Positions 1 through 64,000 of a stretch of 64,000 nucleotides of DNA are shown in pieces. The DNA is taken from the NCBI RefSeq assembly GCF_014385165.1, contig NZ_JACRTF010000001.1:1612001-1676000 (forward strand), read 5' to 3'. The notes below the pieces were generated by a model. The model searched no databases, was not told the origin of the DNA, and was given only the letters and a program-made list of their open reading frames with translations. Both the position numbers and the translations under genes were made by a program. The stretch is from Jilunia laotingensis (GTDB lineage Bacteria > Bacteroidota > Bacteroidia > Bacteroidales > Bacteroidaceae). Within the stretch, counting starts at the first letter, position 1; the number at the start of each line of letters is the position of its first letter.

Positions 1-813
1 ATTGCAGGACATAGTGCTGCAATGCTGGCCGATGCGGTTCATTCGTTATCGGACTTTGTTACGGATATCATAGTGATCGTCTTTGTGCGTATTTCTAACA
101 AACCGGAAGATAAAGATCACGATTACGGGCACGGGAAGTATGAAACGCTTGCCACTGCCATCATCGGGATATTGTTGCTAGGCGTGGGAGTTGGAATTTT
201 TTGGAACGGGGCTTCCTCCATTTACGGTGTTTTCCATGGCAAGCAGCTTGAAGCACCGGGTATGTTGGCGTTGGTGGCAGCTTTGGTTTCGATTGTATTG
301 AAAGAGATTTTGTATCAGTACACTGCCATCAAAGGGCGTAAACTCAATTCTCAGGCAGTAGTGGCCAATGCTTGGCATCACCGGAGTGATGCCCTCTCGT
401 CCATAGGTACGACTATCGGTATCGGTGGAGCCATATTGCTGGGAGACAAATGGAGAGTCCTTGATCCGATAGCGGCAGTAGTGGTCAGTATTTTCATTAT
501 AAAGGTGGCTATACAGTTGCTCATCCCCTGTGTGGATGAATTGTTGGAAAAGTCTTTGCCGGATGAGGTCGAGAAGGAGATCGAACAGGCGGTATTGTCG
601 TTTCCCGGAGTAAGCCAACCCCATCATCTCCGTACACGGAGAATCGGAAGTCAATATGCTATCGAGTTGCATATACGCATGGACGGTGGGATTTCTTTGA
701 ATGAAGCCCATCATACTGCAACCGAAATAGAGAATAAACTGAGAGAAATGTTCGGCAAGGGGACGCATGTGGGAATACATGTGGAACCGGTGAAAAGAGA
801 GAAGATAGAATGA
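1..813 (+). CDS. Cation diffusion facilitator transporter (5' end cut off)
   Basis: This is a cation diffusion facilitator (CDF) family membrane transporter, which exports divalent metals such as Zn, Fe or Mn by proton antiport across the inner membrane. The frame is open to the left window edge (IAGHSAAM precedes the first Met at 22), so the N-terminal helix is missing. Visible are the metal-site motif HSLSD near the edge, the matching HHRSD in a later helix, several hydrophobic helices (for example residues 45-65 and 80-96 from the Met) and a C-terminal cytoplasmic domain with HLRTRRIG and a HIHVEP ending typical of the family dimerisation domain. Metal specificity cannot be read from sequence alone. 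The next gene follows after 45 bp on the same strand. Confidence 0.9.
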   Translation: MAGHSAAMLADAVHSLSDFVTDIIVIVFVRISNKPEDKDHDYGHGKYETLATAIIGILLLGVGVGIFWNGASSIYGVFHGKQLEAPGMLALVAALVSIVLKEILYQYTAIKGRKLNSQAVVANAWHHRSDALSSIGTTIGIGGAILLGDKWRVLDPIAAVVVSIFIIKVAIQLLIPCVDELLEKSLPDEVEKEIEQAVLSFPGVSQPHHLRTRRIGSQYAIELHIRMDGGISLNEAHHTATEIENKLREMFGKGTHVGIHVEPVKREKIE

Positions 814-858
814 AGAGAAAAGAATTAAGAGAGGGTGGTAAGTAAAAAATAGGGTATT

Positions 859-1866
859 GTGGAAAGTATTTTAGTAACAGGAGCAAGCGGATTTATCGGT
901 AGCTTTATAGTCGAAGAGGCTTTAAAGCGAAAATTCGGTGTATGGGCAGGTATCCGTTCGACAAGCAGTAAGAAATATCTTCGCAGCCGTAAGATTCATT
1001 TTCTGGAACTGGATTTTGCACATCCTAACGAGTTGCGGGCACAGCTGTCAGGTCATAAAGGCACGTACAATAAGTTCGATTATATTGTCCATTGTGCCGG
1101 CTTGACCAAGTGCCGGGACGAGAAGGAGTTCGAACTTGTCAATTATCTGCAAACGAAATATTTTATCGATACGTTGAAGGAACTGAATATGGTTCCGAAA
1201 CAGTTCATCTATATCAGTACACTGAGTGTTTTCGGACCGATTCATGAGGAGGACTACCGTCCAATACGCGAAAAAGACATACCTGTGCCGAATACCGCTT
1301 ATGGATTGAGCAAGCTGAAGGCCGAATTGTATATACAGAGCGTTCCCGGATTCCCTTATGTCTTTTATCGTCCGACCGGGGTTTATGGTCCTCGTGAGAT
1401 GGATTACTTCCTGATGGCGAAATCCATTGCCCGGCATATGGATTTCTCCGTTGGCTTCAAACGTCAGGATTTGACTTTCGTCTACGTGAAGGATATTGTG
1501 CAGGCCGTTTTTCTCGGAATTGAGAAACAGGTGTCCCGTCGAGCTTACTTTTTGTCGGATGGAAACGTATATAAAAGCCGTACTTTTTCCGATTTGATAC
1601 AAAAAGAATTGGGGAATCCGTTTGTTATTCGCATGAAATGCCCGTTAATTGTCCTTAAAGTAGTATCTTTGCTCGCTGAATTCATTGCTGCCCGTTTCGG
1701 GAAGCCCAGTACGTTGAATTCGGATAAGTATAAGATAATGAAACAAAGAAACTGGCAATGTGACATCACTCCAGCGATGAAGGAATTAGGATACGTACCG
1801 GAATACGATCTGGAAAGAGGAGTGAAAGAGGCAATTGCTTGGTATAAGAATGAAGGATGGCTCTAG
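859..1866 (+). CDS. NAD-dependent epimerase/dehydratase (extended SDR)
   Basis: This is an extended short-chain dehydrogenase/reductase with a Rossmann fold. The nucleotide-binding motif TGASGFIG lies at residues 7-14 and the catalytic pair YGLSK at Tyr148/Lys152, with a Ser-rich strand (YISTLSVFG) before it. The length of 335 aa is normal for the family. The start is GTG at 859; no ATG in frame lies close enough to keep the Rossmann motif. The gene overlaps the following PAP2-type gene by 10 bp, so the two are translationally coupled. Extended SDRs of this kind act on nucleotide sugars or, as with bacterial ceramide reductases, on lipids. The pairing with a lipid phosphotransferase-like gene makes a lipid role attractive, but that is inference. 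Confidence 0.85.
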   Translation: MESILVTGASGFIGSFIVEEALKRKFGVWAGIRSTSSKKYLRSRKIHFLELDFAHPNELRAQLSGHKGTYNKFDYIVHCAGLTKCRDEKEFELVNYLQTKYFIDTLKELNMVPKQFIYISTLSVFGPIHEEDYRPIREKDIPVPNTAYGLSKLKAELYIQSVPGFPYVFYRPTGVYGPREMDYFLMAKSIARHMDFSVGFKRQDLTFVYVKDIVQAVFLGIEKQVSRRAYFLSDGNVYKSRTFSDLIQKELGNPFVIRMKCPLIVLKVVSLLAEFIAARFGKPSTLNSDKYKIMKQRNWQCDITPAMKELGYVPEYDLERGVKEAIAWYKNEGWL

Positions 1867-2822
1867 ATTTATTTAAACGTGTAGAATCCCGAAAGGGGCT
1901 GTTCGCAGTTGAGAAGGTAACACTGATATATAATCTGTTAACTTCCATATTGATTCTGTTCCTTTTCCAACGGATGGATCATCCTTGGCATATGTTGCTG
2001 GATAGGGCGATGATAGCGGGAATGACATTTCTTTTGATGTACCTGTACCGTCTGGCTCCTTGCAAGTTTTCCGCGTTTGTGCGTATTGCCGTCCAGATGA
2101 GTTTACTCTCTTACTGGTATCCGGATACATATGAGTTCAACCGTTTCTTCCCGAATCTCGATCATATTTTCGCTTCGGTGGAACAATGGTTGTTCGGTAC
2201 GCAACCGGCTCTTCATTTCTGCTACCTGTTGCCCCATCAATGGGTTAGTGAAGCGTTTAACATGGGATACTTCTCTTACTATCCGATGATTCTTGTCGTT
2301 ACGATGTTCTATTTCATTTTCCGTTTCGATTTGTTTGAGAAGCTCTCGTTCGTATTGGTTACCTCTTTTTTCATTTATTATCTGATTTATATTTTCATCC
2401 CAGTTGCCGGTCCACAATATTATTTCCCGGCCATCGGGCTGGATCGTGTCGACCAGGGAGTCTTTTGTGCTATTGGCGATTATTTCAATCATCATCAGGA
2501 ATTATTGCCCGGTCCGGGATATCAGCATGGATTCTTCTATAACCTCGTGGAAGGTTCTCAACAAGTAGGTGAACGACCTACGGCAGCTTTCCCCAGTTCT
2601 CATGTCGGTATTTCCACCCTATTGATGATCATGGCATGGCGTGGCAGCAAATGGTTGTTTGCTATACTGATGCCGTTTTACATTCTGCTTTGTTGTGCCA
2701 CGGTTTATATTCAGGCACATTACCTGATAGATGCCATCGCAGGATTCATTTCAGCATTTATTTTGTATGTACTTGTTACGAAAATGTACAAGAAATGGTT
2801 TGCTGTCCCTATGTTTAAGTAA
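1857..2822 (+). CDS. PAP2-family membrane protein (phosphatase or inositol-phosphotransferase like)
   Basis: This is a polytopic membrane protein of the PAP2 superfamily, closest in layout to the Aur1/IPC-synthase-like branch. Motifs seen are GERPTAAFPSSHVGIST (motif 2 with the catalytic His) and AHYLIDAIAG (motif 3, His and Asp) near the C-terminus, with about six hydrophobic helices. Members remove or transfer phosphate-linked head groups on lipids on the outer face of the inner membrane. Its start lies inside the end of the epimerase gene (10-bp overlap), so both probably act in one pathway. Bacteroides make inositol phosphosphingolipids, which makes that pathway a plausible but unproven home. 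A simple undecaprenyl- or lipid-phosphate phosphatase is the main alternative. Confidence 0.75.
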   Translation: MALDLFKRVESRKGLFAVEKVTLIYNLLTSILILFLFQRMDHPWHMLLDRAMIAGMTFLLMYLYRLAPCKFSAFVRIAVQMSLLSYWYPDTYEFNRFFPNLDHIFASVEQWLFGTQPALHFCYLLPHQWVSEAFNMGYFSYYPMILVVTMFYFIFRFDLFEKLSFVLVTSFFIYYLIYIFIPVAGPQYYFPAIGLDRVDQGVFCAIGDYFNHHQELLPGPGYQHGFFYNLVEGSQQVGERPTAAFPSSHVGISTLLMIMAWRGSKWLFAILMPFYILLCCATVYIQAHYLIDAIAGFISAFILYVLVTKMYKKWFAVPMFK

Positions 2823-2896
2823 CGGTTCTGTTTACATCTCTTTTTCTTGTATTCAATTTTGTTTCACGGAAATAGGATTGAATCGTTTAAATTGGT

Positions 2897-2904
2897 TATC
2901 TTTG
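2897..2904 (+). promoter_or_regulatory. Bacteroides -7 promoter element
   Basis: TATCTTTG matches the Bacteroides -7 consensus TAnnTTTG, 33 bp before the start of the Rpn-type gene at 2937. No good -33 TTTG is visible at the usual distance. Confidence 0.5.
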
Positions 2905-2936
2905 AAGAATTAAAGTAGAAGAAAGGAGATTGTAGA

Positions 2937-3854
2937 ATGAATCAAGACCAGTATATTCGTTTTGACTGGGCGGTCAAACGTCTGTTGCGGCATAAAGCCA
3001 ACTTTGGTGTACTTGAAGGATTTCTCACCGTACTCATAGGCGAGAAGATAGAAATAGTGGAAATACTCGAAAGCGAAAGTAATCAAATCGACATAGATGA
3101 TAAATTCAACCGTGTGGATATCAAAGCCAAAAACAGTAAGGGGGAAATTGTTATTGTAGAGATACAGAACACGCGCGAGCTGTATTATCTTGAACGTATA
3201 CTTTATGGAGTGGCGAAGGCCATTACCGAACATATTCATTTAGGAGAAAGTTATCAGGAAGTCAAAAAGATATATTCCATCAGCATTCTTTACTTCGATA
3301 TAGGAAAAGGAGAAGATTACTTGTATCATGGGCAGAACCAATTTGTAGGTGTGCATACAAAAGATTTGCTGATTGTAAATACTAAAGAGAAGAATGCCAT
3401 TGTCCCTAAAATGCCAGCCGAGGTATTTCCTGACTATTTCCTTATTCGTGTCAATGAGTTCAACAAAGTAGCTGTTACCCCATTGGAAGAGTGGATAGAG
3501 TATTTGAAAACCGGTATTATCAAGCCAGACACTCAGGCTCCCGGACTTGGAGAGGCGAGGGAGAAACTCAAATACTATAATATGTCTCCCAAAGAACGTC
3601 ATGCGTATGATGAACATGTCAATGCTATAATGATACAAAATGATGTATTAGGTTCTGCCAAATTGGAAGGACATGCGGAAGGACTAACGGAAGGTTTGCA
3701 AAAAGGATTACAAGAAGGACTGGAACAAGGACTAGAAAAAGGTCGTGTAGAAGGTCAGAAAGTTATAGCACATAAAATGAAACTAAAAGGCCTGTCTATT
3801 CAAGACATTATAGATTTGACAGGATTATCAAAAGAAGATATCGAAAACTCTTAA
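2937..3854 (+). CDS. Rpn/PD-(D/E)xK nuclease family putative transposase
   Basis: This belongs to the PD-(D/E)xK nuclease family often annotated as Rpn recombination-promoting nuclease or putative transposase (PDDEXK_2). The nuclease core shows Asp61 in RVDIKA followed by Glu75-x-Gln77 in IVEIQ, the E-x-Q variant of this group. Near residue 235 there is a run of EGLxxGL-type units, a low-complexity helical segment common in these proteins, and then a short C-terminal segment (GLSIQDIIDLTGLS) that looks like a small helix-turn-helix. The protein is full length at 305 aa. Despite the transposase label, such genes have no obvious terminal repeats and none are seen here. It stands alone with its own promoter and a strong terminator. 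Confidence 0.85.
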   Translation: MNQDQYIRFDWAVKRLLRHKANFGVLEGFLTVLIGEKIEIVEILESESNQIDIDDKFNRVDIKAKNSKGEIVIVEIQNTRELYYLERILYGVAKAITEHIHLGESYQEVKKIYSISILYFDIGKGEDYLYHGQNQFVGVHTKDLLIVNTKEKNAIVPKMPAEVFPDYFLIRVNEFNKVAVTPLEEWIEYLKTGIIKPDTQAPGLGEAREKLKYYNMSPKERHAYDEHVNAIMIQNDVLGSAKLEGHAEGLTEGLQKGLQEGLEQGLEKGRVEGQKVIAHKMKLKGLSIQDIIDLTGLSKEDIENS

Positions 3855-3864
3855 GTGTTTTTTG

Positions 3865-3910
3865 AATCTCCCCCGGTCGACCGTTATTCTACAGGTTGCC
3901 GGGGGAGATT
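3865..3910. terminator. Bidirectional intrinsic terminator
   Basis: A perfect 12-bp inverted repeat (AATCTCCCCCGG and its complement, 3865-3876 and 3899-3910) lies between two convergent genes. A T-rich stretch lies on either side, so it probably ends both transcripts. Confidence 0.75.
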
Positions 3911-3946
3911 TCATTTTCATGTCGTTTGCTTTATTTTCATACCCGT

Positions 3947-6526
3947 TTATATATCCGGAGTAGGATTGTCTCCCGCGTCCGGATCGGCTTGAAGCGTTGT
4001 AAATGTGGCGTAACTGCTGCTGAAGGCGATACCGTTTTTATTGCGCGCGTACGTGCGGACATAATAATAAGTATATGTGCCCAATTTTTCAAGCTTGCAG
4101 CTGAACTCTGCGTTGGCATCTGTCGGGGAGGCTTTTACCATTATACCATTTTTTTCCGATGCTTCAGAGGTGGCATTCGGACTGTACCAGAAACCGGTTT
4201 CGGTGACTTCTGCCCCTCCGTCATTTGCGATACTCCCGGTCACGATGGCTTCATGCGCGGTAATGCTCTCTGTCGCTACGGAAGGTGCGTTCGGAGAAGG
4301 GACATAGCTGGTGATGGTAGTGAAGTAGATAGGCGAGCTATAGGCCACTCCGATGCTGTTACGAGCATACGCACGTACATAGTACAGGGTAGTGTAAGGT
4401 AATCCTTTCATGGAGGCACTGAAGATATCCGTCTTGTCTGTAGATTTCAGTATCGTTATCTCTTCATCGTCCAATGTAGGAGAAGCGATGGTCTGTGAGT
4501 AGATGAAGCCGCGTTCGGTGATTTCCAATCCACCGTTGCTTGCAATGGTGGCCTGTAATGTGGCATGGTCATCACCGATGACTGTCGTTTGTAAAGCGGC
4601 TACGGTTGGTTCGCTGTTCCTGATTGTTTTTAGGTCGCGTACCGGGCTATAGCTGATGCCATTCTTATTTTCAGCATATGCGCGGACATGATAGGTAGTC
4701 CCTTTTTCCAATCCATCCAGATTTGCTGAGAGCGTAGTTCCGTTCAAGGTAGCGATTACATTGGAATCATCCAATGTCGGAGTCGATGTTGTGGTACTGT
4801 AACAAACTCCTTGTCCGGTAATGGGTGTTCCGCCATCACTGCTTACCTCTGCCGTCACTTGTGCAGTAGTCTCAAAAATGTTGCTGAAAGAAAGGGCTTC
4901 CACGGTCGGCTTATAAGTTTGCTTTGTAGTAAACTCCATTGTTTCGCTGTATGCGTAACCGTTTTTATTGTGGGCATATGCCCTTACATAATATTGCGTA
5001 CCGGCCTTCAAATCGGTCAAGCGAAGGTTGATATTGCTCCCTTCGGAAGAGTCTTCCAGTTTAAGATTCCCTACGGTAGGAGCATGTAAAGCATCACTCC
5101 AGCAAATGCCTTTTTCGTCTATGTCTGCACCTCCGTTATTGGTAACTTGCCCTGTAATCGTGGCAAATGTTTCATCGATTCCACCGGCAACGGGTTTTTC
5201 AAGAGTGGGTGTCTTGGTTTGGCTGGTACTGAATTGCGCAGCGGCACTATAGTAAGTTCCGTCCCGTGTGATTGCGTAAGCAGTGATGTAATAACGTGTA
5301 CCTTCATCCAATGTCAATGTTGCCGAAAGTGTTGTCTGATCCTTAGATAAGGTGACATGATCACCGTCTATCCCCGGATGGGTAGAGAGCTTGCTATAAC
5401 AGAATCCTTGTTCCGTTACTTCCGTTTCGGCAGGTACATCCCTGGTGGCGGAAACTTTGGCGGTAGTATAGGTGATATCCGTTATCTGTGGTTGACCGAG
5501 TGTCGCTTTCTGTAACTTTTGGGTTGTGAACTCGATGGCGTTACTGTAGCCCGTTCCCTTTTCGTTGACGGCATACGCGCGTACATAGTACGTTGTATTT
5601 TCACTCAGTGCTTCCAGCGTAATGCGGAAGTCATCTTCCTCTTCCAAGGTTTCTTTCAGGTTGTCTGTTGTCGGAGTAGGATTTTCGATGCTGAAGCAGA
5701 ACCCGCGTTCGGTGATTTCAAAACCGCAATCATCCACGTTGGAGACTGTCAGATGTGCGGTAGTGGCGGATACTTCGGTTGCTGCTTCGCAGACGATCCG
5801 TGGCTTTTTTTCTTCCTGCGTGATGAACGTAGTGCTTGTACCGTATCCCGTTCCTTTTTGATTGACGGCATATGACCGTACTATGTACGTAGTCTGAGGT
5901 TTCAGTTCGGTAGCCGTCACAGTAAAAGCTTTCGCGTCTTTTGCTACTTTCACCTTCTTATCATATTCGGTCGGTTCGTCACCTTCTTTTGTATATATTT
6001 TGTAGCAGAACCCTCGTTCGGTGACATCATGCCCTCCGTTATCTCTCAACTCTCCGCCCAGCAATACGCTGTTCTCGGTTGTTTCAGAGGCCGTAGTGCT
6101 TCCTAATACGGGTGGTACACTCGAAAGCGTTTGGAACTCCTGTACATCTCCTTTGGCAATGCTCGTGCCGCTACTGGCATAGATGCAATAGTAATACGTC
6201 TTTCCGGATTGAAGACCTTCGATGACGGCTGAATATTGGTTATTGTTCTCTGTGGAGGCTACTGCCTCTACGGCATTTTCCAATGTCAAAGTGGACGATT
6301 CGGATACCAGAAATCCTATTTTGCACTCAGCGACACTGGCAGGATTCTTCACAGCCGTCCCGGTGAGGATGGCTTCAAAGCGTGTCAGTCCTGTAGGTTG
6401 GCTGGTGACCAGTGTAGGGGGATATACCATTGGCTCGTGATCCTCTTCGCATCCTGCTATGAGGAGCAAGAAGAGGACGAACCATAAGGTTTGTTTTAGA
6501 AATTGTTTTATTTTCATACTTGTCAT
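3947..6526 (-). CDS. Surface lipoprotein with eight fibronectin-III-like repeats
   Basis: This is a secreted lipoprotein with lipobox LIAGC (Cys26 from the first Met; the Met at residue 4, coordinate 6517, is an equally good start). The residues after Cys are acidic (CEEDHE), in keeping with the Bacteroidota signal for export to the cell surface. The rest is about eight units of 85-95 aa, each with a strand motif like TERGFCYS and an end like YYVRAYAxNxxGxxYS followed by FTT. This is a fibronectin type III-like beta-sandwich pattern typical of Bacteroides surface repeat proteins. No catalytic motif is seen; an adhesive or scaffolding role is a guess. It begins 11 bp after the BspA gene ends and is paralogous to the gene at 20096-23047. 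The transposon insertion upstream probably separates it from its original promoter. Confidence 0.85.
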   Translation of the reverse strand: MTSMKIKQFLKQTLWFVLFLLLIAGCEEDHEPMVYPPTLVTSQPTGLTRFEAILTGTAVKNPASVAECKIGFLVSESSTLTLENAVEAVASTENNNQYSAVIEGLQSGKTYYYCIYASSGTSIAKGDVQEFQTLSSVPPVLGSTTASETTENSVLLGGELRDNGGHDVTERGFCYKIYTKEGDEPTEYDKKVKVAKDAKAFTVTATELKPQTTYIVRSYAVNQKGTGYGTSTTFITQEEKKPRIVCEAATEVSATTAHLTVSNVDDCGFEITERGFCFSIENPTPTTDNLKETLEEEDDFRITLEALSENTTYYVRAYAVNEKGTGYSNAIEFTTQKLQKATLGQPQITDITYTTAKVSATRDVPAETEVTEQGFCYSKLSTHPGIDGDHVTLSKDQTTLSATLTLDEGTRYYITAYAITRDGTYYSAAAQFSTSQTKTPTLEKPVAGGIDETFATITGQVTNNGGADIDEKGICWSDALHAPTVGNLKLEDSSEGSNINLRLTDLKAGTQYYVRAYAHNKNGYAYSETMEFTTKQTYKPTVEALSFSNIFETTAQVTAEVSSDGGTPITGQGVCYSTTTSTPTLDDSNVIATLNGTTLSANLDGLEKGTTYHVRAYAENKNGISYSPVRDLKTIRNSEPTVAALQTTVIGDDHATLQATIASNGGLEITERGFIYSQTIASPTLDDEEITILKSTDKTDIFSASMKGLPYTTLYYVRAYARNSIGVAYSSPIYFTTITSYVPSPNAPSVATESITAHEAIVTGSIANDGGAEVTETGFWYSPNATSEASEKNGIMVKASPTDANAEFSCKLEKLGTYTYYYVRTYARNKNGIAFSSSYATFTTLQADPDAGDNPTPDI

Positions 6527-6537
6527 AGAACTATCGG

Positions 6538-8295
6538 TTAATGATTAATCAGCACCTTTTGTCCTTCGAGGAAATAAATGCCGTCTTCCAGATCGGTCAC
6601 GGTATTGGTTCCTTCTTGTAACTCAAGGGTACGGATTGTGCGGCCGGCTGCATCATACAAGTTGATTATACGGCTTTTGTTGCTTTCGATCGAAAGTATG
6701 CCGTTGTTAGAAGTTGCTTTGACTGCTTTGTCGGGAGCCATTAGCAGTTCCTCTTCAAGTCCGGTAATTCCTCCGTCACCGAAACTGATGCTGAAGAAAG
6801 GAGCTTGAGCAGCTTGGTTCGATGCAGGAGTGGCATAAGCATAAAAAGGCTGAATGCTTCCTCCATTTTTCACGAAAACACTTCCGGGTTTGTATTCATC
6901 ATACCAATTACCAATATTAAGCTGATAGACCGATTCGTTTTGTTGTACAGTTTGGTAAGTCGGAACAAGGTTATAGTCTTTCCCTTTTGCTGTTTGCAGT
7001 TTTCCCTCGGTTTCACTGATAAGTACACCGTTGGTTTCATCCTCACCAATGAAGTTAACATTCCCTGAGATATTGCTGCTGTTCGGGTACTTATTATTGT
7101 TCGGCATACAAATCAAGTAAGGCTTGTGAGCTTCGATGGTCATGGCAGCTTTCGGCCCCTCCGTGGTCATCTCGTACAGCCAGAACGGGCGAGTGCCTTC
7201 AATTTGCAACGCTTCGCTGCCGAAAGGAGCCAAAGGAATATTTTCACCACTATCGTAAGAATAACCGGTATAAATGAACTTATCTGCATCGAATGGCAAT
7301 ACGATGGTTTCCCATCCGGCTGCTTCTCCTACTCCGCTGGTCTGGGTAAAGCGGCGGTTATATGTGGCTTTCTTAGCTTTGAAGGCTTTGGGGATTTCGT
7401 AAACCTCAATCCATTTATTATCTTCTTCTTGGCGGCTGCTTGTTTCTGCGGTGAATGTATCGGCTATGCCGTTGCGGATGATATAGGTGGCATTTGCATT
7501 ATTACCAGTTATGCCATCGGGAATAAACAGGTAACGGACGTTACGGAATGTGTTTGCGGGGATTTCGATAGAAGCATTCCATTCTACTGAGGTGAACTCA
7601 GAAGAGCCAAAGGCCCCTGAACCGATTGTATTTAAGGTTGCAGGTATTTGAAGATATGTCAACCTATTGCAATATTGAAAAGCTTGGTCACCGATATCTG
7701 TAATTTGGCCTAAATGAACTTTCTTTAGTTGGCTACAGTAGTAGAATGCATATGTTCCAATAGTTTTAGTTACAGGCAAAGAGATTTCGGTAAGATTTCC
7801 ACAGGAGGAGAATGCATTTTCCCAAATAGTTTCCACTTTTGGCAATGAAGCGGTCTGAAGTTTTCTGCATTCGGAGAATGCATAAGATCCGACTGTAGTG
7901 GCTTGTGGTAGCGAAACGGACTGAAGTTTGCTGCATTCATAAAATGCATAATCTCCGATGGAGGTAACCTTTTCGGGGAATTGGATATTTTTTAGATTCT
8001 TGCATTCGGAGAAGGCACCGAACTGTTGGATTTGTCGTGTTTCATAATTCCATTTTTTACTATATTCATTATAACTGTAATATCTAAGATTATAAGATTT
8101 TTTTCCATTGACCTGTTTGACAGTGGCAGGCAATTGTACTGTTTCAAGTTTCTCACACCCCTGGAACATGCCCGCAGCAATGCTATCAATCCCTTCCGGA
8201 ATAGTGATGGATTTTAATTTGGAGAAGGCGAAGGCAGCCACTCCGATATGATTTATTGTAGAAGGCAGAGTGACGGTTTCCAATGTGTCACAATA
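6538..8295 (-). pseudogene. BspA-like leucine-rich repeat protein, 3' part (interrupted gene)
   Basis: This is the C-terminal three quarters of a BspA-type surface protein. The LRR_5 repeats of about 23 residues (pattern LxxIxxPxxVxxIGxxAFxxC) are clear from the first residues onward. They are followed by a beta-rich region and a C-terminal module (INLYDAAGRTIRT, then GIYFLEGQK) resembling the sorting domain of secreted Bacteroidota proteins. There is no signal peptide and no proper start: the frame opens at a TTG (8283) in the middle of a repeat and reads back through CDT into element DNA until a stop at 8320-8322. The matching 5' part lies at 19680-20058. The gene was split by the mobilizable transposon and is most likely non-functional. 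Confidence 0.9.
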
Positions 8296-8310
8296 ACTGT
8301 ATTTACAACC
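8296..8310 (+). repeat. Left terminal inverted repeat of the transposon
   Basis: ACTGTATTTACAACC is the inverted partner of 19665-19679, with one mismatch in 15. It sits at the point where BspA reading-frame homology stops. Confidence 0.75.
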
Positions 8311-8508
8311 GATTATTACTCAATATTTTATAGATAATAAGTCAGAAATATGGTTGTTATTTTTAATTGCACATTCTAAAAGGTGAAGATTTAACGCTTT
8401 TATTGATTATTAACTCAAAAAGGACATCAACTTGGGTCGTTTCTTCTCTTTTCCTTGCTATTCGTTTCCGATATTCCACTTTTGTTTTGGTCTATCTCAT
8501 ATGTACTG

Positions 8509-8516
8509 CAAAGGTA
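8509..8516 (-). promoter_or_regulatory. Possible outward promoter towards the split BspA gene
   Basis: On the minus strand this is TACCTTTG, a match to the -7 consensus, pointing out of the element. No clear -33 was found. The rest of 8311-8683 holds no recognisable gene and is AT-rich. Confidence 0.3.
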
Positions 8517-8683
8517 TTGATTTTTGTTTGATATTGCTCCTTGCTTGCTCCTTGTCGTAGATTAATTTTCACACAGGAATTTTTGTTCTCTTTCTATAGG
8601 GGCTTGAAACAATCCATTTATTGGAAACAATTAAAGACGGAGCTGGTTTGCCCCAGTGCTTTTTAAGAAACAGGGCAATTATT

Positions 8684-8962
8684 TTATCTCCACAAAGGCT
8701 CTTGTTCCCAATTATGAGGAAAGCCTAATAAACGAGTTCTTACTGATGGGTATTTCGATAAAAGCTGCTTGAAATCTGCAACAAAAGTGTTGCCCATAGA
8801 AATGGAGTTAAGCCAATACACCACATAGCAGAGTTGCGGATAAAGTGTTTGTTCACGGAACGAGAAATCCGTAATCCATGTGTTTGGCATACGCATAGGC
8901 ATCATTGGCTTGACAGGAAAGACCCGATTTGACAGTCTTGAATGATGGGCGCAGCAATTACG
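8684..8962 (-). pseudogene. Abi-family protein, 3' fragment
   Basis: The C-terminal end of an Abi-like (abortive infection, Abi_2 type) protein is readable here. From its 5' side it shows RNCCAHHSRLSNR, the family's RNxxAHHxRxW-like motif, then FPVKPMMPMRMP and ends with LLGFPHNWEQEPLWR, which is the typical Abi C-terminus. Upstream the frame hits a stop at about 8984 with no family similarity, so roughly the first two thirds of the gene are gone. The break lies about 20 bp from a terminator-like hairpin and near the IS5-type insertion, which may have removed the 5' part. Only the fragment is present, so no defence function is expected. Confidence 0.6.
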
Positions 8963-8982
8963 AAGTACGGGTCTGGGTACGG

Positions 8983-9027
8983 ATTAAAAGGCTAAGTGAT
9001 TATTTCCAGTCATTTAGCCTTTTTAAT
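8983..9027. terminator. Terminator-like hairpin
   Basis: The arms ATTAAAAGGCTAA (8983-8995) and TTAGCCTTTTTAAT (9014-9027) pair with one bulge, and the right arm ends in a T run. It lies between the Abi fragment and the transposase and could shield the IS from readthrough. Confidence 0.6.
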
Positions 9028-9204
9028 TATCTAATTTTTCCCCACATTTTCCCCACAGCTGTCTATTTATATATTTTAGAAACATATTTTTCCGTAAAGT
9101 TATGTACCTTTGTCGGCAAATAAAGATATTCTCGTCAAACAAATATAGAGGAGTTCTATAAATTAAAATATTGTAGTACAGTTGTTTATATGGTTCCAAG
9201 AGCG

Positions 9205-9212
9205 TAAATTTG
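9205..9212 (+). promoter_or_regulatory. Transposase promoter (-7)
   Basis: TAAATTTG matches TAnnTTTG, with TTGT at 9182-9185 nineteen bp upstream as a possible -33. Its position after 9182 argues that translation starts at 9233 rather than at the earlier ATG. Confidence 0.5.
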
Positions 9213-9232
9213 CAGAAAATAAGAATTTTATA

Positions 9233-10294
9233 ATGAACAAGTTATCCCGATACCGTAAGCTTCGTTATAATCAACTATTTGAGTCAGAGAATCGTGAATT
9301 GCGTTTGAATGAAATGGGCAATCCTCTTGAAGTGTTGTCTCAGTATGTTGATTTTGAGATCTTTCGTCCTACTCTTGAATCAGCCCTTTTTACCGGAGAG
9401 CGCAAAAGTAATGCCGGTCGTCCGCCGATAGACTGTGTGCTGATGTTCAAGGTCTTGTTTCTTCAGCGTTATTATGGTTTGAGTGACCATCAGATAGAGT
9501 ATCAGATAGTTGACCGTACGAGTTTCCGCAAGTTTCTTGGTATTGAATGTGTTGACGATGTTCCTGACGAGAAGACGGTGTGGAAGTATCGCGAACTCCT
9601 GACAAATACAGGCGTTTATGACAAGCTTTTTTCGGAATTTCATAGTTTCATGGAAAGTAAGGGTCTGCAATTCAATGAGGGTCGCATCATTGATGCCAGT
9701 TTTGTTATTGCCCCTCGCCAACGTAACACCCGTGATGAAAATGAGCAGATAAAACAGGGAGCGGGTGATAAGTTGTGGAATGACAATCCCCACAAGAAGT
9801 GCCACAAGGATGTAGATGCCCGCTGGACAAAGAAGCGTGATGAGACTTTTTACGGCTACAAGCAGCATACTAAAGTTGAGAAACGCAATAAGATCATACT
9901 TTCTTATGATACCACGTCGGCAGAAGTGCATGATTCCAAAGGCTTTGAAGGACTGCTGGATGAAAAAGACGAAGGCAAGGACTTGTATTTGGACGCCGGT
10001 TATGTCGGACAAGAGGAGATTGTAAAACAGCATAAGATGAATCCGATAATTTGCGAAAAGGGCTACCGTAACCGTCCGCTTACCAAGGAGCAGAAATCAG
10101 ACAATAGGAAAAAATCCAAGACACGTTGCCTTGTCGAGCATGTATTCGGGTTTGAGGAACAAACCATGCGTGGACTTGTGGTGCGTACAGTAGGGCTTAT
10201 TCGTGCTAAAGCCAATGTAGCATTCACCAGTCTTGTGTATAACATCAGTCGTTACACGCAAATAATCAGGCTGAAACCTGAGTTGTTGGGGTGA
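9233..10294 (+). CDS. IS5-family DDE transposase
   Basis: This is a complete DDE transposase of the IS5/IS1182-like group, about 353 aa from the chosen start (MNKLSRYRKLRYNQ). An N-terminal DUF772-type domain (GRPPIDCVLMFKVLFLQ) is followed by the catalytic residues: Asp in IIDASFVIAPRQ, Asp in LYLDAGYVGQE and Glu in CLVEHVFGFEEQ. The start at 9233 is preferred over the in-frame ATG at 9190 region because a promoter -7 element sits at 9205-9212. It is inserted between an Abi fragment and cfxA within the larger mobilizable transposon and points towards cfxA. It looks intact and so may be active. Confidence 0.88.
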   Translation: MNKLSRYRKLRYNQLFESENRELRLNEMGNPLEVLSQYVDFEIFRPTLESALFTGERKSNAGRPPIDCVLMFKVLFLQRYYGLSDHQIEYQIVDRTSFRKFLGIECVDDVPDEKTVWKYRELLTNTGVYDKLFSEFHSFMESKGLQFNEGRIIDASFVIAPRQRNTRDENEQIKQGAGDKLWNDNPHKKCHKDVDARWTKKRDETFYGYKQHTKVEKRNKIILSYDTTSAEVHDSKGFEGLLDEKDEGKDLYLDAGYVGQEEIVKQHKMNPIICEKGYRNRPLTKEQKSDNRKKSKTRCLVEHVFGFEEQTMRGLVVRTVGLIRAKANVAFTSLVYNISRYTQIIRLKPELLG

Positions 10295-10350
10295 ATTATG
10301 CCTGCACATCCAATTTTTACAACAAACACAAGTTAATTATTGTAAAAATC

Positions 10351-10381
10351 GGGGGGGGGTAGAAAATATTCGCTAAATTTG
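10351..10381 (+). promoter_or_regulatory. Poly-G run and -7 element upstream of cfxA
   Basis: A run of nine G (10351-10359) is followed by TAAATTTG (10374-10381), a -7 consensus match, 99 bp before cfxA. The G run occupies the place where a -33 element would be expected. A length change in the run would alter spacing between any IS-borne upstream element and this -7. Confidence 0.4.
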
Positions 10382-10479
10382 CAAGACTAAAGCTCACAAA
10401 TTGGGCAGTTAAAGAGTTCTGCTGTCTGATACAAGAGGATAAATTGAATTGATAGAACTCACCTATAAATAATATAAAC

Positions 10480-11445
10480 ATGGAAAAAAACAGAAAAAAA
10501 CAAATCGTAGTTTTGAGTATAGCTTTAGTTTGCATTTTCATCTTGGTATTTTCATTGTTCCATAAATCAGCGACAAAAGATAGCGCAAATCCTCCTTTAA
10601 CAAATGTTTTGACTGATAGCATTTCTCAAATTGTCTCAGCTTGTCCTGGCGAAATTGGTGTGGCGGTTATTGTTAATAACAGAGATACGGTTAAGGTCAA
10701 TAATAAGAGTGTTTATCCTATGATGAGTGTGTTTAAGGTTCATCAGGCATTAGCTCTTTGTAATGACTTTGACAATAAAGGAATTTCACTTGATACCTTA
10801 GTAAATATAAATAGGGATAAACTTGACCCAAAGACTTGGAGTCCTATGCTGAAAGATTATTCAGGGCCAGTCATATCATTGACAGTGAGAGATTTGCTGC
10901 GTTATACTCTTACTCAGAGTGACAACAATGCAAGCAACCTTATGTTTAAGGATATGGTTAATGTCGCTCAAACAGATAGTTTTATAGCCACACTCATTCC
11001 TCGTTCAAGTTTTCAGATAGCTTATACGGAAGAGGAAATGTCGGCTGACCATAACAAGGCTTACTCTAACTATACATCTCCTCTTGGTGCTGCAATGTTG
11101 ATGAATCGTTTGTTTACTGAAGGTCTTATCGATGATGAGAAACAAAGTTTCATTAAGAATACGTTAAAAGAATGCAAAACAGGTGTAGATAGGATAGCAG
11201 CTCCACTTCTTGATAAAGAAGGGGTTGTTATAGCGCATAAGACAGGTTCAGGTAATGTTAATGAAAATGGTGTTCTTGCAGCTCACAATGATGTTGCCTA
11301 TATATGTCTGCCTAATAATATCAGTTATACCTTAGCGGTATTTGTTAAGGATTTCAAGGGAAATGAATCACAAGCGTCACAATATGTTGCGCATATATCA
11401 GCTGTAGTATATTCTTTATTAATGCAAACTTCAGTAAAATCTTAA
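10480..11445 (+). CDS. cfxA: CfxA class A broad-spectrum beta-lactamase
   Basis: This is a class A serine beta-lactamase of the CfxA group, which hydrolyses penicillins and cephalosporins, including cefoxitin weakly, in the periplasm. An N-terminal hydrophobic segment (residues 11-25) serves as signal or lipid-type export segment. The active-site motifs are SVFK (Ser-x-x-Lys, in PMMSVFKVHQ), SDN (TQSDNNASN), the Glu-containing omega-loop region and KTG (AHKTGSGN). The length of 321 aa equals that of known CfxA proteins. An insertion sequence lies directly upstream and a strong terminator downstream, so the gene is a self-contained cargo unit of the transposon. The exact allele (cfxA to cfxA6) was not determined. 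Confidence 0.95.
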   Translation: MEKNRKKQIVVLSIALVCIFILVFSLFHKSATKDSANPPLTNVLTDSISQIVSACPGEIGVAVIVNNRDTVKVNNKSVYPMMSVFKVHQALALCNDFDNKGISLDTLVNINRDKLDPKTWSPMLKDYSGPVISLTVRDLLRYTLTQSDNNASNLMFKDMVNVAQTDSFIATLIPRSSFQIAYTEEEMSADHNKAYSNYTSPLGAAMLMNRLFTEGLIDDEKQSFIKNTLKECKTGVDRIAAPLLDKEGVVIAHKTGSGNVNENGVLAAHNDVAYICLPNNISYTLAVFVKDFKGNESQASQYVAHISAVVYSLLMQTSVKS

Positions 11446-11476
11446 ACTGCACTTGCTTTGATAATTAATGATAAAC

Positions 11477-11518
11477 AATCTAAAAGCACTCTAATCGTTA
11501 TCGGAGTGCTTTTAGATT
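11477..11518. terminator. cfxA terminator
   Basis: A perfect 15-bp inverted repeat (AATCTAAAAGCACTC and its complement) with a 12-nt loop lies 31 bp after cfxA. It separates cfxA from the convergent mob gene. Confidence 0.8.
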
Positions 11519-11537
11519 ACTAATCAAATTGCTTCTA

Positions 11538-12941
11538 TTATAATTTGAATCCTCTACTTTTTCTTTCTTCCTGTTGCGGCACTCTTGCTCCATATCTAAG
11601 CCTGTGCCATTGCTCCCTGAACCAGTCGGCAATCGGCTTCCTGTTTATTGTCAGGTTCAGCCTGCTTTCATCGTCAGGGTCATTTTCCACCCTTAAAATA
11701 TCATCCTTTATATCAAAGTTCCGCCTGTGTTGCTCGGAATAGATTTTACCGCTACATTTCAGGGCTTCTTTTTTGACTATAAGACTTTCAGTCATTTCTT
11801 TAGAGAATCCCAGCATGGCACAAAACTTTTCCATGCGCAGCATTTCCCTGAACATCGGAAACCACCTGAAAGCCTTGTCTATGATTCTGGCGAGCCGTGA
11901 CAGTTCTTTTTCTTTCATGTCAAGTTCCTGCCTGTGCATTTCTCTGAGATTGTGGATTTGCGTATCATGCTGTTTCTGCATCTGCTGTACTTGGCTCTGC
12001 AATTTTTCAATATTGGTGTTCCGTTTTGAAACCTCGTCTTGCAGTTTTTCGTTGGCACGTTCCAGTTCTTTCAGTTTTCCACTCCCGAAAAGAGAAGCAA
12101 CTCCACTAGTTATGGCTGTCGCTGCCGTGGTGGCTGTCTTCTTTAACTTGTCAGTGCGTATTTCTGATTTCACCTGTTTCAGTTCCTGCTCGGCAAGATT
12201 TATCTGTTCTTCTTTGTGCCGTTTGGCTGCATCCATGCGTTGCAGTTCAGCTTTCTGCTTCTCAATGATAAAGTCGTTCCGTTCCAGATGCTCCTTACCA
12301 GTGACAGCCTTTGACTGCCCGCGTTCCATCAGCAGGATGTCGGATGCAAGGGTCTGCATCTGCATCATGTCATCGTCATTGAGCTTTCGGCTCTTTCCTG
12401 TTTCGTGGTTCATCCAGTCGAAAACGATATGGGCATGATAGTTCGGCTTGAACCATCTGTCCCCGACTTTGAAGCTTTCCCTGTCTTCCGCTTCCGGCTG
12501 ACCGTTCAGCCAATGCCCTTCATCCTTGTGCAGGAAGATTTGCAGCGGTGTGATTCCCCAGCGTCTTTGACACTCCTCACCGAATTTACGCACGTCTGCC
12601 AGTGTGGTGTCCGACCTGACAAGCAGCACTCCTTCACGTATGGGGGAGCATCCCGCAATCTTGACTATTTTACCGTTCTTGCCTTTGCGTTCACGCTCCT
12701 TTTCCTGCATGGCACGTCCGGTCTTTTCCTTTACCATCTGTCTGATATTGTCATAATGCATCCGCAAATCCGGACTGCCGAAGTCGGGATTTATCCACTG
12801 TTCGTTATCGGTGGATAGTTCAGGAACGACATAGATTCTGGACTCTCCGATGTGGCGCATGTATTCGGCAGTCCTCCTGTTGTGAGCCTCGCTCGATGCG
12901 ATGTTGCAGGGCTTGATATGTATGCTTGATTTTGTTGCCAT
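11538..12941 (-). CDS. MobV-family relaxase (Mob/Pre)
   Basis: This relaxase would nick oriT and lead the DNA strand during mobilization by a helper conjugative element. The N-terminal Mob_Pre domain has the HNRR motif (His20, the position equivalent to the DNA-linking His of MobV relaxases), a central LHKDEGHW and the metal-binding NYHAHIVFDW. From about residue 215 to 345 there is a long coiled coil, then a C-terminal helical domain. The size of 467 aa fits Bacteroides MobV proteins. The predicted oriT lies 190 bp upstream of the start, next to the relaxase gene as is usual for this family. Confidence 0.88.
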   Translation of the reverse strand: MATKSSIHIKPCNIASSEAHNRRTAEYMRHIGESRIYVVPELSTDNEQWINPDFGSPDLRMHYDNIRQMVKEKTGRAMQEKERERKGKNGKIVKIAGCSPIREGVLLVRSDTTLADVRKFGEECQRRWGITPLQIFLHKDEGHWLNGQPEAEDRESFKVGDRWFKPNYHAHIVFDWMNHETGKSRKLNDDDMMQMQTLASDILLMERGQSKAVTGKEHLERNDFIIEKQKAELQRMDAAKRHKEEQINLAEQELKQVKSEIRTDKLKKTATTAATAITSGVASLFGSGKLKELERANEKLQDEVSKRNTNIEKLQSQVQQMQKQHDTQIHNLREMHRQELDMKEKELSRLARIIDKAFRWFPMFREMLRMEKFCAMLGFSKEMTESLIVKKEALKCSGKIYSEQHRRNFDIKDDILRVENDPDDESRLNLTINRKPIADWFREQWHRLRYGARVPQQEERKSRGFKL

Positions 12942-13094
12942 AGATACTTGTTTTTTGGTTTGTACTTTATTGTTTGCTTTTCCGCTGTCCGTAAACGCAT
13001 GGGGTTCTTAGGGGTGCAACCCATAAGCGGAGATTGCAAAGAGAGGGTCACTCTTTGCTCTGGGTTCTCAGGGGAGAAACGCCCTGAGTGGGTC

Positions 13095-13165
13095 ATTAGG
13101 GTAAAACCCTAATCCCCTCGGGAGAGCCCACAACTACGTAAGCGGAGCGTGTAGTTATAGTGGGC
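13095..13165. other. Predicted origin of transfer (oriT) of MobV type
   Basis: The right part has nested inverted repeats GCCCAC-AACTAC (13126-13137) and GTAGTT-ATA-GTGGGC (13151-13165). The segment TAGTTATAGTGGGC resembles the nick region of pMV158 (AAAGTATAGTGTG), so a nick after TATAGTG (13162) is predicted by analogy. A further hairpin, ATTAGGGT-AAA-ACCCTAAT (13095-13113), precedes it. The whole 12942-13223 gap is rich in short hairpins. Confidence 0.6.
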
Positions 13166-13223
13166 TATATCAATGGCAAGCCATTGTCTGCAAACTCCAG
13201 CCTACGGCTTCCGCTCTCCTCCG

Positions 13224-14339
13224 TCAGGGAGGTTTTTCATCATCGTTGCCGATTGGAGATGCACCGACCAGCACAAGGTCTAAATCGTCTATCAGTTTTT
13301 GCAGGACGGGATTCTTCTCTATCATCCGCTGGAGGATTCTCTCAGCCTCGACCAAGTGGTTGGCTGTACTCATCACCTTGCCCTCCCGTATCTGAAAGAT
13401 AATCCAATCGGCTATGTCGATATGGGCTTCTTTTTGTTTCGGGGTGGCATTCCTTTCGATGATGTCCGAAACCACCACCTTACAAAAGTACATGCTCTCG
13501 GCTCGCTGTTTCCACTCGGCATAAGCATCGGCATCGGGAAAGAGAAGCACGGTTCGCCCTGACAGTACACGGAGTTTCTCTTCTCTCATCTGACTCTTAC
13601 CACCCGTAGCCAGCCATACATAATCGGGGAAGATAGCAGAACCGATAACGGCACTCTTCTCGGATTCCACCAAGACCACCACCTTGTCGGGATGCGTTTT
13701 CAACAAGTGTTCCCCGAAAAGGCATTGGGATAGTTGCCAATCCTCTGCCAACACACGCTGCTTTTTCAATATGCTGTGTATCCAGTTCACTGCCGATGTC
13801 TGTCCTCCCTTGATACGGTGTCCGTCTTCGGGATTGTACTGCATCACCTTTCCCGTGCGTACCTTGCCCGTCCTGTCTATCTGCCAAAAGATAACAGAGC
13901 CGTCACGGGTAGCCCCCAAACGGTATTCCTCCAACAACCGCTTCAACACCTCTTTCGCCTTGTCGCCATAGTAGGAAGTAAGGAGTGTGAAGAGGAAACG
14001 GAAGAAATTGCTACGCTCGCTTTGCGACTTCTCCACATAGTGAGGGGGAATATAGCCGATGGCTGTCGGCTTACTTTGCTGCTTCACTTTCTTCTGCTCT
14101 GCTCTTTGCCTGTCAAAAGAGAAATCATTGGTAGTTCTGTGTTCAGGATGCTCTTGAAAATACTCTTTCGGAGTGTAGTGATACCCACAACCGCTTTCGT
14201 GGTTACATCTGCCGACCGATGGATGCAACGGCACATTATTTTCGTCCACGTAATAGACGAAAGAATGCCTGTCTCCGCATTTGGGGCAGGTATGCCGTGT
14301 TGCCGTTCCTTTATACTTCTGTAATGAATAATTGCCCAT
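13224..14339 (-). CDS. Primase-like zinc-finger/Toprim protein (DUF6371 type)
   Basis: This 371-aa protein has an N-terminal zinc finger (CPKC at residues 18-21, then CNHESGC near 45-51), resembling the CHC2 finger of primases. In the second half VVLVESEKSAVI and VLLFPDADAY look like the Glu and Asp-x-Asp positions of a Toprim fold. Such proteins occur in replication modules of mobilizable elements and plasmids of Bacteroidota and probably prime lagging- or leading-strand synthesis of the excised circle. It follows the RecA-like ATPase gene by 3 bp, so the two are in one operon. Confidence 0.75.
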   Translation of the reverse strand: MGNYSLQKYKGTATRHTCPKCGDRHSFVYYVDENNVPLHPSVGRCNHESGCGYHYTPKEYFQEHPEHRTTNDFSFDRQRAEQKKVKQQSKPTAIGYIPPHYVEKSQSERSNFFRFLFTLLTSYYGDKAKEVLKRLLEEYRLGATRDGSVIFWQIDRTGKVRTGKVMQYNPEDGHRIKGGQTSAVNWIHSILKKQRVLAEDWQLSQCLFGEHLLKTHPDKVVVLVESEKSAVIGSAIFPDYVWLATGGKSQMREEKLRVLSGRTVLLFPDADAYAEWKQRAESMYFCKVVVSDIIERNATPKQKEAHIDIADWIIFQIREGKVMSTANHLVEAERILQRMIEKNPVLQKLIDDLDLVLVGASPIGNDDEKPP

Positions 14340-14342
14340 AGC

Positions 14343-15449
14343 TTAGTCCGTTTTTGATGGTTGATTGTCGGCTGTCCCATCCTGTCCCATTGTCCCACAC
14401 TCTAAGGGTTGGGACAGTGGGACACTTGGGACACCTGCGTTTTTACTCTCTTTGCTGCGCTGGATGATACGGTTTACGGTGGACTTGCCACAATTCACCT
14501 GTGAGGCTATCTCCCTGACGGACTTGCCCGATTGGGAGAGTTGCAGAATTTGGCAATCCCTTTGGCTTGATTCATTGTCGCCCAATTTTTTCAAGTGTTC
14601 CTTTTCCGTGGAATAGCCCCTGAACACGAACTGCAAGAAAGCATCCACCTTGTCAATCTCGTAAACGATTACATTATCCGCATCATGAGAGAACGTGCCA
14701 TAGCGCACTTTAAGCTGCTTCACATAGCGAAGCCCTCCGTCTTGGGCACTTTTTCCAATGGTGAACACGCTGTCAAAGAAATTGTAGAGCCGTTTGCTTC
14801 CGGCAAGGTCGTTGGATGTGATGGGACAATCCAAAGAGCGTTTGGGCGTATGTGCTAGGACAAGGATAGAGAGCGCATATCTCTTTTTGAGATTGTTCAG
14901 CTGAATCATCAGCCGTCCTGCGGCATCGCCTTTCTCCATGGCGCAACACAGGTAGGTAAGATTGTCAATGATGAAAATCTTGCAGTCGGTCTGCACAGCC
15001 ATCTGTTCAATGCCGCCTATGATAGCTTCCTCAAAGTTGGCATCCAAAAGCTGGTTGCAGTCAATAGACACCCGATAGAGTTTGTCGGGAAAGGTGTAGA
15101 GCTCTCCATGCTCGTTGGTATAGCGGAGCTGGAACTGCTTTTCGGACAGTTCAAAGTCCAGATACAGCACATTGTCGGTTCGGGCGATGCGGTCGGCTAT
15201 CTGCACGGCAAGGATGGACTTGCCCACGTTGGAATCGGCAAACAAGCAGGAGAGTTCCCCCTCGTACCAAAAGCTGTCCCACAGCGCACAGGGCGTAGGC
15301 AATAACGATGCTTCAAGAATGGTTTGGTTTGCCGTCTTGATATTCATCATGCCTACACTGTCGGGCATACCGTTATGCGCTTGGGATGCTTTTGTGAGGT
15401 CGCCACGTATCAGGTTGATATAGTTCTTATCCTCTTCCATATCATTCAC
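14343..15449 (-). CDS. RecA/DnaB-like AAA ATPase (RepA-type helicase)
   Basis: This is a RecA-fold ATPase with Walker A ADSNVGKS (about residue 72-79), Walker B FIIDN near residue 160 and a sensor-like LVLAHTPK segment, as in RepA-type replicative helicases of plasmids. The C-terminus adds a resolvase-like HTH (REIASQVNCGKSTVNRIIQ). The start is GTG at 15449, overlapping the stop of the HTH gene upstream (GTGA); an ATG three codons in (15440) is an alternative. With the primase-like protein it forms the element's replication module. Confidence 0.8.
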   Translation of the reverse strand: MNDMEEDKNYINLIRGDLTKASQAHNGMPDSVGMMNIKTANQTILEASLLPTPCALWDSFWYEGELSCLFADSNVGKSILAVQIADRIARTDNVLYLDFELSEKQFQLRYTNEHGELYTFPDKLYRVSIDCNQLLDANFEEAIIGGIEQMAVQTDCKIFIIDNLTYLCCAMEKGDAAGRLMIQLNNLKKRYALSILVLAHTPKRSLDCPITSNDLAGSKRLYNFFDSVFTIGKSAQDGGLRYVKQLKVRYGTFSHDADNVIVYEIDKVDAFLQFVFRGYSTEKEHLKKLGDNESSQRDCQILQLSQSGKSVREIASQVNCGKSTVNRIIQRSKESKNAGVPSVPLSQPLECGTMGQDGTADNQPSKTD

Positions 15450-15820
15450 CAGTTACGTGGGTTGGGCTTGCGACGGTGGGAAGAGGATAAGGACTTGTTC
15501 AGTTCCTCGTCTGACAACGGTATGGGATTCTTTCGGGCGGTTTCCAGCCACTTGTCCAGTTCGTCACGGTAAAGGCAATAGCGTTTGCCGGGCTTGGTGG
15601 CAGGGATTGTCCCTTCTGACAGTTTCATGTAGAGCGTACCCTTAGGGATACCTAAATACTCTGCTGCCTCGTCCACAGACATGGGCACGTGGGTGTCCAC
15701 CGTTTTGGCATTGTTCACACTGCACTGCTCGGCGAGCAGGCTTTTCAGGCTCATCACTTCGTCTCGAAGCTGAGCGACAACCTCGGGGAGGTCGTTGAAG
15801 GTAAGAATTGATTTTTCCAT
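15446..15820 (-). CDS. Helix-turn-helix protein (excisionase-type)
   Basis: This is a small DNA-binding protein of the MerR-like excisionase/HTH_17 type: SVDEAAEYLGIPKGTLYMKL followed by a wing and a typical YRDELDKWL end. An N-terminal coiled-coil-like stretch (LPEVVAQLRDEVMSLKSLL) may dimerise it. I take the start at the Met at 15820 because upstream of that the frame overlaps a conserved regulatory sequence. It overlaps the ATPase gene by 3 bp and is the first gene of the replication operon. It could be a directionality factor or the operon's regulator. Confidence 0.75.
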   Translation of the reverse strand: MEKSILTFNDLPEVVAQLRDEVMSLKSLLAEQCSVNNAKTVDTHVPMSVDEAAEYLGIPKGTLYMKLSEGTIPATKPGKRYCLYRDELDKWLETARKNPIPLSDEELNKSLSSSHRRKPNPRNW

Positions 15821-15867
15821 TCGCGTACTCGTCTCTTTTGTAAGACTTGGCGCAAAGGACTGAAATG

Positions 15868-15921
15868 ATATATCCGTGAATATCTCCACGACACGTCATT
15901 GCAAAATAATTCCCGAATAAT
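15868..15921 (-). promoter_or_regulatory. Conserved upstream region shared with the integrase gene (copy 1)
   Basis: About 50 bp here are closely similar to 18316-18370 upstream of the integrase gene. The centre is a dyad CGTG-n8-CACG (15875-15890). Both copies precede leftward genes at similar distances, suggesting a common operator. Confidence 0.5.
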
Positions 15922-16019
15922 TAAGCCCAGCCATAAATGACGGGCAAAATTACTCGGGAAACGATGTAAAACAGGCGGTTATGAGTTACCGGATGGTTGT
16001 CGTTGGTGTCGTGATTATC

Positions 16020-16877
16020 CTAATTCCGCACATAATCCTCGGGATAGTGGAAATCAAGTTTGCCGTTTTCGGGTTCATCAATGGGAATTTCCGTCTTTAA
16101 CGGCTCTACCTTGAAATTCTTGATGGTTGATAAGTCTGTATCAGCAAACGATTTCGGGAAAAGGGCTTTGATGAACTTGGCACGGTTATCCCCATTGTAG
16201 TATCTCTTGTACAGGAAACGCTCAGAGATATTCCATACGAAGTGACGGAGTGGAATGTTGTTGATGTCTTTGGTAAACGGTCTTTGTATGGGCTTCGGGG
16301 TATAAGTGTTAAGATTCATCCATTTGTCCACCTCAGTACAGATGTGGTTCACGGTTTCTTGGTCGGCAATGCGAGGCAGGTAATAATGGCAATACTCCAT
16401 GACCATGCGGATGCGCTCTTCCTTTTCCCGTTGCTCTCTGCTTGCGTAATTGGCACGGTTCTTTTCGTGAAGATCCGGGGCGATAGTAAGCTCTATCGGT
16501 TGTGTTTGGATAAGTGTCTCTTCTTTTGTCGGGGATGATTCGGGTACAGGCTCAGGGACTGATGTAGGTCCAGGCACAGATGTGGCTTCTTCAAGTGTAT
16601 TTTGTGACAGTTCTTCCTGCACCTCTATGGCTTCGGCAATCGTTTCTTTCTTGCCGAACTTGATTTTGTAGATTTCGTATGTATCAAAGATAAGTGTCTG
16701 AAAGGAGAGATAGAGCAACCATCCCAACAGGTTACAGCATACGAATACTATCCACCTGACAAAGTTGTCTTGGTTGAAGCTGTCCGCTATTACCAGCGTG
16801 GCAATGGAAGATATTAGGACGATGGCGAAGCCGACAAAGCCCAAGATGATGTATTTGTCCTTGATTGATGATTCCAT
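16020..16877 (-). CDS. Membrane protein of unknown function in the transposon
   Basis: I do not recognise a family. The N-terminal third has two hydrophobic helices (about residues 8-32 and 41-64 from the chosen start), followed by a Pro/Glu/Ser-rich linker (VPGPTSVPEPVPESSP) and a soluble C-terminal domain of about 130 aa. The start is placed at 16877 (MESSIKDKY) because a strong -7 element lies at 16917-16924, downstream of the earlier ATG at 16940. The gene stands alone between the replication operon and the integrase. Similar anonymous genes are common in Bacteroides mobilizable elements. Confidence 0.6.
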   Translation of the reverse strand: MESSIKDKYIILGFVGFAIVLISSIATLVIADSFNQDNFVRWIVFVCCNLLGWLLYLSFQTLIFDTYEIYKIKFGKKETIAEAIEVQEELSQNTLEEATSVPGPTSVPEPVPESSPTKEETLIQTQPIELTIAPDLHEKNRANYASREQREKEERIRMVMEYCHYYLPRIADQETVNHICTEVDKWMNLNTYTPKPIQRPFTKDINNIPLRHFVWNISERFLYKRYYNGDNRAKFIKALFPKSFADTDLSTIKNFKVEPLKTEIPIDEPENGKLDFHYPEDYVRN

Positions 16878-16916
16878 ATTTCGTTGAGAGATTGAATGTT
16901 CCTGTATTATTTTGTG

Positions 16917-16924
16917 CAAAGTTA
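16917..16924 (-). promoter_or_regulatory. -7 promoter element
   Basis: TAACTTTG on the minus strand matches the Bacteroides -7 consensus, 40 bp before the Met at 16877. It decides against the upstream start at 16940. Confidence 0.5.
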
Positions 16925-17061
16925 ATGCTATTTTTCCCAATTACTGCCCGTTATTTGCGGTTAGAACGGTCTTTTTCAATGTATTTCACGAAATGTCATC
17001 ATATCATACTCTGTTTCATACTCTGAGGGGCTTATAAATGGTGGCATCAAGCCAAAAACAT

Positions 17062-17101
17062 AGAGGGGCGATTATAGCCTTGTAGCCATAACCGCCCCTC
17101 T
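17062..17101 (-). terminator. Integrase terminator
   Basis: A hairpin with arms AGAGGGGCG (17062-17070) and CGCCCCTCT (17093-17101), extended by further imperfect pairing, lies just after the integrase stop. Confidence 0.7.
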
Positions 17102-17124
17102 GAATACCTGTCAATGTGAGACAT

Positions 17125-18243
17125 TTATGCCTCCTTGCGCTTCAAGGTTATCTTGTCCACCACCTGACACATCTGCTGCGCTGCTATCTTGGAATAGATT
17201 TGTGTGGTGGTAATGTTCTTATGTCCGAGATAGGCTTGGATGACAGCCATGTCCGTTCCCATTTCCACGTGCAGGCTTCCGAAGCTGTGGCGGGTACAGT
17301 GAAAGGTGATTTTCTTGGTTATCCCTGCTGCCGTGAGCCACCGTTGGAGTGGTCCTTGCAGCATCTTGTCCTTGAAATCCTCAAAGATAAGTCCCTCGCC
17401 CCGTTCTCCCAGCAGTCCATAGGCTTCATCACTGATGGGGTTATGCACTATTTCTTTGGTTTTCTGCATACGGGTGGTAACGAACATCCTGCCGTTGGTG
17501 TATGGTTGTATCTGCTGCCACGTGAGCTGTCTGATGTCGCTCTTTCTCAGTCCCGTAAGACAGGCGAAAAGAAAAGCTTTTTTCAAGACCTCCTCCTCAC
17601 AGGGTGTTTCGGCAAGCCGTATCAGTTCCTCTTGGCTCAAATGCTCCCTGATGGTGGGAATGCACTCGATGCGGTCTAAGAAGCCGTTTGGGTTCTCCTT
17701 TATCTTCCTGTCACGGTAAGCGGTGTGCAGCACGGCACGGAAAGTTGACCAATAGCCTGCTGCGGAGTTGATGTGCAGCTTTTGGTTGGTGTGGATGGAT
17801 TGGGGTGCATCAAGCAGGTATTCCATGAACTTGCGGCACAAATCCACATCCACCTCCTCAAAGGTGCATTTGCCGTTCACGAACCGCTGGAAATGCTTGT
17901 ATACGTGCTGCCACTTGATATTCTTGCGGTCAGCCAGTCCTTTGAAATAGGCAAGGAAATCGCCCTTCATCTTGGTCTTGTCAAAAAAGCCGTTGTTTTC
18001 ATTGAAAATGGCTTCGTAGCGCTGGTTGCGCAGGATGACCGCTTTCTTCATCATGCGTGCGTTGAAGTCCCGTTCCTGCTGGTTTGCAGGTTTGGCGAAG
18101 ATGTAAATTCCTAAGGCTTCACGTGTAATCACTCTCATGGTGACATTGTCACGGTAGCCGGGATAGTAGTCAAGGCATAGTGAATACTGTGTCCCGTTCT
18201 TAATCTTGCGCTTACGCAAGGTAACTGTTTTGCATTTACTCAT
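17125..18243 (-). CDS. Tyrosine recombinase (transposon integrase)
   Basis: This site-specific recombinase would integrate and excise the element. An N-terminal arm-binding region and a SAM-like core-binding domain (about residues 85-190) precede the catalytic domain. Active-site residues visible are Arg in TGLRKSD, the HCTRHSF box (His-x-x-Arg) and LGHKNITTTQIYSK with the final His and nucleophile Tyr. The length of 372 aa fits Bacteroides mobilizable-transposon integrases. Candidate arm sites occur as repeats near the right end of the element (19372-19576), and the upstream region shares an operator-like dyad with the replication operon. Confidence 0.92.
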   Translation of the reverse strand: MSKCKTVTLRKRKIKNGTQYSLCLDYYPGYRDNVTMRVITREALGIYIFAKPANQQERDFNARMMKKAVILRNQRYEAIFNENNGFFDKTKMKGDFLAYFKGLADRKNIKWQHVYKHFQRFVNGKCTFEEVDVDLCRKFMEYLLDAPQSIHTNQKLHINSAAGYWSTFRAVLHTAYRDRKIKENPNGFLDRIECIPTIREHLSQEELIRLAETPCEEEVLKKAFLFACLTGLRKSDIRQLTWQQIQPYTNGRMFVTTRMQKTKEIVHNPISDEAYGLLGERGEGLIFEDFKDKMLQGPLQRWLTAAGITKKITFHCTRHSFGSLHVEMGTDMAVIQAYLGHKNITTTQIYSKIAAQQMCQVVDKITLKRKEA

Positions 18244-18315
18244 AATAATTATGTTTTAATTGGTTGTATACATTTTGGAGTTGTATCCATGTTTCCGATG
18301 GCAAAGGAACAACGT

Positions 18316-18370
18316 GAAATATCCGTGAATACCTCCACGATACATCATTTTGAAATAATTTTCGATAATC
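18316..18370 (-). promoter_or_regulatory. Conserved upstream region shared with the HTH/replication operon (copy 2)
   Basis: This is similar to 15868-15921, with the dyad CGTG-n8-CACG at 18324-18339. A GCAAAGGA segment (minus TCCTTTGC, a weak -7) precedes it at 18301. Confidence 0.5.
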
Positions 18371-18384
18371 CCGATTTTTCACGG

Positions 18385-19320
18385 TTATTTGTTCCTTTCA
18401 GCCATGACACGCTCCACATCTGAGCGCAAAAGCAGGTTTTTCACACCCACCTTTATCTTTTCGATGTGCTTCACCTTGACGATATGGCAGATGTTGGCTG
18501 ACGAAAGACCATAGATTTGCTGCACCTGCTCAACGGTATAGTAGCGTTCATCGTTCACAAGGTCAGTTCTGCGGAGTTCGTTCAAATGTGATTTGGAGTA
18601 ATAGGTACGCCCGTACTCTCTTTTAGTGGGTATCTTATGGCGATAGGTGTAGGCACGGAGTGCGGTCGGCTTCATGCCGAACAGTTCCTCCACCTCCTCG
18701 GTCAGTAGCCAGTCGGTAATTTCGCTAATATCAACTGCCACACCGAAAAACTCGTCAATATGCTTCTTGCTGTAATAGTTCTTTCCTGCGATACGGCAGA
18801 TGGGGATATGGTTACGCTTGGCGGAAGTGTAAAGCCATGACTGCTTTACCTTAAAAAGGGACATCACCTCCTCGCCCGAATAGAAGTCCAACACTTCTTC
18901 GCTTTCCTTTTCCCTTTTTTCTCTTTTGGCAGGTAAGGAAGATGAAGATGATTTCCTTGGTGTGGAGGTGTTGCCGGGCAGGATGCGGTGATAGGGATTG
19001 CCCTCCAACATCTGCTCGATGTCGGCTCTGCGGATGAATGCCATGCGGTTGCTGATGCGTGAGGCTTTCAGCTTGCCGATGGCTACAAGTTTGTAAATGT
19101 ACTGTCGGGAACAGCCCATGAGGATGGCTGCTTTGGAAAAGGTGAGATACTCCTGATGCTGTATCTCCATCAAGGGTTGGGCGACTTTGAAGAGGTTGTT
19201 CTTCTGCATCACTCTGGCTCGTTTGGCTTCTGCCTGACAAGCCTCACTGCAATATCTTTGCATACCGCTTCGGGTTACAAAGGACTTGCCGCAAAAACTG
19301 CATTTTCTGGTTGCTTTCAT
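18385..19320 (-). CDS. Zinc-finger and multiple-HTH DNA-binding protein (TnpA-like of Tn4555)
   Basis: The N-terminus has a zinc finger (CSFCGKSF at residues 7-14 and YCSEAC near 24-29). It is followed by an excisionase-type HTH (LTFSKAAILMGCSRQYIYKL) and then three more degenerate HTH modules (starting near FYSGEEVMSLF, LLTEEVEELF and YYTVEQVQQIYG), each with a YYSK- or LLLR-type wing. A repeated array of HTHs suggests recognition of an extended or repeated DNA site. From memory, Tn4555 encodes a zinc-finger protein (TnpA) that directs integration to a preferred target; position next to the integrase fits that role, but the identity is inference. Confidence 0.65.
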   Translation of the reverse strand: MKATRKCSFCGKSFVTRSGMQRYCSEACQAEAKRARVMQKNNLFKVAQPLMEIQHQEYLTFSKAAILMGCSRQYIYKLVAIGKLKASRISNRMAFIRRADIEQMLEGNPYHRILPGNTSTPRKSSSSSLPAKREKREKESEEVLDFYSGEEVMSLFKVKQSWLYTSAKRNHIPICRIAGKNYYSKKHIDEFFGVAVDISEITDWLLTEEVEELFGMKPTALRAYTYRHKIPTKREYGRTYYSKSHLNELRRTDLVNDERYYTVEQVQQIYGLSSANICHIVKVKHIEKIKVGVKNLLLRSDVERVMAERNK

Positions 19321-19371
19321 ACCGTTTTATCGTTTAATGGTTCATTTCTTCAATCCTATATCTCTGAAATG

Positions 19372-19576
19372 GTAAACGGATGTGAACGGAAGTCAACCAT
19401 TGTCGCTTTTCTACACAGTGTGACTGTTTCCGCATATCGGGGCGGTTATTGTCGCTTGTCGTAAACGGTTGTAAACCCTTGTCAACTGTCTGCACGGTGT
19501 GACAAAAAACAAGCCCCGCAAATTCTCCACGTCAGAAATACGTCTCAAAAATATGTGGAAATTTGGGAAGCGACAA
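19372..19576. repeat. Cluster of short direct and inverted repeats near the right end (candidate integrase arm sites)
   Basis: Repeated words are GTAAACGG (19372, 19461), TTGTCGCTT (19400, 19449) with its inverse AAGCGACAA (19568), and CACAGTGTGAC/CACGGTGTGAC (19414, 19493). They lie within 310 bp of the right end, as arm-binding sites of tyrosine recombinases usually do. No gene is seen in 19321-19664. Confidence 0.5.
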
Positions 19577-19664
19577 ATGGCAACCGAAAAGTGTTAAATT
19601 TTAGAATATGCTGGTAATTAAAGATTTACACTCGGATATTTCTGATTAGTTTTGGTTGTTCTAT

Positions 19665-19679
19665 GGTTATAAATACAGT
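19665..19679 (-). repeat. Right terminal inverted repeat of the transposon
   Basis: On the minus strand ACTGTATTTATAACC matches the left end with one mismatch. BspA homology resumes directly outside it. Confidence 0.75.
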
Positions 19680-20058
19680 CTGCAAAAGCTGAGTTTCCAA
19701 TACTTGTAACGCTACTTGGAATGACAATAGATGCCAGTTTGCTCAATCCATAGAACATTTGTTCGCCAATAGCATTACCGTAGGTATAGAAAGTCCCATA
19801 ATAAGGCGCTCCTCCTTCTACAATATATGCATCTTTCATATTCAATGCCGTCAGTTTTCCCATTTGGCGTATACAACGTATATCTGATCCGTTTAGTGAA
19901 CCGGTTAATGTCAAATTTTCAACTACGTGCTTTTTATCTCCCAACAAACTTTCGAGGCTACCCGCGGTGGATACATTGATAGTTTCCGCATTTAGGCTTA
20001 TTCCTGTAAGAAGCAGGCTTATTAACCATACGATGGCATATAAATTTATTCGTTTCAT
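19680..20058 (-). pseudogene. BspA-like leucine-rich repeat protein, 5' part (interrupted gene)
   Basis: This is the N-terminal part of the surface protein whose remainder lies at 6538-8295. It starts at 20058 (MKRINLYAIVWLISLLLTG) with a signal peptide, then a short N-terminal domain and the first leucine-rich unit (LASIVIPSSVTSIGNSAFADC). The frame then enters the transposon, adds about 18 foreign residues and stops at 19618. I reject the longer frame from 20211 because it overlaps the upstream lipoprotein gene and lacks a leader at its start. The gene follows the repeat lipoprotein gene after 37 bp, so it was second in that operon. Confidence 0.88.
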
Positions 20059-20095
20059 ATATCTTGTCTTTTTATTATTAGCAATTAATTGTTTT

Positions 20096-23047
20096 TTATC
20101 TCTTTTCATCCGTTCCCGGTGTCGGATTGTCTCCTTCGTCAGGTTCCGGTTTGTTTGCTTTGGTAGTGAAGCTGTTTCGCGTATAGGATGTACCTTTTTC
20201 ATTGGTTGCATATGCGCTTATATAATACGTTGTACCTGGCTTTAGGTCGCGAAGTACCAGTTTCATTTCGTTACCGGAGGTGGTGATGGGTACTTGTGTA
20301 CATCCTTCGTCTCCGATTTGCGGATCATAATCTGTTTCGCTCCAAACAAATCCTTTTGCACTGATGGGCAGTCCACCGTCATCGTAGATGGTAGCAGTCA
20401 GTTCCAGGCGATTGCTGAATATTCCCGATGAATAGATACTTCCCATGGTCGGTTTCTTGCCGGTAACGGTGCCGGGCGGGAGATTGTCGTCTACCGAAGG
20501 TGGCAGTTTATCGGTCGTGAAGCTAAGATTGTTACCATAGCTTATCCCGTTTTTATTGATGGCATAGGCACGAGCATTGTAATTCGTTTCATGTGTCAGG
20601 CCGGTAATGGCAAGTGAAAATTCGTTGTCTGTATAGTCCGTTTCGACATAATGTCCTTCTTTTTTAACAGGATCATATTCACTGCCCCAGCAAATTCCCA
20701 CTTTGGTGATGGTAGCACCGCCATCCCCTTCAATCAAAGCATGTACGGTGGCACCTGTACCGGTGATTTTACTGACATAGGTCTGTTCATTGTTATGGCT
20801 AATACTTGCCAGTTCCGAATATCCGCTTTGGAAGCCGATAGGATCGCTATAGCCGGTCAATCCTTCATTGTTGGTGGCGTAAGCACGCACGGAGTAATCT
20901 GTACGGTATTGCAGATTTTCCAAACGGCCTTCGAAGCTGTTGCCTGAACTGGTCGATTGCATGCTTCCGGTACAATTTTCCAGTGTCGGTATCGAGGCGT
21001 TACCAATAGACCATACGAAGCCTTTGGTGGTAATGGTCATTTCCTTACCGCCATTGTCGGAAATAAAGGCTTTGCCCAATGCGTTGTCGTCATTGATATT
21101 CATTACGGTGATGCTGGTCAGGGTAGGTGCCTGGTTTTGTGAAGTACGCAATTCACCGGTTACGCTGTAGGAAGTTCCGTTGCGGTTGGTGGCGTAAGCA
21201 CGTACATAGTAAAGCTTCCCTTTGGTGAGACCGGTCAATACGATACCGATGTTTTCGGAAGGCTTCTGCATGGCCGCTTTTCCATCGTTGATGGTTGGTT
21301 CGGGTTTGTCTATGCTGTAGCAAATCCCGGTTTCTGTCAGTTCGGCACCGCCATCGGAAGTTACTTTCGCAGTCACTTTACCGCTGCTCTCCGTCGTCTC
21401 GCTGATGGTAGGAGTACTTACGGTAGGTGCAAAAGTTTCTGCCGTGGTGAATTCAGCGGTTGCACTGTAGTTTGTTCCGTTTTTGTTCGTGGCATATGCG
21501 CGTACAAAATATTTTGTCCCTTTTGTCAATCCCTTCAATTCGCAAGTGATGCCATTGCCACTGTCGGATGCAGGTAAATAATGACTGGTATTCGTATCTT
21601 CCAAGGAAGGTTCTTTATTGGTACTGCTCCAGCATACACCTTTTGCAATGACTGCAGAACCACCGTTACTGGTAATGCTGGCAGTGATCGTACTGGAAGT
21701 TTCTTCGATATCCGATGCTGCAGGAGTAGTCATGGCAGGCGTACTGGTTTTCTCCGTGCTAAACTCGATCGGTTCGCTGTAGAAATAGCCGTCTCGGGTC
21801 ACGGCATATGCCGTGGCGTAGTATTTATGTCCTTCTGCCAGTCCTTCAATATTGGCTGTTAATGTTTTATCAGCTAATATTCCTTTAGCTATATGATCGT
21901 TTTTGGTAGGGGAAGTAGTCGTTTCACTCCAGCAGATACCAGTTTCGGTGACAGACGTTGTTTCACCGTACTCCACTTGTGCGGTGATGATGGCGGATGA
22001 GATGGTCAGTTCCGAGATAATCAGTCTTGTCAATGACACCATTTCCAACTCTTCAGTGGTGAACTCTATCACCGGGCTGTAACCTGTTCCTTTTTCATTG
22101 ACAGCATAGGCTCGGAGATAATATTTGGTATGCGGCTGCAAGCGGTCGTTCTCATCGCTTCCCGCTGTTCCTATGAAGGGACTTTCGGTGCCTGCAACGG
22201 TAATGTGCTTTCCGTCGATGGTCGGTTGGCGGCTTTCAGCGCTCCAACAAAGCCCTTGTTCGGTAATGTCAAATCCTTGAGCATCGGTAACAGTAGCGGT
22301 TACGGTGGCTGTGTAAGCCGTGAGTTGGGATACGGTACCTATGCTCAATATAGGTATGTTCAGCTTGTCGGTAGTGATGTTGATCGACTCGCTGTAACCT
22401 GTGCCGGTTTCGGTGGTGGCGTAAGCACGAATCACATAAGTTGTAGAAGGGTCGAGGTCGGTGATCACAGCCGAAAACTCCGTTGCTCCGATCGGTAGCA
22501 GGACGGTTTTATCATCTGTTGTCGGATCAGAATCTCCTTCTACGAACTTTTTATAAGCAAAACCTTTTATGCCGGGTTCGTATCCGCCATTGTCCACTAT
22601 TTCGGATGTCACGGTGACGCTGCTTTCACTTGCTCCATCGATGACCGGTTCTTTCAACACAGGAGGAATACTTTCCTCGGTAGTAAATTTCTGTGGTTCG
22701 CTCTTTACAATCGTGTTGCCACTTTGAGCATATAGGCAAAAGTAATATTGTCCACCCGGTTTCAGCCCGTTGGCTTGTACGGTGTATTGGTTGTTACCCG
22801 TTTCCACTCCCTTGTAGGTAGTGGCATCTGTCATGCTCTGCGAGGTCGAGACCATGAATCCGATATCACATTTCGCAGCACTGACAGGATTGGGTACAGC
22901 CGTTCCTTGTAGTTCTGCTTCAAAACGTGTGACGTGTTCCACTTGCCCCGTGACGAGAGTCGGGGGATATACCAACGGAGCATTGTCTTCTTCGCATCCG
23001 GTGATAAGGAGCAGACTACACATTAATATATATAGTAGTTTTTTCAT
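20096..23047 (-). CDS. Surface lipoprotein with about nine fibronectin-III-like repeats
   Basis: This is a paralogue of the protein at 3947-6526. The lipobox is LITGC (Cys18) followed by acidic EEDNA, and both proteins share the opening YPPTLVTxQ. It has about nine beta-sandwich units of 85-100 aa with the same signature (ETGICYS or AKGVCWS at the front, YYVRAYATNxxGTxYS at the end, then FTT). It is 983 aa, longer than its paralogue by about one unit. The gene starts 20 bp after the PEGA-protein gene and ends 37 bp before the BspA start, so all were one operon. No enzyme motif is present; surface scaffolding or adhesion is likely but unproven. Confidence 0.85.
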   Translation of the reverse strand: MKKLLYILMCSLLLITGCEEDNAPLVYPPTLVTGQVEHVTRFEAELQGTAVPNPVSAAKCDIGFMVSTSQSMTDATTYKGVETGNNQYTVQANGLKPGGQYYFCLYAQSGNTIVKSEPQKFTTEESIPPVLKEPVIDGASESSVTVTSEIVDNGGYEPGIKGFAYKKFVEGDSDPTTDDKTVLLPIGATEFSAVITDLDPSTTYVIRAYATTETGTGYSESINITTDKLNIPILSIGTVSQLTAYTATVTATVTDAQGFDITEQGLCWSAESRQPTIDGKHITVAGTESPFIGTAGSDENDRLQPHTKYYLRAYAVNEKGTGYSPVIEFTTEELEMVSLTRLIISELTISSAIITAQVEYGETTSVTETGICWSETTTSPTKNDHIAKGILADKTLTANIEGLAEGHKYYATAYAVTRDGYFYSEPIEFSTEKTSTPAMTTPAASDIEETSSTITASITSNGGSAVIAKGVCWSSTNKEPSLEDTNTSHYLPASDSGNGITCELKGLTKGTKYFVRAYATNKNGTNYSATAEFTTAETFAPTVSTPTISETTESSGKVTAKVTSDGGAELTETGICYSIDKPEPTINDGKAAMQKPSENIGIVLTGLTKGKLYYVRAYATNRNGTSYSVTGELRTSQNQAPTLTSITVMNINDDNALGKAFISDNGGKEMTITTKGFVWSIGNASIPTLENCTGSMQSTSSGNSFEGRLENLQYRTDYSVRAYATNNEGLTGYSDPIGFQSGYSELASISHNNEQTYVSKITGTGATVHALIEGDGGATITKVGICWGSEYDPVKKEGHYVETDYTDNEFSLAITGLTHETNYNARAYAINKNGISYGNNLSFTTDKLPPSVDDNLPPGTVTGKKPTMGSIYSSGIFSNRLELTATIYDDGGLPISAKGFVWSETDYDPQIGDEGCTQVPITTSGNEMKLVLRDLKPGTTYYISAYATNEKGTSYTRNSFTTKANKPEPDEGDNPTPGTDEKR

Positions 23048-23067
23048 CTTTCTCCAATTAAATGAAT

Positions 23068-24453
23068 TTAGAATATCATACCGATACCGGCACTCACTTC
23101 GTGGTATTTGCCGCCTACCGTATGGTATCCGGCAGAGATCAGGAATTTATTAAAACGGAGGATACCGCCTATTTCGGCTGCGAAGCCTGTACTCGATTTG
23201 TCGATGTCTTTCACTTGCATTCCCTCGAGGCTGGCACCTGTATTTATGTCTGCCGAAGCACTGTTAAGTTCGTAGCTCAGCACACGGCTACCATATCCTG
23301 CACCTGCATAGAGATAGATTGTCTTGTTGAGCCGGCGGAAATATCCGCCTGTGACAGACATGCGGGATTGGTGTGTAACGCCCGGTTCGTAAAAGGAAGA
23401 AGAAGAGTTCTCTCCGATCACCCCGTTTTCATTTCCTTCGAAGTCACTTCCTGCCGAACCGAAGTCACTTCGGAAACCCACATAAAATCCGTTCTTCTTT
23501 TTGCCAAAGCCCAGCATGGCACCGAAGGTGGTGGTGTTCGGATTGTACCCCGCTTGTAACAGGATAAGTGTGTTCATCGGCACTTTCGGTTTGATGGTCG
23601 ATCTCATGTTAAAGGTCGGACGTACTGTCTCGCCCGGGCTTACTGTCAGTATGGTATCGATGGGGAAGTATCTCTCTTTTTCGATACGCACTTTATATTC
23701 TTTGATTGCCATGCGATCACTACGGTAAGGAGTTGTACCGACGAGTGTGGTGTCGATGTATACTTTTGCATCCTGTTCGGGTAAGGAGAATATTTCCATA
23801 TAGCCGAATTTGGGTTTCAGCACGACACTCTTTGTTACCGGGTTGCTTCCCAATGAGATGACCCCGGCTTCCGACTGGTACATCGGTGCTTCCACTCGGT
23901 AGGAGTGTTCTCCTTTGGGCATTGTTGCGTTAAAAAGTCCGTTTTCTACCGGTACCTGTTCATCGTCGATGTAGATGTTGGCTGTAGCCGGTTCGGGGCG
24001 GACTACGATAAGTTGCATGTTGTTTTCAACTACCGGTTTGTCTTGCTGGTCGCCCGTGTTGAGTACCATCTCATAAACAGTGGCTTTCTCGATGATGTCG
24101 GGGTAGAAATAGTTTCGCATAATGCCGAGTTCATCATGAAGGATGGAGATACGGCGAGCCCCGCGTGGGACATACAGCCAGATTTCTCCGGTTTTGTTCT
24201 CGCGTGCAGTGATGCCGAGAGCGTCTGGTTCGAACATGAGATCTTTTACATTGGTCACGATGCGGATTAATGCACAGATTTCTCCGTTTTGGTCTCGTTT
24301 AGGTGCCGTGACCCGGGCGGTAATGTCGCTTTCCATACGTTGGAAGGATGCTACGTTGATTTTCCCTTGTTGACCCCAAATATGCGTGGAGGGGTAGGTT
24401 GAAAGGAGAATGATTACTAGTAGCAACAGACGTTTAAGAGTACCGTTTGACAT
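23068..24453 (-). CDS. PEGA-domain protein with predicted outer-membrane barrel
   Basis: This secreted protein (signal peptide at residues 8-27) has a beta-rich N-terminal region, then two PEGA-like units (ANIYIDDEQVPVENG near residue 155 and DAKVYIDTTLVGTTPY near residue 230). The C-terminal 170 residues alternate hydrophobic and polar positions with glycine-rich turns (TFGAMLGFGKKKNGFYVGF, then AGAGYGSRVL) and end in a strand with terminal Phe, as small outer-membrane barrels do. It is the first gene after a clear promoter and leads the surface-protein operon. It may anchor or export the downstream lipoproteins, but no homologue with known function was recognised. Confidence 0.75.
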   Translation of the reverse strand: MSNGTLKRLLLLVIILLSTYPSTHIWGQQGKINVASFQRMESDITARVTAPKRDQNGEICALIRIVTNVKDLMFEPDALGITARENKTGEIWLYVPRGARRISILHDELGIMRNYFYPDIIEKATVYEMVLNTGDQQDKPVVENNMQLIVVRPEPATANIYIDDEQVPVENGLFNATMPKGEHSYRVEAPMYQSEAGVISLGSNPVTKSVVLKPKFGYMEIFSLPEQDAKVYIDTTLVGTTPYRSDRMAIKEYKVRIEKERYFPIDTILTVSPGETVRPTFNMRSTIKPKVPMNTLILLQAGYNPNTTTFGAMLGFGKKKNGFYVGFRSDFGSAGSDFEGNENGVIGENSSSSFYEPGVTHQSRMSVTGGYFRRLNKTIYLYAGAGYGSRVLSYELNSASADINTGASLEGMQVKDIDKSSTGFAAEIGGILRFNKFLISAGYHTVGGKYHEVSAGIGMIF

Positions 24454-24492
24454 GTTTGCTTTGAGTTATTTAAGATTAATAAATTGCTCCTA

Positions 24493-24500
24493 CAAAGATA
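24493..24500 (-). promoter_or_regulatory. Promoter (-7) of the surface-protein operon
   Basis: TATCTTTG on the minus strand matches the -7 consensus, 40 bp before the PEGA-protein start. Confidence 0.55.
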
Positions 24501-24572
24501 GATAACATTTATTAATGAAGCATGATTTATCAAAAAAAATGATTCTTTTGTTTAGCTATTTAATAGACATTG

Positions 24573-24606
24573 AATTATTTGTCACGGTTTTCCGTGACAA
24601 ATAATT
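24573..24606. repeat. Perfect 15-bp inverted repeat
   Basis: The arms AATTATTTGTCACGG (24573-24587) and its complement (24592-24606) enclose a TTTT loop. There is no following T run in either direction, so an operator about 75 bp upstream of the -7 element is as likely as a terminator of the upstream gene. Confidence 0.6.
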
Positions 24607-24923
24607 TCTGTTTCTTGTTGAAAACAGGTTGCATGGATATTATTGACATTTTGGATATTCTAACGCTTCTTAAATCGTTTCTTTTGGTCTCTCTGTGGAC
24701 TATTTTAATAAGGCGGGATTCTAAGCGATCAGCACGTTGGCATATAGGTATTGTAAGAAGGATAAATTTGATTTATTGAATCGAATTCCCTGATTTTGTG
24801 AATACGATGATATGTTATCTATGGAAATATGTGCAAATAGATTCATTGTTTTGTGTGCATCAGGGAGAGCAAATAGAAAAAAACGGCTTGCTCTTTCTCT
24901 TTTTTTTAATCGTTGGAAGGCTT

Positions 24924-25021
24924 CCTCGGTGAGCAATGAAATCTACCTCGGTGATCTCCCCCTTGTTCCTCACCGAGGAACAAGGGGGAGATCACCGAGA
25001 TGCGGGTGTTTCATCACCGGG
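24924..25021. repeat. Array of five 10-bp cores at exact 22-bp spacing
   Basis: Cores start at 24924, 24946, 24968, 24990 and 25012: CCTCGGTGAG, CCTCGGTGAT, CCTCACCGAG, GATCACCGAG and CATCACCGGG. The first two point one way and the last three the other. Within it, 24947-24971 and 24975-24999 form a perfect 25-bp inverted repeat with a 3-bp centre. The same 22-bp design recurs at 54669-54744. Confidence 0.75.
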
Positions 25022-25110
25022 GAATACGGCTTTTCGCCCTGTCCGATGCGTATATTTATCCTTAAAAGGCATATCAATGCATAATCATCCGGTCGTATAT
25101 ACACTTTTGA

Positions 25111-25183
25111 ATGCTATCCTGTCTGTTTTGGAAACCTTGACGGTTAGTAAAAAGGGGGATATGCTATCCTTTTGATGCTATCC
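25111..25183 (+). repeat. Three copies of ATGCTATCC
   Basis: ATGCTATCC occurs at 25111, 25161 and 25175 in the otherwise gene-free gap 24454-25247. The last copy runs into a small hairpin (CCAAGG-caatt-CCTTG). Function unknown. Confidence 0.4.
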
Positions 25184-25247
25184 AAGGCAATTCCTTGATA
25201 GGAAGTAAAAAAGACAGGCTTCCGGATGGGTGGCTTTAAGACACTTC

Positions 25248-27068
25248 TTAGAAGTGGCTCAAATCTATCAGTCCGAAATCCGGATCTTTTTCCGGCTGCC
25301 AGGTACGTACATGGATGATTGGTTCTTTCGGATTGTTCAGATCGACCATCAGGAAAAGATAACCTGTGTCACCGTAGCTGGAGGAGAAATAATCCTGTTT
25401 GATCTGGATACCGTAAATCTCTCCACCGACTCCTGATTTACGAATCTGGTTGTCGGCAAAGCGTAAGTTGATATATTCGCTTCCTGCAAAGATGTGTTTG
25501 AGGCGTTTCATGAACTCCGCTTTTGTCTGGCGGGTGTACTTCACGGCTTCTTTACTCATCGGCTGACCTTCGACTGCCACTTTGTGCTTCAATACCGAAC
25601 CAGTGATGATCAAGGCATCATCGGAGAAGATGCTGTTTATATAATCGTAGCGTTTTAGGGCATAGGCTGTTTTATAACTTTCAAGGAAGTTGATCAGTAC
25701 CTTCCGCACATCGTCTCCCCAGGTCGTTTGGTTCATGATGTCATCAACTGCCGGTTTATTCAGCCCGAAAGAGATGGCATCGATCTTGCCTTCTTTTGTC
25801 ATGGTGAACACCACGTCTTCCACAAAAGTACGACGGTTGCCGCTGAAGCTGAAACTCATGGGCAGGCTCCGACAAGTGATCTCACCATTGCATTCCAGGT
25901 ATTTGAATTCCGGCTCTTTCACGATCTTGGCATTTCCATATTTGATGAGTTGGTTGAACATGGAAAATCCATCCGGGGTACAAAGCGATTGTATATTCGC
26001 ATAGTTCTTGGTACGAATGGCGTTTTGCACTTCTGTCATGGTTGCCTCATAGCATGTCGTTTCGTCACAACTAAGGAAGTGCATCGCGGACTCCGTCTGT
26101 TTGGCGCTGTCACCTGCTGCCATTAGTATTTCTTCATTTTCTGTTTCTCCCGGTTTCGGCTCTTCTCCGGTCAGTTTCAGATAGCAGCCGCGCATCGGTA
26201 TAGGATTGACCGATTGCATGACTTCTGCAAGCTCGTTGTCGATATTCGATTCGCCTTCGAACATGTATTCCGTCTTGATCTGCATTCCTTTGGCACTTGC
26301 CACGGTTGGCATCTCGATGATTCCCAGCCCGTCTTTGGCAGAGAAGATGTTCGACCAGTCCCGCCCGTCAAAGTAAGTATAGTCATAGTTACGTGCAGGG
26401 ATCCCTTTATATAATACTTTCAGGTCGATGGTTTTCAAATCTCCGTCCACATGTACATTGTCTATGGATACTTCCAAATGCGAGAAGATGCTGTTCATTT
26501 GTTTGGGAATCCAGTTGCACAATAGCTGTTCGTTTCCTTCTTCATCTTTCATGGTCAGGAAATTCCCATCGGGATAGCTTTGCAATAGGATGAGTGCCCA
26601 GTAGTAATAACGCAAGGCATCTGCCACCTGTGCTTTCTTTTCGGCCTTTATAGCTTCCTGGGTGAAATCCAGCAATTTGGTTTTGCGTCCTTCGAAGATA
26701 CGTTGTATCTCGCTTACTTTAATATAGCGCATCACAGCGGCATCCGGTTCGTTTTGGATGACAATGCGGCGCGTATTGTTCAGTGTGGCACGCGAATAAG
26801 TATTAATGACCGATTTGAAGGTTTCATCCACGGTTGCCTGGTCTCCATCCGTGCCACCTTCCGTCAGCTGACTGAATTGGCTGGATACGTTCGTAGAGAT
26901 TTGGCTGATCAGTGCGGCCAATGCCTCATTGTCCGCTTTTTTAAGAGTCGTGGCGTTTCCGGTTCCCCAGATATAATCTTTGCTGTTCTGTATCTCTTCT
27001 ACAGACTGTGCGCGGAGGAATGGAAAGATGAATAAAGATAAAATCGTAAAAAGTAGCAGCTTTCTCAT
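25248..27068 (-). CDS. Secreted conserved protein, LPP20-like N-terminus
   Basis: This 606-aa protein has a signal peptide (residues 1-20, cleavage near LRAQ). The next segment (YIWGTGNATTLKKADNEALAALISQIS) resembles the LPP20/FlgT-N type domain, in which a short glycine motif is followed by a helix of small residues. The rest has no family I can name, with a second mixed alpha/beta half containing a possible NTF2-like fold (a YKTAYALKRYDYINSIF-type helix near residue 480). It precedes the PEGA and repeat-lipoprotein operon on the same strand but is separated by a 794-bp gap with repeat arrays and its own promoter, so the link is only positional. Confidence 0.65.
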   Translation of the reverse strand: MRKLLLFTILSLFIFPFLRAQSVEEIQNSKDYIWGTGNATTLKKADNEALAALISQISTNVSSQFSQLTEGGTDGDQATVDETFKSVINTYSRATLNNTRRIVIQNEPDAAVMRYIKVSEIQRIFEGRKTKLLDFTQEAIKAEKKAQVADALRYYYWALILLQSYPDGNFLTMKDEEGNEQLLCNWIPKQMNSIFSHLEVSIDNVHVDGDLKTIDLKVLYKGIPARNYDYTYFDGRDWSNIFSAKDGLGIIEMPTVASAKGMQIKTEYMFEGESNIDNELAEVMQSVNPIPMRGCYLKLTGEEPKPGETENEEILMAAGDSAKQTESAMHFLSCDETTCYEATMTEVQNAIRTKNYANIQSLCTPDGFSMFNQLIKYGNAKIVKEPEFKYLECNGEITCRSLPMSFSFSGNRRTFVEDVVFTMTKEGKIDAISFGLNKPAVDDIMNQTTWGDDVRKVLINFLESYKTAYALKRYDYINSIFSDDALIITGSVLKHKVAVEGQPMSKEAVKYTRQTKAEFMKRLKHIFAGSEYINLRFADNQIRKSGVGGEIYGIQIKQDYFSSSYGDTGYLFLMVDLNNPKEPIIHVRTWQPEKDPDFGLIDLSHF

Positions 27069-27101
27069 ATTGTTTGTAACGTTATGGATGTCAATTCACG
27101 G

Positions 27102-27109
27102 CAAAAGTA
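27102..27109 (-). promoter_or_regulatory. -7 promoter element
   Basis: TACTTTTG on the minus strand lies 34 bp before the start of the LPP20-like gene. A TTTG at 27134-27137 is slightly too far for a standard -33. Confidence 0.45.
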
Positions 27110-27150
27110 ATAAGTTTTTTACTATATTGGTAGCAAATGCTTGATCTTTT

Positions 27151-28131
27151 TTATTCACCTTCCGGTTTAATTCTATCAAAAATTCTGAATAATTCTTCAA
27201 CCGATTCCGTTCGCAGCATGGCAATACGTGTTTCGCGGAAGTTGGGAATACCTTTGAACAAAGGAGTGGCTGCCAAATGGCGGCGTATATGTATGATGCC
27301 CCGGCGTTCGTCCAACCGGGCTACACTGCTGAGTACTTCCTCGCGCAACACATTCAGATACCATCCAAAGGATTCGGCAGGAAGCTCGTTACCTGTTTCC
27401 AAATAGTGTTTTATTTCACGGAATATCCAGGGACGGCCGATGCTTCCCCGACCGATCATGATAGCGTCTACACCGTAGCGGTCGAAACATTCTTTGGCCC
27501 GGGTTGCCGTGGTGATGTCTCCATTACCGATCACCGGAATGTGCATCCGTGGGTTATTCTTTACATCTCCGATCAGTGTCCAATCGGCTTCTCCGGTATA
27601 CATTTGTGCGCGGGTACGGCCGTGGATGGCTAAAGCTGCGATGCCACAATCTTGTAACTGCTCTGCGAGATCGACAATGATTTTGTGATCTGCGTCCCAT
27701 CCCAGGCGGGTTTTTACTGTGACAGGTATTTTAACGGCATTTACCACTGCGCGGGTGATCTCTAGCATCTTAGGAATGTTCTGTAGCATGCCGGCACCCG
27801 CACCTTTGCCGGCTACCTTCTTTACAGGGCACCCGAAATTGATGTCTAGGATATCCGGTTGTGCTTCCTCCACGATCCGGGCAGCTTCTACCATGGCTTC
27901 CGTCTCCTTTCCGTATATTTGTATGGCTACCGGACGTTCTTCATCACAGATCGTGAGTTTCTGAGTGGTCTTGTTTATCGAACGTATCAGTGCGTCGCTC
28001 GACACGAACTCGGTATAAACCATGTCTGCTCCGAACTTTTTGCACATCAGACGGAAGGCGGGATCGGTCACGTCTTCCATGGGAGCAAGAAATATTGGGC
28101 GTTCGCCCAGGTCAATATGGCCTATTTTCAT
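27151..28131 (-). CDS. dusB: tRNA-dihydrouridine synthase DusB
   Basis: This FMN-dependent enzyme reduces specific uridines in the D-loop of tRNA. The N-terminal TIM barrel has APMEDVTD (FMN binding) at residues 16-23, the catalytic GCPVKKVAGKGAGAG motif with the active Cys near residue 100, KTRLGWD and later IGRGSIGRPWIF. A C-terminal helical RNA-binding domain follows. The length of 326 aa fits the DusB branch. It is divergent from the U32 gene, and their promoters overlap. Confidence 0.93.
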   Translation of the reverse strand: MKIGHIDLGERPIFLAPMEDVTDPAFRLMCKKFGADMVYTEFVSSDALIRSINKTTQKLTICDEERPVAIQIYGKETEAMVEAARIVEEAQPDILDINFGCPVKKVAGKGAGAGMLQNIPKMLEITRAVVNAVKIPVTVKTRLGWDADHKIIVDLAEQLQDCGIAALAIHGRTRAQMYTGEADWTLIGDVKNNPRMHIPVIGNGDITTATRAKECFDRYGVDAIMIGRGSIGRPWIFREIKHYLETGNELPAESFGWYLNVLREEVLSSVARLDERRGIIHIRRHLAATPLFKGIPNFRETRIAMLRTESVEELFRIFDRIKPEGE

Positions 28132-28171
28132 TTGTATGATTGGTTTGTCCTTCTTTATTCTTTATCGGCTG

Positions 28172-28199
28172 CAAAAGTACGGAAAAAAGCCTATCTTTG
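28172..28199. promoter_or_regulatory. Divergent promoter pair
   Basis: TACTTTTG on the minus strand (28172-28179) serves dusB and TATCTTTG on the plus strand (28192-28199) serves the U32 gene. The two -7 elements are 12 bp apart. Confidence 0.6.
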
Positions 28200-28222
28200 C
28201 ATCATAATTTGTTTATTACTGT

Positions 28223-29512
28223 ATGAATCACTCTATTAAAGACTTTGAAATAATGGCTCCTGTCGGTTCCCGCGAATCTCTTGCGGCAGCTATTCAGGCG
28301 GGAGCAGACTCCATCTATTTTGGTATTGCCAACCTTAACATGCGTGCCCGTTCCGCCAATACGTTTACGATTGACGACTTGCGCGAGATAGCCCGGACTT
28401 GCGATGAGCATGGTATGAAGAGTTATCTGACCGTAAATACCATCATCTACGACAATGACCTTGAACTGATGCGCACCATCGTAAGTGCAGCCAAAGAAGC
28501 AGGAATCTCAGCCGTGATTGCTGCGGATGTGGCAGTAATGAGTTATGCCCGTCAGATAGGTCAGGAGGTACATCTATCTACTCAGTTGAATATTTCTAAT
28601 GTGGAGGCATTGCGGTTTTATGCGCAGTTTGCCGATGTGGTTGTATTGGCGCGCGAGTTGAATCTGGAGCAGGTTGCTGAGATTTACCGTCATATCAAGG
28701 AAGAGAATATCTGTGGTCCTTGCGGTGAGCAGATACGCATCGAGATGTTTTGTCATGGCGCACTTTGTATGGCAGTGTCCGGCAAGTGTTATCTTTCGCT
28801 TCATGAAATGAACAGTTCCGCCAACCGGGGAGCTTGTATGCAGGTATGCCGTCGTTCGTATACGGTTCGTGATAAAGAGACGGATGTGGAACTGGATATC
28901 GACAATCAGTATATCATGTCTCCCAAAGACCTGAAAACAATCCATTTCATGAATAAAATGATGGATGCCGGGGTACGGGTGTTCAAGATTGAGGGACGTG
29001 CCCGCGGACCCGAGTATGTTCGTACGGTGGTCGAATGTTATAAGGAAGCAATCCGCGCATATCTGGACGGAACTTTCACAGATGAGAAAATCGTGGCTTG
29101 GGACGAACGGTTGAAGACGGTCTTCAACCGGGGATTCTGGGATGGATATTATCTGGGACAACGTTTGGGCGAGTGGACCAAGAACTATGGATCAGCGGCT
29201 ACGGAACGTAAGATTTATGTAGGCAAAGGTATCCGTTATTTCAGTAATATCGGTGTGGCAGAGTTTTTGGTGGAAGCTGCCGAGCTGAGTGTCGGTGACA
29301 AACTTCTGATTACCGGACCTACCACCGGTGCTGTGTTTGCTACGCTCGAAGAGGCGCGTGTCGACCTGAAACCGGTACAGACCGTGAAAAAAGGAGAGCA
29401 TTTCTCTATGAAGCTGGAGAAAATCCGTCCGAGCGATAAACTCTATAAACTGGTTTCGGTAGAGGAGTTGAAAAAGTTTAAAGGCATCGATGTTGAAAAT
29501 AAAAGAGGATAA
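28223..29512 (+). CDS. Peptidase U32 family protein (TrhP/RlhA-like)
   Basis: This 429-aa protein has the U32 signature EMFCHGALCMAVSGKCYLS (about residues 175-193), with further Cys in CGPCGE and ACMQVCRRSY that probably bind an iron-sulfur cluster. Members such as TrhP and RlhA take part in RNA hydroxylation rather than proteolysis, so an RNA modification role is likely. The N-terminal TIM barrel starts at IMAPVGSRESL. It is the first of three closely spaced genes: the thioesterase begins 6 bp later and dprA overlaps that by 1 bp. It is not clear which U32 subfamily it belongs to. Confidence 0.85.
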   Translation: MNHSIKDFEIMAPVGSRESLAAAIQAGADSIYFGIANLNMRARSANTFTIDDLREIARTCDEHGMKSYLTVNTIIYDNDLELMRTIVSAAKEAGISAVIAADVAVMSYARQIGQEVHLSTQLNISNVEALRFYAQFADVVVLARELNLEQVAEIYRHIKEENICGPCGEQIRIEMFCHGALCMAVSGKCYLSLHEMNSSANRGACMQVCRRSYTVRDKETDVELDIDNQYIMSPKDLKTIHFMNKMMDAGVRVFKIEGRARGPEYVRTVVECYKEAIRAYLDGTFTDEKIVAWDERLKTVFNRGFWDGYYLGQRLGEWTKNYGSAATERKIYVGKGIRYFSNIGVAEFLVEAAELSVGDKLLITGPTTGAVFATLEEARVDLKPVQTVKKGEHFSMKLEKIRPSDKLYKLVSVEELKKFKGIDVENKRG

Positions 29513-29517
29513 GCGGT

Positions 29518-29919
29518 ATGGACAAATATATCTATGAACTGGGAATGAAGGTGCGTGATTATGAATGCGACCTGCAAGGTATAGTCAACAATGCTAATTA
29601 TCAACATTATCTGGAACATACCCGTCATGAATTCCTTTCATCGGTAGGAGTCAGTTTCGCAGCTTTGCACGAACAGGGTGTGGATCCGGTGGTCGCTCGT
29701 ATCAATATGGCTTTCAAGACACCTTTGAAAAGCGGGGATGAATTTGTGTCCAAGCTGTACATGAAAAAAGAAGGTATCAAATATGTGTTCTATCAGGATA
29801 TCTTCCGTAAGAGTGATAACAAGGTTGTTGTGAGATCGACTGTTGAAACCGTATGTGTGGTAAACGGGCGTTTGGGCGACAGTGAATTGTTCGATCATGT
29901 CTTTGCTCCCTACCTGTAA
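29518..29919 (+). CDS. Acyl-CoA thioesterase of the 4HBT (hot-dog) family
   Basis: This is a single hot-dog domain enzyme of the YbgC/FadM type. The active-site segment DYECDLQGIVNNANYQHYLE (residues 15-34) has the Asp/Asn arrangement of 4-hydroxybenzoyl-CoA thioesterase-like proteins. The 133-aa length is standard. It would hydrolyse an acyl-CoA or acyl-ACP thioester in the cytoplasm; substrate unknown. The stop overlaps the dprA start (TAATG), so the genes are translated together. Confidence 0.85.
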   Translation: MDKYIYELGMKVRDYECDLQGIVNNANYQHYLEHTRHEFLSSVGVSFAALHEQGVDPVVARINMAFKTPLKSGDEFVSKLYMKKEGIKYVFYQDIFRKSDNKVVVRSTVETVCVVNGRLGDSELFDHVFAPYL

Positions 29920-31043
29920 TGAATACTTTTGAAGAGTGCATCTGTAGCATTGCCTTGACGCTAATTCCCGGTATCGGTCATATCTGGGCAAAGAAGCTCG
30001 TGGACGGTATGGGAGGGAGTGCTGCCGATGTATTCCGTTTCCGTAAGGAATTGCCCGGTCGGTTGCCGGGGGTACACAGCCGTGTGGTCGAAGCGTTGGA
30101 CTGTCCGCAGGCAATGGTTCGTGCCGAACAAGAATATGCCTTTGCAGAAAAGAACCGTATTCAATGTCTCACGCTTGCCGGTGAACAATATCCTTCACGT
30201 CTCCGCGAATGCGATGATGCCCCGGTGGTACTCTTCTTTAAAGGGAATGCCGATCTGAATACTCTTCACATTATAAATATGGTGGGCACACGCAATGCAA
30301 CGGAATATGGCAAGCAGCTTTGTGCCACTTTTCTGCGAGACCTGAAAGCGTTATGTCCGGATGTACTTGTGGTAAGCGGGCTGGCTTATGGCATCGATAT
30401 CCATTCTCATCGTGCCGCACTTGCCAATGAGCTTTCTACCGTGGGTGTGCTGGCACATGGCCTCGACCGGATTTATCCTTCGGTACATCGCAAAACAGCT
30501 ATCGACATGTTACAGCATGGTGGTTTGCTGACTGAATTCCTTTCCGGCACTAATCCCGATAAGCATAATTTTATAAGCCGCAACCGGATTGTGGCAGGCA
30601 TGGCGGACGCAACCATCGTGGTGGAGTCCGCGGCAAAGGGAGGTTCTTTGATCACTGCCGATATAGCCGATAGTTATCATCGGGATTGTTTCGCTTTTCC
30701 GGGTCGGAGTACCGATGAATATTCCACCGGTTGCAACCAGTTGATACGCGACAATAAAGCCACTCTTCTTTTATCTGCCGAAGATTTTGTAAAGGCAATG
30801 TCCTGGGAGATCGATTCCCGTTTTCAAAAAGGGGAGAATGTACAACGTAGTCTTTTTCCGGAACTCTCCGATGAAGAGCAGCTTATCGTTTCTATTCTTG
30901 ATAAGCAGGGCAATTTACAGATCAATTCGTTAGTTGTTGAGGCCGATATCCCGGTGCATAAAATGAACGCCATTCTTTTTGAACTGGAGATGAAAGGCGT
31001 AGTAAGGGTTTTGGCGGGTGGTATGTATCAGTTGCTTCGTTGA
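29919..31043 (+). CDS. dprA: DNA-processing protein DprA
   Basis: DprA binds incoming single-stranded DNA and loads RecA during transformation. The Rossmann-like core shows MVGTRNATEYGK (about residue 120), VSGLAYGIDIHSHRAA (about residue 150), the ISRNRIVAGMADATIVVE stretch and SLITADIA. N-terminal HhH-like and C-terminal winged-helix parts (residues 310-374) are present. The length of 374 aa is complete. The gene is widely kept in bacteria not known to be naturally competent, as in Bacteroides. Confidence 0.93.
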   Translation: MNTFEECICSIALTLIPGIGHIWAKKLVDGMGGSAADVFRFRKELPGRLPGVHSRVVEALDCPQAMVRAEQEYAFAEKNRIQCLTLAGEQYPSRLRECDDAPVVLFFKGNADLNTLHIINMVGTRNATEYGKQLCATFLRDLKALCPDVLVVSGLAYGIDIHSHRAALANELSTVGVLAHGLDRIYPSVHRKTAIDMLQHGGLLTEFLSGTNPDKHNFISRNRIVAGMADATIVVESAAKGGSLITADIADSYHRDCFAFPGRSTDEYSTGCNQLIRDNKATLLLSAEDFVKAMSWEIDSRFQKGENVQRSLFPELSDEEQLIVSILDKQGNLQINSLVVEADIPVHKMNAILFELEMKGVVRVLAGGMYQLLR

Positions 31044-31156
31044 TAGAAATTCGTATCTATTTTGTAGAATATTATTTGAAAGTGCATTCCGATAGCAAGT
31101 TTGACGAGCCAAGGTTTGCGGTTTCGACATAAAAATAAGAAGGTTCGGTAAAGGGC

Positions 31157-31223
31157 AAAAAAAAGGAGTACCGCTGTACTCCAACCTTTGTTAACCTTAA
31201 ATCTAATACTATGAAAAAAATCA
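31157..31223 (-). ncRNA. Candidate small RNA
   Basis: A full Bacteroides promoter on the minus strand (31229-31260) is followed within about 60 bp by a hairpin, GGAGTA-n6-TACTCC (31165-31182), and eight U (31157-31164). No reading frame fits between. The predicted transcript is about 65 nt and runs against the end of dprA. Confidence 0.45.
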
Positions 31224-31228
31224 CTATA

Positions 31229-31260
31229 CAAAAGTACGTTATCCTTTCCTTTTCGCCAAA
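31229..31260 (-). promoter_or_regulatory. Full Bacteroides promoter (-33/-7)
   Basis: On the minus strand there is TTTG (31257-31260), a 20-bp spacer and TACTTTTG (31229-31236). This is a close match to the primary sigma consensus and the start of the candidate small RNA. Confidence 0.6.
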
Positions 31261-31440
31261 TATTTCCTGTAATATTGGTTCTCTTTTAAATTCTTTCACG
31301 GATTTTTACTCCTTTCCATACGGGATAACTCGTAGGAGTTTGGCAGGCTCTAAACTTGCAAATAATTACCAATAGCTTCACAATGGAGACCAATTTGCTC
31401 AAAATCTGTTCTCATTAGGTTTGGCTATTAGTTTTTTCTC

Positions 31441-31448
31441 TATCTTTG
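31441..31448 (+). promoter_or_regulatory. Promoter of the fimbrillin locus
   Basis: TATCTTTG lies 21 bp before the DUF3575 gene, with TTTG at 31420-31423 upstream (17-bp spacer, slightly short). The rest of 31261-31440 shows no gene. Confidence 0.5.
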
Positions 31449-31468
31449 TTACAGATTAAGAGTGTATT

Positions 31469-32707
31469 ATGAAAGATGGAATCTGTTTAAGCTTGATTCT
31501 TGGATTGCTTTGTTTGATTCCGGGGAAGAGCTTTGCCCTGGAAGTAGCTCCTGTCTCTGCTTATGGTGATTCTGTGAAAAGCACTTCTTTGTATTTTCAA
31601 TTTAATCAGGACGAAGTGTTATCCGATTACTTGGATAATGCCAAAACGATTCTTTTGCTCGATTCTTTATTTCTGAACGCCCCCGCGTTCGTACAACCGG
31701 ATTCTGTTATGATAACTTCTTTGGTGTTGCCGGAAGGCAGCCCGAAGTTCAATATATGGCTGGCGGAGCATCGTGCCGGAAATGTGAAGGAGTTCCTGTC
31801 GAATCGTTACCCTTCACTTAAAACGAAATTTGTTCTCTGCCGGAAAGAGATGGATTGGACTGATTTCCGCGATCTGATTGCCAATGATGCTTCAGTTCCC
31901 AATCGGGATGATGTTTTACGACTGATCGACTTTCATCATGATGAACCGGGAAAGTGCAAACGTCTGCTTCAGTATCTAAATGGGAATGAACCTTATCAGT
32001 ACATCACAAAGCACATCCTTCCCCGTTTGCATCAATCTGAAATACTGATCAGTTGGAATTATCCTGATCTTTTTGTGCCTTTGGCAGAAATGAAACCTGT
32101 ATTATTATCTGCGGTAAGCGTTCAAAACGAAATTATATCTTTCTCTAAAACTTTGCACCCGTCAACTCCATCCGAAACGTCTGCTGTAAGCCCTAAGACA
32201 GTGCTTGCCCTTAAGAACAATCTGCTTTACGATTTGGTGTTGGCTCCTAACCTAGAAATGGAGATACCCGCGGGTGATCATTGGTCGCTTAATGCTGAAT
32301 TTAAATGCCCTTGGTGGCTGAACGATAAGCATAACTTTTGCTATCAGTTATTATCGGGTGGTGCTGAAGGGCGTTTGTGGCTGGGAAAACGTCAAGGACA
32401 CAACCGTCTCATCGGCCACTTTTTGGGATTGTATGCTGAGGGAGGAAAATATGACTTTCAGTTTGATAGTACCGAAGGGGTACAGGGAAATTATTATGCT
32501 GCCGGTGGTTTGAGTTATGGGTATACCAAAAGGCTTGCGCGGCATTTATCATTTGAGTTCAGTTTCGGGGTGGGGTGTCTCTATAGTAAATATCGCACTT
32601 ATACTTCCTCGGGTAATAAACTGATTTGGAAAGATACCCGTGATTGCATTTACGTTGGCCCTACCAAAGTAAAGATTTCTATTGTTTGGCTAATCGGTAC
32701 AAAATGA
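31469..32707 (+). CDS. DUF3575 outer-membrane protein of the fimbrial locus
   Basis: This 412-aa protein has a signal peptide (residues 1-23). Its N-terminal half resembles an OmpA-like strand/helix region (TSLYFQFNQDEVLSDYLDN), and the C-terminal half is a DUF3575 domain starting at ALKNNLLYDLVLAPNLEMEI, a pattern typical of proteins in Bacteroides fimbrillin clusters. Glycine and aromatic alternation (GLYAEGGKYDFQF, YYAAGGLSYGYTKRL) suggests an outer-membrane barrel. Such proteins accompany Mfa/Fim fimbriae and may act as anchors or assembly factors. It leads the cluster, followed after 147 bp by the DUF5119-like gene. Confidence 0.8.
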   Translation: MKDGICLSLILGLLCLIPGKSFALEVAPVSAYGDSVKSTSLYFQFNQDEVLSDYLDNAKTILLLDSLFLNAPAFVQPDSVMITSLVLPEGSPKFNIWLAEHRAGNVKEFLSNRYPSLKTKFVLCRKEMDWTDFRDLIANDASVPNRDDVLRLIDFHHDEPGKCKRLLQYLNGNEPYQYITKHILPRLHQSEILISWNYPDLFVPLAEMKPVLLSAVSVQNEIISFSKTLHPSTPSETSAVSPKTVLALKNNLLYDLVLAPNLEMEIPAGDHWSLNAEFKCPWWLNDKHNFCYQLLSGGAEGRLWLGKRQGHNRLIGHFLGLYAEGGKYDFQFDSTEGVQGNYYAAGGLSYGYTKRLARHLSFEFSFGVGCLYSKYRTYTSSGNKLIWKDTRDCIYVGPTKVKISIVWLIGTK

Positions 32708-32854
32708 TAGCTAACCGGTGGAGATGAAAGCCGGATAAGTTGCAAATTCCTTCCAATCGTTTCACGAAGCCTTTCAGAGCTTCAAAATACTTCCTAAAGT
32801 ATTGTTATAGTTCATTTTCATCCTCTATATTTGTCGCAATAAAAGATACCGGGG

Positions 32855-33769
32855 ATGGAAAAAGGATTAAAGTCTTCTGCATGGAAAACAATTTATTCGA
32901 TGTTATGCGCAGGAGTTTTTCTCTTACTTACCTCCTGTCTTTTCCGTTCGGTAGAAGATGCTGTCAAACAAGATGAACACGATGGAGATATTCATGTAAA
33001 AGTTCGTTGGAGCAACTACAGTAAACCGGCAGGAGAATGGCTGGTCTTTTATCCGGAAGATCGTTCTTTGAAACCTTTTTCAAAAGAAATCAGTGATGAT
33101 TGTTACATTGACGATTTGCCATCGGGCTCATACAAGTTGTTATTGCTGTGTATGGACAAGGCAGATCCGAAAGTTCAGTTTTGCAACATGGACGAACAGG
33201 GAGATGTAATGATAAAGTTGCTGGAACCCGAAGAAAGTGGTGAGATTTGTCATCCCGAGATTATGTTTGCATGTACGGCAACTTGCGATTATACCGAGAA
33301 TAGTGGACAGTTGGTGATGTTTTCGCCTTATCCTTTGTCTTTGAAAGCCTGTTTCGAGATGCCCATAGCACCGGGAAAGAGAGTGAAAGCAGCCGTAGCC
33401 CAACTTGTCGGGATGGTCAATTCACTGAAGTTGTTTACGATGGAGATGGGATATGCGCCTTTCGAACACTATGCAGAACTGGATGTGGTCTATAAGGAAG
33501 ACCGGGTTTGTTTTGAAGGAAAGATGCTGTTGCCTTTTGGTAAAAAGACTCGTGGAACGGATGACAGCAACAGTGGAAAGACACTTTTGAAAATGAATTT
33601 TGAATATGAGGACGGAGAAACGGAAACATTAGAAACGGATATCACACAAACATTGCAAGAGGTGGCTGATGAAGCTCCTGCAGAAGTGACATTCAATTTA
33701 TTAAAAATAGGTATGACAGCTACAGTCGTCAGTTGGGTTGCAGGTACAGGCAGCGGCGAAGTAGAATAA
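32855..33769 (+). CDS. DUF5119-type lipoprotein of the fimbrial locus
   Basis: This is a predicted lipoprotein (LLTSC at about residue 28) of 304 aa. The body is beta-rich and the segment VKVRWSNYSKPAGEWLVFYP matches the opening of DUF5119/minor fimbrial proteins. The ending ATVVSWVAGTGSGEVE is nearly the same as the ending of the fimbrillin downstream (ATVSDWEEGTGSGTVE), the donor strand-like tail shared by proteins of this group. It is probably a minor or accessory fimbrial subunit. The fimbrillin gene follows after 46 bp. Confidence 0.75.
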   Translation: MEKGLKSSAWKTIYSMLCAGVFLLLTSCLFRSVEDAVKQDEHDGDIHVKVRWSNYSKPAGEWLVFYPEDRSLKPFSKEISDDCYIDDLPSGSYKLLLLCMDKADPKVQFCNMDEQGDVMIKLLEPEESGEICHPEIMFACTATCDYTENSGQLVMFSPYPLSLKACFEMPIAPGKRVKAAVAQLVGMVNSLKLFTMEMGYAPFEHYAELDVVYKEDRVCFEGKMLLPFGKKTRGTDDSNSGKTLLKMNFEYEDGETETLETDITQTLQEVADEAPAEVTFNLLKIGMTATVVSWVAGTGSGEVE

Positions 33770-33815
33770 AAAACAAATAAAACAACAATAGTATAAACTT
33801 TAAAATTGAAAGAGT

Positions 33816-34742
33816 ATGAAGACATTTGTATTTTCAGCAGTAGCTATGGCAGTATTAGCAAGCTGTACAAATTCAGCAATTGATGATGTAGTTAATAATG
33901 ACGAACCGGTAGCAATCAGATTGAGTGCAGGAGTGCAGGCAAATGTAGTAGTAAGTAGAGCGCCTATAACATCCGTAGAGTCATTTAAACCTATTATATT
34001 AGGATGGGAAGGAGCAACTGCAGAGTATAATCAGAATCCAAAATGGAAAGCATCTACTACTCAGCCAATCGCAGGTAACGCTTCGAATTTTGAAATTACT
34101 ATGGATCCTTTAGAATACTATAATGCTGATGCATTAGTTAATACATTTATGAAGGCATTTTATGTATCAGGAGATATTGCTCCGGCTATGGATAGTTCTA
34201 AGGAATATATATATACTTTTAAAAATGATAATGGTGATAGAGATGTTCTATTTGCTACTGCTATAAGCGGTAATAAAAGTACTAATACGACAAAGGCTTT
34301 TGAATTTAAACATCTTCTTACACAAATTAAATTTGCAGTTAAAGAAGGAGCCGGGCTAAGTGAAAATACTACTTTGCAATCAATAACATTGAAAAATGTA
34401 AAAGTTCCTGAAGGTTTTGATCTAAGCACGGATGCATTAACTTATGTAGATAAAGCTACCCTTCTTATATTAGGTATTTCTTCTCCTACAATTAATGGTA
34501 ATACAACCACTCCTTTGGTAGTTGGTAGCCCAGTGATGATTTCCCCTATGGCTGATCTGAAACTTACAGTTGTTACTTCTGTGGGAACTTTTGATGATGT
34601 TTCAGTTAATATAGATAGTGACGCTTCGTTGATGGCAGGGAAAGCATATACAATAGCTCTAACATTCCAACAAAAAGCTATAGCAGGAAAAGCTACTGTT
34701 TCTGACTGGGAAGAAGGTACAGGCTCAGGTACTGTTGAATAA
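33816..34742 (+). CDS. Fimbrillin family protein
   Basis: This 308-aa lipoprotein (AVLASC, Cys17) belongs to the fimbrillin/Mfa-like group. After the acidic and Asn-rich N-terminus (SAIDDVVNNDEPVAIRLSAG) comes a conserved TRAP-like start (VVVSRAPITS) where gingipain-type cleavage occurs in related fimbrillins. Two beta-sandwich domains follow, with FKHLLTQIKFAVKEG typical of the family, and the protein ends in ATVSDWEEGTGSGTVE. It would form the main stalk of a surface fimbria. Base composition is more AT-rich than in the neighbours. A strong terminator follows. Confidence 0.85.
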   Translation: MKTFVFSAVAMAVLASCTNSAIDDVVNNDEPVAIRLSAGVQANVVVSRAPITSVESFKPIILGWEGATAEYNQNPKWKASTTQPIAGNASNFEITMDPLEYYNADALVNTFMKAFYVSGDIAPAMDSSKEYIYTFKNDNGDRDVLFATAISGNKSTNTTKAFEFKHLLTQIKFAVKEGAGLSENTTLQSITLKNVKVPEGFDLSTDALTYVDKATLLILGISSPTINGNTTTPLVVGSPVMISPMADLKLTVVTSVGTFDDVSVNIDSDASLMAGKAYTIALTFQQKAIAGKATVSDWEEGTGSGTVE

Positions 34743-34790
34743 ATAGTTATTCATTTGTTGGGGCAGATCTAATTAACCGTTTATTCAGCA

Positions 34791-34828
34791 CCTCAATAAA
34801 AGCTTTAAGCTTTTATTGAGGTTTTTTT
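34791..34828 (+). terminator. Terminator of the fimbrillin locus
   Basis: A 15-bp inverted repeat (CCTCAATAAAAGCTT and its complement, 34791-34821) is followed by seven T. Confidence 0.9.
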
Positions 34829-34859
34829 GTATATCGTATTGTATATAGAAATATTCTTG

Positions 34860-34867
34860 TACTTTTG
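34860..34867 (+). promoter_or_regulatory. -7 promoter element of the AraC gene
   Basis: TACTTTTG lies 30 bp before the start at 34897. Confidence 0.45.
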
Positions 34868-34896
34868 TTGCGAACATAAACAAATAATATATTTAT

Positions 34897-35736
34897 ATGC
34901 GCGGCTCGTCCTCTTGCGGGATAAACATAAACTGTCAGGAATGCCCGAAGGCAGTTGAGAATACTATTATTCACGCTTCTCATCCCAGGGGATTTCATCT
35001 GCCGGTTCAGAAGTGTGAATCAAATATCATGATTTTCCTTCTTAGAGGGGAAGCTCTTATCAATAGTCAGGAATATGCCGGCACATTATTAAAAGCCGGG
35101 GAATTTATCCTCCAGGCCATTGGGTCGAAGCTGGAAGTGTTGGCAATGACGGATGTTGAGTGTGTGTGTTACCAGTTCAATAAGCCGGAACTTTTTTGCG
35201 AAGAGCTTTACAATCGTATCATGAATGAAGTGACACCACCACTGATCTTTTCTCCCTTGAAAATATTGCCGGAACTGCAATTCTTTCTTGAAGGCTCCAG
35301 AGCCTATTTGAGTGAAGCGAAGATTTGTCGCGAACTGCTGTCATTCAAACGGAAAGAGTTAGGTTTTATATTAGGTAACTTTTATTCCGATTACGAGCTT
35401 TCTACATTGGTTCACCCCCTTTCAAAGTATACCACAAGCTTTCAATATTTTGTTCTTGAGAACCATTCCAAAGTGAAAACGGTAGAAGAACTTGCACAAC
35501 TTGGCGGATATACCGTCACGACATTCCGACGTATCTTTAACACCGTATTTCACGAACCTGTATACGAATGGATGATGAATCGTCGTAAGGAGGGCATCAT
35601 TTATGATCTCCGTTATACGGATGAAACAATCTCCGAGATATGTTTCAATTACGGTTTCGAGTCATTGCCCCATTTTTCTAACTTCTGCAAAAAGAACTTT
35701 GGAGCTTCTCCACGGGCTTTACGACTGAAGAAGTAA
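34897..35736 (+). CDS. AraC-family regulator with Cys-containing sensor domain
   Basis: The C-terminal 90 residues are a double helix-turn-helix AraC domain (VEELAQLGGYTVTTFRRIF, then ISEICFNYGFESLPHFSNFC). The N-terminal domain is not a known sugar-binding type: it starts with a Cys pair in NCQECPK, then KCESN and LINSQEYAG, shared with the paralogue at 44449-45315. The two proteins share most of this first 90 residues and form a small family of their own. Placed directly before the TonB receptor operon on the same strand, it is the likely regulator of that operon. The Cys pattern could sense metal or redox state, which is inference. Confidence 0.88.
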   Translation: MRGSSSCGININCQECPKAVENTIIHASHPRGFHLPVQKCESNIMIFLLRGEALINSQEYAGTLLKAGEFILQAIGSKLEVLAMTDVECVCYQFNKPELFCEELYNRIMNEVTPPLIFSPLKILPELQFFLEGSRAYLSEAKICRELLSFKRKELGFILGNFYSDYELSTLVHPLSKYTTSFQYFVLENHSKVKTVEELAQLGGYTVTTFRRIFNTVFHEPVYEWMMNRRKEGIIYDLRYTDETISEICFNYGFESLPHFSNFCKKNFGASPRALRLKK

Positions 35737-35813
35737 TCGGCTATTATTATCTCTTATTTATGGAATCTGTGCCAATAGATAGGCATTCACTTAGCAGTAT
35801 GTATCATATAAGT

Positions 35814-35839
35814 AGGTATTCAAATTCTGTCGAATACCT
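35814..35839. promoter_or_regulatory. Dyad upstream of the TonB receptor
   Basis: AGGTATTC-n10-GAATACCT is a perfect 8-bp dyad about 35 bp before the -7 element. A related half-site, AGGCATTC, lies at 35781. It is a candidate operator. Confidence 0.5.
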
Positions 35840-35873
35840 AAATATGGTGATTGTAGCCAAACTTTCAGGCCCG

Positions 35874-35881
35874 TATCTTTG
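35874..35881 (+). promoter_or_regulatory. -7 promoter element of the uptake operon
   Basis: TATCTTTG lies 27 bp before the TonB receptor start, with TTGT at 35851 at about 19 bp upstream as a possible -33. Confidence 0.5.
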
Positions 35882-35907
35882 CACCCCGAATTAAACAAGA
35901 GTGATTA

Positions 35908-38325
35908 ATGAACCACCTATTGTACAAAACATTTCTATTTCTCAGTTTTCTTTCCGTAGGATGTGCGACGGAGATGTATGCCGTTATTCAACAACCAAGC
36001 AAAGGTATGATAACCGGGCGTGTCATCGACTCCCAAAGTGAACCCTATTATCCCGTGGCCGTTAGCATTGAAGGATTATTGATGGGAGGCTATACGAACG
36101 AGAAAGGAAATTTCCGTATTAATGATATCCCCGTAGGCGACCATACATTGGTTGTCTCCGGATTGGGAGTAAAAACAAAGAAAGTTCCGGTAAAGATTGT
36201 TGCCGGGAAGCTGATCGATCTGGGAGATATCGAGATCGATACCCACGTAGAGCAACTGGACGAAATACAGGTGTTGGGTAAATCGGAAGCACGCCGGCAA
36301 CAGGAACAAGCCTATGCCATCTCTGTGCTTGATATCAAAAAGGCTTATAGTGGAGCTGCTCCGCTTAATAAACTGCTCAATAATGTGTCCAGTGTCCGTA
36401 TCCGCGAGGAGGGCGGTGTTGGTTCCAACTATAACTTCAGCCTGAACGGGTTCTCCGGCAACCAAGTGAAATTCTTCTTGGACGGGATACCGATGGATAA
36501 TTTCGGCTCTTCTTTCAATATGGCTAATATCCCGGCTAACATGGCTGAAAGGGTGGAAGTGTATAAAGGCGTGTTGCCTGTTAACCTGGGTGCCGATGCA
36601 CTGGGAGGTGCAGTGAATATTGTCAGTAGGAAAGATGCGAATTATCTGGATGCGACCTATTCATTCGGTTCGTTCAATACGCACAAGGTGACTCTGAACG
36701 GGGCGTATACCGATCTGAAAACAGGATTTACCGTGCGTGCCAATGCTTTCTATAATTATTCCGATAATGACTATAAAGTATTTGTGCCGGTCATCGACCT
36801 GACAACCAACAAGAAGGTAGACGAACGTTGGGTAAAGCGGTTCAACGATGCCTACCGTTCGGGAGGTTTGCGGCTGGAAACGGGAATTACGAATAAGCCT
36901 TTTGCCGACTATCTCCTAGCAGGTGTCATCTTTTCGAAGAATGACAAAGATGTCCAGACCGGGGCTACGATGGATGCTGTCTATGGCGGTGTGAAGATGA
37001 AAAGTGAATCACTGATTCCCTCCGTCCGGTACAAAAAAGACGATTTACTGCTCGATGGACTCTCTTTGTCGCTGTATGGAACATACAACACTGTCAATAC
37101 GTTTAATGTCGATACGCTTACCCACCGTTACAATTGGCTGGGAGAGTACGTGCCTTCTGCCACGGCTGGTGAAGCCTATTTGACAGATGCTGAAATCAGA
37201 AACCGGGAATGGTTGGCAAACGGGAATGTCAGTTATGTGGTCAATGCCCATCAGTCTTTTATCCTGAATCATGTATTCTCTTCCATGAAGAGGAGGATGA
37301 ACGACGATGCCCATCCCGATGATGAAATGAACAATGTTCCCCAACGACTGGTTAAGAATGTGACCGGTCTGGGATGGCAGATCCGTTATGACCGTTGGAA
37401 CGCCAACGTGTTTGGGAAGATGTACAAATTACACAGCTCGACCTATAAGCGGTTGGATGAATACACCGAAACGGCTCGTTGGGAGAAGGTGAAGGATGAT
37501 AAGACGAACTTCGGGTACGGAGCTGCCGCCACTTATTACATTCTGCCGTCTTTGCAAGCCAAGTTATCTTATGAATATGCTTATCGTTTGCCGGAAAGCG
37601 TGGAGATGTTCGGTGACGGACTGATTCAGCAGCGCAACCCCGATTTGAAACCAGAGAGCAGCCGTAATGTGAACTTCGGGTTGAGCTATATGCAGCTTGT
37701 CAATGTCCACCAACTGTCCGCCGAAGCCAATTTTATCTACCGGCATACGAAAGACTTTATCCTGAAGGGTGTCAGCCTGACAAGCAATCCTACCACCGGA
37801 TATGAGAACTTGGGCAACGTATTGACAAAAGGGGTGGAGCTTGGTTTCCGTTATGGATATAAAGACCTGTTTCACATGGGAGCCAATTTTACGTATCAGG
37901 ATATCATCGACAATCAGGAATTCGAGATCAACAAGGGGAGCTTTGTCGGTGAGGGAATTACCGAGAATATTACTTATAAGGAGCGGCTTCCCAACATTCC
38001 GTATCTTTTTGCCAATGGAGATATGGGGCTGCGTTTCCACAACATCCTCCGGAGGAATTCGGTGCTGACATTGGATTATAATTTGGGATATATCCATCAG
38101 TACTATCTTTCCTTCCCCGGGCTGGGTGCAAAAAGTTCGAAAAAGGTCATTCCTGAACAGTTCTCGCATGATCTCGCTTTGGGCTATTCGATGGACAACG
38201 GAAAATACGGGATCGTAGTGGAATGTACCAATCTGACAGACCGGAAACTGTATGACAACTATCGTTTGCAAAAGCCCGGACGTGCTTTCAATGTGAAGCT
38301 GAGATATTTCTTTAATAAAAAATAG
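35908..38325 (+). CDS. TonB-dependent outer-membrane receptor with carboxypeptidase-like N-domain
   Basis: This 805-aa receptor has a signal peptide, then a CarboxypepD_reg-like domain (GMITGRVIDSQSEPYYPVAV at about residues 33-52), a plug (residues 120-230, with VEVYKGVLPVNLGADALGG) and a beta-barrel ending in a terminal aromatic strand (NVKLRYFFNKK). It is not SusC-like in size and has no SusD partner, so it fits siderophore or haem uptake. The DUF4374 lipoprotein and the PepSY membrane protein follow in one operon (40 and 3 bp gaps), a set commonly seen for iron acquisition in Bacteroides. Confidence 0.88.
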   Translation: MNHLLYKTFLFLSFLSVGCATEMYAVIQQPSKGMITGRVIDSQSEPYYPVAVSIEGLLMGGYTNEKGNFRINDIPVGDHTLVVSGLGVKTKKVPVKIVAGKLIDLGDIEIDTHVEQLDEIQVLGKSEARRQQEQAYAISVLDIKKAYSGAAPLNKLLNNVSSVRIREEGGVGSNYNFSLNGFSGNQVKFFLDGIPMDNFGSSFNMANIPANMAERVEVYKGVLPVNLGADALGGAVNIVSRKDANYLDATYSFGSFNTHKVTLNGAYTDLKTGFTVRANAFYNYSDNDYKVFVPVIDLTTNKKVDERWVKRFNDAYRSGGLRLETGITNKPFADYLLAGVIFSKNDKDVQTGATMDAVYGGVKMKSESLIPSVRYKKDDLLLDGLSLSLYGTYNTVNTFNVDTLTHRYNWLGEYVPSATAGEAYLTDAEIRNREWLANGNVSYVVNAHQSFILNHVFSSMKRRMNDDAHPDDEMNNVPQRLVKNVTGLGWQIRYDRWNANVFGKMYKLHSSTYKRLDEYTETARWEKVKDDKTNFGYGAAATYYILPSLQAKLSYEYAYRLPESVEMFGDGLIQQRNPDLKPESSRNVNFGLSYMQLVNVHQLSAEANFIYRHTKDFILKGVSLTSNPTTGYENLGNVLTKGVELGFRYGYKDLFHMGANFTYQDIIDNQEFEINKGSFVGEGITENITYKERLPNIPYLFANGDMGLRFHNILRRNSVLTLDYNLGYIHQYYLSFPGLGAKSSKKVIPEQFSHDLALGYSMDNGKYGIVVECTNLTDRKLYDNYRLQKPGRAFNVKLRYFFNKK

Positions 38326-38365
38326 AATTGAGTACTTTAGAAGAAAAGTTTAAACTGACTCTGAG

Positions 38366-39601
38366 ATGAATCGAATGAATAAAATATACCGTAATTGTAT
38401 GATTGCCCTCGCTACCCTGTCTATTTCAGTGGGGCTTGCCTCGTGTGAAGAGGAGGCACTGGGTAACGAGGAGACACCATTTGCCCCTTATGTGCTTAGT
38501 CTGGGGATTACATCCAACGGAGCGACTACTTATTATGTGGTTACAACTGCCGATCTGATGTCCGGAACTATTAATGCCGTAGGGAAGGGGATCGAACAAA
38601 ACGGATATCGTGATTATGACCAAGGTGGTCAGACGGTTTTCAGTATCGGTGGTCTGGGGCTGACCAGTGCTACGGGTATTGTACGCGGTGGCGATGGGTA
38701 TTTGTATGAAAAAGGGGACTTTGTTTTCAACAATTCCCTGAATGCCTTTACGCAAATGGACGACCACTCAATGATCGGCCTTGAGCTTCCTGCCAACAAA
38801 GAGAGCGGCAGCAAAATGACTTTCTATACGGTCGGCATTGAAGATGCAGCTATTACCCGTCAAGCTCAGGCACCCGTCTATCCGATAGATCAGTTGGAGT
38901 GGCCGAGCATTACGGGGATATGTTACAGTGAAGGCAATGTATATGTGACCTATTTCCCCATGAATCCCTCTAACTTTGAGACGCTTTACACGGATACTAC
39001 GTATGTGGCGGTTTATTCGTATCCCGAGATGAGCTTTAAGACCTTGATGAAGGACACCCGTACAGGGCCGGCAGGTTCGTGGAATGCATTTAACGGTATT
39101 TTCAAAGTCGAATCGGGGGATATGTATATCATGTCCAATTCTGCCATAGCCAACGGCTTCTCGCAGGGTACGAAGAATGCTGCTTTTCTCCGTATCCCCA
39201 AAGGTGAAACCCGTTTTGATGATTATTATTTCGACTTTGAAACGGCTTCGGGTGGGCTGAAACCTTCACATATCAAATATATCGGTAACGGATTGGTTTT
39301 TGCGGAAGTCAGTACCATTACACCGCAGACATCCGAGCATCGCTGGGGGGATAAAGATCTGAAATGTTGCATTATTGACTTGAATAATAAGACAGTGCAT
39401 GATATCGAAGAGATTCCGGTACACAACGGTGACGGTGGACGCAGGTTTGCAGCATTGGTAGATGGCGGATATGTTTATCGGCCTGTCACGACACCCGGTG
39501 AAGGAACTTATATTTATCGTATCGATCCGCGGACGGCAACCGCTGTGAAGGGTGCGAAGGTAGCAACTACGTTTGTGGGCGGATTCTTCCGTCTGGATTA
39601 A
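38366..39601 (+). CDS. DUF4374 surface lipoprotein
   Basis: This 411-aa lipoprotein (lipobox GLASC, Cys27, followed by acidic EEEALGNEE) belongs to DUF4374, a predicted beta-propeller group. Repeated motifs such as YVVTTADLMSG, GLTSATGIVRGGDGYLY and NGDGGRRFAALVDGGYVY fit propeller blades. DUF4374 genes pair with TonB receptors in iron-related operons of Bacteroidota. The acidic stretch after Cys predicts surface exposure, so it may bind the ligand or an iron-protein carrier next to the receptor. That role is inferred from context. Confidence 0.85.
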   Translation: MNRMNKIYRNCMIALATLSISVGLASCEEEALGNEETPFAPYVLSLGITSNGATTYYVVTTADLMSGTINAVGKGIEQNGYRDYDQGGQTVFSIGGLGLTSATGIVRGGDGYLYEKGDFVFNNSLNAFTQMDDHSMIGLELPANKESGSKMTFYTVGIEDAAITRQAQAPVYPIDQLEWPSITGICYSEGNVYVTYFPMNPSNFETLYTDTTYVAVYSYPEMSFKTLMKDTRTGPAGSWNAFNGIFKVESGDMYIMSNSAIANGFSQGTKNAAFLRIPKGETRFDDYYFDFETASGGLKPSHIKYIGNGLVFAEVSTITPQTSEHRWGDKDLKCCIIDLNNKTVHDIEEIPVHNGDGGRRFAALVDGGYVYRPVTTPGEGTYIYRIDPRTATAVKGAKVATTFVGGFFRLD

Positions 39602-39604
39602 GTG

Positions 39605-40741
39605 ATGAACAAGACGTTTCGCAAGGTATGCGTAAAGTTACATCTCTGGCTGGGGCTATTGTCGGGGATTGTTGTTTTTATCGTATGCATCACTGGCTGC
39701 CTGTATGTTTTTAAAGAGGAGATAAACGAGGCGACACAACCTTGGCGTTTCGTTACACCGCAGGAGAATTCGGTCTTGCCACCTTCGCGGATATTGGCCG
39801 TTTCGGATTCGGTCGTAGTAAATAAAGCTCCTACTGCTATCACTTATGGCGAAGCGTCCGATGCTGTGTTTGTCGATTACTATCAGCCGGAAATAGGAAT
39901 GACTACTGTCTTTCTTGATCCTTACAACGGGATGGTATTGAAAATGGTAAGCAAACGATTCGATGATTTTGACTTCTTTCGTTTTATTCTTGATGGTCAC
40001 CGCACATTATGGCTTCCCCGTGCAATTGGAAGTCCCATTGTAGGATACAGTGTTTTGATCTTTTTAATCACTCTTATCACGGGCATTATACTCTGGTGGC
40101 CGAAACATTGGACACGGAATGCGCTTGTTGCGCGGCTTACCATAAAGCGTAAATCATCTTTTTCCCGTTTGAATTTCGACCTGCACAATGTCGTGGGATT
40201 TTATGCGGCCTTCCTACTGATCATTCTTAGTTTTACAGGGCTTGTTTTTAGTCTGAATTGGTTTAGCAAAGCTGTCTACTTCATCACTTCGGGGGGAAAG
40301 GAACTAAAACCATACACATTGCCTATATCGGATACGTTACGAATAAGCCGTTGGAAAAATGATTCATTGGATAAGCTCTATTTCCAACTCCGTGAAGAGG
40401 AACCTGCCGCTAAAACCTTTTACTTTGCCTTGCCTGTTACGAATGATGGCGTGTTTCGCGTTAGCATTGTCCATAAACGGGGTTCTTACTATCGTACGGA
40501 CAATCTTTTCTTCGATCAGTATACGCTTGCTTCGCTACAAGGTACAGGCCCCTATGCCGGAAAATATACCGAAGCTTCACCTGCCGATAAGTTCAGGAGA
40601 ATGAATCTTGAAATTCATGATGGTCGTATTTTCGGGCTTTTCGGAAAGATACTGATGTTTTGTGCGAGCCTTGTCGGGGCTTCGTTGCCTGTTACCGGAT
40701 TTATTGTCTGGTTCAGGAAAAAGCGGAAGCCGAGGAGATGA
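39605..40741 (+). CDS. PepSY-associated transmembrane protein (iron-regulated type)
   Basis: This inner-membrane protein belongs to the PepSY_TM family, related to ferric-siderophore reductases. It has an N-terminal helix (LHLWLGLLSGIVVFIVC), a periplasmic loop, further helices (residues 140-165, 200-225 and near the C-terminus) and conserved His in LHLW, LDGHRTLW and DLHNVVGFY that may ligate haem. I take ATG at 39605, one codon after an in-frame GTG that follows the DUF4374 stop directly. It probably reduces imported iron or takes part in its release at the inner membrane. Confidence 0.85.
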   Translation: MNKTFRKVCVKLHLWLGLLSGIVVFIVCITGCLYVFKEEINEATQPWRFVTPQENSVLPPSRILAVSDSVVVNKAPTAITYGEASDAVFVDYYQPEIGMTTVFLDPYNGMVLKMVSKRFDDFDFFRFILDGHRTLWLPRAIGSPIVGYSVLIFLITLITGIILWWPKHWTRNALVARLTIKRKSSFSRLNFDLHNVVGFYAAFLLIILSFTGLVFSLNWFSKAVYFITSGGKELKPYTLPISDTLRISRWKNDSLDKLYFQLREEEPAAKTFYFALPVTNDGVFRVSIVHKRGSYYRTDNLFFDQYTLASLQGTGPYAGKYTEASPADKFRRMNLEIHDGRIFGLFGKILMFCASLVGASLPVTGFIVWFRKKRKPRR

Positions 40742-40769
40742 ATAAAGGCCTTTAGACCTAATAAATACA

Positions 40770-40799
40770 AATCCCCTGCCGGATAACCGGCAGGGGATT
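40770..40799. terminator. Bidirectional terminator
   Basis: A perfect 13-bp inverted repeat (AATCCCCTGCCGG and its complement) with an ATAA loop lies between two convergent operons. Confidence 0.8.
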
Positions 40800-40833
40800 C
40801 TTCTGCTATTAATCAAATGCTAAGTTGTTATGC

Positions 40834-41589
40834 TTAGTCTTCCAATTTGGCAACGATGAAGTCGCGGTTCAGTCTGGCGATGTTGCTGATAGAAATGTTC
40901 TTCGGACATTCTGCTTCACAAGCACGAGTGTTTGTACAGTTACCGAATCCCAGTTCGTCCATTTTAGATAACATGGCTTTGGCACGGCGTGAAGCTTCCA
41001 CTTTTCCTTGAGGAAGCAGATTCAACTGGCTTACTTTTGCTGAGACGAACAACATGGCAGAACCATTCTTGCAAGCAGCTACGCAAGCACCACAACCGAT
41101 ACAAGCAGCTGCGTCCATAGCCTCGTCAGCAATATCCTTGGAGATAAGGATAGCGTTGGCATCTTGAGGAGCGCCCGTGTTAACACTTACGTAACCACCG
41201 GATTGCATGATCTTATCGAATGCACCACGGTCTACCATCAAGTCACGGATAACCGGGAAAGCAGCTGAACGCCATGGTTCGACAGTGATTGTTTCTCCGT
41301 CATGGAAACGGCGCATGTAAATCTGGCATGTTGTTGCACCTGTTGCGGGTCCGTGAGGATGACCGTTGATGTAAAGTGAACACATACCGCAGATTCCCTC
41401 GCGGCAGTCGTGGTCGAATACAATAGGCTCGCCACCGTCATTAATAATCTGTTCGTTGAGGATATCCAGCATTTCAAGGAACGAAGTATCGCCCGGGATA
41501 TCTTTCATTTGATGTGTCTCAAAAAAACCTTTTGCTTTAGGGCCTTTCTGACGCCATACCTTCAGTGTGAAACTTATATTTTTATCCAT
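40834..41589 (-). CDS. frdB: Fumarate reductase/succinate dehydrogenase iron-sulfur subunit
   Basis: This 251-aa subunit carries electrons between the quinone site and the flavoprotein. Three cluster motifs are visible: CREGICGMC with a downstream Cys for the 2Fe-2S cluster, [11 protein letters not shown] for 4Fe-4S and [14 protein letters not shown] for the third cluster. In Bacteroides this enzyme works mainly as a fumarate reductase in anaerobic respiration. Gene order is frdC-frdA-frdB on the minus strand with gaps of 28-38 bp, a single operon from the promoter near 44367. Confidence 0.94.
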
Positions 41590-41617
41590 TTTTGTTTTCC
41601 TTTAATTGATTAACCGA

Positions 41618-43561
41618 TTAAGATTTGTAGTTACGGGTCTGAACTTTTACAAATTGGTAGTTCAAATCTTCTTTGATCAATTCCGGTGCAGAGTTTTCAC
41701 CAGTGTACTTCCAGCAAGCTACGTAAGAGAAGTTTTTATCATCACGCAATGCTTCTCCTTCCGGAGTCTGGTACTCTTCGCGGAAGTGTCCGCCGCAAGA
41801 TTCTTCACGGTTCAGGGCATCACGAGCCATCAGCATACCGATTTCGATGAAGTCTGTCAACCGAAGTGCTTTTTCAAGTTCTACGTTGAGTTCGTTTACT
41901 TCACCTGGGATACGTACGTTAGTCCAGAAGTCTTTTTTCACTTCCTGGATGCCGTCCAATGCTTTCTGCAAAGATTCTTTTGTACGAGCCATACCTACGA
42001 AGTCCCACATGATATGTCCGAGTTTCTTGTGGATGGAATCAACAGAATGTTTACCGTTAACTGCTTTGATCTTCTTGATCTTATCTTTAACTTCTTTCTC
42101 GGCTGCAGCAAATTCCGGCAGGTCGGTAGAGAAGCGAGGAACCTGAATCTGGTCAGCGAGGTAGTTCTGGATAGTGTATGGCAATACGAAATATCCGTCA
42201 GCCAAACCTTGCATCAATGCAGAAGCACCCAGACGGTTAGCACCGTGGTCGGAGAAGTTACATTCACCGATTGCGAACAGACCCGGAATAGAGGTCATCA
42301 ATTCGTAGTCAACCCAGATACCACCCATTGTATAATGGATAGCCGGGAATATCATCATCGGAGTTTTATACGGATTCTCGTCAGTGATTTCTTCGTACAT
42401 GTCGAAGAGGTTACCGTAACGAGCGCGAACTACGTCTTCACCCAAGCGGTTGATAGCATATTTGAAGTCGAGGAATACGGCCAGACCGGTATTGTTCACA
42501 CCGAAACCGGCATCGCAACGTTCTTTGGCTGCACGTGATGCTACGTCACGTGGTACAAGGTTACCGAATGCGGGGTAACGGCGTTCTAGGTAGAAGTCGC
42601 GGTCTTCGTCGGGGATATCGTTCGGTTTCTTTGTTCCGGCCTGCAATGCTTTTGCATCTTCAATCTTTTTCGGAACCCAGATACGGCCATCATTACGCAG
42701 TGACTCGGACATCAATGTCAGTTTGGACTGCTTGTCACCATGGACAGGAATACAAGTCGGGTGGATTTGTGCAAAGGCAGGATTAGCAATATAAGCGCCT
42801 TTCTTGTAACATTGGATGGCAACGGAACCGTTGGAAGCCATTGCGTTAGTAGACAAGAAGAATGCGTTTCCATATCCTCCGGTGCCGATAACTACAGCGT
42901 GTGCTGCGAAGCGTTCGATTTCTCCGGTTACGAGGTTACGGGCGATGATACCACGGGCACGTCCGTCGATTATAACGAGGTCGAGCATTTCGTAACGGGT
43001 GAAAAGTTTAACAGTACCTTGTTGTACCTGACGGCTCAATGCGGAATAAGCGCCCAGCAATAACTGCTGTCCGGTTTGTCCGCGGGCATAGAATGTACGT
43101 GATACCTGTGCGCCACCGAATGAACGGTTGTCAAGTGTACCACCGTATTCGCGTGCGAAAGGAACACCTTGCGCAACACATTGGTCGATGATGGCGTTGG
43201 CAACTTCTGCCAAACGATAAACGTTGGCTTCACGTGCGCGGTAATCACCACCTTTGATTGTATCGTAGAAAAGACGGTATACTGAGTCACCGTCGTTTTG
43301 ATAATTCTTAGCAGCGTTGATACCACCCTGTGCTGCGATAGAGTGCGCGCGACGGGGAGAATCTTGGATACAGAAGTTGAACACTCTGAATCCCATTTCA
43401 CCTAGAGAAGCGGCAGCAGATGCGCCGGCAAGTCCGGTACCTACCACGATGATGTCAAGACGACGTTTGTTGGCAGGATTAACAAGTTTTTGGTGAGCTT
43501 TATAGTTACTCCATTTTTCGGCTAACTGGCCTTCAGGAATTTTAGAATCTATTTGAGTCAT
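41618..43561 (-). CDS. frdA: Fumarate reductase/succinate dehydrogenase flavoprotein subunit
   Basis: This 647-aa catalytic subunit has the FAD-binding [18 protein letters not shown] (about residues 37-54), the covalent flavin region [14 protein letters not shown], a substrate region including the HPTCIP segment and a C-terminal helical domain. The length is typical of the B-type (menaquinone-linked) enzymes found in Bacteroidota, longer than E. coli FrdA. It interconverts fumarate and succinate; succinate is a main fermentation product of Bacteroides. Confidence 0.95.
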
Positions 43562-43599
43562 AATGCTATTTACTTTAATGTCAGTTACAATTTAAAAAA

Positions 43600-44295
43600 T
43601 TAGCAAGCGCCGCAAGCCAACGATTTAACGAAGAATACGACTACTACCAGGGCGAAGCAGATGACAATGATCGTTGAATAAATGTTGGAAATGCATTTCC
43701 AGCGATTGATCCAAATCTTGTTGTTCCAGCCCAATGACTGCATAGAACTCCAGAAACCATGAGTAAGGTGGAACCAAAGAGCGGCAAGCCAGATGAGGTA
43801 AAGCACTACGTATACAGGATTAGAGAAGGTGTTGAAAATGTGATAAACACCGTCAGCAGCATAAGTTACATCGGCTGTTACACAACCCATGTTGTGCATC
43901 AATTCCGGTAACTGCATTTTAGCCCAGAAGTTGAACAGGTGAAGTCCAAGACCCAAGATCACGATGATACCCAGAACGAGCATGTTTTGTGAAGCCCACT
44001 CTACGGTTTTGGGCTTTTCTACTACGGCATAACGTTCGCTACCGCGTGCTGCACGATTCTGTATCGTCAGCCAAAAGGCGTAGATAATGTGAATCACGAA
44101 GAGGGCAGCCAGTCCTAAAGTAGCCACCAACGCATACCAGTTTGCTCCCAGGAACTCACAAACCATATTGTAACCATCAGCCGAGATGATTGCAACTAAG
44201 TTCATCGCCATGTGAAACGTTAGAAACAGGACAAGGGCGATACCTGTAACGCTCATCACCACTTTCCTTCCTACAGATGAATTACTTAACCACAT
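43600..44295 (-). CDS. frdC: Fumarate reductase/succinate dehydrogenase cytochrome b subunit
   Basis: This 231-aa membrane anchor has five predicted helices and conserved His (LTFHMAMNL, GLHLFNFW, WFHLTHGFW) that ligate two haems b, the arrangement of single-subunit diheme B-type complexes. It links menaquinol oxidation to fumarate reduction. It is the first gene of the operon and lies just after a strong consensus promoter. Confidence 0.93.
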   Translation of the reverse strand: MWLSNSSVGRKVVMSVTGIALVLFLTFHMAMNLVAIISADGYNMVCEFLGANWYALVATLGLAALFVIHIIYAFWLTIQNRAARGSERYAVVEKPKTVEWASQNMLVLGIIVILGLGLHLFNFWAKMQLPELMHNMGCVTADVTYAADGVYHIFNTFSNPVYVVLYLIWLAALWFHLTHGFWSSMQSLGWNNKIWINRWKCISNIYSTIIVICFALVVVVFFVKSLACGAC

Positions 44296-44366
44296 AAATG
44301 ATTGAATTTAAATTATTTAATTGTTAGAACTATAATTTCATTTTCACGTGTCTATGTCTCTTCGTG

Positions 44367-44397
44367 CAAAAGTACGTGAAATACATTGATTAACCAA
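44367..44397 (-). promoter_or_regulatory. Consensus promoter of the frd operon
   Basis: On the minus strand there is TTTG (44394-44397), a 19-bp spacer and TACTTTTG (44367-44374). Both match the Bacteroides -33/-7 consensus. Confidence 0.7.
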
Positions 44398-44448
44398 AGG
44401 TATTAAAGAAATTATTCCTTAATTGGACAACAGTGTAATCCAAGTATA

Positions 44449-45315
44449 TTATTTTTTACCATTCTCCTTTCCTTGAGTTACCCGCATTCTCAAGGCACGT
44501 GGGGTGTCACCGAAAGAGGCTTTGCAGAAATGTGCAAAATGTGACAAAGAATCAAAACCGTAACGTGTACTGATTTCTGTGATTCGTTGTTTGGTATGTT
44601 GTAAATCGTCAAGAATTCCTTCTCGTTTCTTGTCGAGTATCCATTCGTATACGGGAACGTTATACATATTCTTAAACAGACGGCGGAAAGTTGTTACGCT
44701 ATATCCACCAAGGTGTGCGAATTCTTCCACGTTCTTGACTTTACTATAATTCTGCATGATAAAATATTGAAAGCTTTCCGTATAGCTTTTGATAGGGAAG
44801 AAAAAGTTATTTAGCTGTGGTAGCGGATAATAGGAAAATAACAGGAAAATGAGTTCCTGTGTTTTTAGTCTGATGTAAGGTTCGCAAGAAGGCCCTTCAG
44901 TAAGATATTCGCCCAAATCGGCCATGAAATTATTGAGACGGTAATTCATAATCATAGGGGAATAAGTCAAAGGCGCTTCAGTGATATCCAGTATTTCCTG
45001 ATACCGGCTTTCGCATATCTGAGGAAGTTCATTGAACCAATAAACTATGTATTCTACATCTGTCAGGGCCAGCAACTCGAGTTTGGAACCGATTGCCTGA
45101 AGTATAAATTGCCGGTCATGAAGAGTCGTACCAGGATATTCCTGGCTATTGATTAGTAACTCCCCTTTAATCATGAATAGCATGCAGTTTGATATACACT
45201 TGTCTGCGGGAAAGTGCTGTCCTTTGGGAAACTTCCTGTAGGTTAGTATATCACCGGCCGTCTTGGGGCATTGTGAGCAGTCGGTAAATCTTTTACAGTA
45301 ACTGTTCCTTATCAT
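44449..45315 (-). CDS. AraC-family regulator (paralogue of the gene at 34897)
   Basis: This 288-aa regulator has the same layout as the protein at 34897-35736: an N-terminal domain with DCSQCPK, KCISN and LINSQEYPG, then a double HTH domain (VEEFAHLGGYSVTTFRRLF and ITEISTRYGFDSLSHFAHFC). The two share the strings FILQAIGSKLE and GGYxVTTFRR. It lies upstream of the frd operon on the same strand and is divergent from the PAP2 gene at 45423. It might regulate either neighbour; this is not shown by the sequence. Confidence 0.88.
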   Translation of the reverse strand: MIRNSYCKRFTDCSQCPKTAGDILTYRKFPKGQHFPADKCISNCMLFMIKGELLINSQEYPGTTLHDRQFILQAIGSKLELLALTDVEYIVYWFNELPQICESRYQEILDITEAPLTYSPMIMNYRLNNFMADLGEYLTEGPSCEPYIRLKTQELIFLLFSYYPLPQLNNFFFPIKSYTESFQYFIMQNYSKVKNVEEFAHLGGYSVTTFRRLFKNMYNVPVYEWILDKKREGILDDLQHTKQRITEISTRYGFDSLSHFAHFCKASFGDTPRALRMRVTQGKENGKK

Positions 45316-45348
45316 AGATAAATCAAGATCGTATTAATTGTCAGGGAA

Positions 45349-45397
45349 CAAAGATATTATTTTTTTGTGAATATTCAATTATTTTGCTCTATCTTTG
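45349..45397. promoter_or_regulatory. Divergent promoter elements
   Basis: TATCTTTG on the minus strand (45349-45356) serves the AraC gene and TATCTTTG on the plus strand (45390-45397) serves the PAP2 gene. The two -7 boxes are 33 bp apart. Confidence 0.55.
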
Positions 45398-45422
45398 CTC
45401 GTCTTAGTAATTAAACAGCAGG

Positions 45423-46046
45423 ATGAAGAAATTTATTATTATCTGTGTCTCAATGATATATGTGATCGGGGCTCAAGCACAAAATTGGGATATCAACACG
45501 TTGCATAAAATCAATAGTCTGGATGGGAAATTTGTACGTAATTATAGTAAGGTATTTTCTCGTTCGGCACCCTATATTTCGGTAGGTATCCCGGTGGCTA
45601 TGGCTATTTACGCAGGGATTGACAAAGATAAGAAATTGTTGCAAGATGCTATTTATATAGGTACGAGTGTTGCCGAAGCTGTGGTATTGACTTATGGTGT
45701 CAAGCATTTGGTAGACCGGGAACGTCCTTATGATCGTTATCCCGACCGCGTGCATCCTTATAGTACGGAGAGCAGCCCGTCTTTTCCATCGAGCCATACG
45801 GCAGCGGCTTTTTCACTGGCTACTTCGTTGAGCATAAAATATCCAAAGTGGTATGTGATTGCACCATCGGCTTTTTGGGCATGTTCAGTCGGCTTCTCGA
45901 GGATGAATGAGGGAGTGCATTATCCTTCGGATGTGTTCGCCGGTGCTGTGATCGGTGCTGGTTGTGCCGTGGTGAATGTATATGTGAACCGGTGGTTGAA
46001 CGGCTGGTTATTCGGAGAGAAAAAGAAAACTGTTATAGCTTATTGA
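45423..46046 (+). CDS. PAP2-family phosphatase
   Basis: This 207-aa protein has a signal-like N-terminal helix and the three PAP2 motifs: KHLVDRERPYDR (motif 1), PSFPSSHTAAAF (motif 2, catalytic His) and SRMNEGVHYPSDVFAG (motif 3, nucleophile His and Asp). The active site would face the periplasm, acting on lipid phosphates such as undecaprenyl diphosphate, lipid A phosphate or phosphatidylglycerol phosphate. In Bacteroides some PAP2 proteins dephosphorylate lipid A (LpxF), but nothing here decides that identity. Confidence 0.85.
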   Translation: MKKFIIICVSMIYVIGAQAQNWDINTLHKINSLDGKFVRNYSKVFSRSAPYISVGIPVAMAIYAGIDKDKKLLQDAIYIGTSVAEAVVLTYGVKHLVDRERPYDRYPDRVHPYSTESSPSFPSSHTAAAFSLATSLSIKYPKWYVIAPSAFWACSVGFSRMNEGVHYPSDVFAGAVIGAGCAVVNVYVNRWLNGWLFGEKKKTVIAY

Positions 46047-46075
46047 TTGATCGCTTTTGAGTTTTACAGGATATA

Positions 46076-46157
46076 AAAACCGAAGGGAAATCCAGTGATT
46101 AGCACAAATCGAATTTTACTTTAATTGTGTTATCCGCTTAATTTCCCTTCGGCTTTT
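46076..46157. terminator. Bidirectional terminator with long loop
   Basis: The arms CCGAAGGGAAAT (46080-46091) and ATTTCCCTTCGG (46141-46152), flanked by AAAA and TTTT, lie between convergent genes. The loop is 49 nt. Confidence 0.65.
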
Positions 46158-46175
46158 AGGGGCTTTAGTGCTGTA

Positions 46176-47810
46176 CTAATTTTGCTGTTTCAGTATCTGA
46201 TCGTATTCGTCCGATTGTAATATTTCCAATGCCCGTTCCACACTCTTATTGGTCTTATTCATAATCTGGAAATATTCGTTCATATCCCAGATATCGCGGG
46301 CGATAAGTGCTTTTAGTTGCGTCTTTATCAATGGGAGTGCCCGGTCGTATTGCTCTTGGTTGAATTCTATCTTTTCTTTGTCAGCCATTTCACGCATTTG
46401 ATTCAGCAATTCATCGTCTACTTCGAACTTCTCAACGAAGTTCTCGAATTTCTTGTATTTCTTAGTTAATTCTTGCCGATGATTTTCGATGTACTTCATG
46501 GTTAATTTGATGATAACTCCTTTGGCAACAAGATTACGATGATAATTCGTATACAAGGTTGTATCGATAGGGACAAAGTAATCCGGCATGATGCCACCAC
46601 CGCCATAGATGGTGCGTCCTAATTTTTTAGTTTGGCATTTCAGGGAGTCAGGGAAATGGATACTGTCCGCGCTCATCAATTCACCGTGGTTAAAACGATT
46701 CATCAAGTCTTGATGATATTTCCTGATATTATCATCGTCTGATGAATTTTTATCCGACAGGCTCGTATCCGCTGTACTTACATAAGGCTTTTGGATGCAG
46801 CGTCCGGCAGGGGTATAATATCTTGCGACGGTCAAGCGAATCATAGATCCGTCCGGCAGATCGATGGGGCGTTGAACAAGGCCTTTTCCGAAAGAACGAC
46901 GACCTACTACTACGCCTCTATCCCAATCTTGTATGGCTCCGGTGACGATCTCGCTGGCGGAAGCCGAATATTCATCTACTAATACAATTAGCTTTCCATT
47001 ACGGAAGCCGCCATTTCCTTTGGCAAAGAATTCACTACGTTGGGCTGTCCGTCCTTCGGTATATACAATCAGTTCTTTTCCATTGAGGAATTCATTGGCA
47101 AGGTCGATGGCCGCATTGAGATAGCCTCCTCCGTTGCCTTGAAGATCGAGGATTAAATCTTTCATTCCTTTACTTTGCAATTCTTTCATTGCCTTCACGA
47201 ATTCATCAGCCGTTGTAGCACCGAAGCGGTTGATACGGATATAGCCTATCTTTGGCTTTATCATGTAAGCAGCGTCTAGGCTAAGAATAGGAATTTTATC
47301 ACGGCTGACGGTAAAATGTAGCGGGTCATTGACTCCGCGGCGGATAATAGTAAGGTCTACTTTAGAATCTTTTGGTCCGCGGAGACGTCTCATGATATCT
47401 TCCGTACTTAGTTTTATGCCGGCAATCGTTGAATCATTGACTGCAACAATACGGTCTCCGGCCAGTATCCCTACTTTTTCGGAAGGTCCGTTGCTGACCG
47501 GTTGAACTACAAGGAGGGTGTCTTCGATCATCTGAAACTGTACTCCGATACCTTCGAAGTTTCCTTGCAAGGGTTCATTCATTTTCTTTACTTCTTCGGC
47601 ATCCGAATAGGTAGAATGCGGGTCAAGCTGCGCCAGCATCTTAACAATGGCTTCCTCCACCAATTTATCTTCGTCTACTTTGTCAACGTATAAGTTGGCG
47701 ATAGCAAATTCGGCCATTTGTAGTTTCCGCATAGCCGGAGTGCCGAAATTCTGTGCCTGTGTATTCATGGCCCACAGGCAAACTAAAAGAATATATAACT
47801 TTTTCATCAT
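46176..47810 (-). CDS. S41-family C-terminal processing protease
   Basis: This periplasmic or surface serine protease (signal peptide MMKKLYILLVCLWAMNTQAQ) has an N-terminal helical region, a PDZ domain (about residues 80-160, GILAGDRIVAVND) and an S41 catalytic domain. The catalytic Ser is in YSASASEIV and the Lys in GRRSFGKGLVQ. The C-terminus (residues 420-544) is helical and charged. It is related to CtpA/Tsp-type proteases, which trim or degrade proteins with unstructured C-termini. The coaD gene ends 22 bp upstream. Confidence 0.9.
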   Translation of the reverse strand: MMKKLYILLVCLWAMNTQAQNFGTPAMRKLQMAEFAIANLYVDKVDEDKLVEEAIVKMLAQLDPHSTYSDAEEVKKMNEPLQGNFEGIGVQFQMIEDTLLVVQPVSNGPSEKVGILAGDRIVAVNDSTIAGIKLSTEDIMRRLRGPKDSKVDLTIIRRGVNDPLHFTVSRDKIPILSLDAAYMIKPKIGYIRINRFGATTADEFVKAMKELQSKGMKDLILDLQGNGGGYLNAAIDLANEFLNGKELIVYTEGRTAQRSEFFAKGNGGFRNGKLIVLVDEYSASASEIVTGAIQDWDRGVVVGRRSFGKGLVQRPIDLPDGSMIRLTVARYYTPAGRCIQKPYVSTADTSLSDKNSSDDDNIRKYHQDLMNRFNHGELMSADSIHFPDSLKCQTKKLGRTIYGGGGIMPDYFVPIDTTLYTNYHRNLVAKGVIIKLTMKYIENHRQELTKKYKKFENFVEKFEVDDELLNQMREMADKEKIEFNQEQYDRALPLIKTQLKALIARDIWDMNEYFQIMNKTNKSVERALEILQSDEYDQILKQQN

Positions 47811-47831
47811 CTAAATTACTCTTCATTTATT

Positions 47832-48284
47832 TTACATTTCCATACCTTCCGGTATGAATCTGCTAATATCTTTATTATAGCTCAGGAGTTCACGTACGAT
47901 TGTTGAACTTACGCATGTCAACTCCGGCTCTGTAAATAGCAGAATCGTTTCTATACCGGCCAGTTTACGGTTTATGTCCGCAATGGTCTCTTCGTATTCG
48001 AAGTCCTTTACGGTACGAATGCCGCGAACAATAAAGTGAGCATTTACCTGTTGTGCAAAATCGATAGTCAGGCAATCATACGACATAACTTTTATCCGGG
48101 GTTCATCCTTGTAGAGTTTCCGGATCATTTCGACACGTTTCTCTATGGGGAAATAAGTGTTTTTGTTTTCATTGATACCTATTCCGATGATTACTTCATC
48201 CATAAATGTTAATGCCCGGCTTACGACCGAATAATGTCCGATAGTGAAGGGGTCGAACGTGCCCGGAAAAATAGCTGTTCTCAT
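47832..48284 (-). CDS. coaD: Pantetheine-phosphate adenylyltransferase (CoaD)
   Basis: This enzyme makes dephospho-CoA from 4'-phosphopantetheine and ATP, the fourth step of CoA synthesis. The nucleotidyltransferase motif is [10 protein letters not shown] (the usual T/HxGH), with later [13 protein letters not shown] and SSTIVRELL, the ISSTxxR-type motif. The 150-aa length is standard. It overlaps the end of parE by 4 bp. Confidence 0.94.
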
Positions 48285-50158
48285 TTTTCTGCTATGTCTT
48301 CTTCTATAACCAGATTATCAATAATAAAGTTTTGTCGTTCCATTGTATTCTTGCCCATGTAGAATTCCAACAACTCCTTGACGAGGTCTGTCTTACGTAG
48401 TGAAACCTGTTCCAGACGCATGTCTTTGCCAATGAAGTGCTTAAACTCGTCGGGGGATATCTCTCCCAGACCTTTAAATCGGGTGATCTCCGGATTAGGA
48501 CTCAATTCACGAATGGCATTGACCCGTTCTTCTTCACTGTAGCAATAGAGAGTTTTTTTCTTGTTGCGTACTCGGAAAAGTGGTGTTTGTAGGATATAAA
48601 CATGCCCTTTCTTTATCAGATCAGGGAAGAATTGCAAGAAGAAAGTGATCAGCAACAGGCGAATGTGCATTCCGTCTACATCGGCATCGGTGGCCACAAT
48701 TACTTTGTTGTAGCGTAGACCCTCTATGCCGTCTTCAATGTTAAGTGCCGCCTGTAGCAGATTGAACTCTTCATTCTCATAAACCACTTTTTTGGTCAGT
48801 CCGAAAGAGTTGAGGGGTTTACCACGCAAGCTGAATACAGCTTGTGTGTTTACATCGCGGCTTTTGGTGATGGAGCCGCTTGCAGAGTCACCCTCCGTAA
48901 TGAAAATGCAGGAATCCTCTTCAAGTTCCTTGCCCTTTGAATCGTTCAGATGGATCCGGCAATCACGGAGCTTGCGGTTGTGCAAATTTGCTTTTTTCGC
49001 ACGTTCGCGAGCCAGTTTGGTAACACCGGCTATGGCTTTACGTTCTTTTTCGGAATCCTGTATCTTTTGTTGCATGATCTCGGCAACGTCTGCATGTTTA
49101 TGCAGGTAATTGTCCAGTTCCTGTTTGATGAAGTCGCCTACGAACTTGTTTACCGTGATTCCTCCGGGAGACATATTGGTAGATCCCAGTTTGATCTTCG
49201 TCTGACTTTCAAACATCGGCTCTTCCACGTTAACGGCAATGGCAGCTACCAGTCCGTTGCGGATATCGGCATAATCCATACTCTTGTTATAGAACTCTTT
49301 GATCGTGCGGGCTATATGTTCTTTGAAGGCGCTTTGATGAGTTCCTCCTTGGGATGTATGTTGTCCGTTGACAAAGGAGTAGTACTCTTCACCATACTGT
49401 CCGGTGTGCGTAAAGGCGATTTCGATATCTTCTCCTTTGAGGTGAATGATCGGATAAAGTCCTACCGCAGTCATATTGTCATTCAGCAAGTCTACCAGTC
49501 CATTGCGTGACAAGATGCGCTGTCCGTTGTAAATGATCGCCAGACCTGTATTGAGATAGGTATAGTTCCGGAGCATTGTCTCAATAAACTCGGGTCGGAA
49601 ACTATAATTAAGGAACAAGGTATTGTCCGGTTCAAAGAAGATGTATGTACCATTACCTTCTTCTGTGTCGTGCGTTTCGTCTTTCAACAGGTTTCCTTTT
49701 GAGAAAGTGGCTGTTCGCACTTTTCCGTCACGGTAACTGCGTACTTCGAAACTTGAACTCAACGCATTGACAGCTTTTACACCGACTCCGTTCAGACCGA
49801 CACTTTTTTTGAAGGCTTTACTGTCGTACTTGCCTCCTGTATTTAGCATACTGACGGCCTCGATCAGTTTTCCTTGCGGGATGCCTCGTCCATAGTCGCG
49901 TACACTTACACGCAGATTCTCTTCGACAGTAATCTCTATTTTCTTGCCGGCTTGCATTTTGAACTCGTCGATACTGTTATCAATCACCTCTTTCAGCAAT
50001 ACATAGATTCCGTCTTCGGCATGTGCCCCGTCTCCCAGTTTACCGATATACATACCGGGACGTGTACGGACATGTTCCATGTCGCTCAGATGGCGGATGT
50101 TGTCGTCAGTGTATTCTACAGAATTATTGTTTACGGGTATCAGCTCGTTCTCTTCCAT
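48281..50158 (-). CDS. parE: DNA topoisomerase IV subunit B
   Basis: This is a type II topoisomerase ATPase subunit. The N-terminal GHKL ATPase has [13 protein letters not shown] (catalytic Glu, Mg-binding Asn) and [15 protein letters not shown]; the C-terminal part has the Toprim motif TEGDSASGS with DVDGMHIR. The 625-aa length and the start [14 protein letters not shown] favour the ParE/topoisomerase IV branch over GyrB. It decatenates daughter chromosomes together with ParC, which is not in this window. Confidence 0.9.
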
Positions 50159-50166
50159 TTTAGTAA

Positions 50167-51303
50167 TTATTCAATCTTTTTTGTAAACGCACGACGGCGT
50201 TTATGTTGTTCCGTTTTGAAATAATCCCACTGTGCTTGAACTTTACCGTTCATTTCCAGTTCCGGGTTGCTCTCTGCAAATATAAAACCTAATTTTTGAT
50301 AAACCGGAATTAAATCAGAAAATAACAATGCGTTAACACCTTTGTTCTGATATTCGGGTTTTACGGCTACAAGCAATAAATCGAGCATTTTCGCCCGTCT
50401 TTTCATGAACAAAGCCTTTAGCAGATAGAACCATCCGAATGGCAGCAGGCGGCCGTGTGACTTTTGCAAAGCTTCTGCCAGTGAAGGCATTGAAACACCT
50501 ACGGCTATCAGTTGATCTTCGGCATCGGTAATGAGTGTCACCATGCGCAGGTCGAGAATCGGAAGATACATCTTGACATACTGGTTGATTTGCCGTTGTG
50601 AGAGAGCCGAATATCCATATAACGGACTGTAAGCTTCGTTCATTAGTTTGAATATCTCTTGTCCGTAGTCTTTTGCTATTTTCTTTGCCGAAGTATATTT
50701 TTTTATCTTAAGGTTATACTTTCGCTGAATCAAGTCCGAAATACGTTGATGCTTTTCAGGGATGGCGTCGGGGATGTAGATTTTAAATTCTACCCAATCG
50801 GCATCTTTCCGGAACCCCAACTTCTCCATGTGTTCGGGGTAGTAAGGAAAATTGTAGATAGTAGCCATGGTGCTGAGTTGGTCGAATCCTTCTATCAGCA
50901 TTCCTTCTGCGTCGAAGTCGGTGAAGCCGAGCGGACCTTGAATGTCCGTCATACCCCGTTTTTTCCCCCATTCTTCTACAGTTTTGATTAAAGCGTCCGA
51001 TACCTCCAGATCGTCAATAAAGTCAATCCACCCGAAACGTACATCCTTTTTGTTCCAAGTTTCGTTGGCCCGTTTGTTGATGATGGCTGCTACACGTCCA
51101 ACTATTTTCCCATCTTTGTAAGCTAAGAAGTAGTCTGCTTCGCAAAACTCGAAAGCTGCGTTTTTCTTCTTGTTGAATGTGTTGAGCATGTCATCATAGA
51201 GATCGGGCACTGAGTAGGGATTCTTTTTATACATCTCATAATTGAAACGGATGAATTTGTCCAACTCTTTCCTGCAAGAGACTTGTTTGATTGTAATAGC
51301 CAT
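50167..51303 (-). CDS. GNAT-fold acyltransferase
   Basis: This 378-aa protein is a GNAT-type N-acetyltransferase-like protein. The C-terminal region has the acyl-CoA-binding stretch [20 protein letters not shown], the R/Q-x-x-G/A-like motif A. The N-terminal half ([13 protein letters not shown] at about residue 165) belongs to a broadly conserved family without a known substrate. It lies 9 bp upstream of parE and probably shares its transcript. A -7 element TATCTTTG (51327-51334, minus strand) precedes it. Confidence 0.8.
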
Positions 51304-51326
51304 ATTTATGTATTTATTTGAGGATG

Positions 51327-51411
51327 CAAAGATACGTGATAATCTTCAAATTACAACGTGTAAGGAATAAAAAAACTCTCGTTATCGTTGTGCTATCTTC
51401 TTGAATTGCAG
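51327..51411 (-). repeat. Diverged direct duplication, copy 1
   Basis: This stretch is about 70% similar to 54424-54505 in the same orientation. Each copy holds the -7 element of a leftward gene and the end of an AraC-type HTH coding remnant. The words CTATCTTCTTGAATTGCAGA and its counterpart are almost the same. Confidence 0.6.
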
Positions 51412-51633
51412 AGGGGTCATTCCGGTTTGTTTGAGGAAGATCTGGTGGAAGGTAGAAATAGAATTAAAGCCTGAACGCTCGGCTATTTCGTCAATAGTCA
51501 TAGTTGGAGGTCTTCTGTTTGGCCTTTTCTTAATTCTTACTTTTAACATTGTTGATTTGCTATTAGGGTTTGGTATATGTCCCTGCACGATCATATTATG
51601 TTTGCATGATAAAAACATATATTCTTTCGGCAA
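51382..51633 (-). pseudogene. AraC-type HTH C-terminal fragment
   Basis: The last 40 residues (MTIDEIAERSGFNSISTFHQ followed by the TGMTPLQFKK type end) are the second HTH of an AraC protein. The preceding 43 residues have no family similarity. The 83-aa frame is far too short for an AraC protein and no first HTH is present. It is a remnant, probably of a regulator or a one-component system whose rest has been lost, and a second decayed copy of its end lies at 54482-54540. Confidence 0.65.
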
Positions 51634-51839
51634 AGGAATACGTATTTAACACACATTTAAAATACTATTTTTGCGAAGAATAAAAAGTGATGCTTCTATC
51701 TATAAATATAATTTATATGTTTCTGATAATTAATTGTTTGTCTTGATGTTCTTTGGAGAGATTAATTTTGGGAGGAGGTTCATTCAGGCAACGTTCTCTT
51801 GATAGTTCCGTTTGTTTTCTTTTATGCTTGTTAGTTTGT

Positions 51840-51990
51840 TAACTTCATCATTTATACTCTGTTTCCCTTTGATATATGAAATGTTTGTTATAACTTGCCA
51901 ACGAGTTTATTAGAGATGCTTTAAATCGGATTTTGTTGTTAAATATAGTCATCTATGAAAAACTTATTTTATTATTATCGTTGTTGACTT
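51840..51990 (+). repeat. Decayed copy of the start region of the TPR regulator gene
   Basis: This region is similar to 54960-55120, including a 15-of-15 identical TTTGTTATAACTTGC (51884-51898 and 55004-55018) and an ATG 57 bp after it. The frame from that ATG (51955) stops after ten codons, while a shifted frame encodes LILLLSLLTCSYS, matching the lipoprotein signal at 55076. Confidence 0.6.
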
Positions 51991-52274
51991 GTTCTTACTC
52001 TTTGTTCGGAAACGATTTATCTTTCCAACCGAGAACTCTCTCTGTTTTATGTTTGTGGCGGAGCATTGCCTGTGTTTGCGGTTTCATTCAAGCAGGTATT
52101 TTGCAGGGTGCTTTGAAGAATCAAGGAATAGAATCTTTTTTAAAGAATGAAGTGGTTTCTTGTGTGTTTGCCAACTCCCCAGGTTTTCAGATTGAGGTAT
52201 ACGTTTTCAAATCAGATTATGAAAGAGCGAAAGGAATACTAATCAAGGGATTTCCTGATTTGGTAAAAGAGTAA
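51933..52274 (+). CDS. DUF2007-like small protein with damaged N-terminus
   Basis: The last 60 residues (LQGALKNQGIESFLKNEVVS, then SDYERAKGIL) match DUF2007, a small alpha/beta domain found as a stand-alone putative signalling protein. The first 35 residues (EKLILLLSLLTCSYS) come from a shifted frame over the decayed start of a TPR lipoprotein gene. The only start is TTG. A real DUF2007 protein would begin nearer residue 40, so the gene is either using a later, unusual start or is a pseudogene. The protein has no partner genes nearby. Confidence 0.4.
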   Translation: MLLNIVIYEKLILLLSLLTCSYSLFGNDLSFQPRTLSVLCLWRSIACVCGFIQAGILQGALKNQGIESFLKNEVVSCVFANSPGFQIEVYVFKSDYERAKGILIKGFPDLVKE

Positions 52275-52416
52275 TCGTTGAAAAAGATTTTGAAATATGA
52301 ATGATGGAAAGCAGGTGTGCCAAAATGCCTTTCAATATAAAAATTAACCTCGTTTCAAATGTGGTAGTGACGGGGAGAATCTTTAAAAAGGAATATTTGA
52401 CACACTCACTTTGATC

Positions 52417-54366
52417 TTATTGTATTACGCCTGCCCATCCACCGTTTCGTACCATTTGGATGGTTATCTGCGATTTGCTGTCTACGCGGCTTTCTCTTTT
52501 TTTATAATCCATCGCTTGGCGGTCCGCATTGATGCCGTCTTCAAAAGCGGTTAATGTGAAAGACTGCCCTTCGGGCAAGAAACTGAGGTCGATGTTTACC
52601 GTACGCCCCTCGTTGTTAGTTATGCCCCCGATAAACCATTTCTCGCCTTTTCTACGGGCAATAACCACTCCTTCACCTACTTCTGCATAGAGAACTTTCG
52701 TTTCATCCCAGGTGACGGGAACACTGGAAATAAATTCAGTACAGGGAAGTTCGCGATAGTAATATACCGGATTGTCAGCCAGCATTTGCAACCCGCTTTC
52801 GAAAACCACGAACAGAGCCATCTGGTAAGCCCGTGTACCCGATCCCATGGCATTGGCACGTGTCGAACGGTTATCTTCCGGTTGGGCGGAAATCATAGAT
52901 CCCGGAGTAAAGTCCATCGGGCCGACTGCGTTGCGCATGAAAGGTAGATAGATGGTATTGGACGGTTTGCAATTGCCCCCCTGTTCCATGCCCAGAACAC
53001 CTTCGTAAGAGAGTATGTTCGGATATTTACGTTCCAGTCCGGCAGGCTTGAATGCACCGTGGAAGTCTACAAACAATTTATGTTTTGCCGCTTCTTTGGC
53101 TACCCGTTCGTAATAATTGACCATCCATTGATCGCTACGATCCATGAAGTCTATTTTTACACCTGCTATTCCCCAATCAGCGAATGTCTTGAAGAGGTCA
53201 AAGTTATTCTCAACCGTTAGCCACGTCAGCCATAACACGATTTTTACATTACGCTCTTTTCCGTACTGAATCAGTTCCGCCAAGTCGATGGTGGGATTCG
53301 GGGTATATGGGTCGCGCGTACTCTTTGCCCATCCTTCATCCATGATGATGTAAGGGATACCGAATTTCGAAGCAAAGTCAATGTAGTATTTGTATGAATC
53401 CATATTATATCCGGAACGGAAATCCACGCCGTACAGACGTGCATCGTGCCACCATTCCCAGCTCACTTGTCCCGGTTTGATCCAACTGTAATCTTCAAGC
53501 ACACATGGTGAAGAGAGGCTGTACACCATTTCATTTTCCACCAACTCTTTGTCCTCCTTCGAGATGACCATCATTCTCCACGGGAAACTGCGCTTCCCGT
53601 CCGTCTTGGCGATGTAATCAGCTTCTTTTAGAATCTTTAGGCTACGGTCTCCGTCATCACCGAATTCCAAGGGAACCTTCGGAAACAGAGATTGCATACC
53701 GTTCGTGCCGGTACTTTTCAGGAACATGCAAGGATAATCGTAGAGGTCGGCTTCCGAGATGAGGATCTTATATGCCTTGTCGGTTTCCAATAAGACAGGC
53801 AGATAACTCATTCGGTCTGTCTTTTTATACTCTTTTGTTTTGACATGGGTATACGGGTATTCGTAGGAGGTTTTGAAGCCATCGGGTTGAGACAGATGGG
53901 CGGTGTAGTCGGCAGGAAAATTAAGAACGAAGTCTTCTCCCATCACGATGTTTTCATCTTTCTTATCTGTAATGAAGCGGTAAGCCATTCCGTTGTCGAA
54001 GACACGGAACTCCACTGCATAATTACCGGCAAAATTGAGTCTGAGCGTGTTGCAATGATTCTTTACAACCGCGTTCTTGAACGGGATTTCACGCTTGATG
54101 CTTTCGTTGATCACTCCTTTTTTGGTGTTGCGGAGTTTGGGATTGTTGCCTAATGTTTCATTGGCAAGTTGCAGGTTCAGATAGCAGTCCTTTACTATCA
54201 AATCGTCATCATAAGACACTGAGTAATAGATTTTGTCTTTAATGTCGATGGATACTTGTATTTCTCCATTGGGAGATTTTACATCGATGGCTTTCGCTGC
54301 AAGCGTGTTGTTACCTGCCAGAAAGAACAGGGAAATCAGTGTGAAAAATAGTGTAGGTGTTTTCAT
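52417..54366 (-). CDS. GH97 glycoside hydrolase, predicted retaining alpha-galactosidase
   Basis: This 649-aa secreted enzyme (signal peptide residues 1-24) has the GH97 layout: N-terminal beta-sandwich to about residue 290, (beta/alpha)8 barrel to about 560 and a C-terminal beta domain. The barrel motif GVKIDFMDR puts Asp406 at the place of the nucleophile of the retaining GH97 branch (Asp415 in BtGH97b), and Glu461 in LGMEQ fits the acid/base position. The inverting SusB-type enzymes have Glu there instead. It would release alpha-linked galactose from dietary or mucin glycans in the periplasm. It has no SusC/D partner and stands between duplicated segments. Confidence 0.88.
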   Translation of the reverse strand: MKTPTLFFTLISLFFLAGNNTLAAKAIDVKSPNGEIQVSIDIKDKIYYSVSYDDDLIVKDCYLNLQLANETLGNNPKLRNTKKGVINESIKREIPFKNAVVKNHCNTLRLNFAGNYAVEFRVFDNGMAYRFITDKKDENIVMGEDFVLNFPADYTAHLSQPDGFKTSYEYPYTHVKTKEYKKTDRMSYLPVLLETDKAYKILISEADLYDYPCMFLKSTGTNGMQSLFPKVPLEFGDDGDRSLKILKEADYIAKTDGKRSFPWRMMVISKEDKELVENEMVYSLSSPCVLEDYSWIKPGQVSWEWWHDARLYGVDFRSGYNMDSYKYYIDFASKFGIPYIIMDEGWAKSTRDPYTPNPTIDLAELIQYGKERNVKIVLWLTWLTVENNFDLFKTFADWGIAGVKIDFMDRSDQWMVNYYERVAKEAAKHKLFVDFHGAFKPAGLERKYPNILSYEGVLGMEQGGNCKPSNTIYLPFMRNAVGPMDFTPGSMISAQPEDNRSTRANAMGSGTRAYQMALFVVFESGLQMLADNPVYYYRELPCTEFISSVPVTWDETKVLYAEVGEGVVIARRKGEKWFIGGITNNEGRTVNIDLSFLPEGQSFTLTAFEDGINADRQAMDYKKRESRVDSKSQITIQMVRNGGWAGVIQ

Positions 54367-54423
54367 TATTATAGTAGTTTGTTAGTAAACAGATTAGCGG
54401 ACGTACCGTTAACTTTTAGGTTA

Positions 54424-54540
54424 CAAAGATATAAGATAAACTTCGGATTGCAATGTGCAAAGGGTAAAAATAGCTATTTGCACTGTGTTATCTTCTTGAA
54501 TGGCAGATAAGGCGGATACAAATCTATTTGTTGGATAAGT
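54424..54540 (-). pseudogene. Duplication copy 2 with AraC-type end remnant
   Basis: The -7 element of the GH97 gene (TATCTTTG, 54424-54431) is followed upstream by a short reading remnant, LPFKKITQCK and stop, like the end PLQFKKIAQR of the fragment at 51382. The two segments form a direct repeat about 3.1 kb apart. Confidence 0.5.
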
Positions 54541-54668
54541 AATTGTAAAAAGTTCTTCCTTCTTTGGTTACTCCTTTATTATATTACAATTTCTGATGCT
54601 CATGCAATAATATTGAAAATGTAAAATTCTAAACGATTGATAATCAATATGTATTGACTGCTGTTTTT

Positions 54669-54744
54669 CCTCACCGATGAACACCCTCTTCATCGGTGAG
54701 GAATGGCTCCTTCATCGGTGAGGAACGACCTCTTCATCGGTGAC
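54669..54744. repeat. Array of four 10-bp cores at exact 22-bp spacing
   Basis: Cores start at 54669 (CCTCACCGAT, reverse type) and 54691, 54713, 54735 (CATCGGTGAG, CATCGGTGAG, CATCGGTGAC). The first and second form a hairpin, TTCCTCACCGATGAA with its complement. The gap 54541-55003 has no other recognisable feature. The design equals that of the array at 24924-25021. Confidence 0.75.
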
Positions 54745-55003
54745 TAACGAGGGATTCATTCCTGACCAAGAAATGATAGCATTTCCGCCTGCCGATAGTG
54801 TAAAATATAATTCCTTAATCCCACATTGAAGGACGATGGGAGAATCCTCATTCTGTCGTTACATTGACGAATGTTTTCGGGGATTTAGCATCATCGCTCT
54901 ATACATGATTTTAAGGTGAGCTTTTAGTTAGGGATATACGGAAAGTGGCTGGGTGCAAACGAGAACTGGATTTTTCTTATTCTTTCTTTTGATGATTGGA
55001 ATA

Positions 55004-55018
55004 TTTGTTATAACTTGC
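55004..55018 (+). promoter_or_regulatory. Conserved TTTGTTATAACTTGC element
   Basis: This contains the palindrome GTTATAAC and is fully identical to 51884-51898, at the same distance (57-58 bp) before an ATG. It is a likely promoter or operator part. Confidence 0.45.
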
Positions 55019-55075
55019 AGACTTATTTATAGATAAGTTCCACTAATCGGGATTTGGTATTAAAAACAATCAACT

Positions 55076-56863
55076 ATGAGAAATACTCTCCTTTTGTTAT
55101 CATTGATAATGTTTTTTTCCTGTTCTCATCCCGAAAATAGTTTATTGCCGGTATTGTCACGAGCCGATTTGTTATTGCAGATAGGATATGCCGACAGCGC
55201 CCTGATTCTTTTAGACTCCTTTCCTGTTGATGATTTGACTACTGTTTCCCTTCAGGCACGCCATGCTTTGTTACTGACTCAGGCAATGGATAAGAATTAT
55301 ATCACTCTTACCGGTGACTCATTGATACGGATAGCAGTTAAGTATTATGATTCCACCAATGATTTGTCTTCCCGGGCAAAAGCCCATTATTATTGGGGTC
55401 GCGTCCATCAAGATATGGGCGATGTCGAAGGAACCGTACGCGAGTTCCTGACAGCCATGCCATTGGCAAAAAAAGCAAAAGAACATACTTTAATGTGTTT
55501 ATTGCAGGGGAATTTGGGCTATCTTTGTTGGGAACACGGATTATTGGATGAAGCTGATTCTTTATATAAAGAAGAAATTCAATTGACTGAATTGCATAGA
55601 GATTCATTGCATTGGGCTATGGCTTTAGCTATGCGTGGAGATATCTGCATGGAAAGAGGTGAAGAATATTATGCCGAAGCAGAAAGCTGTTTGAAACAAG
55701 CTCTCATGATTGTAAAAGCTTCTTTTGGGATGCATTTGCATGAAGAAAGCGAAATAGTGCGATCATTAGGATACCTTTATGAACGCATGTCCGATTTCTC
55801 AAAAACTACTTACTTTATTAACTATTATATGACTCTTCAACCTTATCCGGAATCTATGTATGAATGTTATTTGTTATTAGGAAGTACATATTATAAACAA
55901 GAGAAGCGTGACTCTGCAAAAGTATATCTAGATAAATGTTTATCATCTTCCAGTTATAGTATAAAAGAAGGAGCCTATATGCGTTTAGCCGACATAGCCC
56001 GTGCAGAAGGAAAGGAAACGGATGCTGTCTATTATGAAAAATGCAGCTTGGTTTATGAAGATTCGGTGAGGCAACTTGAAAAACCGGTTGAAATAGTAAC
56101 TCTGTCCAAGGATATTCTATACCGTCAAGCAGCTCGAAAGTATGCTTCGTCTTCTCTTTTATATCAATATTGTATAGGAGGATTAGTAATCTTGTTGCTT
56201 TTAGCAATTGTTTTATTTACATATAAACGCAAATATAAGAAGCACGAAGAGGTACGTTTGCTAAAAGAGCATAAGTCAACTCTTCTTCTGCTTGAGAAAT
56301 TTCAACAAGAGATCGATACTAAAGAAAAAGAAATGCTTTCATTGAAACGGGAGTGTGATGAATACGATAATGGCAGGCTTAGACAAACTCAACTTATCAG
56401 TGCTTATGAAGAATTATTGATGCAAAAAAATGAGATTTGTATACAGTTGGAAAATCAACGTGTCAAGGACACGCTCATTATAAATCAACTGCAAAAGAAG
56501 AATTTCATCAGTTTGATAGAGAACACTCCCATCTATCATAGATTACTCGAACTGATAAAAGTAAATAAAGAGAATCCCGATCTGAAGGAGAAATTAAATG
56601 AGAAAGAATGGGAAGAACTGGAAACAGAGATTGGAAAGCTGTTTCCCGAATTTATACGGAATTTGAGTGCTAAATATACACTGTTATTAATGGATGATAT
56701 TCATTTCTGTTGTTTGGTGAGGTTTGGTTTCAAAAAAGCGGAGATTCAATACATTCTTTCTCGCACCCTTGATGCGGTTTATAAATACGAAAAGGCTCTA
56801 AAAGGGCGGATGCAGATTAGTAAAGATGTGAAGTTAGATGAGCTTCTAAAAAGGATGGAATAG
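55076..56863 (+). CDS. TPR lipoprotein regulator with transmembrane segment and coiled coil
   Basis: This 595-aa protein has a lipoprotein signal (FFSC at residue 16), about six tetratricopeptide-type helical repeats (residues 25-340), one transmembrane helix (GGLVILLLLAIVLFTY, about residue 370), a coiled coil and a C-terminal domain that ends in a possible HTH (FGFKKAEIQYILSRTLDAVYKYE). This layout is common in Bacteroides regulators next to peptide or polysaccharide loci, in which an outside sensor is joined to a cytoplasmic DNA-binding domain. It lies 164 bp upstream of the DUF3244 gene and is a candidate regulator of the lanthipeptide cluster. Confidence 0.75.
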   Translation: MRNTLLLLSLIMFFSCSHPENSLLPVLSRADLLLQIGYADSALILLDSFPVDDLTTVSLQARHALLLTQAMDKNYITLTGDSLIRIAVKYYDSTNDLSSRAKAHYYWGRVHQDMGDVEGTVREFLTAMPLAKKAKEHTLMCLLQGNLGYLCWEHGLLDEADSLYKEEIQLTELHRDSLHWAMALAMRGDICMERGEEYYAEAESCLKQALMIVKASFGMHLHEESEIVRSLGYLYERMSDFSKTTYFINYYMTLQPYPESMYECYLLLGSTYYKQEKRDSAKVYLDKCLSSSSYSIKEGAYMRLADIARAEGKETDAVYYEKCSLVYEDSVRQLEKPVEIVTLSKDILYRQAARKYASSSLLYQYCIGGLVILLLLAIVLFTYKRKYKKHEEVRLLKEHKSTLLLLEKFQQEIDTKEKEMLSLKRECDEYDNGRLRQTQLISAYEELLMQKNEICIQLENQRVKDTLIINQLQKKNFISLIENTPIYHRLLELIKVNKENPDLKEKLNEKEWEELETEIGKLFPEFIRNLSAKYTLLLMDDIHFCCLVRFGFKKAEIQYILSRTLDAVYKYEKALKGRMQISKDVKLDELLKRME

Positions 56864-57027
56864 TTCATGAAAGCGAGAAATTCCAAATAAATGTAATTAC
56901 CTTCTATTGTAAATCAGATGATTAGCTCTTTTTAACAGAAAGCTCTAATACTATTATAATGCAAAATGCGCTCTTTTGTGACAGCCAACAAATTAAAGAA
57001 TTTTTAATTAATTAATATTTAGATGCT

Positions 57028-57444
57028 ATGAAACAGTTATTGTTAATTATTATTGTTCTTGTAAGTTTATTATCAGGTCAATCGGTTTATGCACAAAGTG
57101 AATGGAACGGTTCTTTTGTGGTGAATAAAAAAGAAATTCCGTTGAAGAATATTCATCCGGGAACTAGTACTGGTGGTAAGGGGAAAGTTCAACATAGTCC
57201 TGCACAATTCCCCATCACGGCTTTTATTTATGGTGAAACACTCACCGTAGATTTCCTTTCTTTTTTGGAAGAAGCAATTACTATTACGATTACTAATGCT
57301 GACAAAGGTGAGATTATCTATTCGGAAAGCTATACTTCGTTAGGTTGTATAGTGATCCAACTAGGTTTGGTAGAAGATGGTACGTGCTATCAACTAGAGA
57401 TCAAATTTGGCTCTTGGGTGCTGGACGGAGAGTTCATGATGTAA
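57028..57444 (+). CDS. DUF3244 secreted protein
   Basis: This 138-aa protein has a signal peptide (residues 1-22, SVYAQ) and a single beta-sandwich with TITITNADKGEIIYSESYTS, the hallmark of DUF3244. Such proteins are found downstream of TPR regulators in Bacteroides and next to small secreted peptides; function unknown. It sits between the regulator and the lanthipeptide precursor and may belong to the same regulon. Confidence 0.8.
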   Translation: MKQLLLIIIVLVSLLSGQSVYAQSEWNGSFVVNKKEIPLKNIHPGTSTGGKGKVQHSPAQFPITAFIYGETLTVDFLSFLEEAITITITNADKGEIIYSESYTSLGCIVIQLGLVEDGTCYQLEIKFGSWVLDGEFMM

Positions 57445-57740
57445 AACATAGTATATTCATTTATAGATGATGTGTGAAATTAATTCTTTTAAAAATCTTA
57501 AGTCATGAGTATGATTTTCAAATTAGGAAAAAACAACTTTAGTTTGTTTACTGTGCCTATTTCTTATATTCAATTCTGATAGACACAGTTTATTCTTAAA
57601 AATGTATGGGAAAGAAATTGGAATGTTAAAGATGGAAAGGATTATCCTTGTCTTTTCTACGTGTGTGAATTGTTGCAAGGCTAATTTTCTAAAAAAATGA
57701 GTTTGTTAATCTTGTAGTTTGTAACGAAATTCTTATTAAT
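57445..57740. other. Intergenic region before the precursor gene
   Basis: This is about 300 bp of AT-rich DNA. Two very short frames (24 and 22 codons, starting at 57505 and 57631) lack family signals and I do not call them. The promoter of the precursor gene should be here, but no exact -7 match was seen. Confidence 0.5.
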
Positions 57741-57983
57741 ATGGAAAAGAAGAAGCTTTCTTTGAAAAAAGAAACTATTACTCAGTTGGATGATATGTCT
57801 CAAATTAGAGGAGGTGGTACTTGGGATGTACTCAAAGATACTGTTACTATTGTTGCAAGTACCGTTTTAGGAGCGGTAACATGTGCTGTTGGTACAGTAG
57901 TTATGGCCACAGCTGAACATTGCCCTACAGCACAAACAGATTGTAATACATGTGTATGTGAAACTAGGTGGTGTATGTCATAA
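57741..57983 (+). CDS. Class I lanthipeptide precursor (LanA-like)
   Basis: This 80-aa precursor has the leader KKKLSLKKETITQLDDMSQI followed by RGGG, the Bacteroidota lanthipeptide-type leader (KKLxLxKETI) with a double-Gly cleavage site for a C39 peptidase. If cut after Gly26 the core is 54 aa with six Cys (residues 48, 61, 68, 71, 73, 78) and 13 Ser/Thr, most of them before or among the Cys. The first half of the core is hydrophobic (TVTIVASTVLGAVTCAVGTVV), the second is Cys-rich. LanC and the split LanB genes follow directly. Ring pattern and activity cannot be predicted. Confidence 0.88.
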   Translation: MEKKKLSLKKETITQLDDMSQIRGGGTWDVLKDTVTIVASTVLGAVTCAVGTVVMATAEHCPTAQTDCNTCVCETRWCMS

Positions 57984-57993
57984 GGAAAGTGAA

Positions 57994-58031
57994 AATAAGT
58001 ATGCAAGATAATACTTTCTTGCATACTTATT
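57994..58031 (+). terminator. Stem-loop between precursor and modification genes
   Basis: The arms AATAAGTATGCAAGA and its complement TCTTGCATACTTATT (57994-58008, 58017-58031) lie 10 bp after the precursor. There is no strong U run, so it is probably an attenuator or an mRNA stabiliser that gives more precursor than enzyme transcript. Confidence 0.65.
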
Positions 58032-58110
58032 TCAATCAGGATGGTATTAGATAAAATAGCCATAACTGTCGTTTCTTTTTCTGTAACTTTCTTACGAAAA
58101 GAAGAGATTA

Positions 58111-59292
58111 ATGAAAGAACTAATAGAACAAAAAATAACTGAGATTGCTAATGTTTTATTAGCAGTTAATTTAAAAAAAGAGTTTTCTAATGATTTATCA
58201 CTTTTATCAGGAGAATTAGGAGCGCTAATCTTTTTAAAATATTATTCTATTATTTATGATCAAGTAAATATAATCAAAACATTAGAAAAGCGATTCGACA
58301 TTTATTTCGATAATTTAGTTAGTCATGTTTTACAAATATCTTATTGCAATGGGATTTCGGGTATTTTATATGGCTTGAATTTATTAGATAAAAGTATGTC
58401 TTTGAATATAGATTATAATGATGTTGAAAAGCATTATAAAAAATATTTATTTAGAATGATGAAATGGGGATTTAATAACTGTAACTATGATTATTTTCAT
58501 GGGTCTTTAGGCATTTTATTGGGTCAAATGGATGATGTGAAATTTGTAAAAGCAGCTATAAGAAGTTTAGAACAGGCGGCAGTTATCGATGGTGAAAAAA
58601 TTAAATGGTATTCTTTTATTGATTTTAAAGAAAAGCGGGGCATTAATATTTCCTTGTCTCATGGAATGTCAAGTTTAGTAATTATATTGTGTCGAATTTA
58701 TGAAAAAAACATTGAATCTAAATCTGTTCAAACATTAATTACGGGAGCGGTTAATTATATTCTTTCTCAGAGAATAGATTATAATATTTATGGTTGTTTT
58801 TTTCCAATACAATCGTTGGAAAGCGATACATTTCTTCAGAAAAGTAGATTAGCTTGGTGCTATGGTGATTTGGGAATAGCTTTAGCATTGTGGGAAGCTG
58901 GAAAGGTTCTGCAAAATAGTTTCTGGAAATCTGTTTCATTAAATATAATGCTTGAATCTTGTACGAGGAGATCAATTGATGATACTTTGATAAAAGATGC
59001 AGGAATTTGTCATGGTAGTTCTGGATTAGCAATGATTTTTTATTATATGTATAATGAAACTCGAAACTTTATTTTCATGGAAACATGTAATTATTGGATA
59101 TCAGTTACATTAAAAATGGCTAGTTTTAAAGATGGATTGGCTGGGTATAAAACATGGAATGGTAATTATAAAAATGATTGTTCATTACTTACAGGTATTT
59201 CTGGAATAGGGTTGATGTTGTTGACTGTGGTTTCAAACAATCCAATATGTTTTGAATGGAATCATTTCTTTCTACTTCTAAATAAACACTGA
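58111..59292 (+). CDS. Lanthionine synthetase C family protein (LanC)
   Basis: This cyclase would add Cys thiols to dehydroalanine or dehydrobutyrine to form thioether rings. The alpha/alpha-barrel shows the zinc ligands Cys250 (AWCYGDLG) and Cys300-His301 (GICHGSSGLA), and the earlier SLSHGMSS. The 393-aa length is normal for stand-alone LanC. The end is one base before the LanB start (59294). Codon use is very AT-rich compared with genes outside the cluster. Confidence 0.9.
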   Translation: MKELIEQKITEIANVLLAVNLKKEFSNDLSLLSGELGALIFLKYYSIIYDQVNIIKTLEKRFDIYFDNLVSHVLQISYCNGISGILYGLNLLDKSMSLNIDYNDVEKHYKKYLFRMMKWGFNNCNYDYFHGSLGILLGQMDDVKFVKAAIRSLEQAAVIDGEKIKWYSFIDFKEKRGINISLSHGMSSLVIILCRIYEKNIESKSVQTLITGAVNYILSQRIDYNIYGCFFPIQSLESDTFLQKSRLAWCYGDLGIALALWEAGKVLQNSFWKSVSLNIMLESCTRRSIDDTLIKDAGICHGSSGLAMIFYYMYNETRNFIFMETCNYWISVTLKMASFKDGLAGYKTWNGNYKNDCSLLTGISGIGLMLLTVVSNNPICFEWNHFFLLLNKH

Positions 59293-59293
59293 T

Positions 59294-61447
59294 ATGGATA
59301 AACATAATTACACTGCATTTGATAAATTCATATTACGAACTCCTTTGATCCCCTATTCTGATATAGGGAAAGAAGAGCAATTGATTGATTCTGCCTTATT
59401 TAGTGAAGCTATTTTCTTAGCATCGAATGATTTATTAGATTCTAAAAAAAAATATTACGATAAAAAGAAAGATAAAAAACTCTCTGAATCCTATTTAAAA
59501 TACTTTATTAGAGCTTGCACTAGATGTACTCCATTTGGTTTATTTGCGGGATGTTCTGTTGGTAGTATTAGTGAAAATAGTCAAATTGAATTGGTAGATT
59601 CTCATTTCTATACAAGACAAACACGATTGGATATGCAATTTCTATGTGAGCTTATAAAAAAAATAGAGAATATTCATGATGTTCAAATTCAATTACTATA
59701 CTACCCTAATGATTCATTATATAGAATTGCGGATAAATATAGATATATAGAATATATAGATGTGAATTTTCTAAAACGATATCAAATTTCATCTGTTCAA
59801 TTTGAGGATTACATTTCATTGATTATCGAGAAAGCACGTTATGGCGCTAATATATATAGCTTGTCAAAAACCTTGGTGGATAGTGATATTACTTATGAAG
59901 AGGCTGAAAATTTTGTTTATGAACTAATAAATTCACAATTATTGAAAAGTGAATTAGAACCTTGTACAATTGGTAATGATATTTTTGAGTCATTATTAGA
60001 AAAACTATCAAAATTAGAGAATGTTCTGATACTGGATGATTTAAATGTAATAAAGAGTCTCCTCGAAAAAATAAATAGAACGGATATTGGAGATTCCATT
60101 CAATATTATCATGATATTATAAAAATTATTAACCGACTTGAAATCAACTATAATTCTAAATATCTATTTCAAACCGACTTATTTAAACCAACGAAAGTTG
60201 CAACTATTTCTTCTGAAATCGTTAATGATATTAATAATGTTATTCAATTTCTTGGTAGAATATCTATTCAAAAGAAAAATGTGGATATGGAAACATTTAA
60301 ACAAAAATTCATGGAAAGATATGATGGGCAAGAAGTTCCATTGCAAGATATTATGGATAGTGAATTGGGAATTGGATATCCTGTGAGGTCTGGGCATAGT
60401 GTTAGCCCTTTAGTTGATGATTTAATTCTGCCTTCTTTAACTGAAAATTTTAGAAATGATATTTTTAGTTCTATTGATCAAATTCTTATTAGGAAATATA
60501 CGGAATGTTTGGCTAGTGGAAAAGATGTAATTTTTTTAGATAATAAAGATTTTGAAAGGCTTAATTCTGAGATAGAAATTCCAGATACCATTAGTGTGTT
60601 GTGTAATATTTTCAACGATAAAGCTAGGTCGGTTTATATTAAATCTATTAGTAACTATAGTAGTGCAGCATGTTTATTAGGACGATTTTGCTATATTAAT
60701 TCCTCAATAAAAAAAATGGCAAAAGATATTTGTGATAAAGAAGCTGAATTGCGTACAAATCTGATTTTAGTAGAAATATCTCATTTACCAGAATCTAGAA
60801 TAGGTAATATCATGTCCCGACCTGATTTAAGAAATTACACATTACATTATTTATCTAACTGTAATGATATGAATGATAATAATATATCAGTATCGGATTT
60901 ACTTTTGTCTATAAAAAATGGTAAACTGATATTGAGATCAAAAAAATATAATAAAGAAATTATTCCTAAATTAACATGTGCATATAATTACTCTTTAAGT
61001 ACATTACCAGTTTTTCGTTTTTTATGTGATTTTCAGAATGGAGATAATCCTATATTTGATATGAATCTTCATTGGAATAATATATTTCATAATGTGGATT
61101 ATTTGCCAAGAATACAATATAAGAATGTTGTTTTAATTAGAAAAAGATGGATAATTCGAGAATCTGATATTGCTGATTGTAGGCAAATAGAAGATGGTAA
61201 ACTTTTAGAGAAAATAAAAGTAATTCTTCAAAATAAAAAAATATCTCAAAAGGTCATAATACCAGATTATGATAATGAATTATATGTTGATTTTTATATA
61301 ATTAGTCATGTTAAGTTATTTCTTTCTATTCTTATTAAGCGTAAAACTGTATTACTTGAAGAATTTTTGTTTGACGAGGATCACTCTATTGTGAAATCAG
61401 GGAAGTCTGTATTTACTAATGAATTTATTTTCATGTTTCATAAATAA
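59294..61447 (+). CDS. Lantibiotic dehydratase, glutamylation part (LanB N-terminal protein)
   Basis: This 717-aa protein matches Lant_dehydr_N. The diagnostic segment RCTPFGLFAGCSVG is at residues 77-90. It would use glutamyl-tRNA to glutamylate Ser/Thr in the precursor. The elimination domain is missing and is encoded by the next gene, so the dehydratase is split, as in thiopeptide pathways and the pinensin cluster of another Bacteroidota. The next gene begins 9 bp after its stop. Confidence 0.9.
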   Translation: MDKHNYTAFDKFILRTPLIPYSDIGKEEQLIDSALFSEAIFLASNDLLDSKKKYYDKKKDKKLSESYLKYFIRACTRCTPFGLFAGCSVGSISENSQIELVDSHFYTRQTRLDMQFLCELIKKIENIHDVQIQLLYYPNDSLYRIADKYRYIEYIDVNFLKRYQISSVQFEDYISLIIEKARYGANIYSLSKTLVDSDITYEEAENFVYELINSQLLKSELEPCTIGNDIFESLLEKLSKLENVLILDDLNVIKSLLEKINRTDIGDSIQYYHDIIKIINRLEINYNSKYLFQTDLFKPTKVATISSEIVNDINNVIQFLGRISIQKKNVDMETFKQKFMERYDGQEVPLQDIMDSELGIGYPVRSGHSVSPLVDDLILPSLTENFRNDIFSSIDQILIRKYTECLASGKDVIFLDNKDFERLNSEIEIPDTISVLCNIFNDKARSVYIKSISNYSSAACLLGRFCYINSSIKKMAKDICDKEAELRTNLILVEISHLPESRIGNIMSRPDLRNYTLHYLSNCNDMNDNNISVSDLLLSIKNGKLILRSKKYNKEIIPKLTCAYNYSLSTLPVFRFLCDFQNGDNPIFDMNLHWNNIFHNVDYLPRIQYKNVVLIRKRWIIRESDIADCRQIEDGKLLEKIKVILQNKKISQKVIIPDYDNELYVDFYIISHVKLFLSILIKRKTVLLEEFLFDEDHSIVKSGKSVFTNEFIFMFHK

Positions 61448-61456
61448 ACAACAGGT

Positions 61457-62329
61457 ATGGTTAAAAGATTATTTATTCCAGGTAGCCAATGGATTTATTT
61501 TAAAATATATACAGGTGAACAAACTGCGGATAATATTTTGATTGAAAACGTAATGCCTTTCATTCATACACTTTATAATGAGGGTGTGATTATGGGCTCT
61601 TTCTTTGTTAGATATTCAGATCCTTTGTTTCATTTAAGATTAAGATTGTATGTTGATAAATTAGAGTCTTATGCAACTATTTTCAGTAACCTACTAGTCT
61701 TTTTAGAACCCTGTTTGAATAATGGTTCTATTTTTAGAATAATGTGTGATACTTATAATCGTGAGCTTGAGCGTTATGGCAATGAATTAATAAAGTATGT
61801 AGAGGAAATATTTTGTATTGACAGCTGGTCTATATTGTCTCTGTTGTCAATATTGCAGAAATATGATGAAGATTTAAGAGAGTATGAACGTTGGAATTTA
61901 TCTTTGTTACTTATTGATGATCTTTTAAATGTTTTTGATTTTGATGGCAAATCAAAAAAACAATATTTATGTATGCTGTCGGAACAGTTGAAACTTGAAC
62001 ATGGATTTATTAATCATAAATTTACCAAGCAATTAAATGATAAATATAGGACTAATAAGTCAAATGTCTGGAGAACTATGGATAGGGAAAATAGTGTTGT
62101 ATATATTAAGTATTCGGACATTCTGAACAGAAGGAAAAATGATTTGGAAGAAATAACAAAGAAATTAAATAAGGAAGAATTACAATGGATTTCTGATTAT
62201 TCACTATCTAGTTTAATCCATATGACAATGAATCGCTTCTTTAAATCGAAGAATCGACTTCATGAAATGGTAATTTATTTCTTTCTATACAAGTATTACG
62301 ATTCTTATTTGGCTAGATTTGAGATATAG
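61457..62329 (+). CDS. Lantibiotic dehydratase, elimination part (LanB C-terminal/SpaB_C-like protein)
   Basis: This 290-aa protein is of the Lant_dehydr_C (thiopeptide-type bacteriocin) family. The opening GSQWIYFKIYTG, the GSFFVRYSDPLFHLRLRL strand with conserved Arg and Asp, and HMTMNRFF near the end are characteristic. It would remove glutamate from the glutamylated precursor to give dehydro amino acids. With the upstream protein it makes one dehydratase. Confidence 0.88.
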   Translation: MVKRLFIPGSQWIYFKIYTGEQTADNILIENVMPFIHTLYNEGVIMGSFFVRYSDPLFHLRLRLYVDKLESYATIFSNLLVFLEPCLNNGSIFRIMCDTYNRELERYGNELIKYVEEIFCIDSWSILSLLSILQKYDEDLREYERWNLSLLLIDDLLNVFDFDGKSKKQYLCMLSEQLKLEHGFINHKFTKQLNDKYRTNKSNVWRTMDRENSVVYIKYSDILNRRKNDLEEITKKLNKEELQWISDYSLSSLIHMTMNRFFKSKNRLHEMVIYFFLYKYYDSYLARFEI

Positions 62330-62383
62330 TTGATTGGTTTTACTTGACGAAAAGTCGTATTATTAATTTAAAAAATATAAGTT

Positions 62384-62713
62384 ATGGCAATTTACAAAAT
62401 TATGCTAATTAGTTTGTTAATGGCATCGTATTCCTTGTTGCTAAGTCGATGGAATGTTCAGTATATTAATAAATTTCATTACAAAGATAAATTTATTGTT
62501 TGGAAAAGAATATTGCGTGTCAATATAGTTAAAAATGCCCTTGACTTTATTTTTCGAATGATATTAGAATATTTTTGGTTTGATTTATTGTTCACTATCG
62601 CTGAGTATGTGACGAATAATTTCATTTATAGGTTGTCGTTTGCGATTACATTTAGGATACTAATTATAACCATTATTCACTTAGTCATTCGTTATAAAAG
62701 TGTTCGTGATTGA
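62384..62713 (+). CDS. Small membrane protein in the lanthipeptide cluster
   Basis: This 109-aa protein has an N-terminal hydrophobic helix (MLISLLMASYSLLL), a charged middle and two further hydrophobic segments (about residues 62-76 and 84-104). No family was recognised. Small membrane proteins in such clusters often give self-protection, so immunity is the first guess, but it could be a transport helper. It starts 55 bp after the elimination gene and has the same AT-rich composition. Confidence 0.5.
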   Translation: MAIYKIMLISLLMASYSLLLSRWNVQYINKFHYKDKFIVWKRILRVNIVKNALDFIFRMILEYFWFDLLFTIAEYVTNNFIYRLSFAITFRILIITIIHLVIRYKSVRD

Positions 62714-62749
62714 GGAAGGTAATAACGATTAGATTAAAGATAATCTATG

Positions 62750-63098
62750 AAATATTTTTTTTTAGTAGCCAACATGGTGTGATGAATTGTGAACCAACTT
62801 GTTTGCAAATGATTATTGTCTACTATAGGAAGAAATATTCTCTTATTTAGGTTACGTGATTTGTGTGGGGCTTTTCCGGATGATGCTTATTTGAACTATA
62901 TTAACAAGGGGCAGTGGACGTTTAAAATTATACGATGGCAAAACAGAGAGGGGCATTTGAAAGATCGCTTTGATATTATTCGTTTGGAGGATGGGAGAGG
63001 CTGAATGCTTTCTATAATTGTCCATTCCCGATTAACGTGGAGGAACATTCGGCTGTGTATTTGAAAAATGGTGATAAAAAAGTACATAAGTTATATTA
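62750..63098 (+). pseudogene. Decayed C39-peptidase remnant
   Basis: The frame QHGVMNCEPTCLQMIIVYYR, followed by KKYSL and a stop at about 62848, is a worn copy of the start of the exporter's C39 domain (QQLDAMDCGPTCLRMIAKYY). Further on, open stretches such as FKIIRWQNREGHLKDRFDII and LNAFYNCPFPINVEEHSAVY lie in different frames and have no known family. The region has stops and shifts and is not a working gene. Confidence 0.6.
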
Positions 63099-63101
63099 AT
63101 A

Positions 63102-64000
63102 ATGAAAGTTCTAGTGATGGAGATAAAGAATAATTTCCCCTTTTACCAACAACTTGATGCCATGGACTGTGGCCCAACCTGCCTGCGAATGATCGCTAAG
63201 TACTACGGCAAAAGCTATTCTTTGCAGACACTCCGTGCGCGTTCCTTCCTTTCCCGTGATGGGGTATCATTGTTGGGAATTAGTGATGCTGCCGAATCCA
63301 TCGGTTTTCGTACTGTCGGAGCAAAATCCACTTTGCAGGATTTGGTTGAAAACGTTCCGTTACCCTGTATCCTACATTGGAACCAGAATCATTTTGTGGT
63401 ATGTTACCGTATAAGGAAAACTAGAAAAGGGATACGTTTTTACATAGCCGATCCGGGAAGCCAATTGGTGGTATATGAAGAGAAGGCATTTGCAAAGTGT
63501 TGGTTGTCTATCAAAGGAGAAGTAGTGTGTCGGGGAGTGTTATTGGCTTTAGAGCCGGGGGTAGAATTTTATGATCGGGAAGATGAACCGGAGGAAAAAG
63601 GAAAGAAAAGCCTGTGGTTTTTTGCTCGTTATCTATCTCCATATAAATCGCAATTGGTACAACTGGCATTGGGCATGTTGACAGTAAGCGTTCTACAACT
63701 TATCTTTCCGTTTCTAACGCAGTCATTGGTTGATGTCGGCATACGGGATGGTAATATAAGTTTTATTACTTTGATTCTTGTTGCCCAACTTGTGATTTTC
63801 GTTTCACAACTTTCGGTGGAGTTTATTCGCAGCTGGATACTGCTTCATATGAATACCCGCATTAATATCTCATTGATATCCGATTTCCTTGCCAAATTGA
63901 TGAAACTTCCCATACGTTTTTTTGATACAAAAATGTTGGGGGACATCATGCAGCGTATTGGCGATCACAACCGCATCGAGTCTTTCCTTACAGGATCGTC
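63102..64000 (+). CDS. C39-peptidase ABC exporter (LanT-like), 3' end cut off
   Basis: This is the N-terminal part of a peptidase-containing ABC transporter that removes the leader after double Gly and exports the peptide. The C39 domain has Cys in MDCGPTCLRM, His in NQNHFVVCYRI and Asp in YIADPGS. From about residue 190 the transmembrane domain begins (LVQLALGMLTVSVLQLIFPF) and FFDTKMLGDIMQRIGDHNRI shows the usual intracellular loop. The frame is open to the window end. Start ATG at 63102; an in-frame ATG at 63117 is equally possible and fits relatives better. Its codon use is less AT-rich than the modification genes, so it may have a different origin. Confidence 0.9.
   Translation, partial: MKVLVMEIKNNFPFYQQLDAMDCGPTCLRMIAKYYGKSYSLQTLRARSFLSRDGVSLLGISDAAESIGFRTVGAKSTLQDLVENVPLPCILHWNQNHFVVCYRIRKTRKGIRFYIADPGSQLVVYEEKAFAKCWLSIKGEVVCRGVLLALEPGVEFYDREDEPEEKGKKSLWFFARYLSPYKSQLVQLALGMLTVSVLQLIFPFLTQSLVDVGIRDGNISFITLILVAQLVIFVSQLSVEFIRSWILLHMNTRINISLISDFLAKLMKLPIRFFDTKMLGDIMQRIGDHNRIESFLTGS

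Follow-up and report, generated by a model that had tools for sequence, protein, structure and literature searches.

A putative class I lanthipeptide pathway in Bacteroides, with a low-GC cassette probably docked in a resident TPR-DUF3244-exporter locus

Lanthipeptides of Bacteroides are, to our knowledge, little characterised. Among the Bacteroidota, a class I type with an LxLxKx5L leader, a GG, a C39 protease and a split LanB is described by Walker et al. (2020; PMC7268733), who also give the pinensin cluster as an example of a split LanB. LanB/LanC loci in Bacteroides fragilis were reported in 2016 (PMC4922554), and a further early report concerns LanB in Bacteroides (PMC5410138). A survey published in 2023 that covered 1,136 Bacteroidales genomes states that LanB is completely absent (PMC10352776). 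In our own searches, LanB (PF04738) turned up in 3 of 157 Bacteroides genomes and in 27 of 393 Bacteroidales genomes; because the protein was found here and in the older papers, the negative result of the survey looks like a limit of its tools.

The stretch of DNA analysed here, 64,000 nucleotides in all (the window), contains a precursor gene, LanC, the LanB glutamylation protein and the LanB elimination protein (LanE) at 57741-62329, all on the + strand, followed 3' by mem109 and by a C39 exporter that is cut by the window end (Table 1). Open reading frames and family matches confirm the genes, order, positions and strand of the original prediction, with E-values that exclude chance matches for PF05147, PF04738, PF14028 and Peptidase_C39. 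The pathway had also been called complete, which goes further than the sequence shows: the window ends inside the exporter, and neither its ATPase domain nor an HlyD or outer-membrane partner was seen. The open reading frame at 57028, where the predicted stretch begins, is not a lan gene; it encodes a DUF3244 protein whose N-terminus resembles a signal peptide. DNA similarity supports a Bacteroides host: among 301 genomes searched, a Bacteroides fragilis genome gave the best match to the gene at 41618-43561 (frdA-like by our reading), with 88% identity. Three features described below had not been part of the prediction, namely the GC break, the TPR-DUF3244 frame and the exporter relic.

Table 1. 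Coordinates of the features of the locus in the window
Feature	Position	Strand	Evidence
TPR regulator-like gene, 595 aa	55076..56863	+	TPR_12 E 4e-9
DUF3244 protein, 138 aa	57028..57444	+	PF11589 E 5e-12
LanA precursor, 80 aa	57741..57983	+	NF038153 24.7 bits, cut-off 22
Strong hairpin stretch, precursor-LanC gap	57978..58056	+	-23.6 kcal/mol, z -6.4
LanC cyclase, 393 aa	58111..59292	+	PF05147 E 1e-35
LanB glutamylation protein, 717 aa	59294..61447	+	PF04738 E 2e-120
LanB elimination protein (LanE), 290 aa	61457..62329	+	PF14028 E 2e-58; TIGR03891 E 4e-58
Orphan membrane protein mem109, 109 aa	62384..62713	+	no family above cut-off
Relic of C39 peptidase domain start	about 62764..62847	+	stop at 62848; PF03412 E 0.02, under cut-off
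C39 peptidase ABC exporter (PCAT), first 299 aa	63102..64000	+	PF03412 E 5e-30; ABC_membrane E 1e-14

Our main reading, to which we assign a probability of roughly 80%, is that the locus encodes a class I lanthipeptide pathway in Bacteroides, and that a foreign cassette has docked, at this one locus, into a resident TPR-DUF3244-exporter arrangement, where it fills the cargo slot.

The LanA precursor joins a leader (M1-G25) to a core (G26-S80) in which 6 Cys and 13 Ser/Thr were counted. The leader passes the NCBIfam profile NF038153 ('class I lanthipeptide' leader), its LxLxKx5L motif being L6 S L8 K K10 ETITQ L16 and its GG being G24-G25, and both the six-Cys core and the GG leader had been correctly foreseen. 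The core length, previously given as 54 aa, becomes 55 aa (Gly26-Ser80) if the C39 protease cuts at the canonical GG register, which here puts Ile at -4 and Met at -7. In a protein search, the only relative of LanA was a 98% identical copy on another contig, and no relatives of the precursor were found in viral contigs. The gap between the precursor and LanC genes contains a strong hairpin, for which 0 of 200 shuffles were as good, and which may act as an attenuator or as an element of mRNA processing or stability.

The core contains the most hydrophobic 21-residue stretch (mean Kyte-Doolittle 2.05) among 109 precursors. The other 108 are uncurated and came from a filter similar to a loose GG-leader filter that gave 86 open reading frames, likewise uncurated, in 49 of 80 loci, with at least one of these (L066, 97 aa) being spurious. 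Five of the six Cys lie within the last 20 core residues. Both features would fit a product in which only the C-terminal Cys-rich part (about core 36-55) is ringed and core 9-33 is mostly an unmodified membrane-spanning helix. However, core 9-33 also contains seven Ser/Thr and one Cys (Cys23) immediately following a Thr residue, which are normal substrates, and the site choice of LanB cannot be told from sequence; we regard such a partly ringed product as possible but less likely than not.

The catalytic residues of the biosynthetic enzymes are in place. LanB R73, R77, T79, D113, D295 and R464 align with NisB R83, R87, T89, D121, D299 and R464, so that all six of what we take to be the mutationally tested glutamylation residues are kept. 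All five LanE residues compared (R61, R63, E103, R106, H255) are likewise kept and are invariant in 11 sequences; they align with NisB R784, R786, E823, R826 and H961 (numbered by hand), which we take to be the elimination residues. The LanC zinc ligands C250, C300 and H301 are invariant among 10 aligned LanC sequences and match in the NisC alignment, as is also the case for D127, H184 and R246, and a partial match to TIGR03897 (LanM) places the protein in the LanM-like kind. Loss of such residues in LanB/LanC alignments had been named as a refutation of the original prediction, and those aligned with NisB and NisC are present. The split LanB is encoded by two open reading frames, with a stop at 61447 and a start at 61457, and an elimination protein lies near LanB in 78 of 80 relatives. 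Family matches, catalytic residues and synteny with relatives thus support the predicted lanthipeptide cluster of class I, with its dehydratase split in two and its leader removed by a C39 protease. LanB relatives in viral contigs (seven loci) reached 34% identity at best, and a LanB protein search of plasmids also gave a top identity of 34% among 40 listed of 42 records.

NCBIfam names LanE a 'thiopeptide-type bacteriocin biosynthesis protein', as would suit a separate PF14028 protein that performs thiopeptide-type ring formation, with a product that is not a lanthipeptide. We consider this highly improbable, since the nine proteins scanned include no other PF14028 protein and no YcaO match, the LanE positions that correspond to the elimination residues of NisB are invariant, and the cluster includes a LanC.

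The GC content is 28.0% for LanC, 26.6% for LanB, 28.3% for LanE and 27.6% for mem109, compared with 42.4% for the exporter and 44.2% for the first 54 kb of the window. This break alone is no proof of docking, because exporters exceed LanB in GC in other lan loci too, by 3-13 GC points in 10 of 19 others with an exporter and by 20.6 points in locus L176. It is also common for a C39 exporter to follow the elimination protein directly (15 of 80 relatives, and 9 of another 17 distinct LanB loci). Taken together, these figures would agree with a joint arrival of exporter and cassette; exporter genes would then be under a constraint of their own that shows as the GC break, and the relic would be a chance tandem fragment. 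Arrival as one unit nevertheless seems unlikely to us, since the GC of the exporter is near that of the host, the relic region (62714-62845) is cassette-like at 28.0% GC, and in the exporter tree the window falls into a well-supported 19-row Bacteroides set that contains none of the 34 LanB-linked exporters. The visible part of the exporter has the Cys, His and Asp motifs of a C39 domain (63102 to about 63510) and the transmembrane domain, while an ATPase domain would lie beyond the window end; this part is 76% identical to exporters in four Bacteroides genomes. A plasmid search with 57500-64000 returned 8 records with every match inside the exporter, and a phage search with the exporter returned 18 records with 49% identity at best.

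The relic itself, just 5' of the intact exporter (63102), comprises 25-37 residues that are 49-60% identical to the starts of C39 exporters. Beside it, positions 62849-63001 gave one weak match (E 0.003) to the end of a 748-aa protein, DUF262-like by our reading, in 157 genomes searched. A genome with the empty site was not found, the best relative being the 88% match of 41618-43561 (301 genomes), while parts of 50100-54366 reached 79-80% at best (158 genomes). The relic might also mean that the cluster is decaying and product-less, with its original exporter broken and with LanA and mem109 almost without relatives, in line with the one near-identical relative that the protein search returned for each. 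We think decay quite improbable, as no stop interrupts the four biosynthetic genes or the visible exporter, their catalytic residues are kept, and copies of LanA (98%) and mem109 (99%) are retained on other contigs.

The docking part of our main reading draws on the genes directly 5' of the cassette (55076-57444). The TPR protein has a lipobox-like N-terminus, TPR repeats and one transmembrane-like segment (topology read from the sequence, without a program), its C-terminal part could be cytosolic, and its NCBIfam BT3442_fam match is far below the cut-off. The DUF3244 protein has an Ig-like fold by family, the family profile matching PDB 3sd2 (E 3e-13) and 3d33 (E 0.002). Of the 63 C39 exporters in 22 Bacteroides genomes, 23 are preceded within 20 kb by a DUF3244 gene on the same strand and none is followed by one; in all 17 exporter loci fetched from those 23, a TPR-type gene comes before DUF3244. 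We defined a TPR-DUF3244-cargo-exporter frame in the present analysis (comparison loci L202-L218), and window positions 55076-64000 show the same arrangement, with TPR, DUF3244, GG-peptide cargo and C39 exporter on one strand and in this order. In the four of these 17 loci whose proteins were scanned, the slot holds GG peptides together with either VKOR/thioredoxin proteins or a radical SAM enzyme. Viewed from the TPR side, DUF3244 is next in 9 of 12 fetched loci, and a C39 exporter lies in the fetched stretch of only one of the 12, three of which had too little room. There was no DUF3244 match near LanB in the other three Bacteroides LanB genomes and no convincing one in 97 distinct LanB loci (101 scanned, four repeats), two matches with E 2e-4 inside 448-466-aa frames having been set aside. 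Docking therefore rests on one locus. The -33/-7 pattern, which we take to be that of Bacteroides promoters, occurs 7 times in the window (chance mean 2.7) and not in 55000-64000; a sigma-70-type scan of the region gave 53 promoter-like sites versus 42.8 expected, which carries no information.

The sequence thus shows a precursor with a GG leader of the L1a type, LanB for glutamyl transfer, LanE as its separate partner for glutamate elimination, LanC with a zinc site, and the first part of a C39 exporter. In the proposed pathway, LanB would transfer glutamate from glutamyl-tRNA to core Ser/Thr, LanE would strip the glutamate to give Dha/Dhb, LanC would couple the dehydrated residues to as many as six Cys, and the exporter would cleave after the GG at 24-25 with its C39 domain and export the product. 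The low-GC LanC-LanB-LanE cassette would be of outside origin and would have lost its own C39 exporter except for the start. It would now occupy the cargo slot between the resident TPR-DUF3244 pair and the resident exporter, which would take charge of removing the leader and of export, possibly also of control. The predicted product is likely antagonistic or signalling, and mem109 is, as a guess, a candidate immunity protein or export helper.

More tentatively, and with rather less than even confidence, we suggest that Bacteroides may use an interchangeable peptide-secretion chassis (transmembrane TPR regulator, secreted Ig-like DUF3244 protein, C39 exporter) into which disulfide, radical-SAM or thioether cassettes are swapped by horizontal transfer; this locus would then have captured a lanthipeptide cassette with its own exporter replaced, and the long hydrophobic core might give a structurally new type of lanthipeptide that spans the membrane. 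The small size of the cluster should allow it to be expressed whole, and the exporter frame suggests the region upstream of DUF3244-linked C39 exporters as a search site for further Bacteroides peptide systems.

Compared with the type described in PMC7268733, the locus has the same LxLxKx5L leader, GG, C39 exporter, split LanB and LanM-like LanC; it differs in the core sequence, in the highly hydrophobic first half of the core, in the TPR-DUF3244 genes upstream and in the resident-type exporter. The product might belong to a new compound group, as had been suggested, in that the one relative of the core is the near-identical copy mentioned above, but enzymes, leader and layout are of the type published there. 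The pinensin cluster of Chitinophaga is alike, by description, in belonging to the Bacteroidota and in having separate glutamylation and elimination proteins. Pinensins have antifungal activity, which is uninformative for the product here. The B. fragilis loci (L076/L142; PMC4922554) share the Bacteroides host and the LanA-LanC-LanB-LanE block, but their LanB is 36% identical to that of the window, L142 has an S41 peptidase gene between precursor and LanC, and a related exporter is about 21 kb off, beyond other RiPP genes. The dehydratase and cyclase catalytic residues of nisin NisB and NisC (PDB 4wd9, 2g02) align with the enzymes of the window, although NisB is one polypeptide, and inspection of the 55-aa core by eye showed no lipid II motif of the nisin/gallidermin type, SxxxCTP(G/S)C. 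Finally, Bacteroides GG-peptide loci with PCAT and TPR genes are described in PMC10352776; the 17 loci fetched here (L202-L218) have a PCAT, a TPR gene, DUF3244 and in many cases a GG peptide, as in the window, and where scanned they carry VKOR/thioredoxin-type or radical SAM cargo in place of the lanthipeptide enzymes of this locus.

All six genes named in the original prediction are present on the + strand and tightly spaced (see table), and the sequence directly shows these genes, their motifs, layout and GC content, and the kinship of the exporter. The biosynthetic steps would follow in the order suggested by the protein families involved.

Features of the window in and around the lanthipeptide cluster and in the upstream mobile element
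Feature	Position	Strand	Family or remark
Repeat protein, 859 aa	3947-6526		
Mobile element	9182-18243		
CfxA-family gene	10480-11445		NF033100
Repeat protein, 983 aa	20096-23047		
TPR gene	55076-56863		upstream of LanC-LanB-elimination cassette
DUF3244 gene	57028-57444		upstream of LanC-LanB-elimination cassette
Precursor	57741-57983	+	NF038153
LanC	58111-59292	+	Pfam LANC_like
LanB glutamylation protein	59294-61447	+	Pfam Lant_dehydr_N
Elimination protein	61457-62329	+	Pfam Lant_dehydr_C
Membrane protein, 109 aa	62384-62713	+	
C39 relic	62764-62847		broken C39 start
Interval, relic to exporter	62846-63101		
C39 ABC exporter (cut by window end)	63102-64000	+	Pfam Peptidase_C39 + ABC_membrane

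The enzymes are consistent with the expected chemistry. LanB residues R73, R77, T79, D113, D295 and R464 align with NisB R83, R87, T89, D121, D299 and R464 (6/6), and R61, R63, E103, R106 and H255 of the elimination protein, invariant among 11 aligned sequences, correspond to NisB R784, R786, E823, R826 and H961 (NisB numbering counted by hand along the alignment). LanC residues D127, H184, R246, C250, C300 and H301 are invariant across 10 aligned LanC proteins, including that of the window, and the HG, WCYG and CHG motifs match up with NisC in a PDB alignment. We take the aligned NisB and NisC residues to be the catalytic ones. Loss of such residues in LanB or LanC, which had been put forward as a finding that would speak against the cluster, was not seen; as the aligned residues are retained, this objection does not apply.

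The 80-aa precursor carries the NCBIfam 'class I lanthipeptide' leader (24.7 bits, cut-off 22). In the canonical C39 register, Ile at -4 and Met at -7 place the predicted cut after G25, and the predicted core would then comprise 55 aa, with Cys at 23, 36, 43, 46, 48 and 53 and 13 Ser/Thr; the median core length among relatives is 40 aa. Mean hydropathy over 21 residues of the core reaches 2.05, the highest value among 108 distinct, uncurated ORFs chosen by leader pattern from LanB loci (next 1.63). By eye, a hydrophobic stretch of similar style after GG is seen in a few relatives (loci L078, L189, L009 and L176). The protein search returned one relative, a 98% identical copy, although it needs shared exact words and distant relatives can escape it. 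A strong hairpin (z -6.4) lies between the precursor and LanC genes, a usual location for an attenuator. The leader is also an exact fit to LxLxKx5L, a motif described for class I precursors of Bacteroidota; many of these end with GG, often with a C39 protease gene in the vicinity (PMC7268733).

LanB itself has 1,779 protein relatives among 7,992 candidates scored; apart from an identical copy, the nearest shows 58% identity and sits on a contig of 4.5 kb. When one genome per species was scanned, 439 relatives emerged (top identity 43%), of which the best 80 were fetched as loci. The elimination protein is near LanB in 78 of these 80, LanC is detectable with the window's LanC in at least 47, a same-strand C39 exporter lies within 8 kb in at least 19 and directly follows the elimination protein in at least 15, all figures being lower bounds, with many contigs short. 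Among 20 LanB loci from Bacteroidales, 17 of them new beside the 80, the exporter directly follows the elimination protein in 9/17, and one more (L190) has a partial C39 exporter at the contig end.

PF04738 (LanB) was found in 3/157 genomes of the genus, 27/393 of the order and 0/14 control genomes. These counts conflict with a BAGEL4 survey that found no LanB in 1,136 Bacteroidales genomes (PMC10352776). They agree with LanB and LanC loci in two B. fragilis strains (PMC4922554) and with a study in which 14% of the LanB-encoding contigs were from Alistipes and 3.8% from Bacteroides (PMC5410138). Since LanB is thus already known in Bacteroides and Bacteroidales, the pathway type is not new.

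Other Bacteroidales loci show further arrangements. Lanthipeptide-type precursor arrays stand beside LanB in L185 (ten different precursors, 4491-7432) and L186 (six, 5522-7091), with near-identical leaders and diverse cores. In Bacteroides fragilis Q1F2 (L142 and L141), a composite RiPP region ends in a C39 exporter and HlyD; in its lanthipeptide block the precursor and LanC are separated by an S41 peptidase gene, and glycosyltransferase-like genes and another GG peptide also belong to the region.

The TPR and DUF3244 genes recur with related exporters. We surveyed 22 of the 73 Bacteroides genomes with an exporter match, which hold 63 C39 exporters related to the one in the window. A DUF3244 gene stands on the same strand no more than 20 kb upstream of 23 of these exporters (no more than 10 kb for 21); over the same distance downstream, none was found. 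In all 17 loci fetched out of the 23, DUF3244 is preceded by a match to the window's TPR protein (blastp, 22-36% identity, E up to 0.01). In one more, L146, DUF3244 (PF11589, E 1e-8) is found around a radical-SAM cassette and exporter, and the preceding gene has no TPR match and a LuxR-type domain just below cut-off. In the fetched loci, GG-leader peptides often lie between DUF3244 and exporter, and this slot also holds VKOR/C39/thioredoxin proteins or a radical-SAM enzyme (nine proteins scanned in four loci). From the TPR side, 9 of 12 loci fetched by TPR similarity have DUF3244 next to the TPR gene; L230 has no room, and L221 and L229 have room, yet no DUF3244. Within the stretch retrieved, only one of the 12 shows a C39 exporter (three with too little room), as do two further TPR matches of the same search (L203, L204). 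It is thus the TPR-DUF3244 pair that forms the firm unit; an exporter is one of the settings in which it occurs.

A profile derived from these loci found no convincing DUF3244 gene in 97 other distinct LanB loci (101 scanned, repeats removed). We discounted two matches (E 2e-4), both located within frames of 448-466 aa. The combination of lanthipeptide cassette and TPR-DUF3244 pair is so far found in this window only. TPR genes are mentioned for two of the nine clusters of PMC10352776. Here, the TPR protein may exert control. Two papers that name DUF3244 deal, judging by their titles, with subjects other than peptide export, and in the text of one of them it occurs only in an expression table.

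The cassette may have an origin separate from its surroundings. LanC, LanB, elimination and membrane protein genes have 28.0, 26.6, 28.3 and 27.6% GC, versus 42.4% for the exporter and 44.2% for the first 54 kb of the window; precursor (38.3%), TPR (36.8%) and DUF3244 (36.9%) genes are intermediate. Just ahead of the exporter, the relic resembles the beginning of a C39 domain over 25-37 residues and is then ended by a stop, in cassette-like GC (28.0% for 62714-62845). The exporter is 76% identical to those of four Bacteroides genomes. A tree built from 93 exporters, of which 34 have a LanB no more than 6 kb away, places it in a supported set of 19 holding none of the 34, its closest pairing within the set being poorly supported. 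One member has a LanB cluster ~21 kb away in B. fragilis (G001), so that 'not LanB-linked' depends on where the limit is drawn, here 6 kb. Read most simply, the cassette lost its own exporter and a resident one replaced it, and would now export the product. Against this, the exporter is 3-13 GC points above LanB in 10/19 other lanthipeptide loci, and 20.6 points above in L176, a locus of a different genome in the genus (G008) with 42.2% GC in LanB, 38.3% in the elimination protein and 62.8% in the exporter that follows. L176 allows two readings: it may be a second low-GC cassette next to a host-like exporter, or it may indicate that gaps of this kind are usual. The interval between relic and exporter has 37% GC and a broken coding look, and it weakly resembles the end of a DUF262-like protein (E 0.003).

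Elsewhere, the window contains an integrated mobile element with a CfxA-family class A beta-lactamase gene (711 bits, cut-off 625), which adjoins an IS5-family transposase and a tyrosine-recombinase gene; by eye, mobilization- and replication-like genes are also present. The large repeat proteins flanking the element both give partial, below-cut-off matches to the same NCBIfam model; the arrangement looks like a duplicated or split surface-protein locus.

The original prediction had raised the possibility of a new compound group. The hydrophobic core and the placement between TPR-DUF3244 pair and exporter were not found in the literature searched, which was covered largely through listings. 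In enzymes, leader and predicted export the cluster fits every defining feature examined of the class I type published for Bacteroidota, and because of this fit the cluster is best assigned to that known type.
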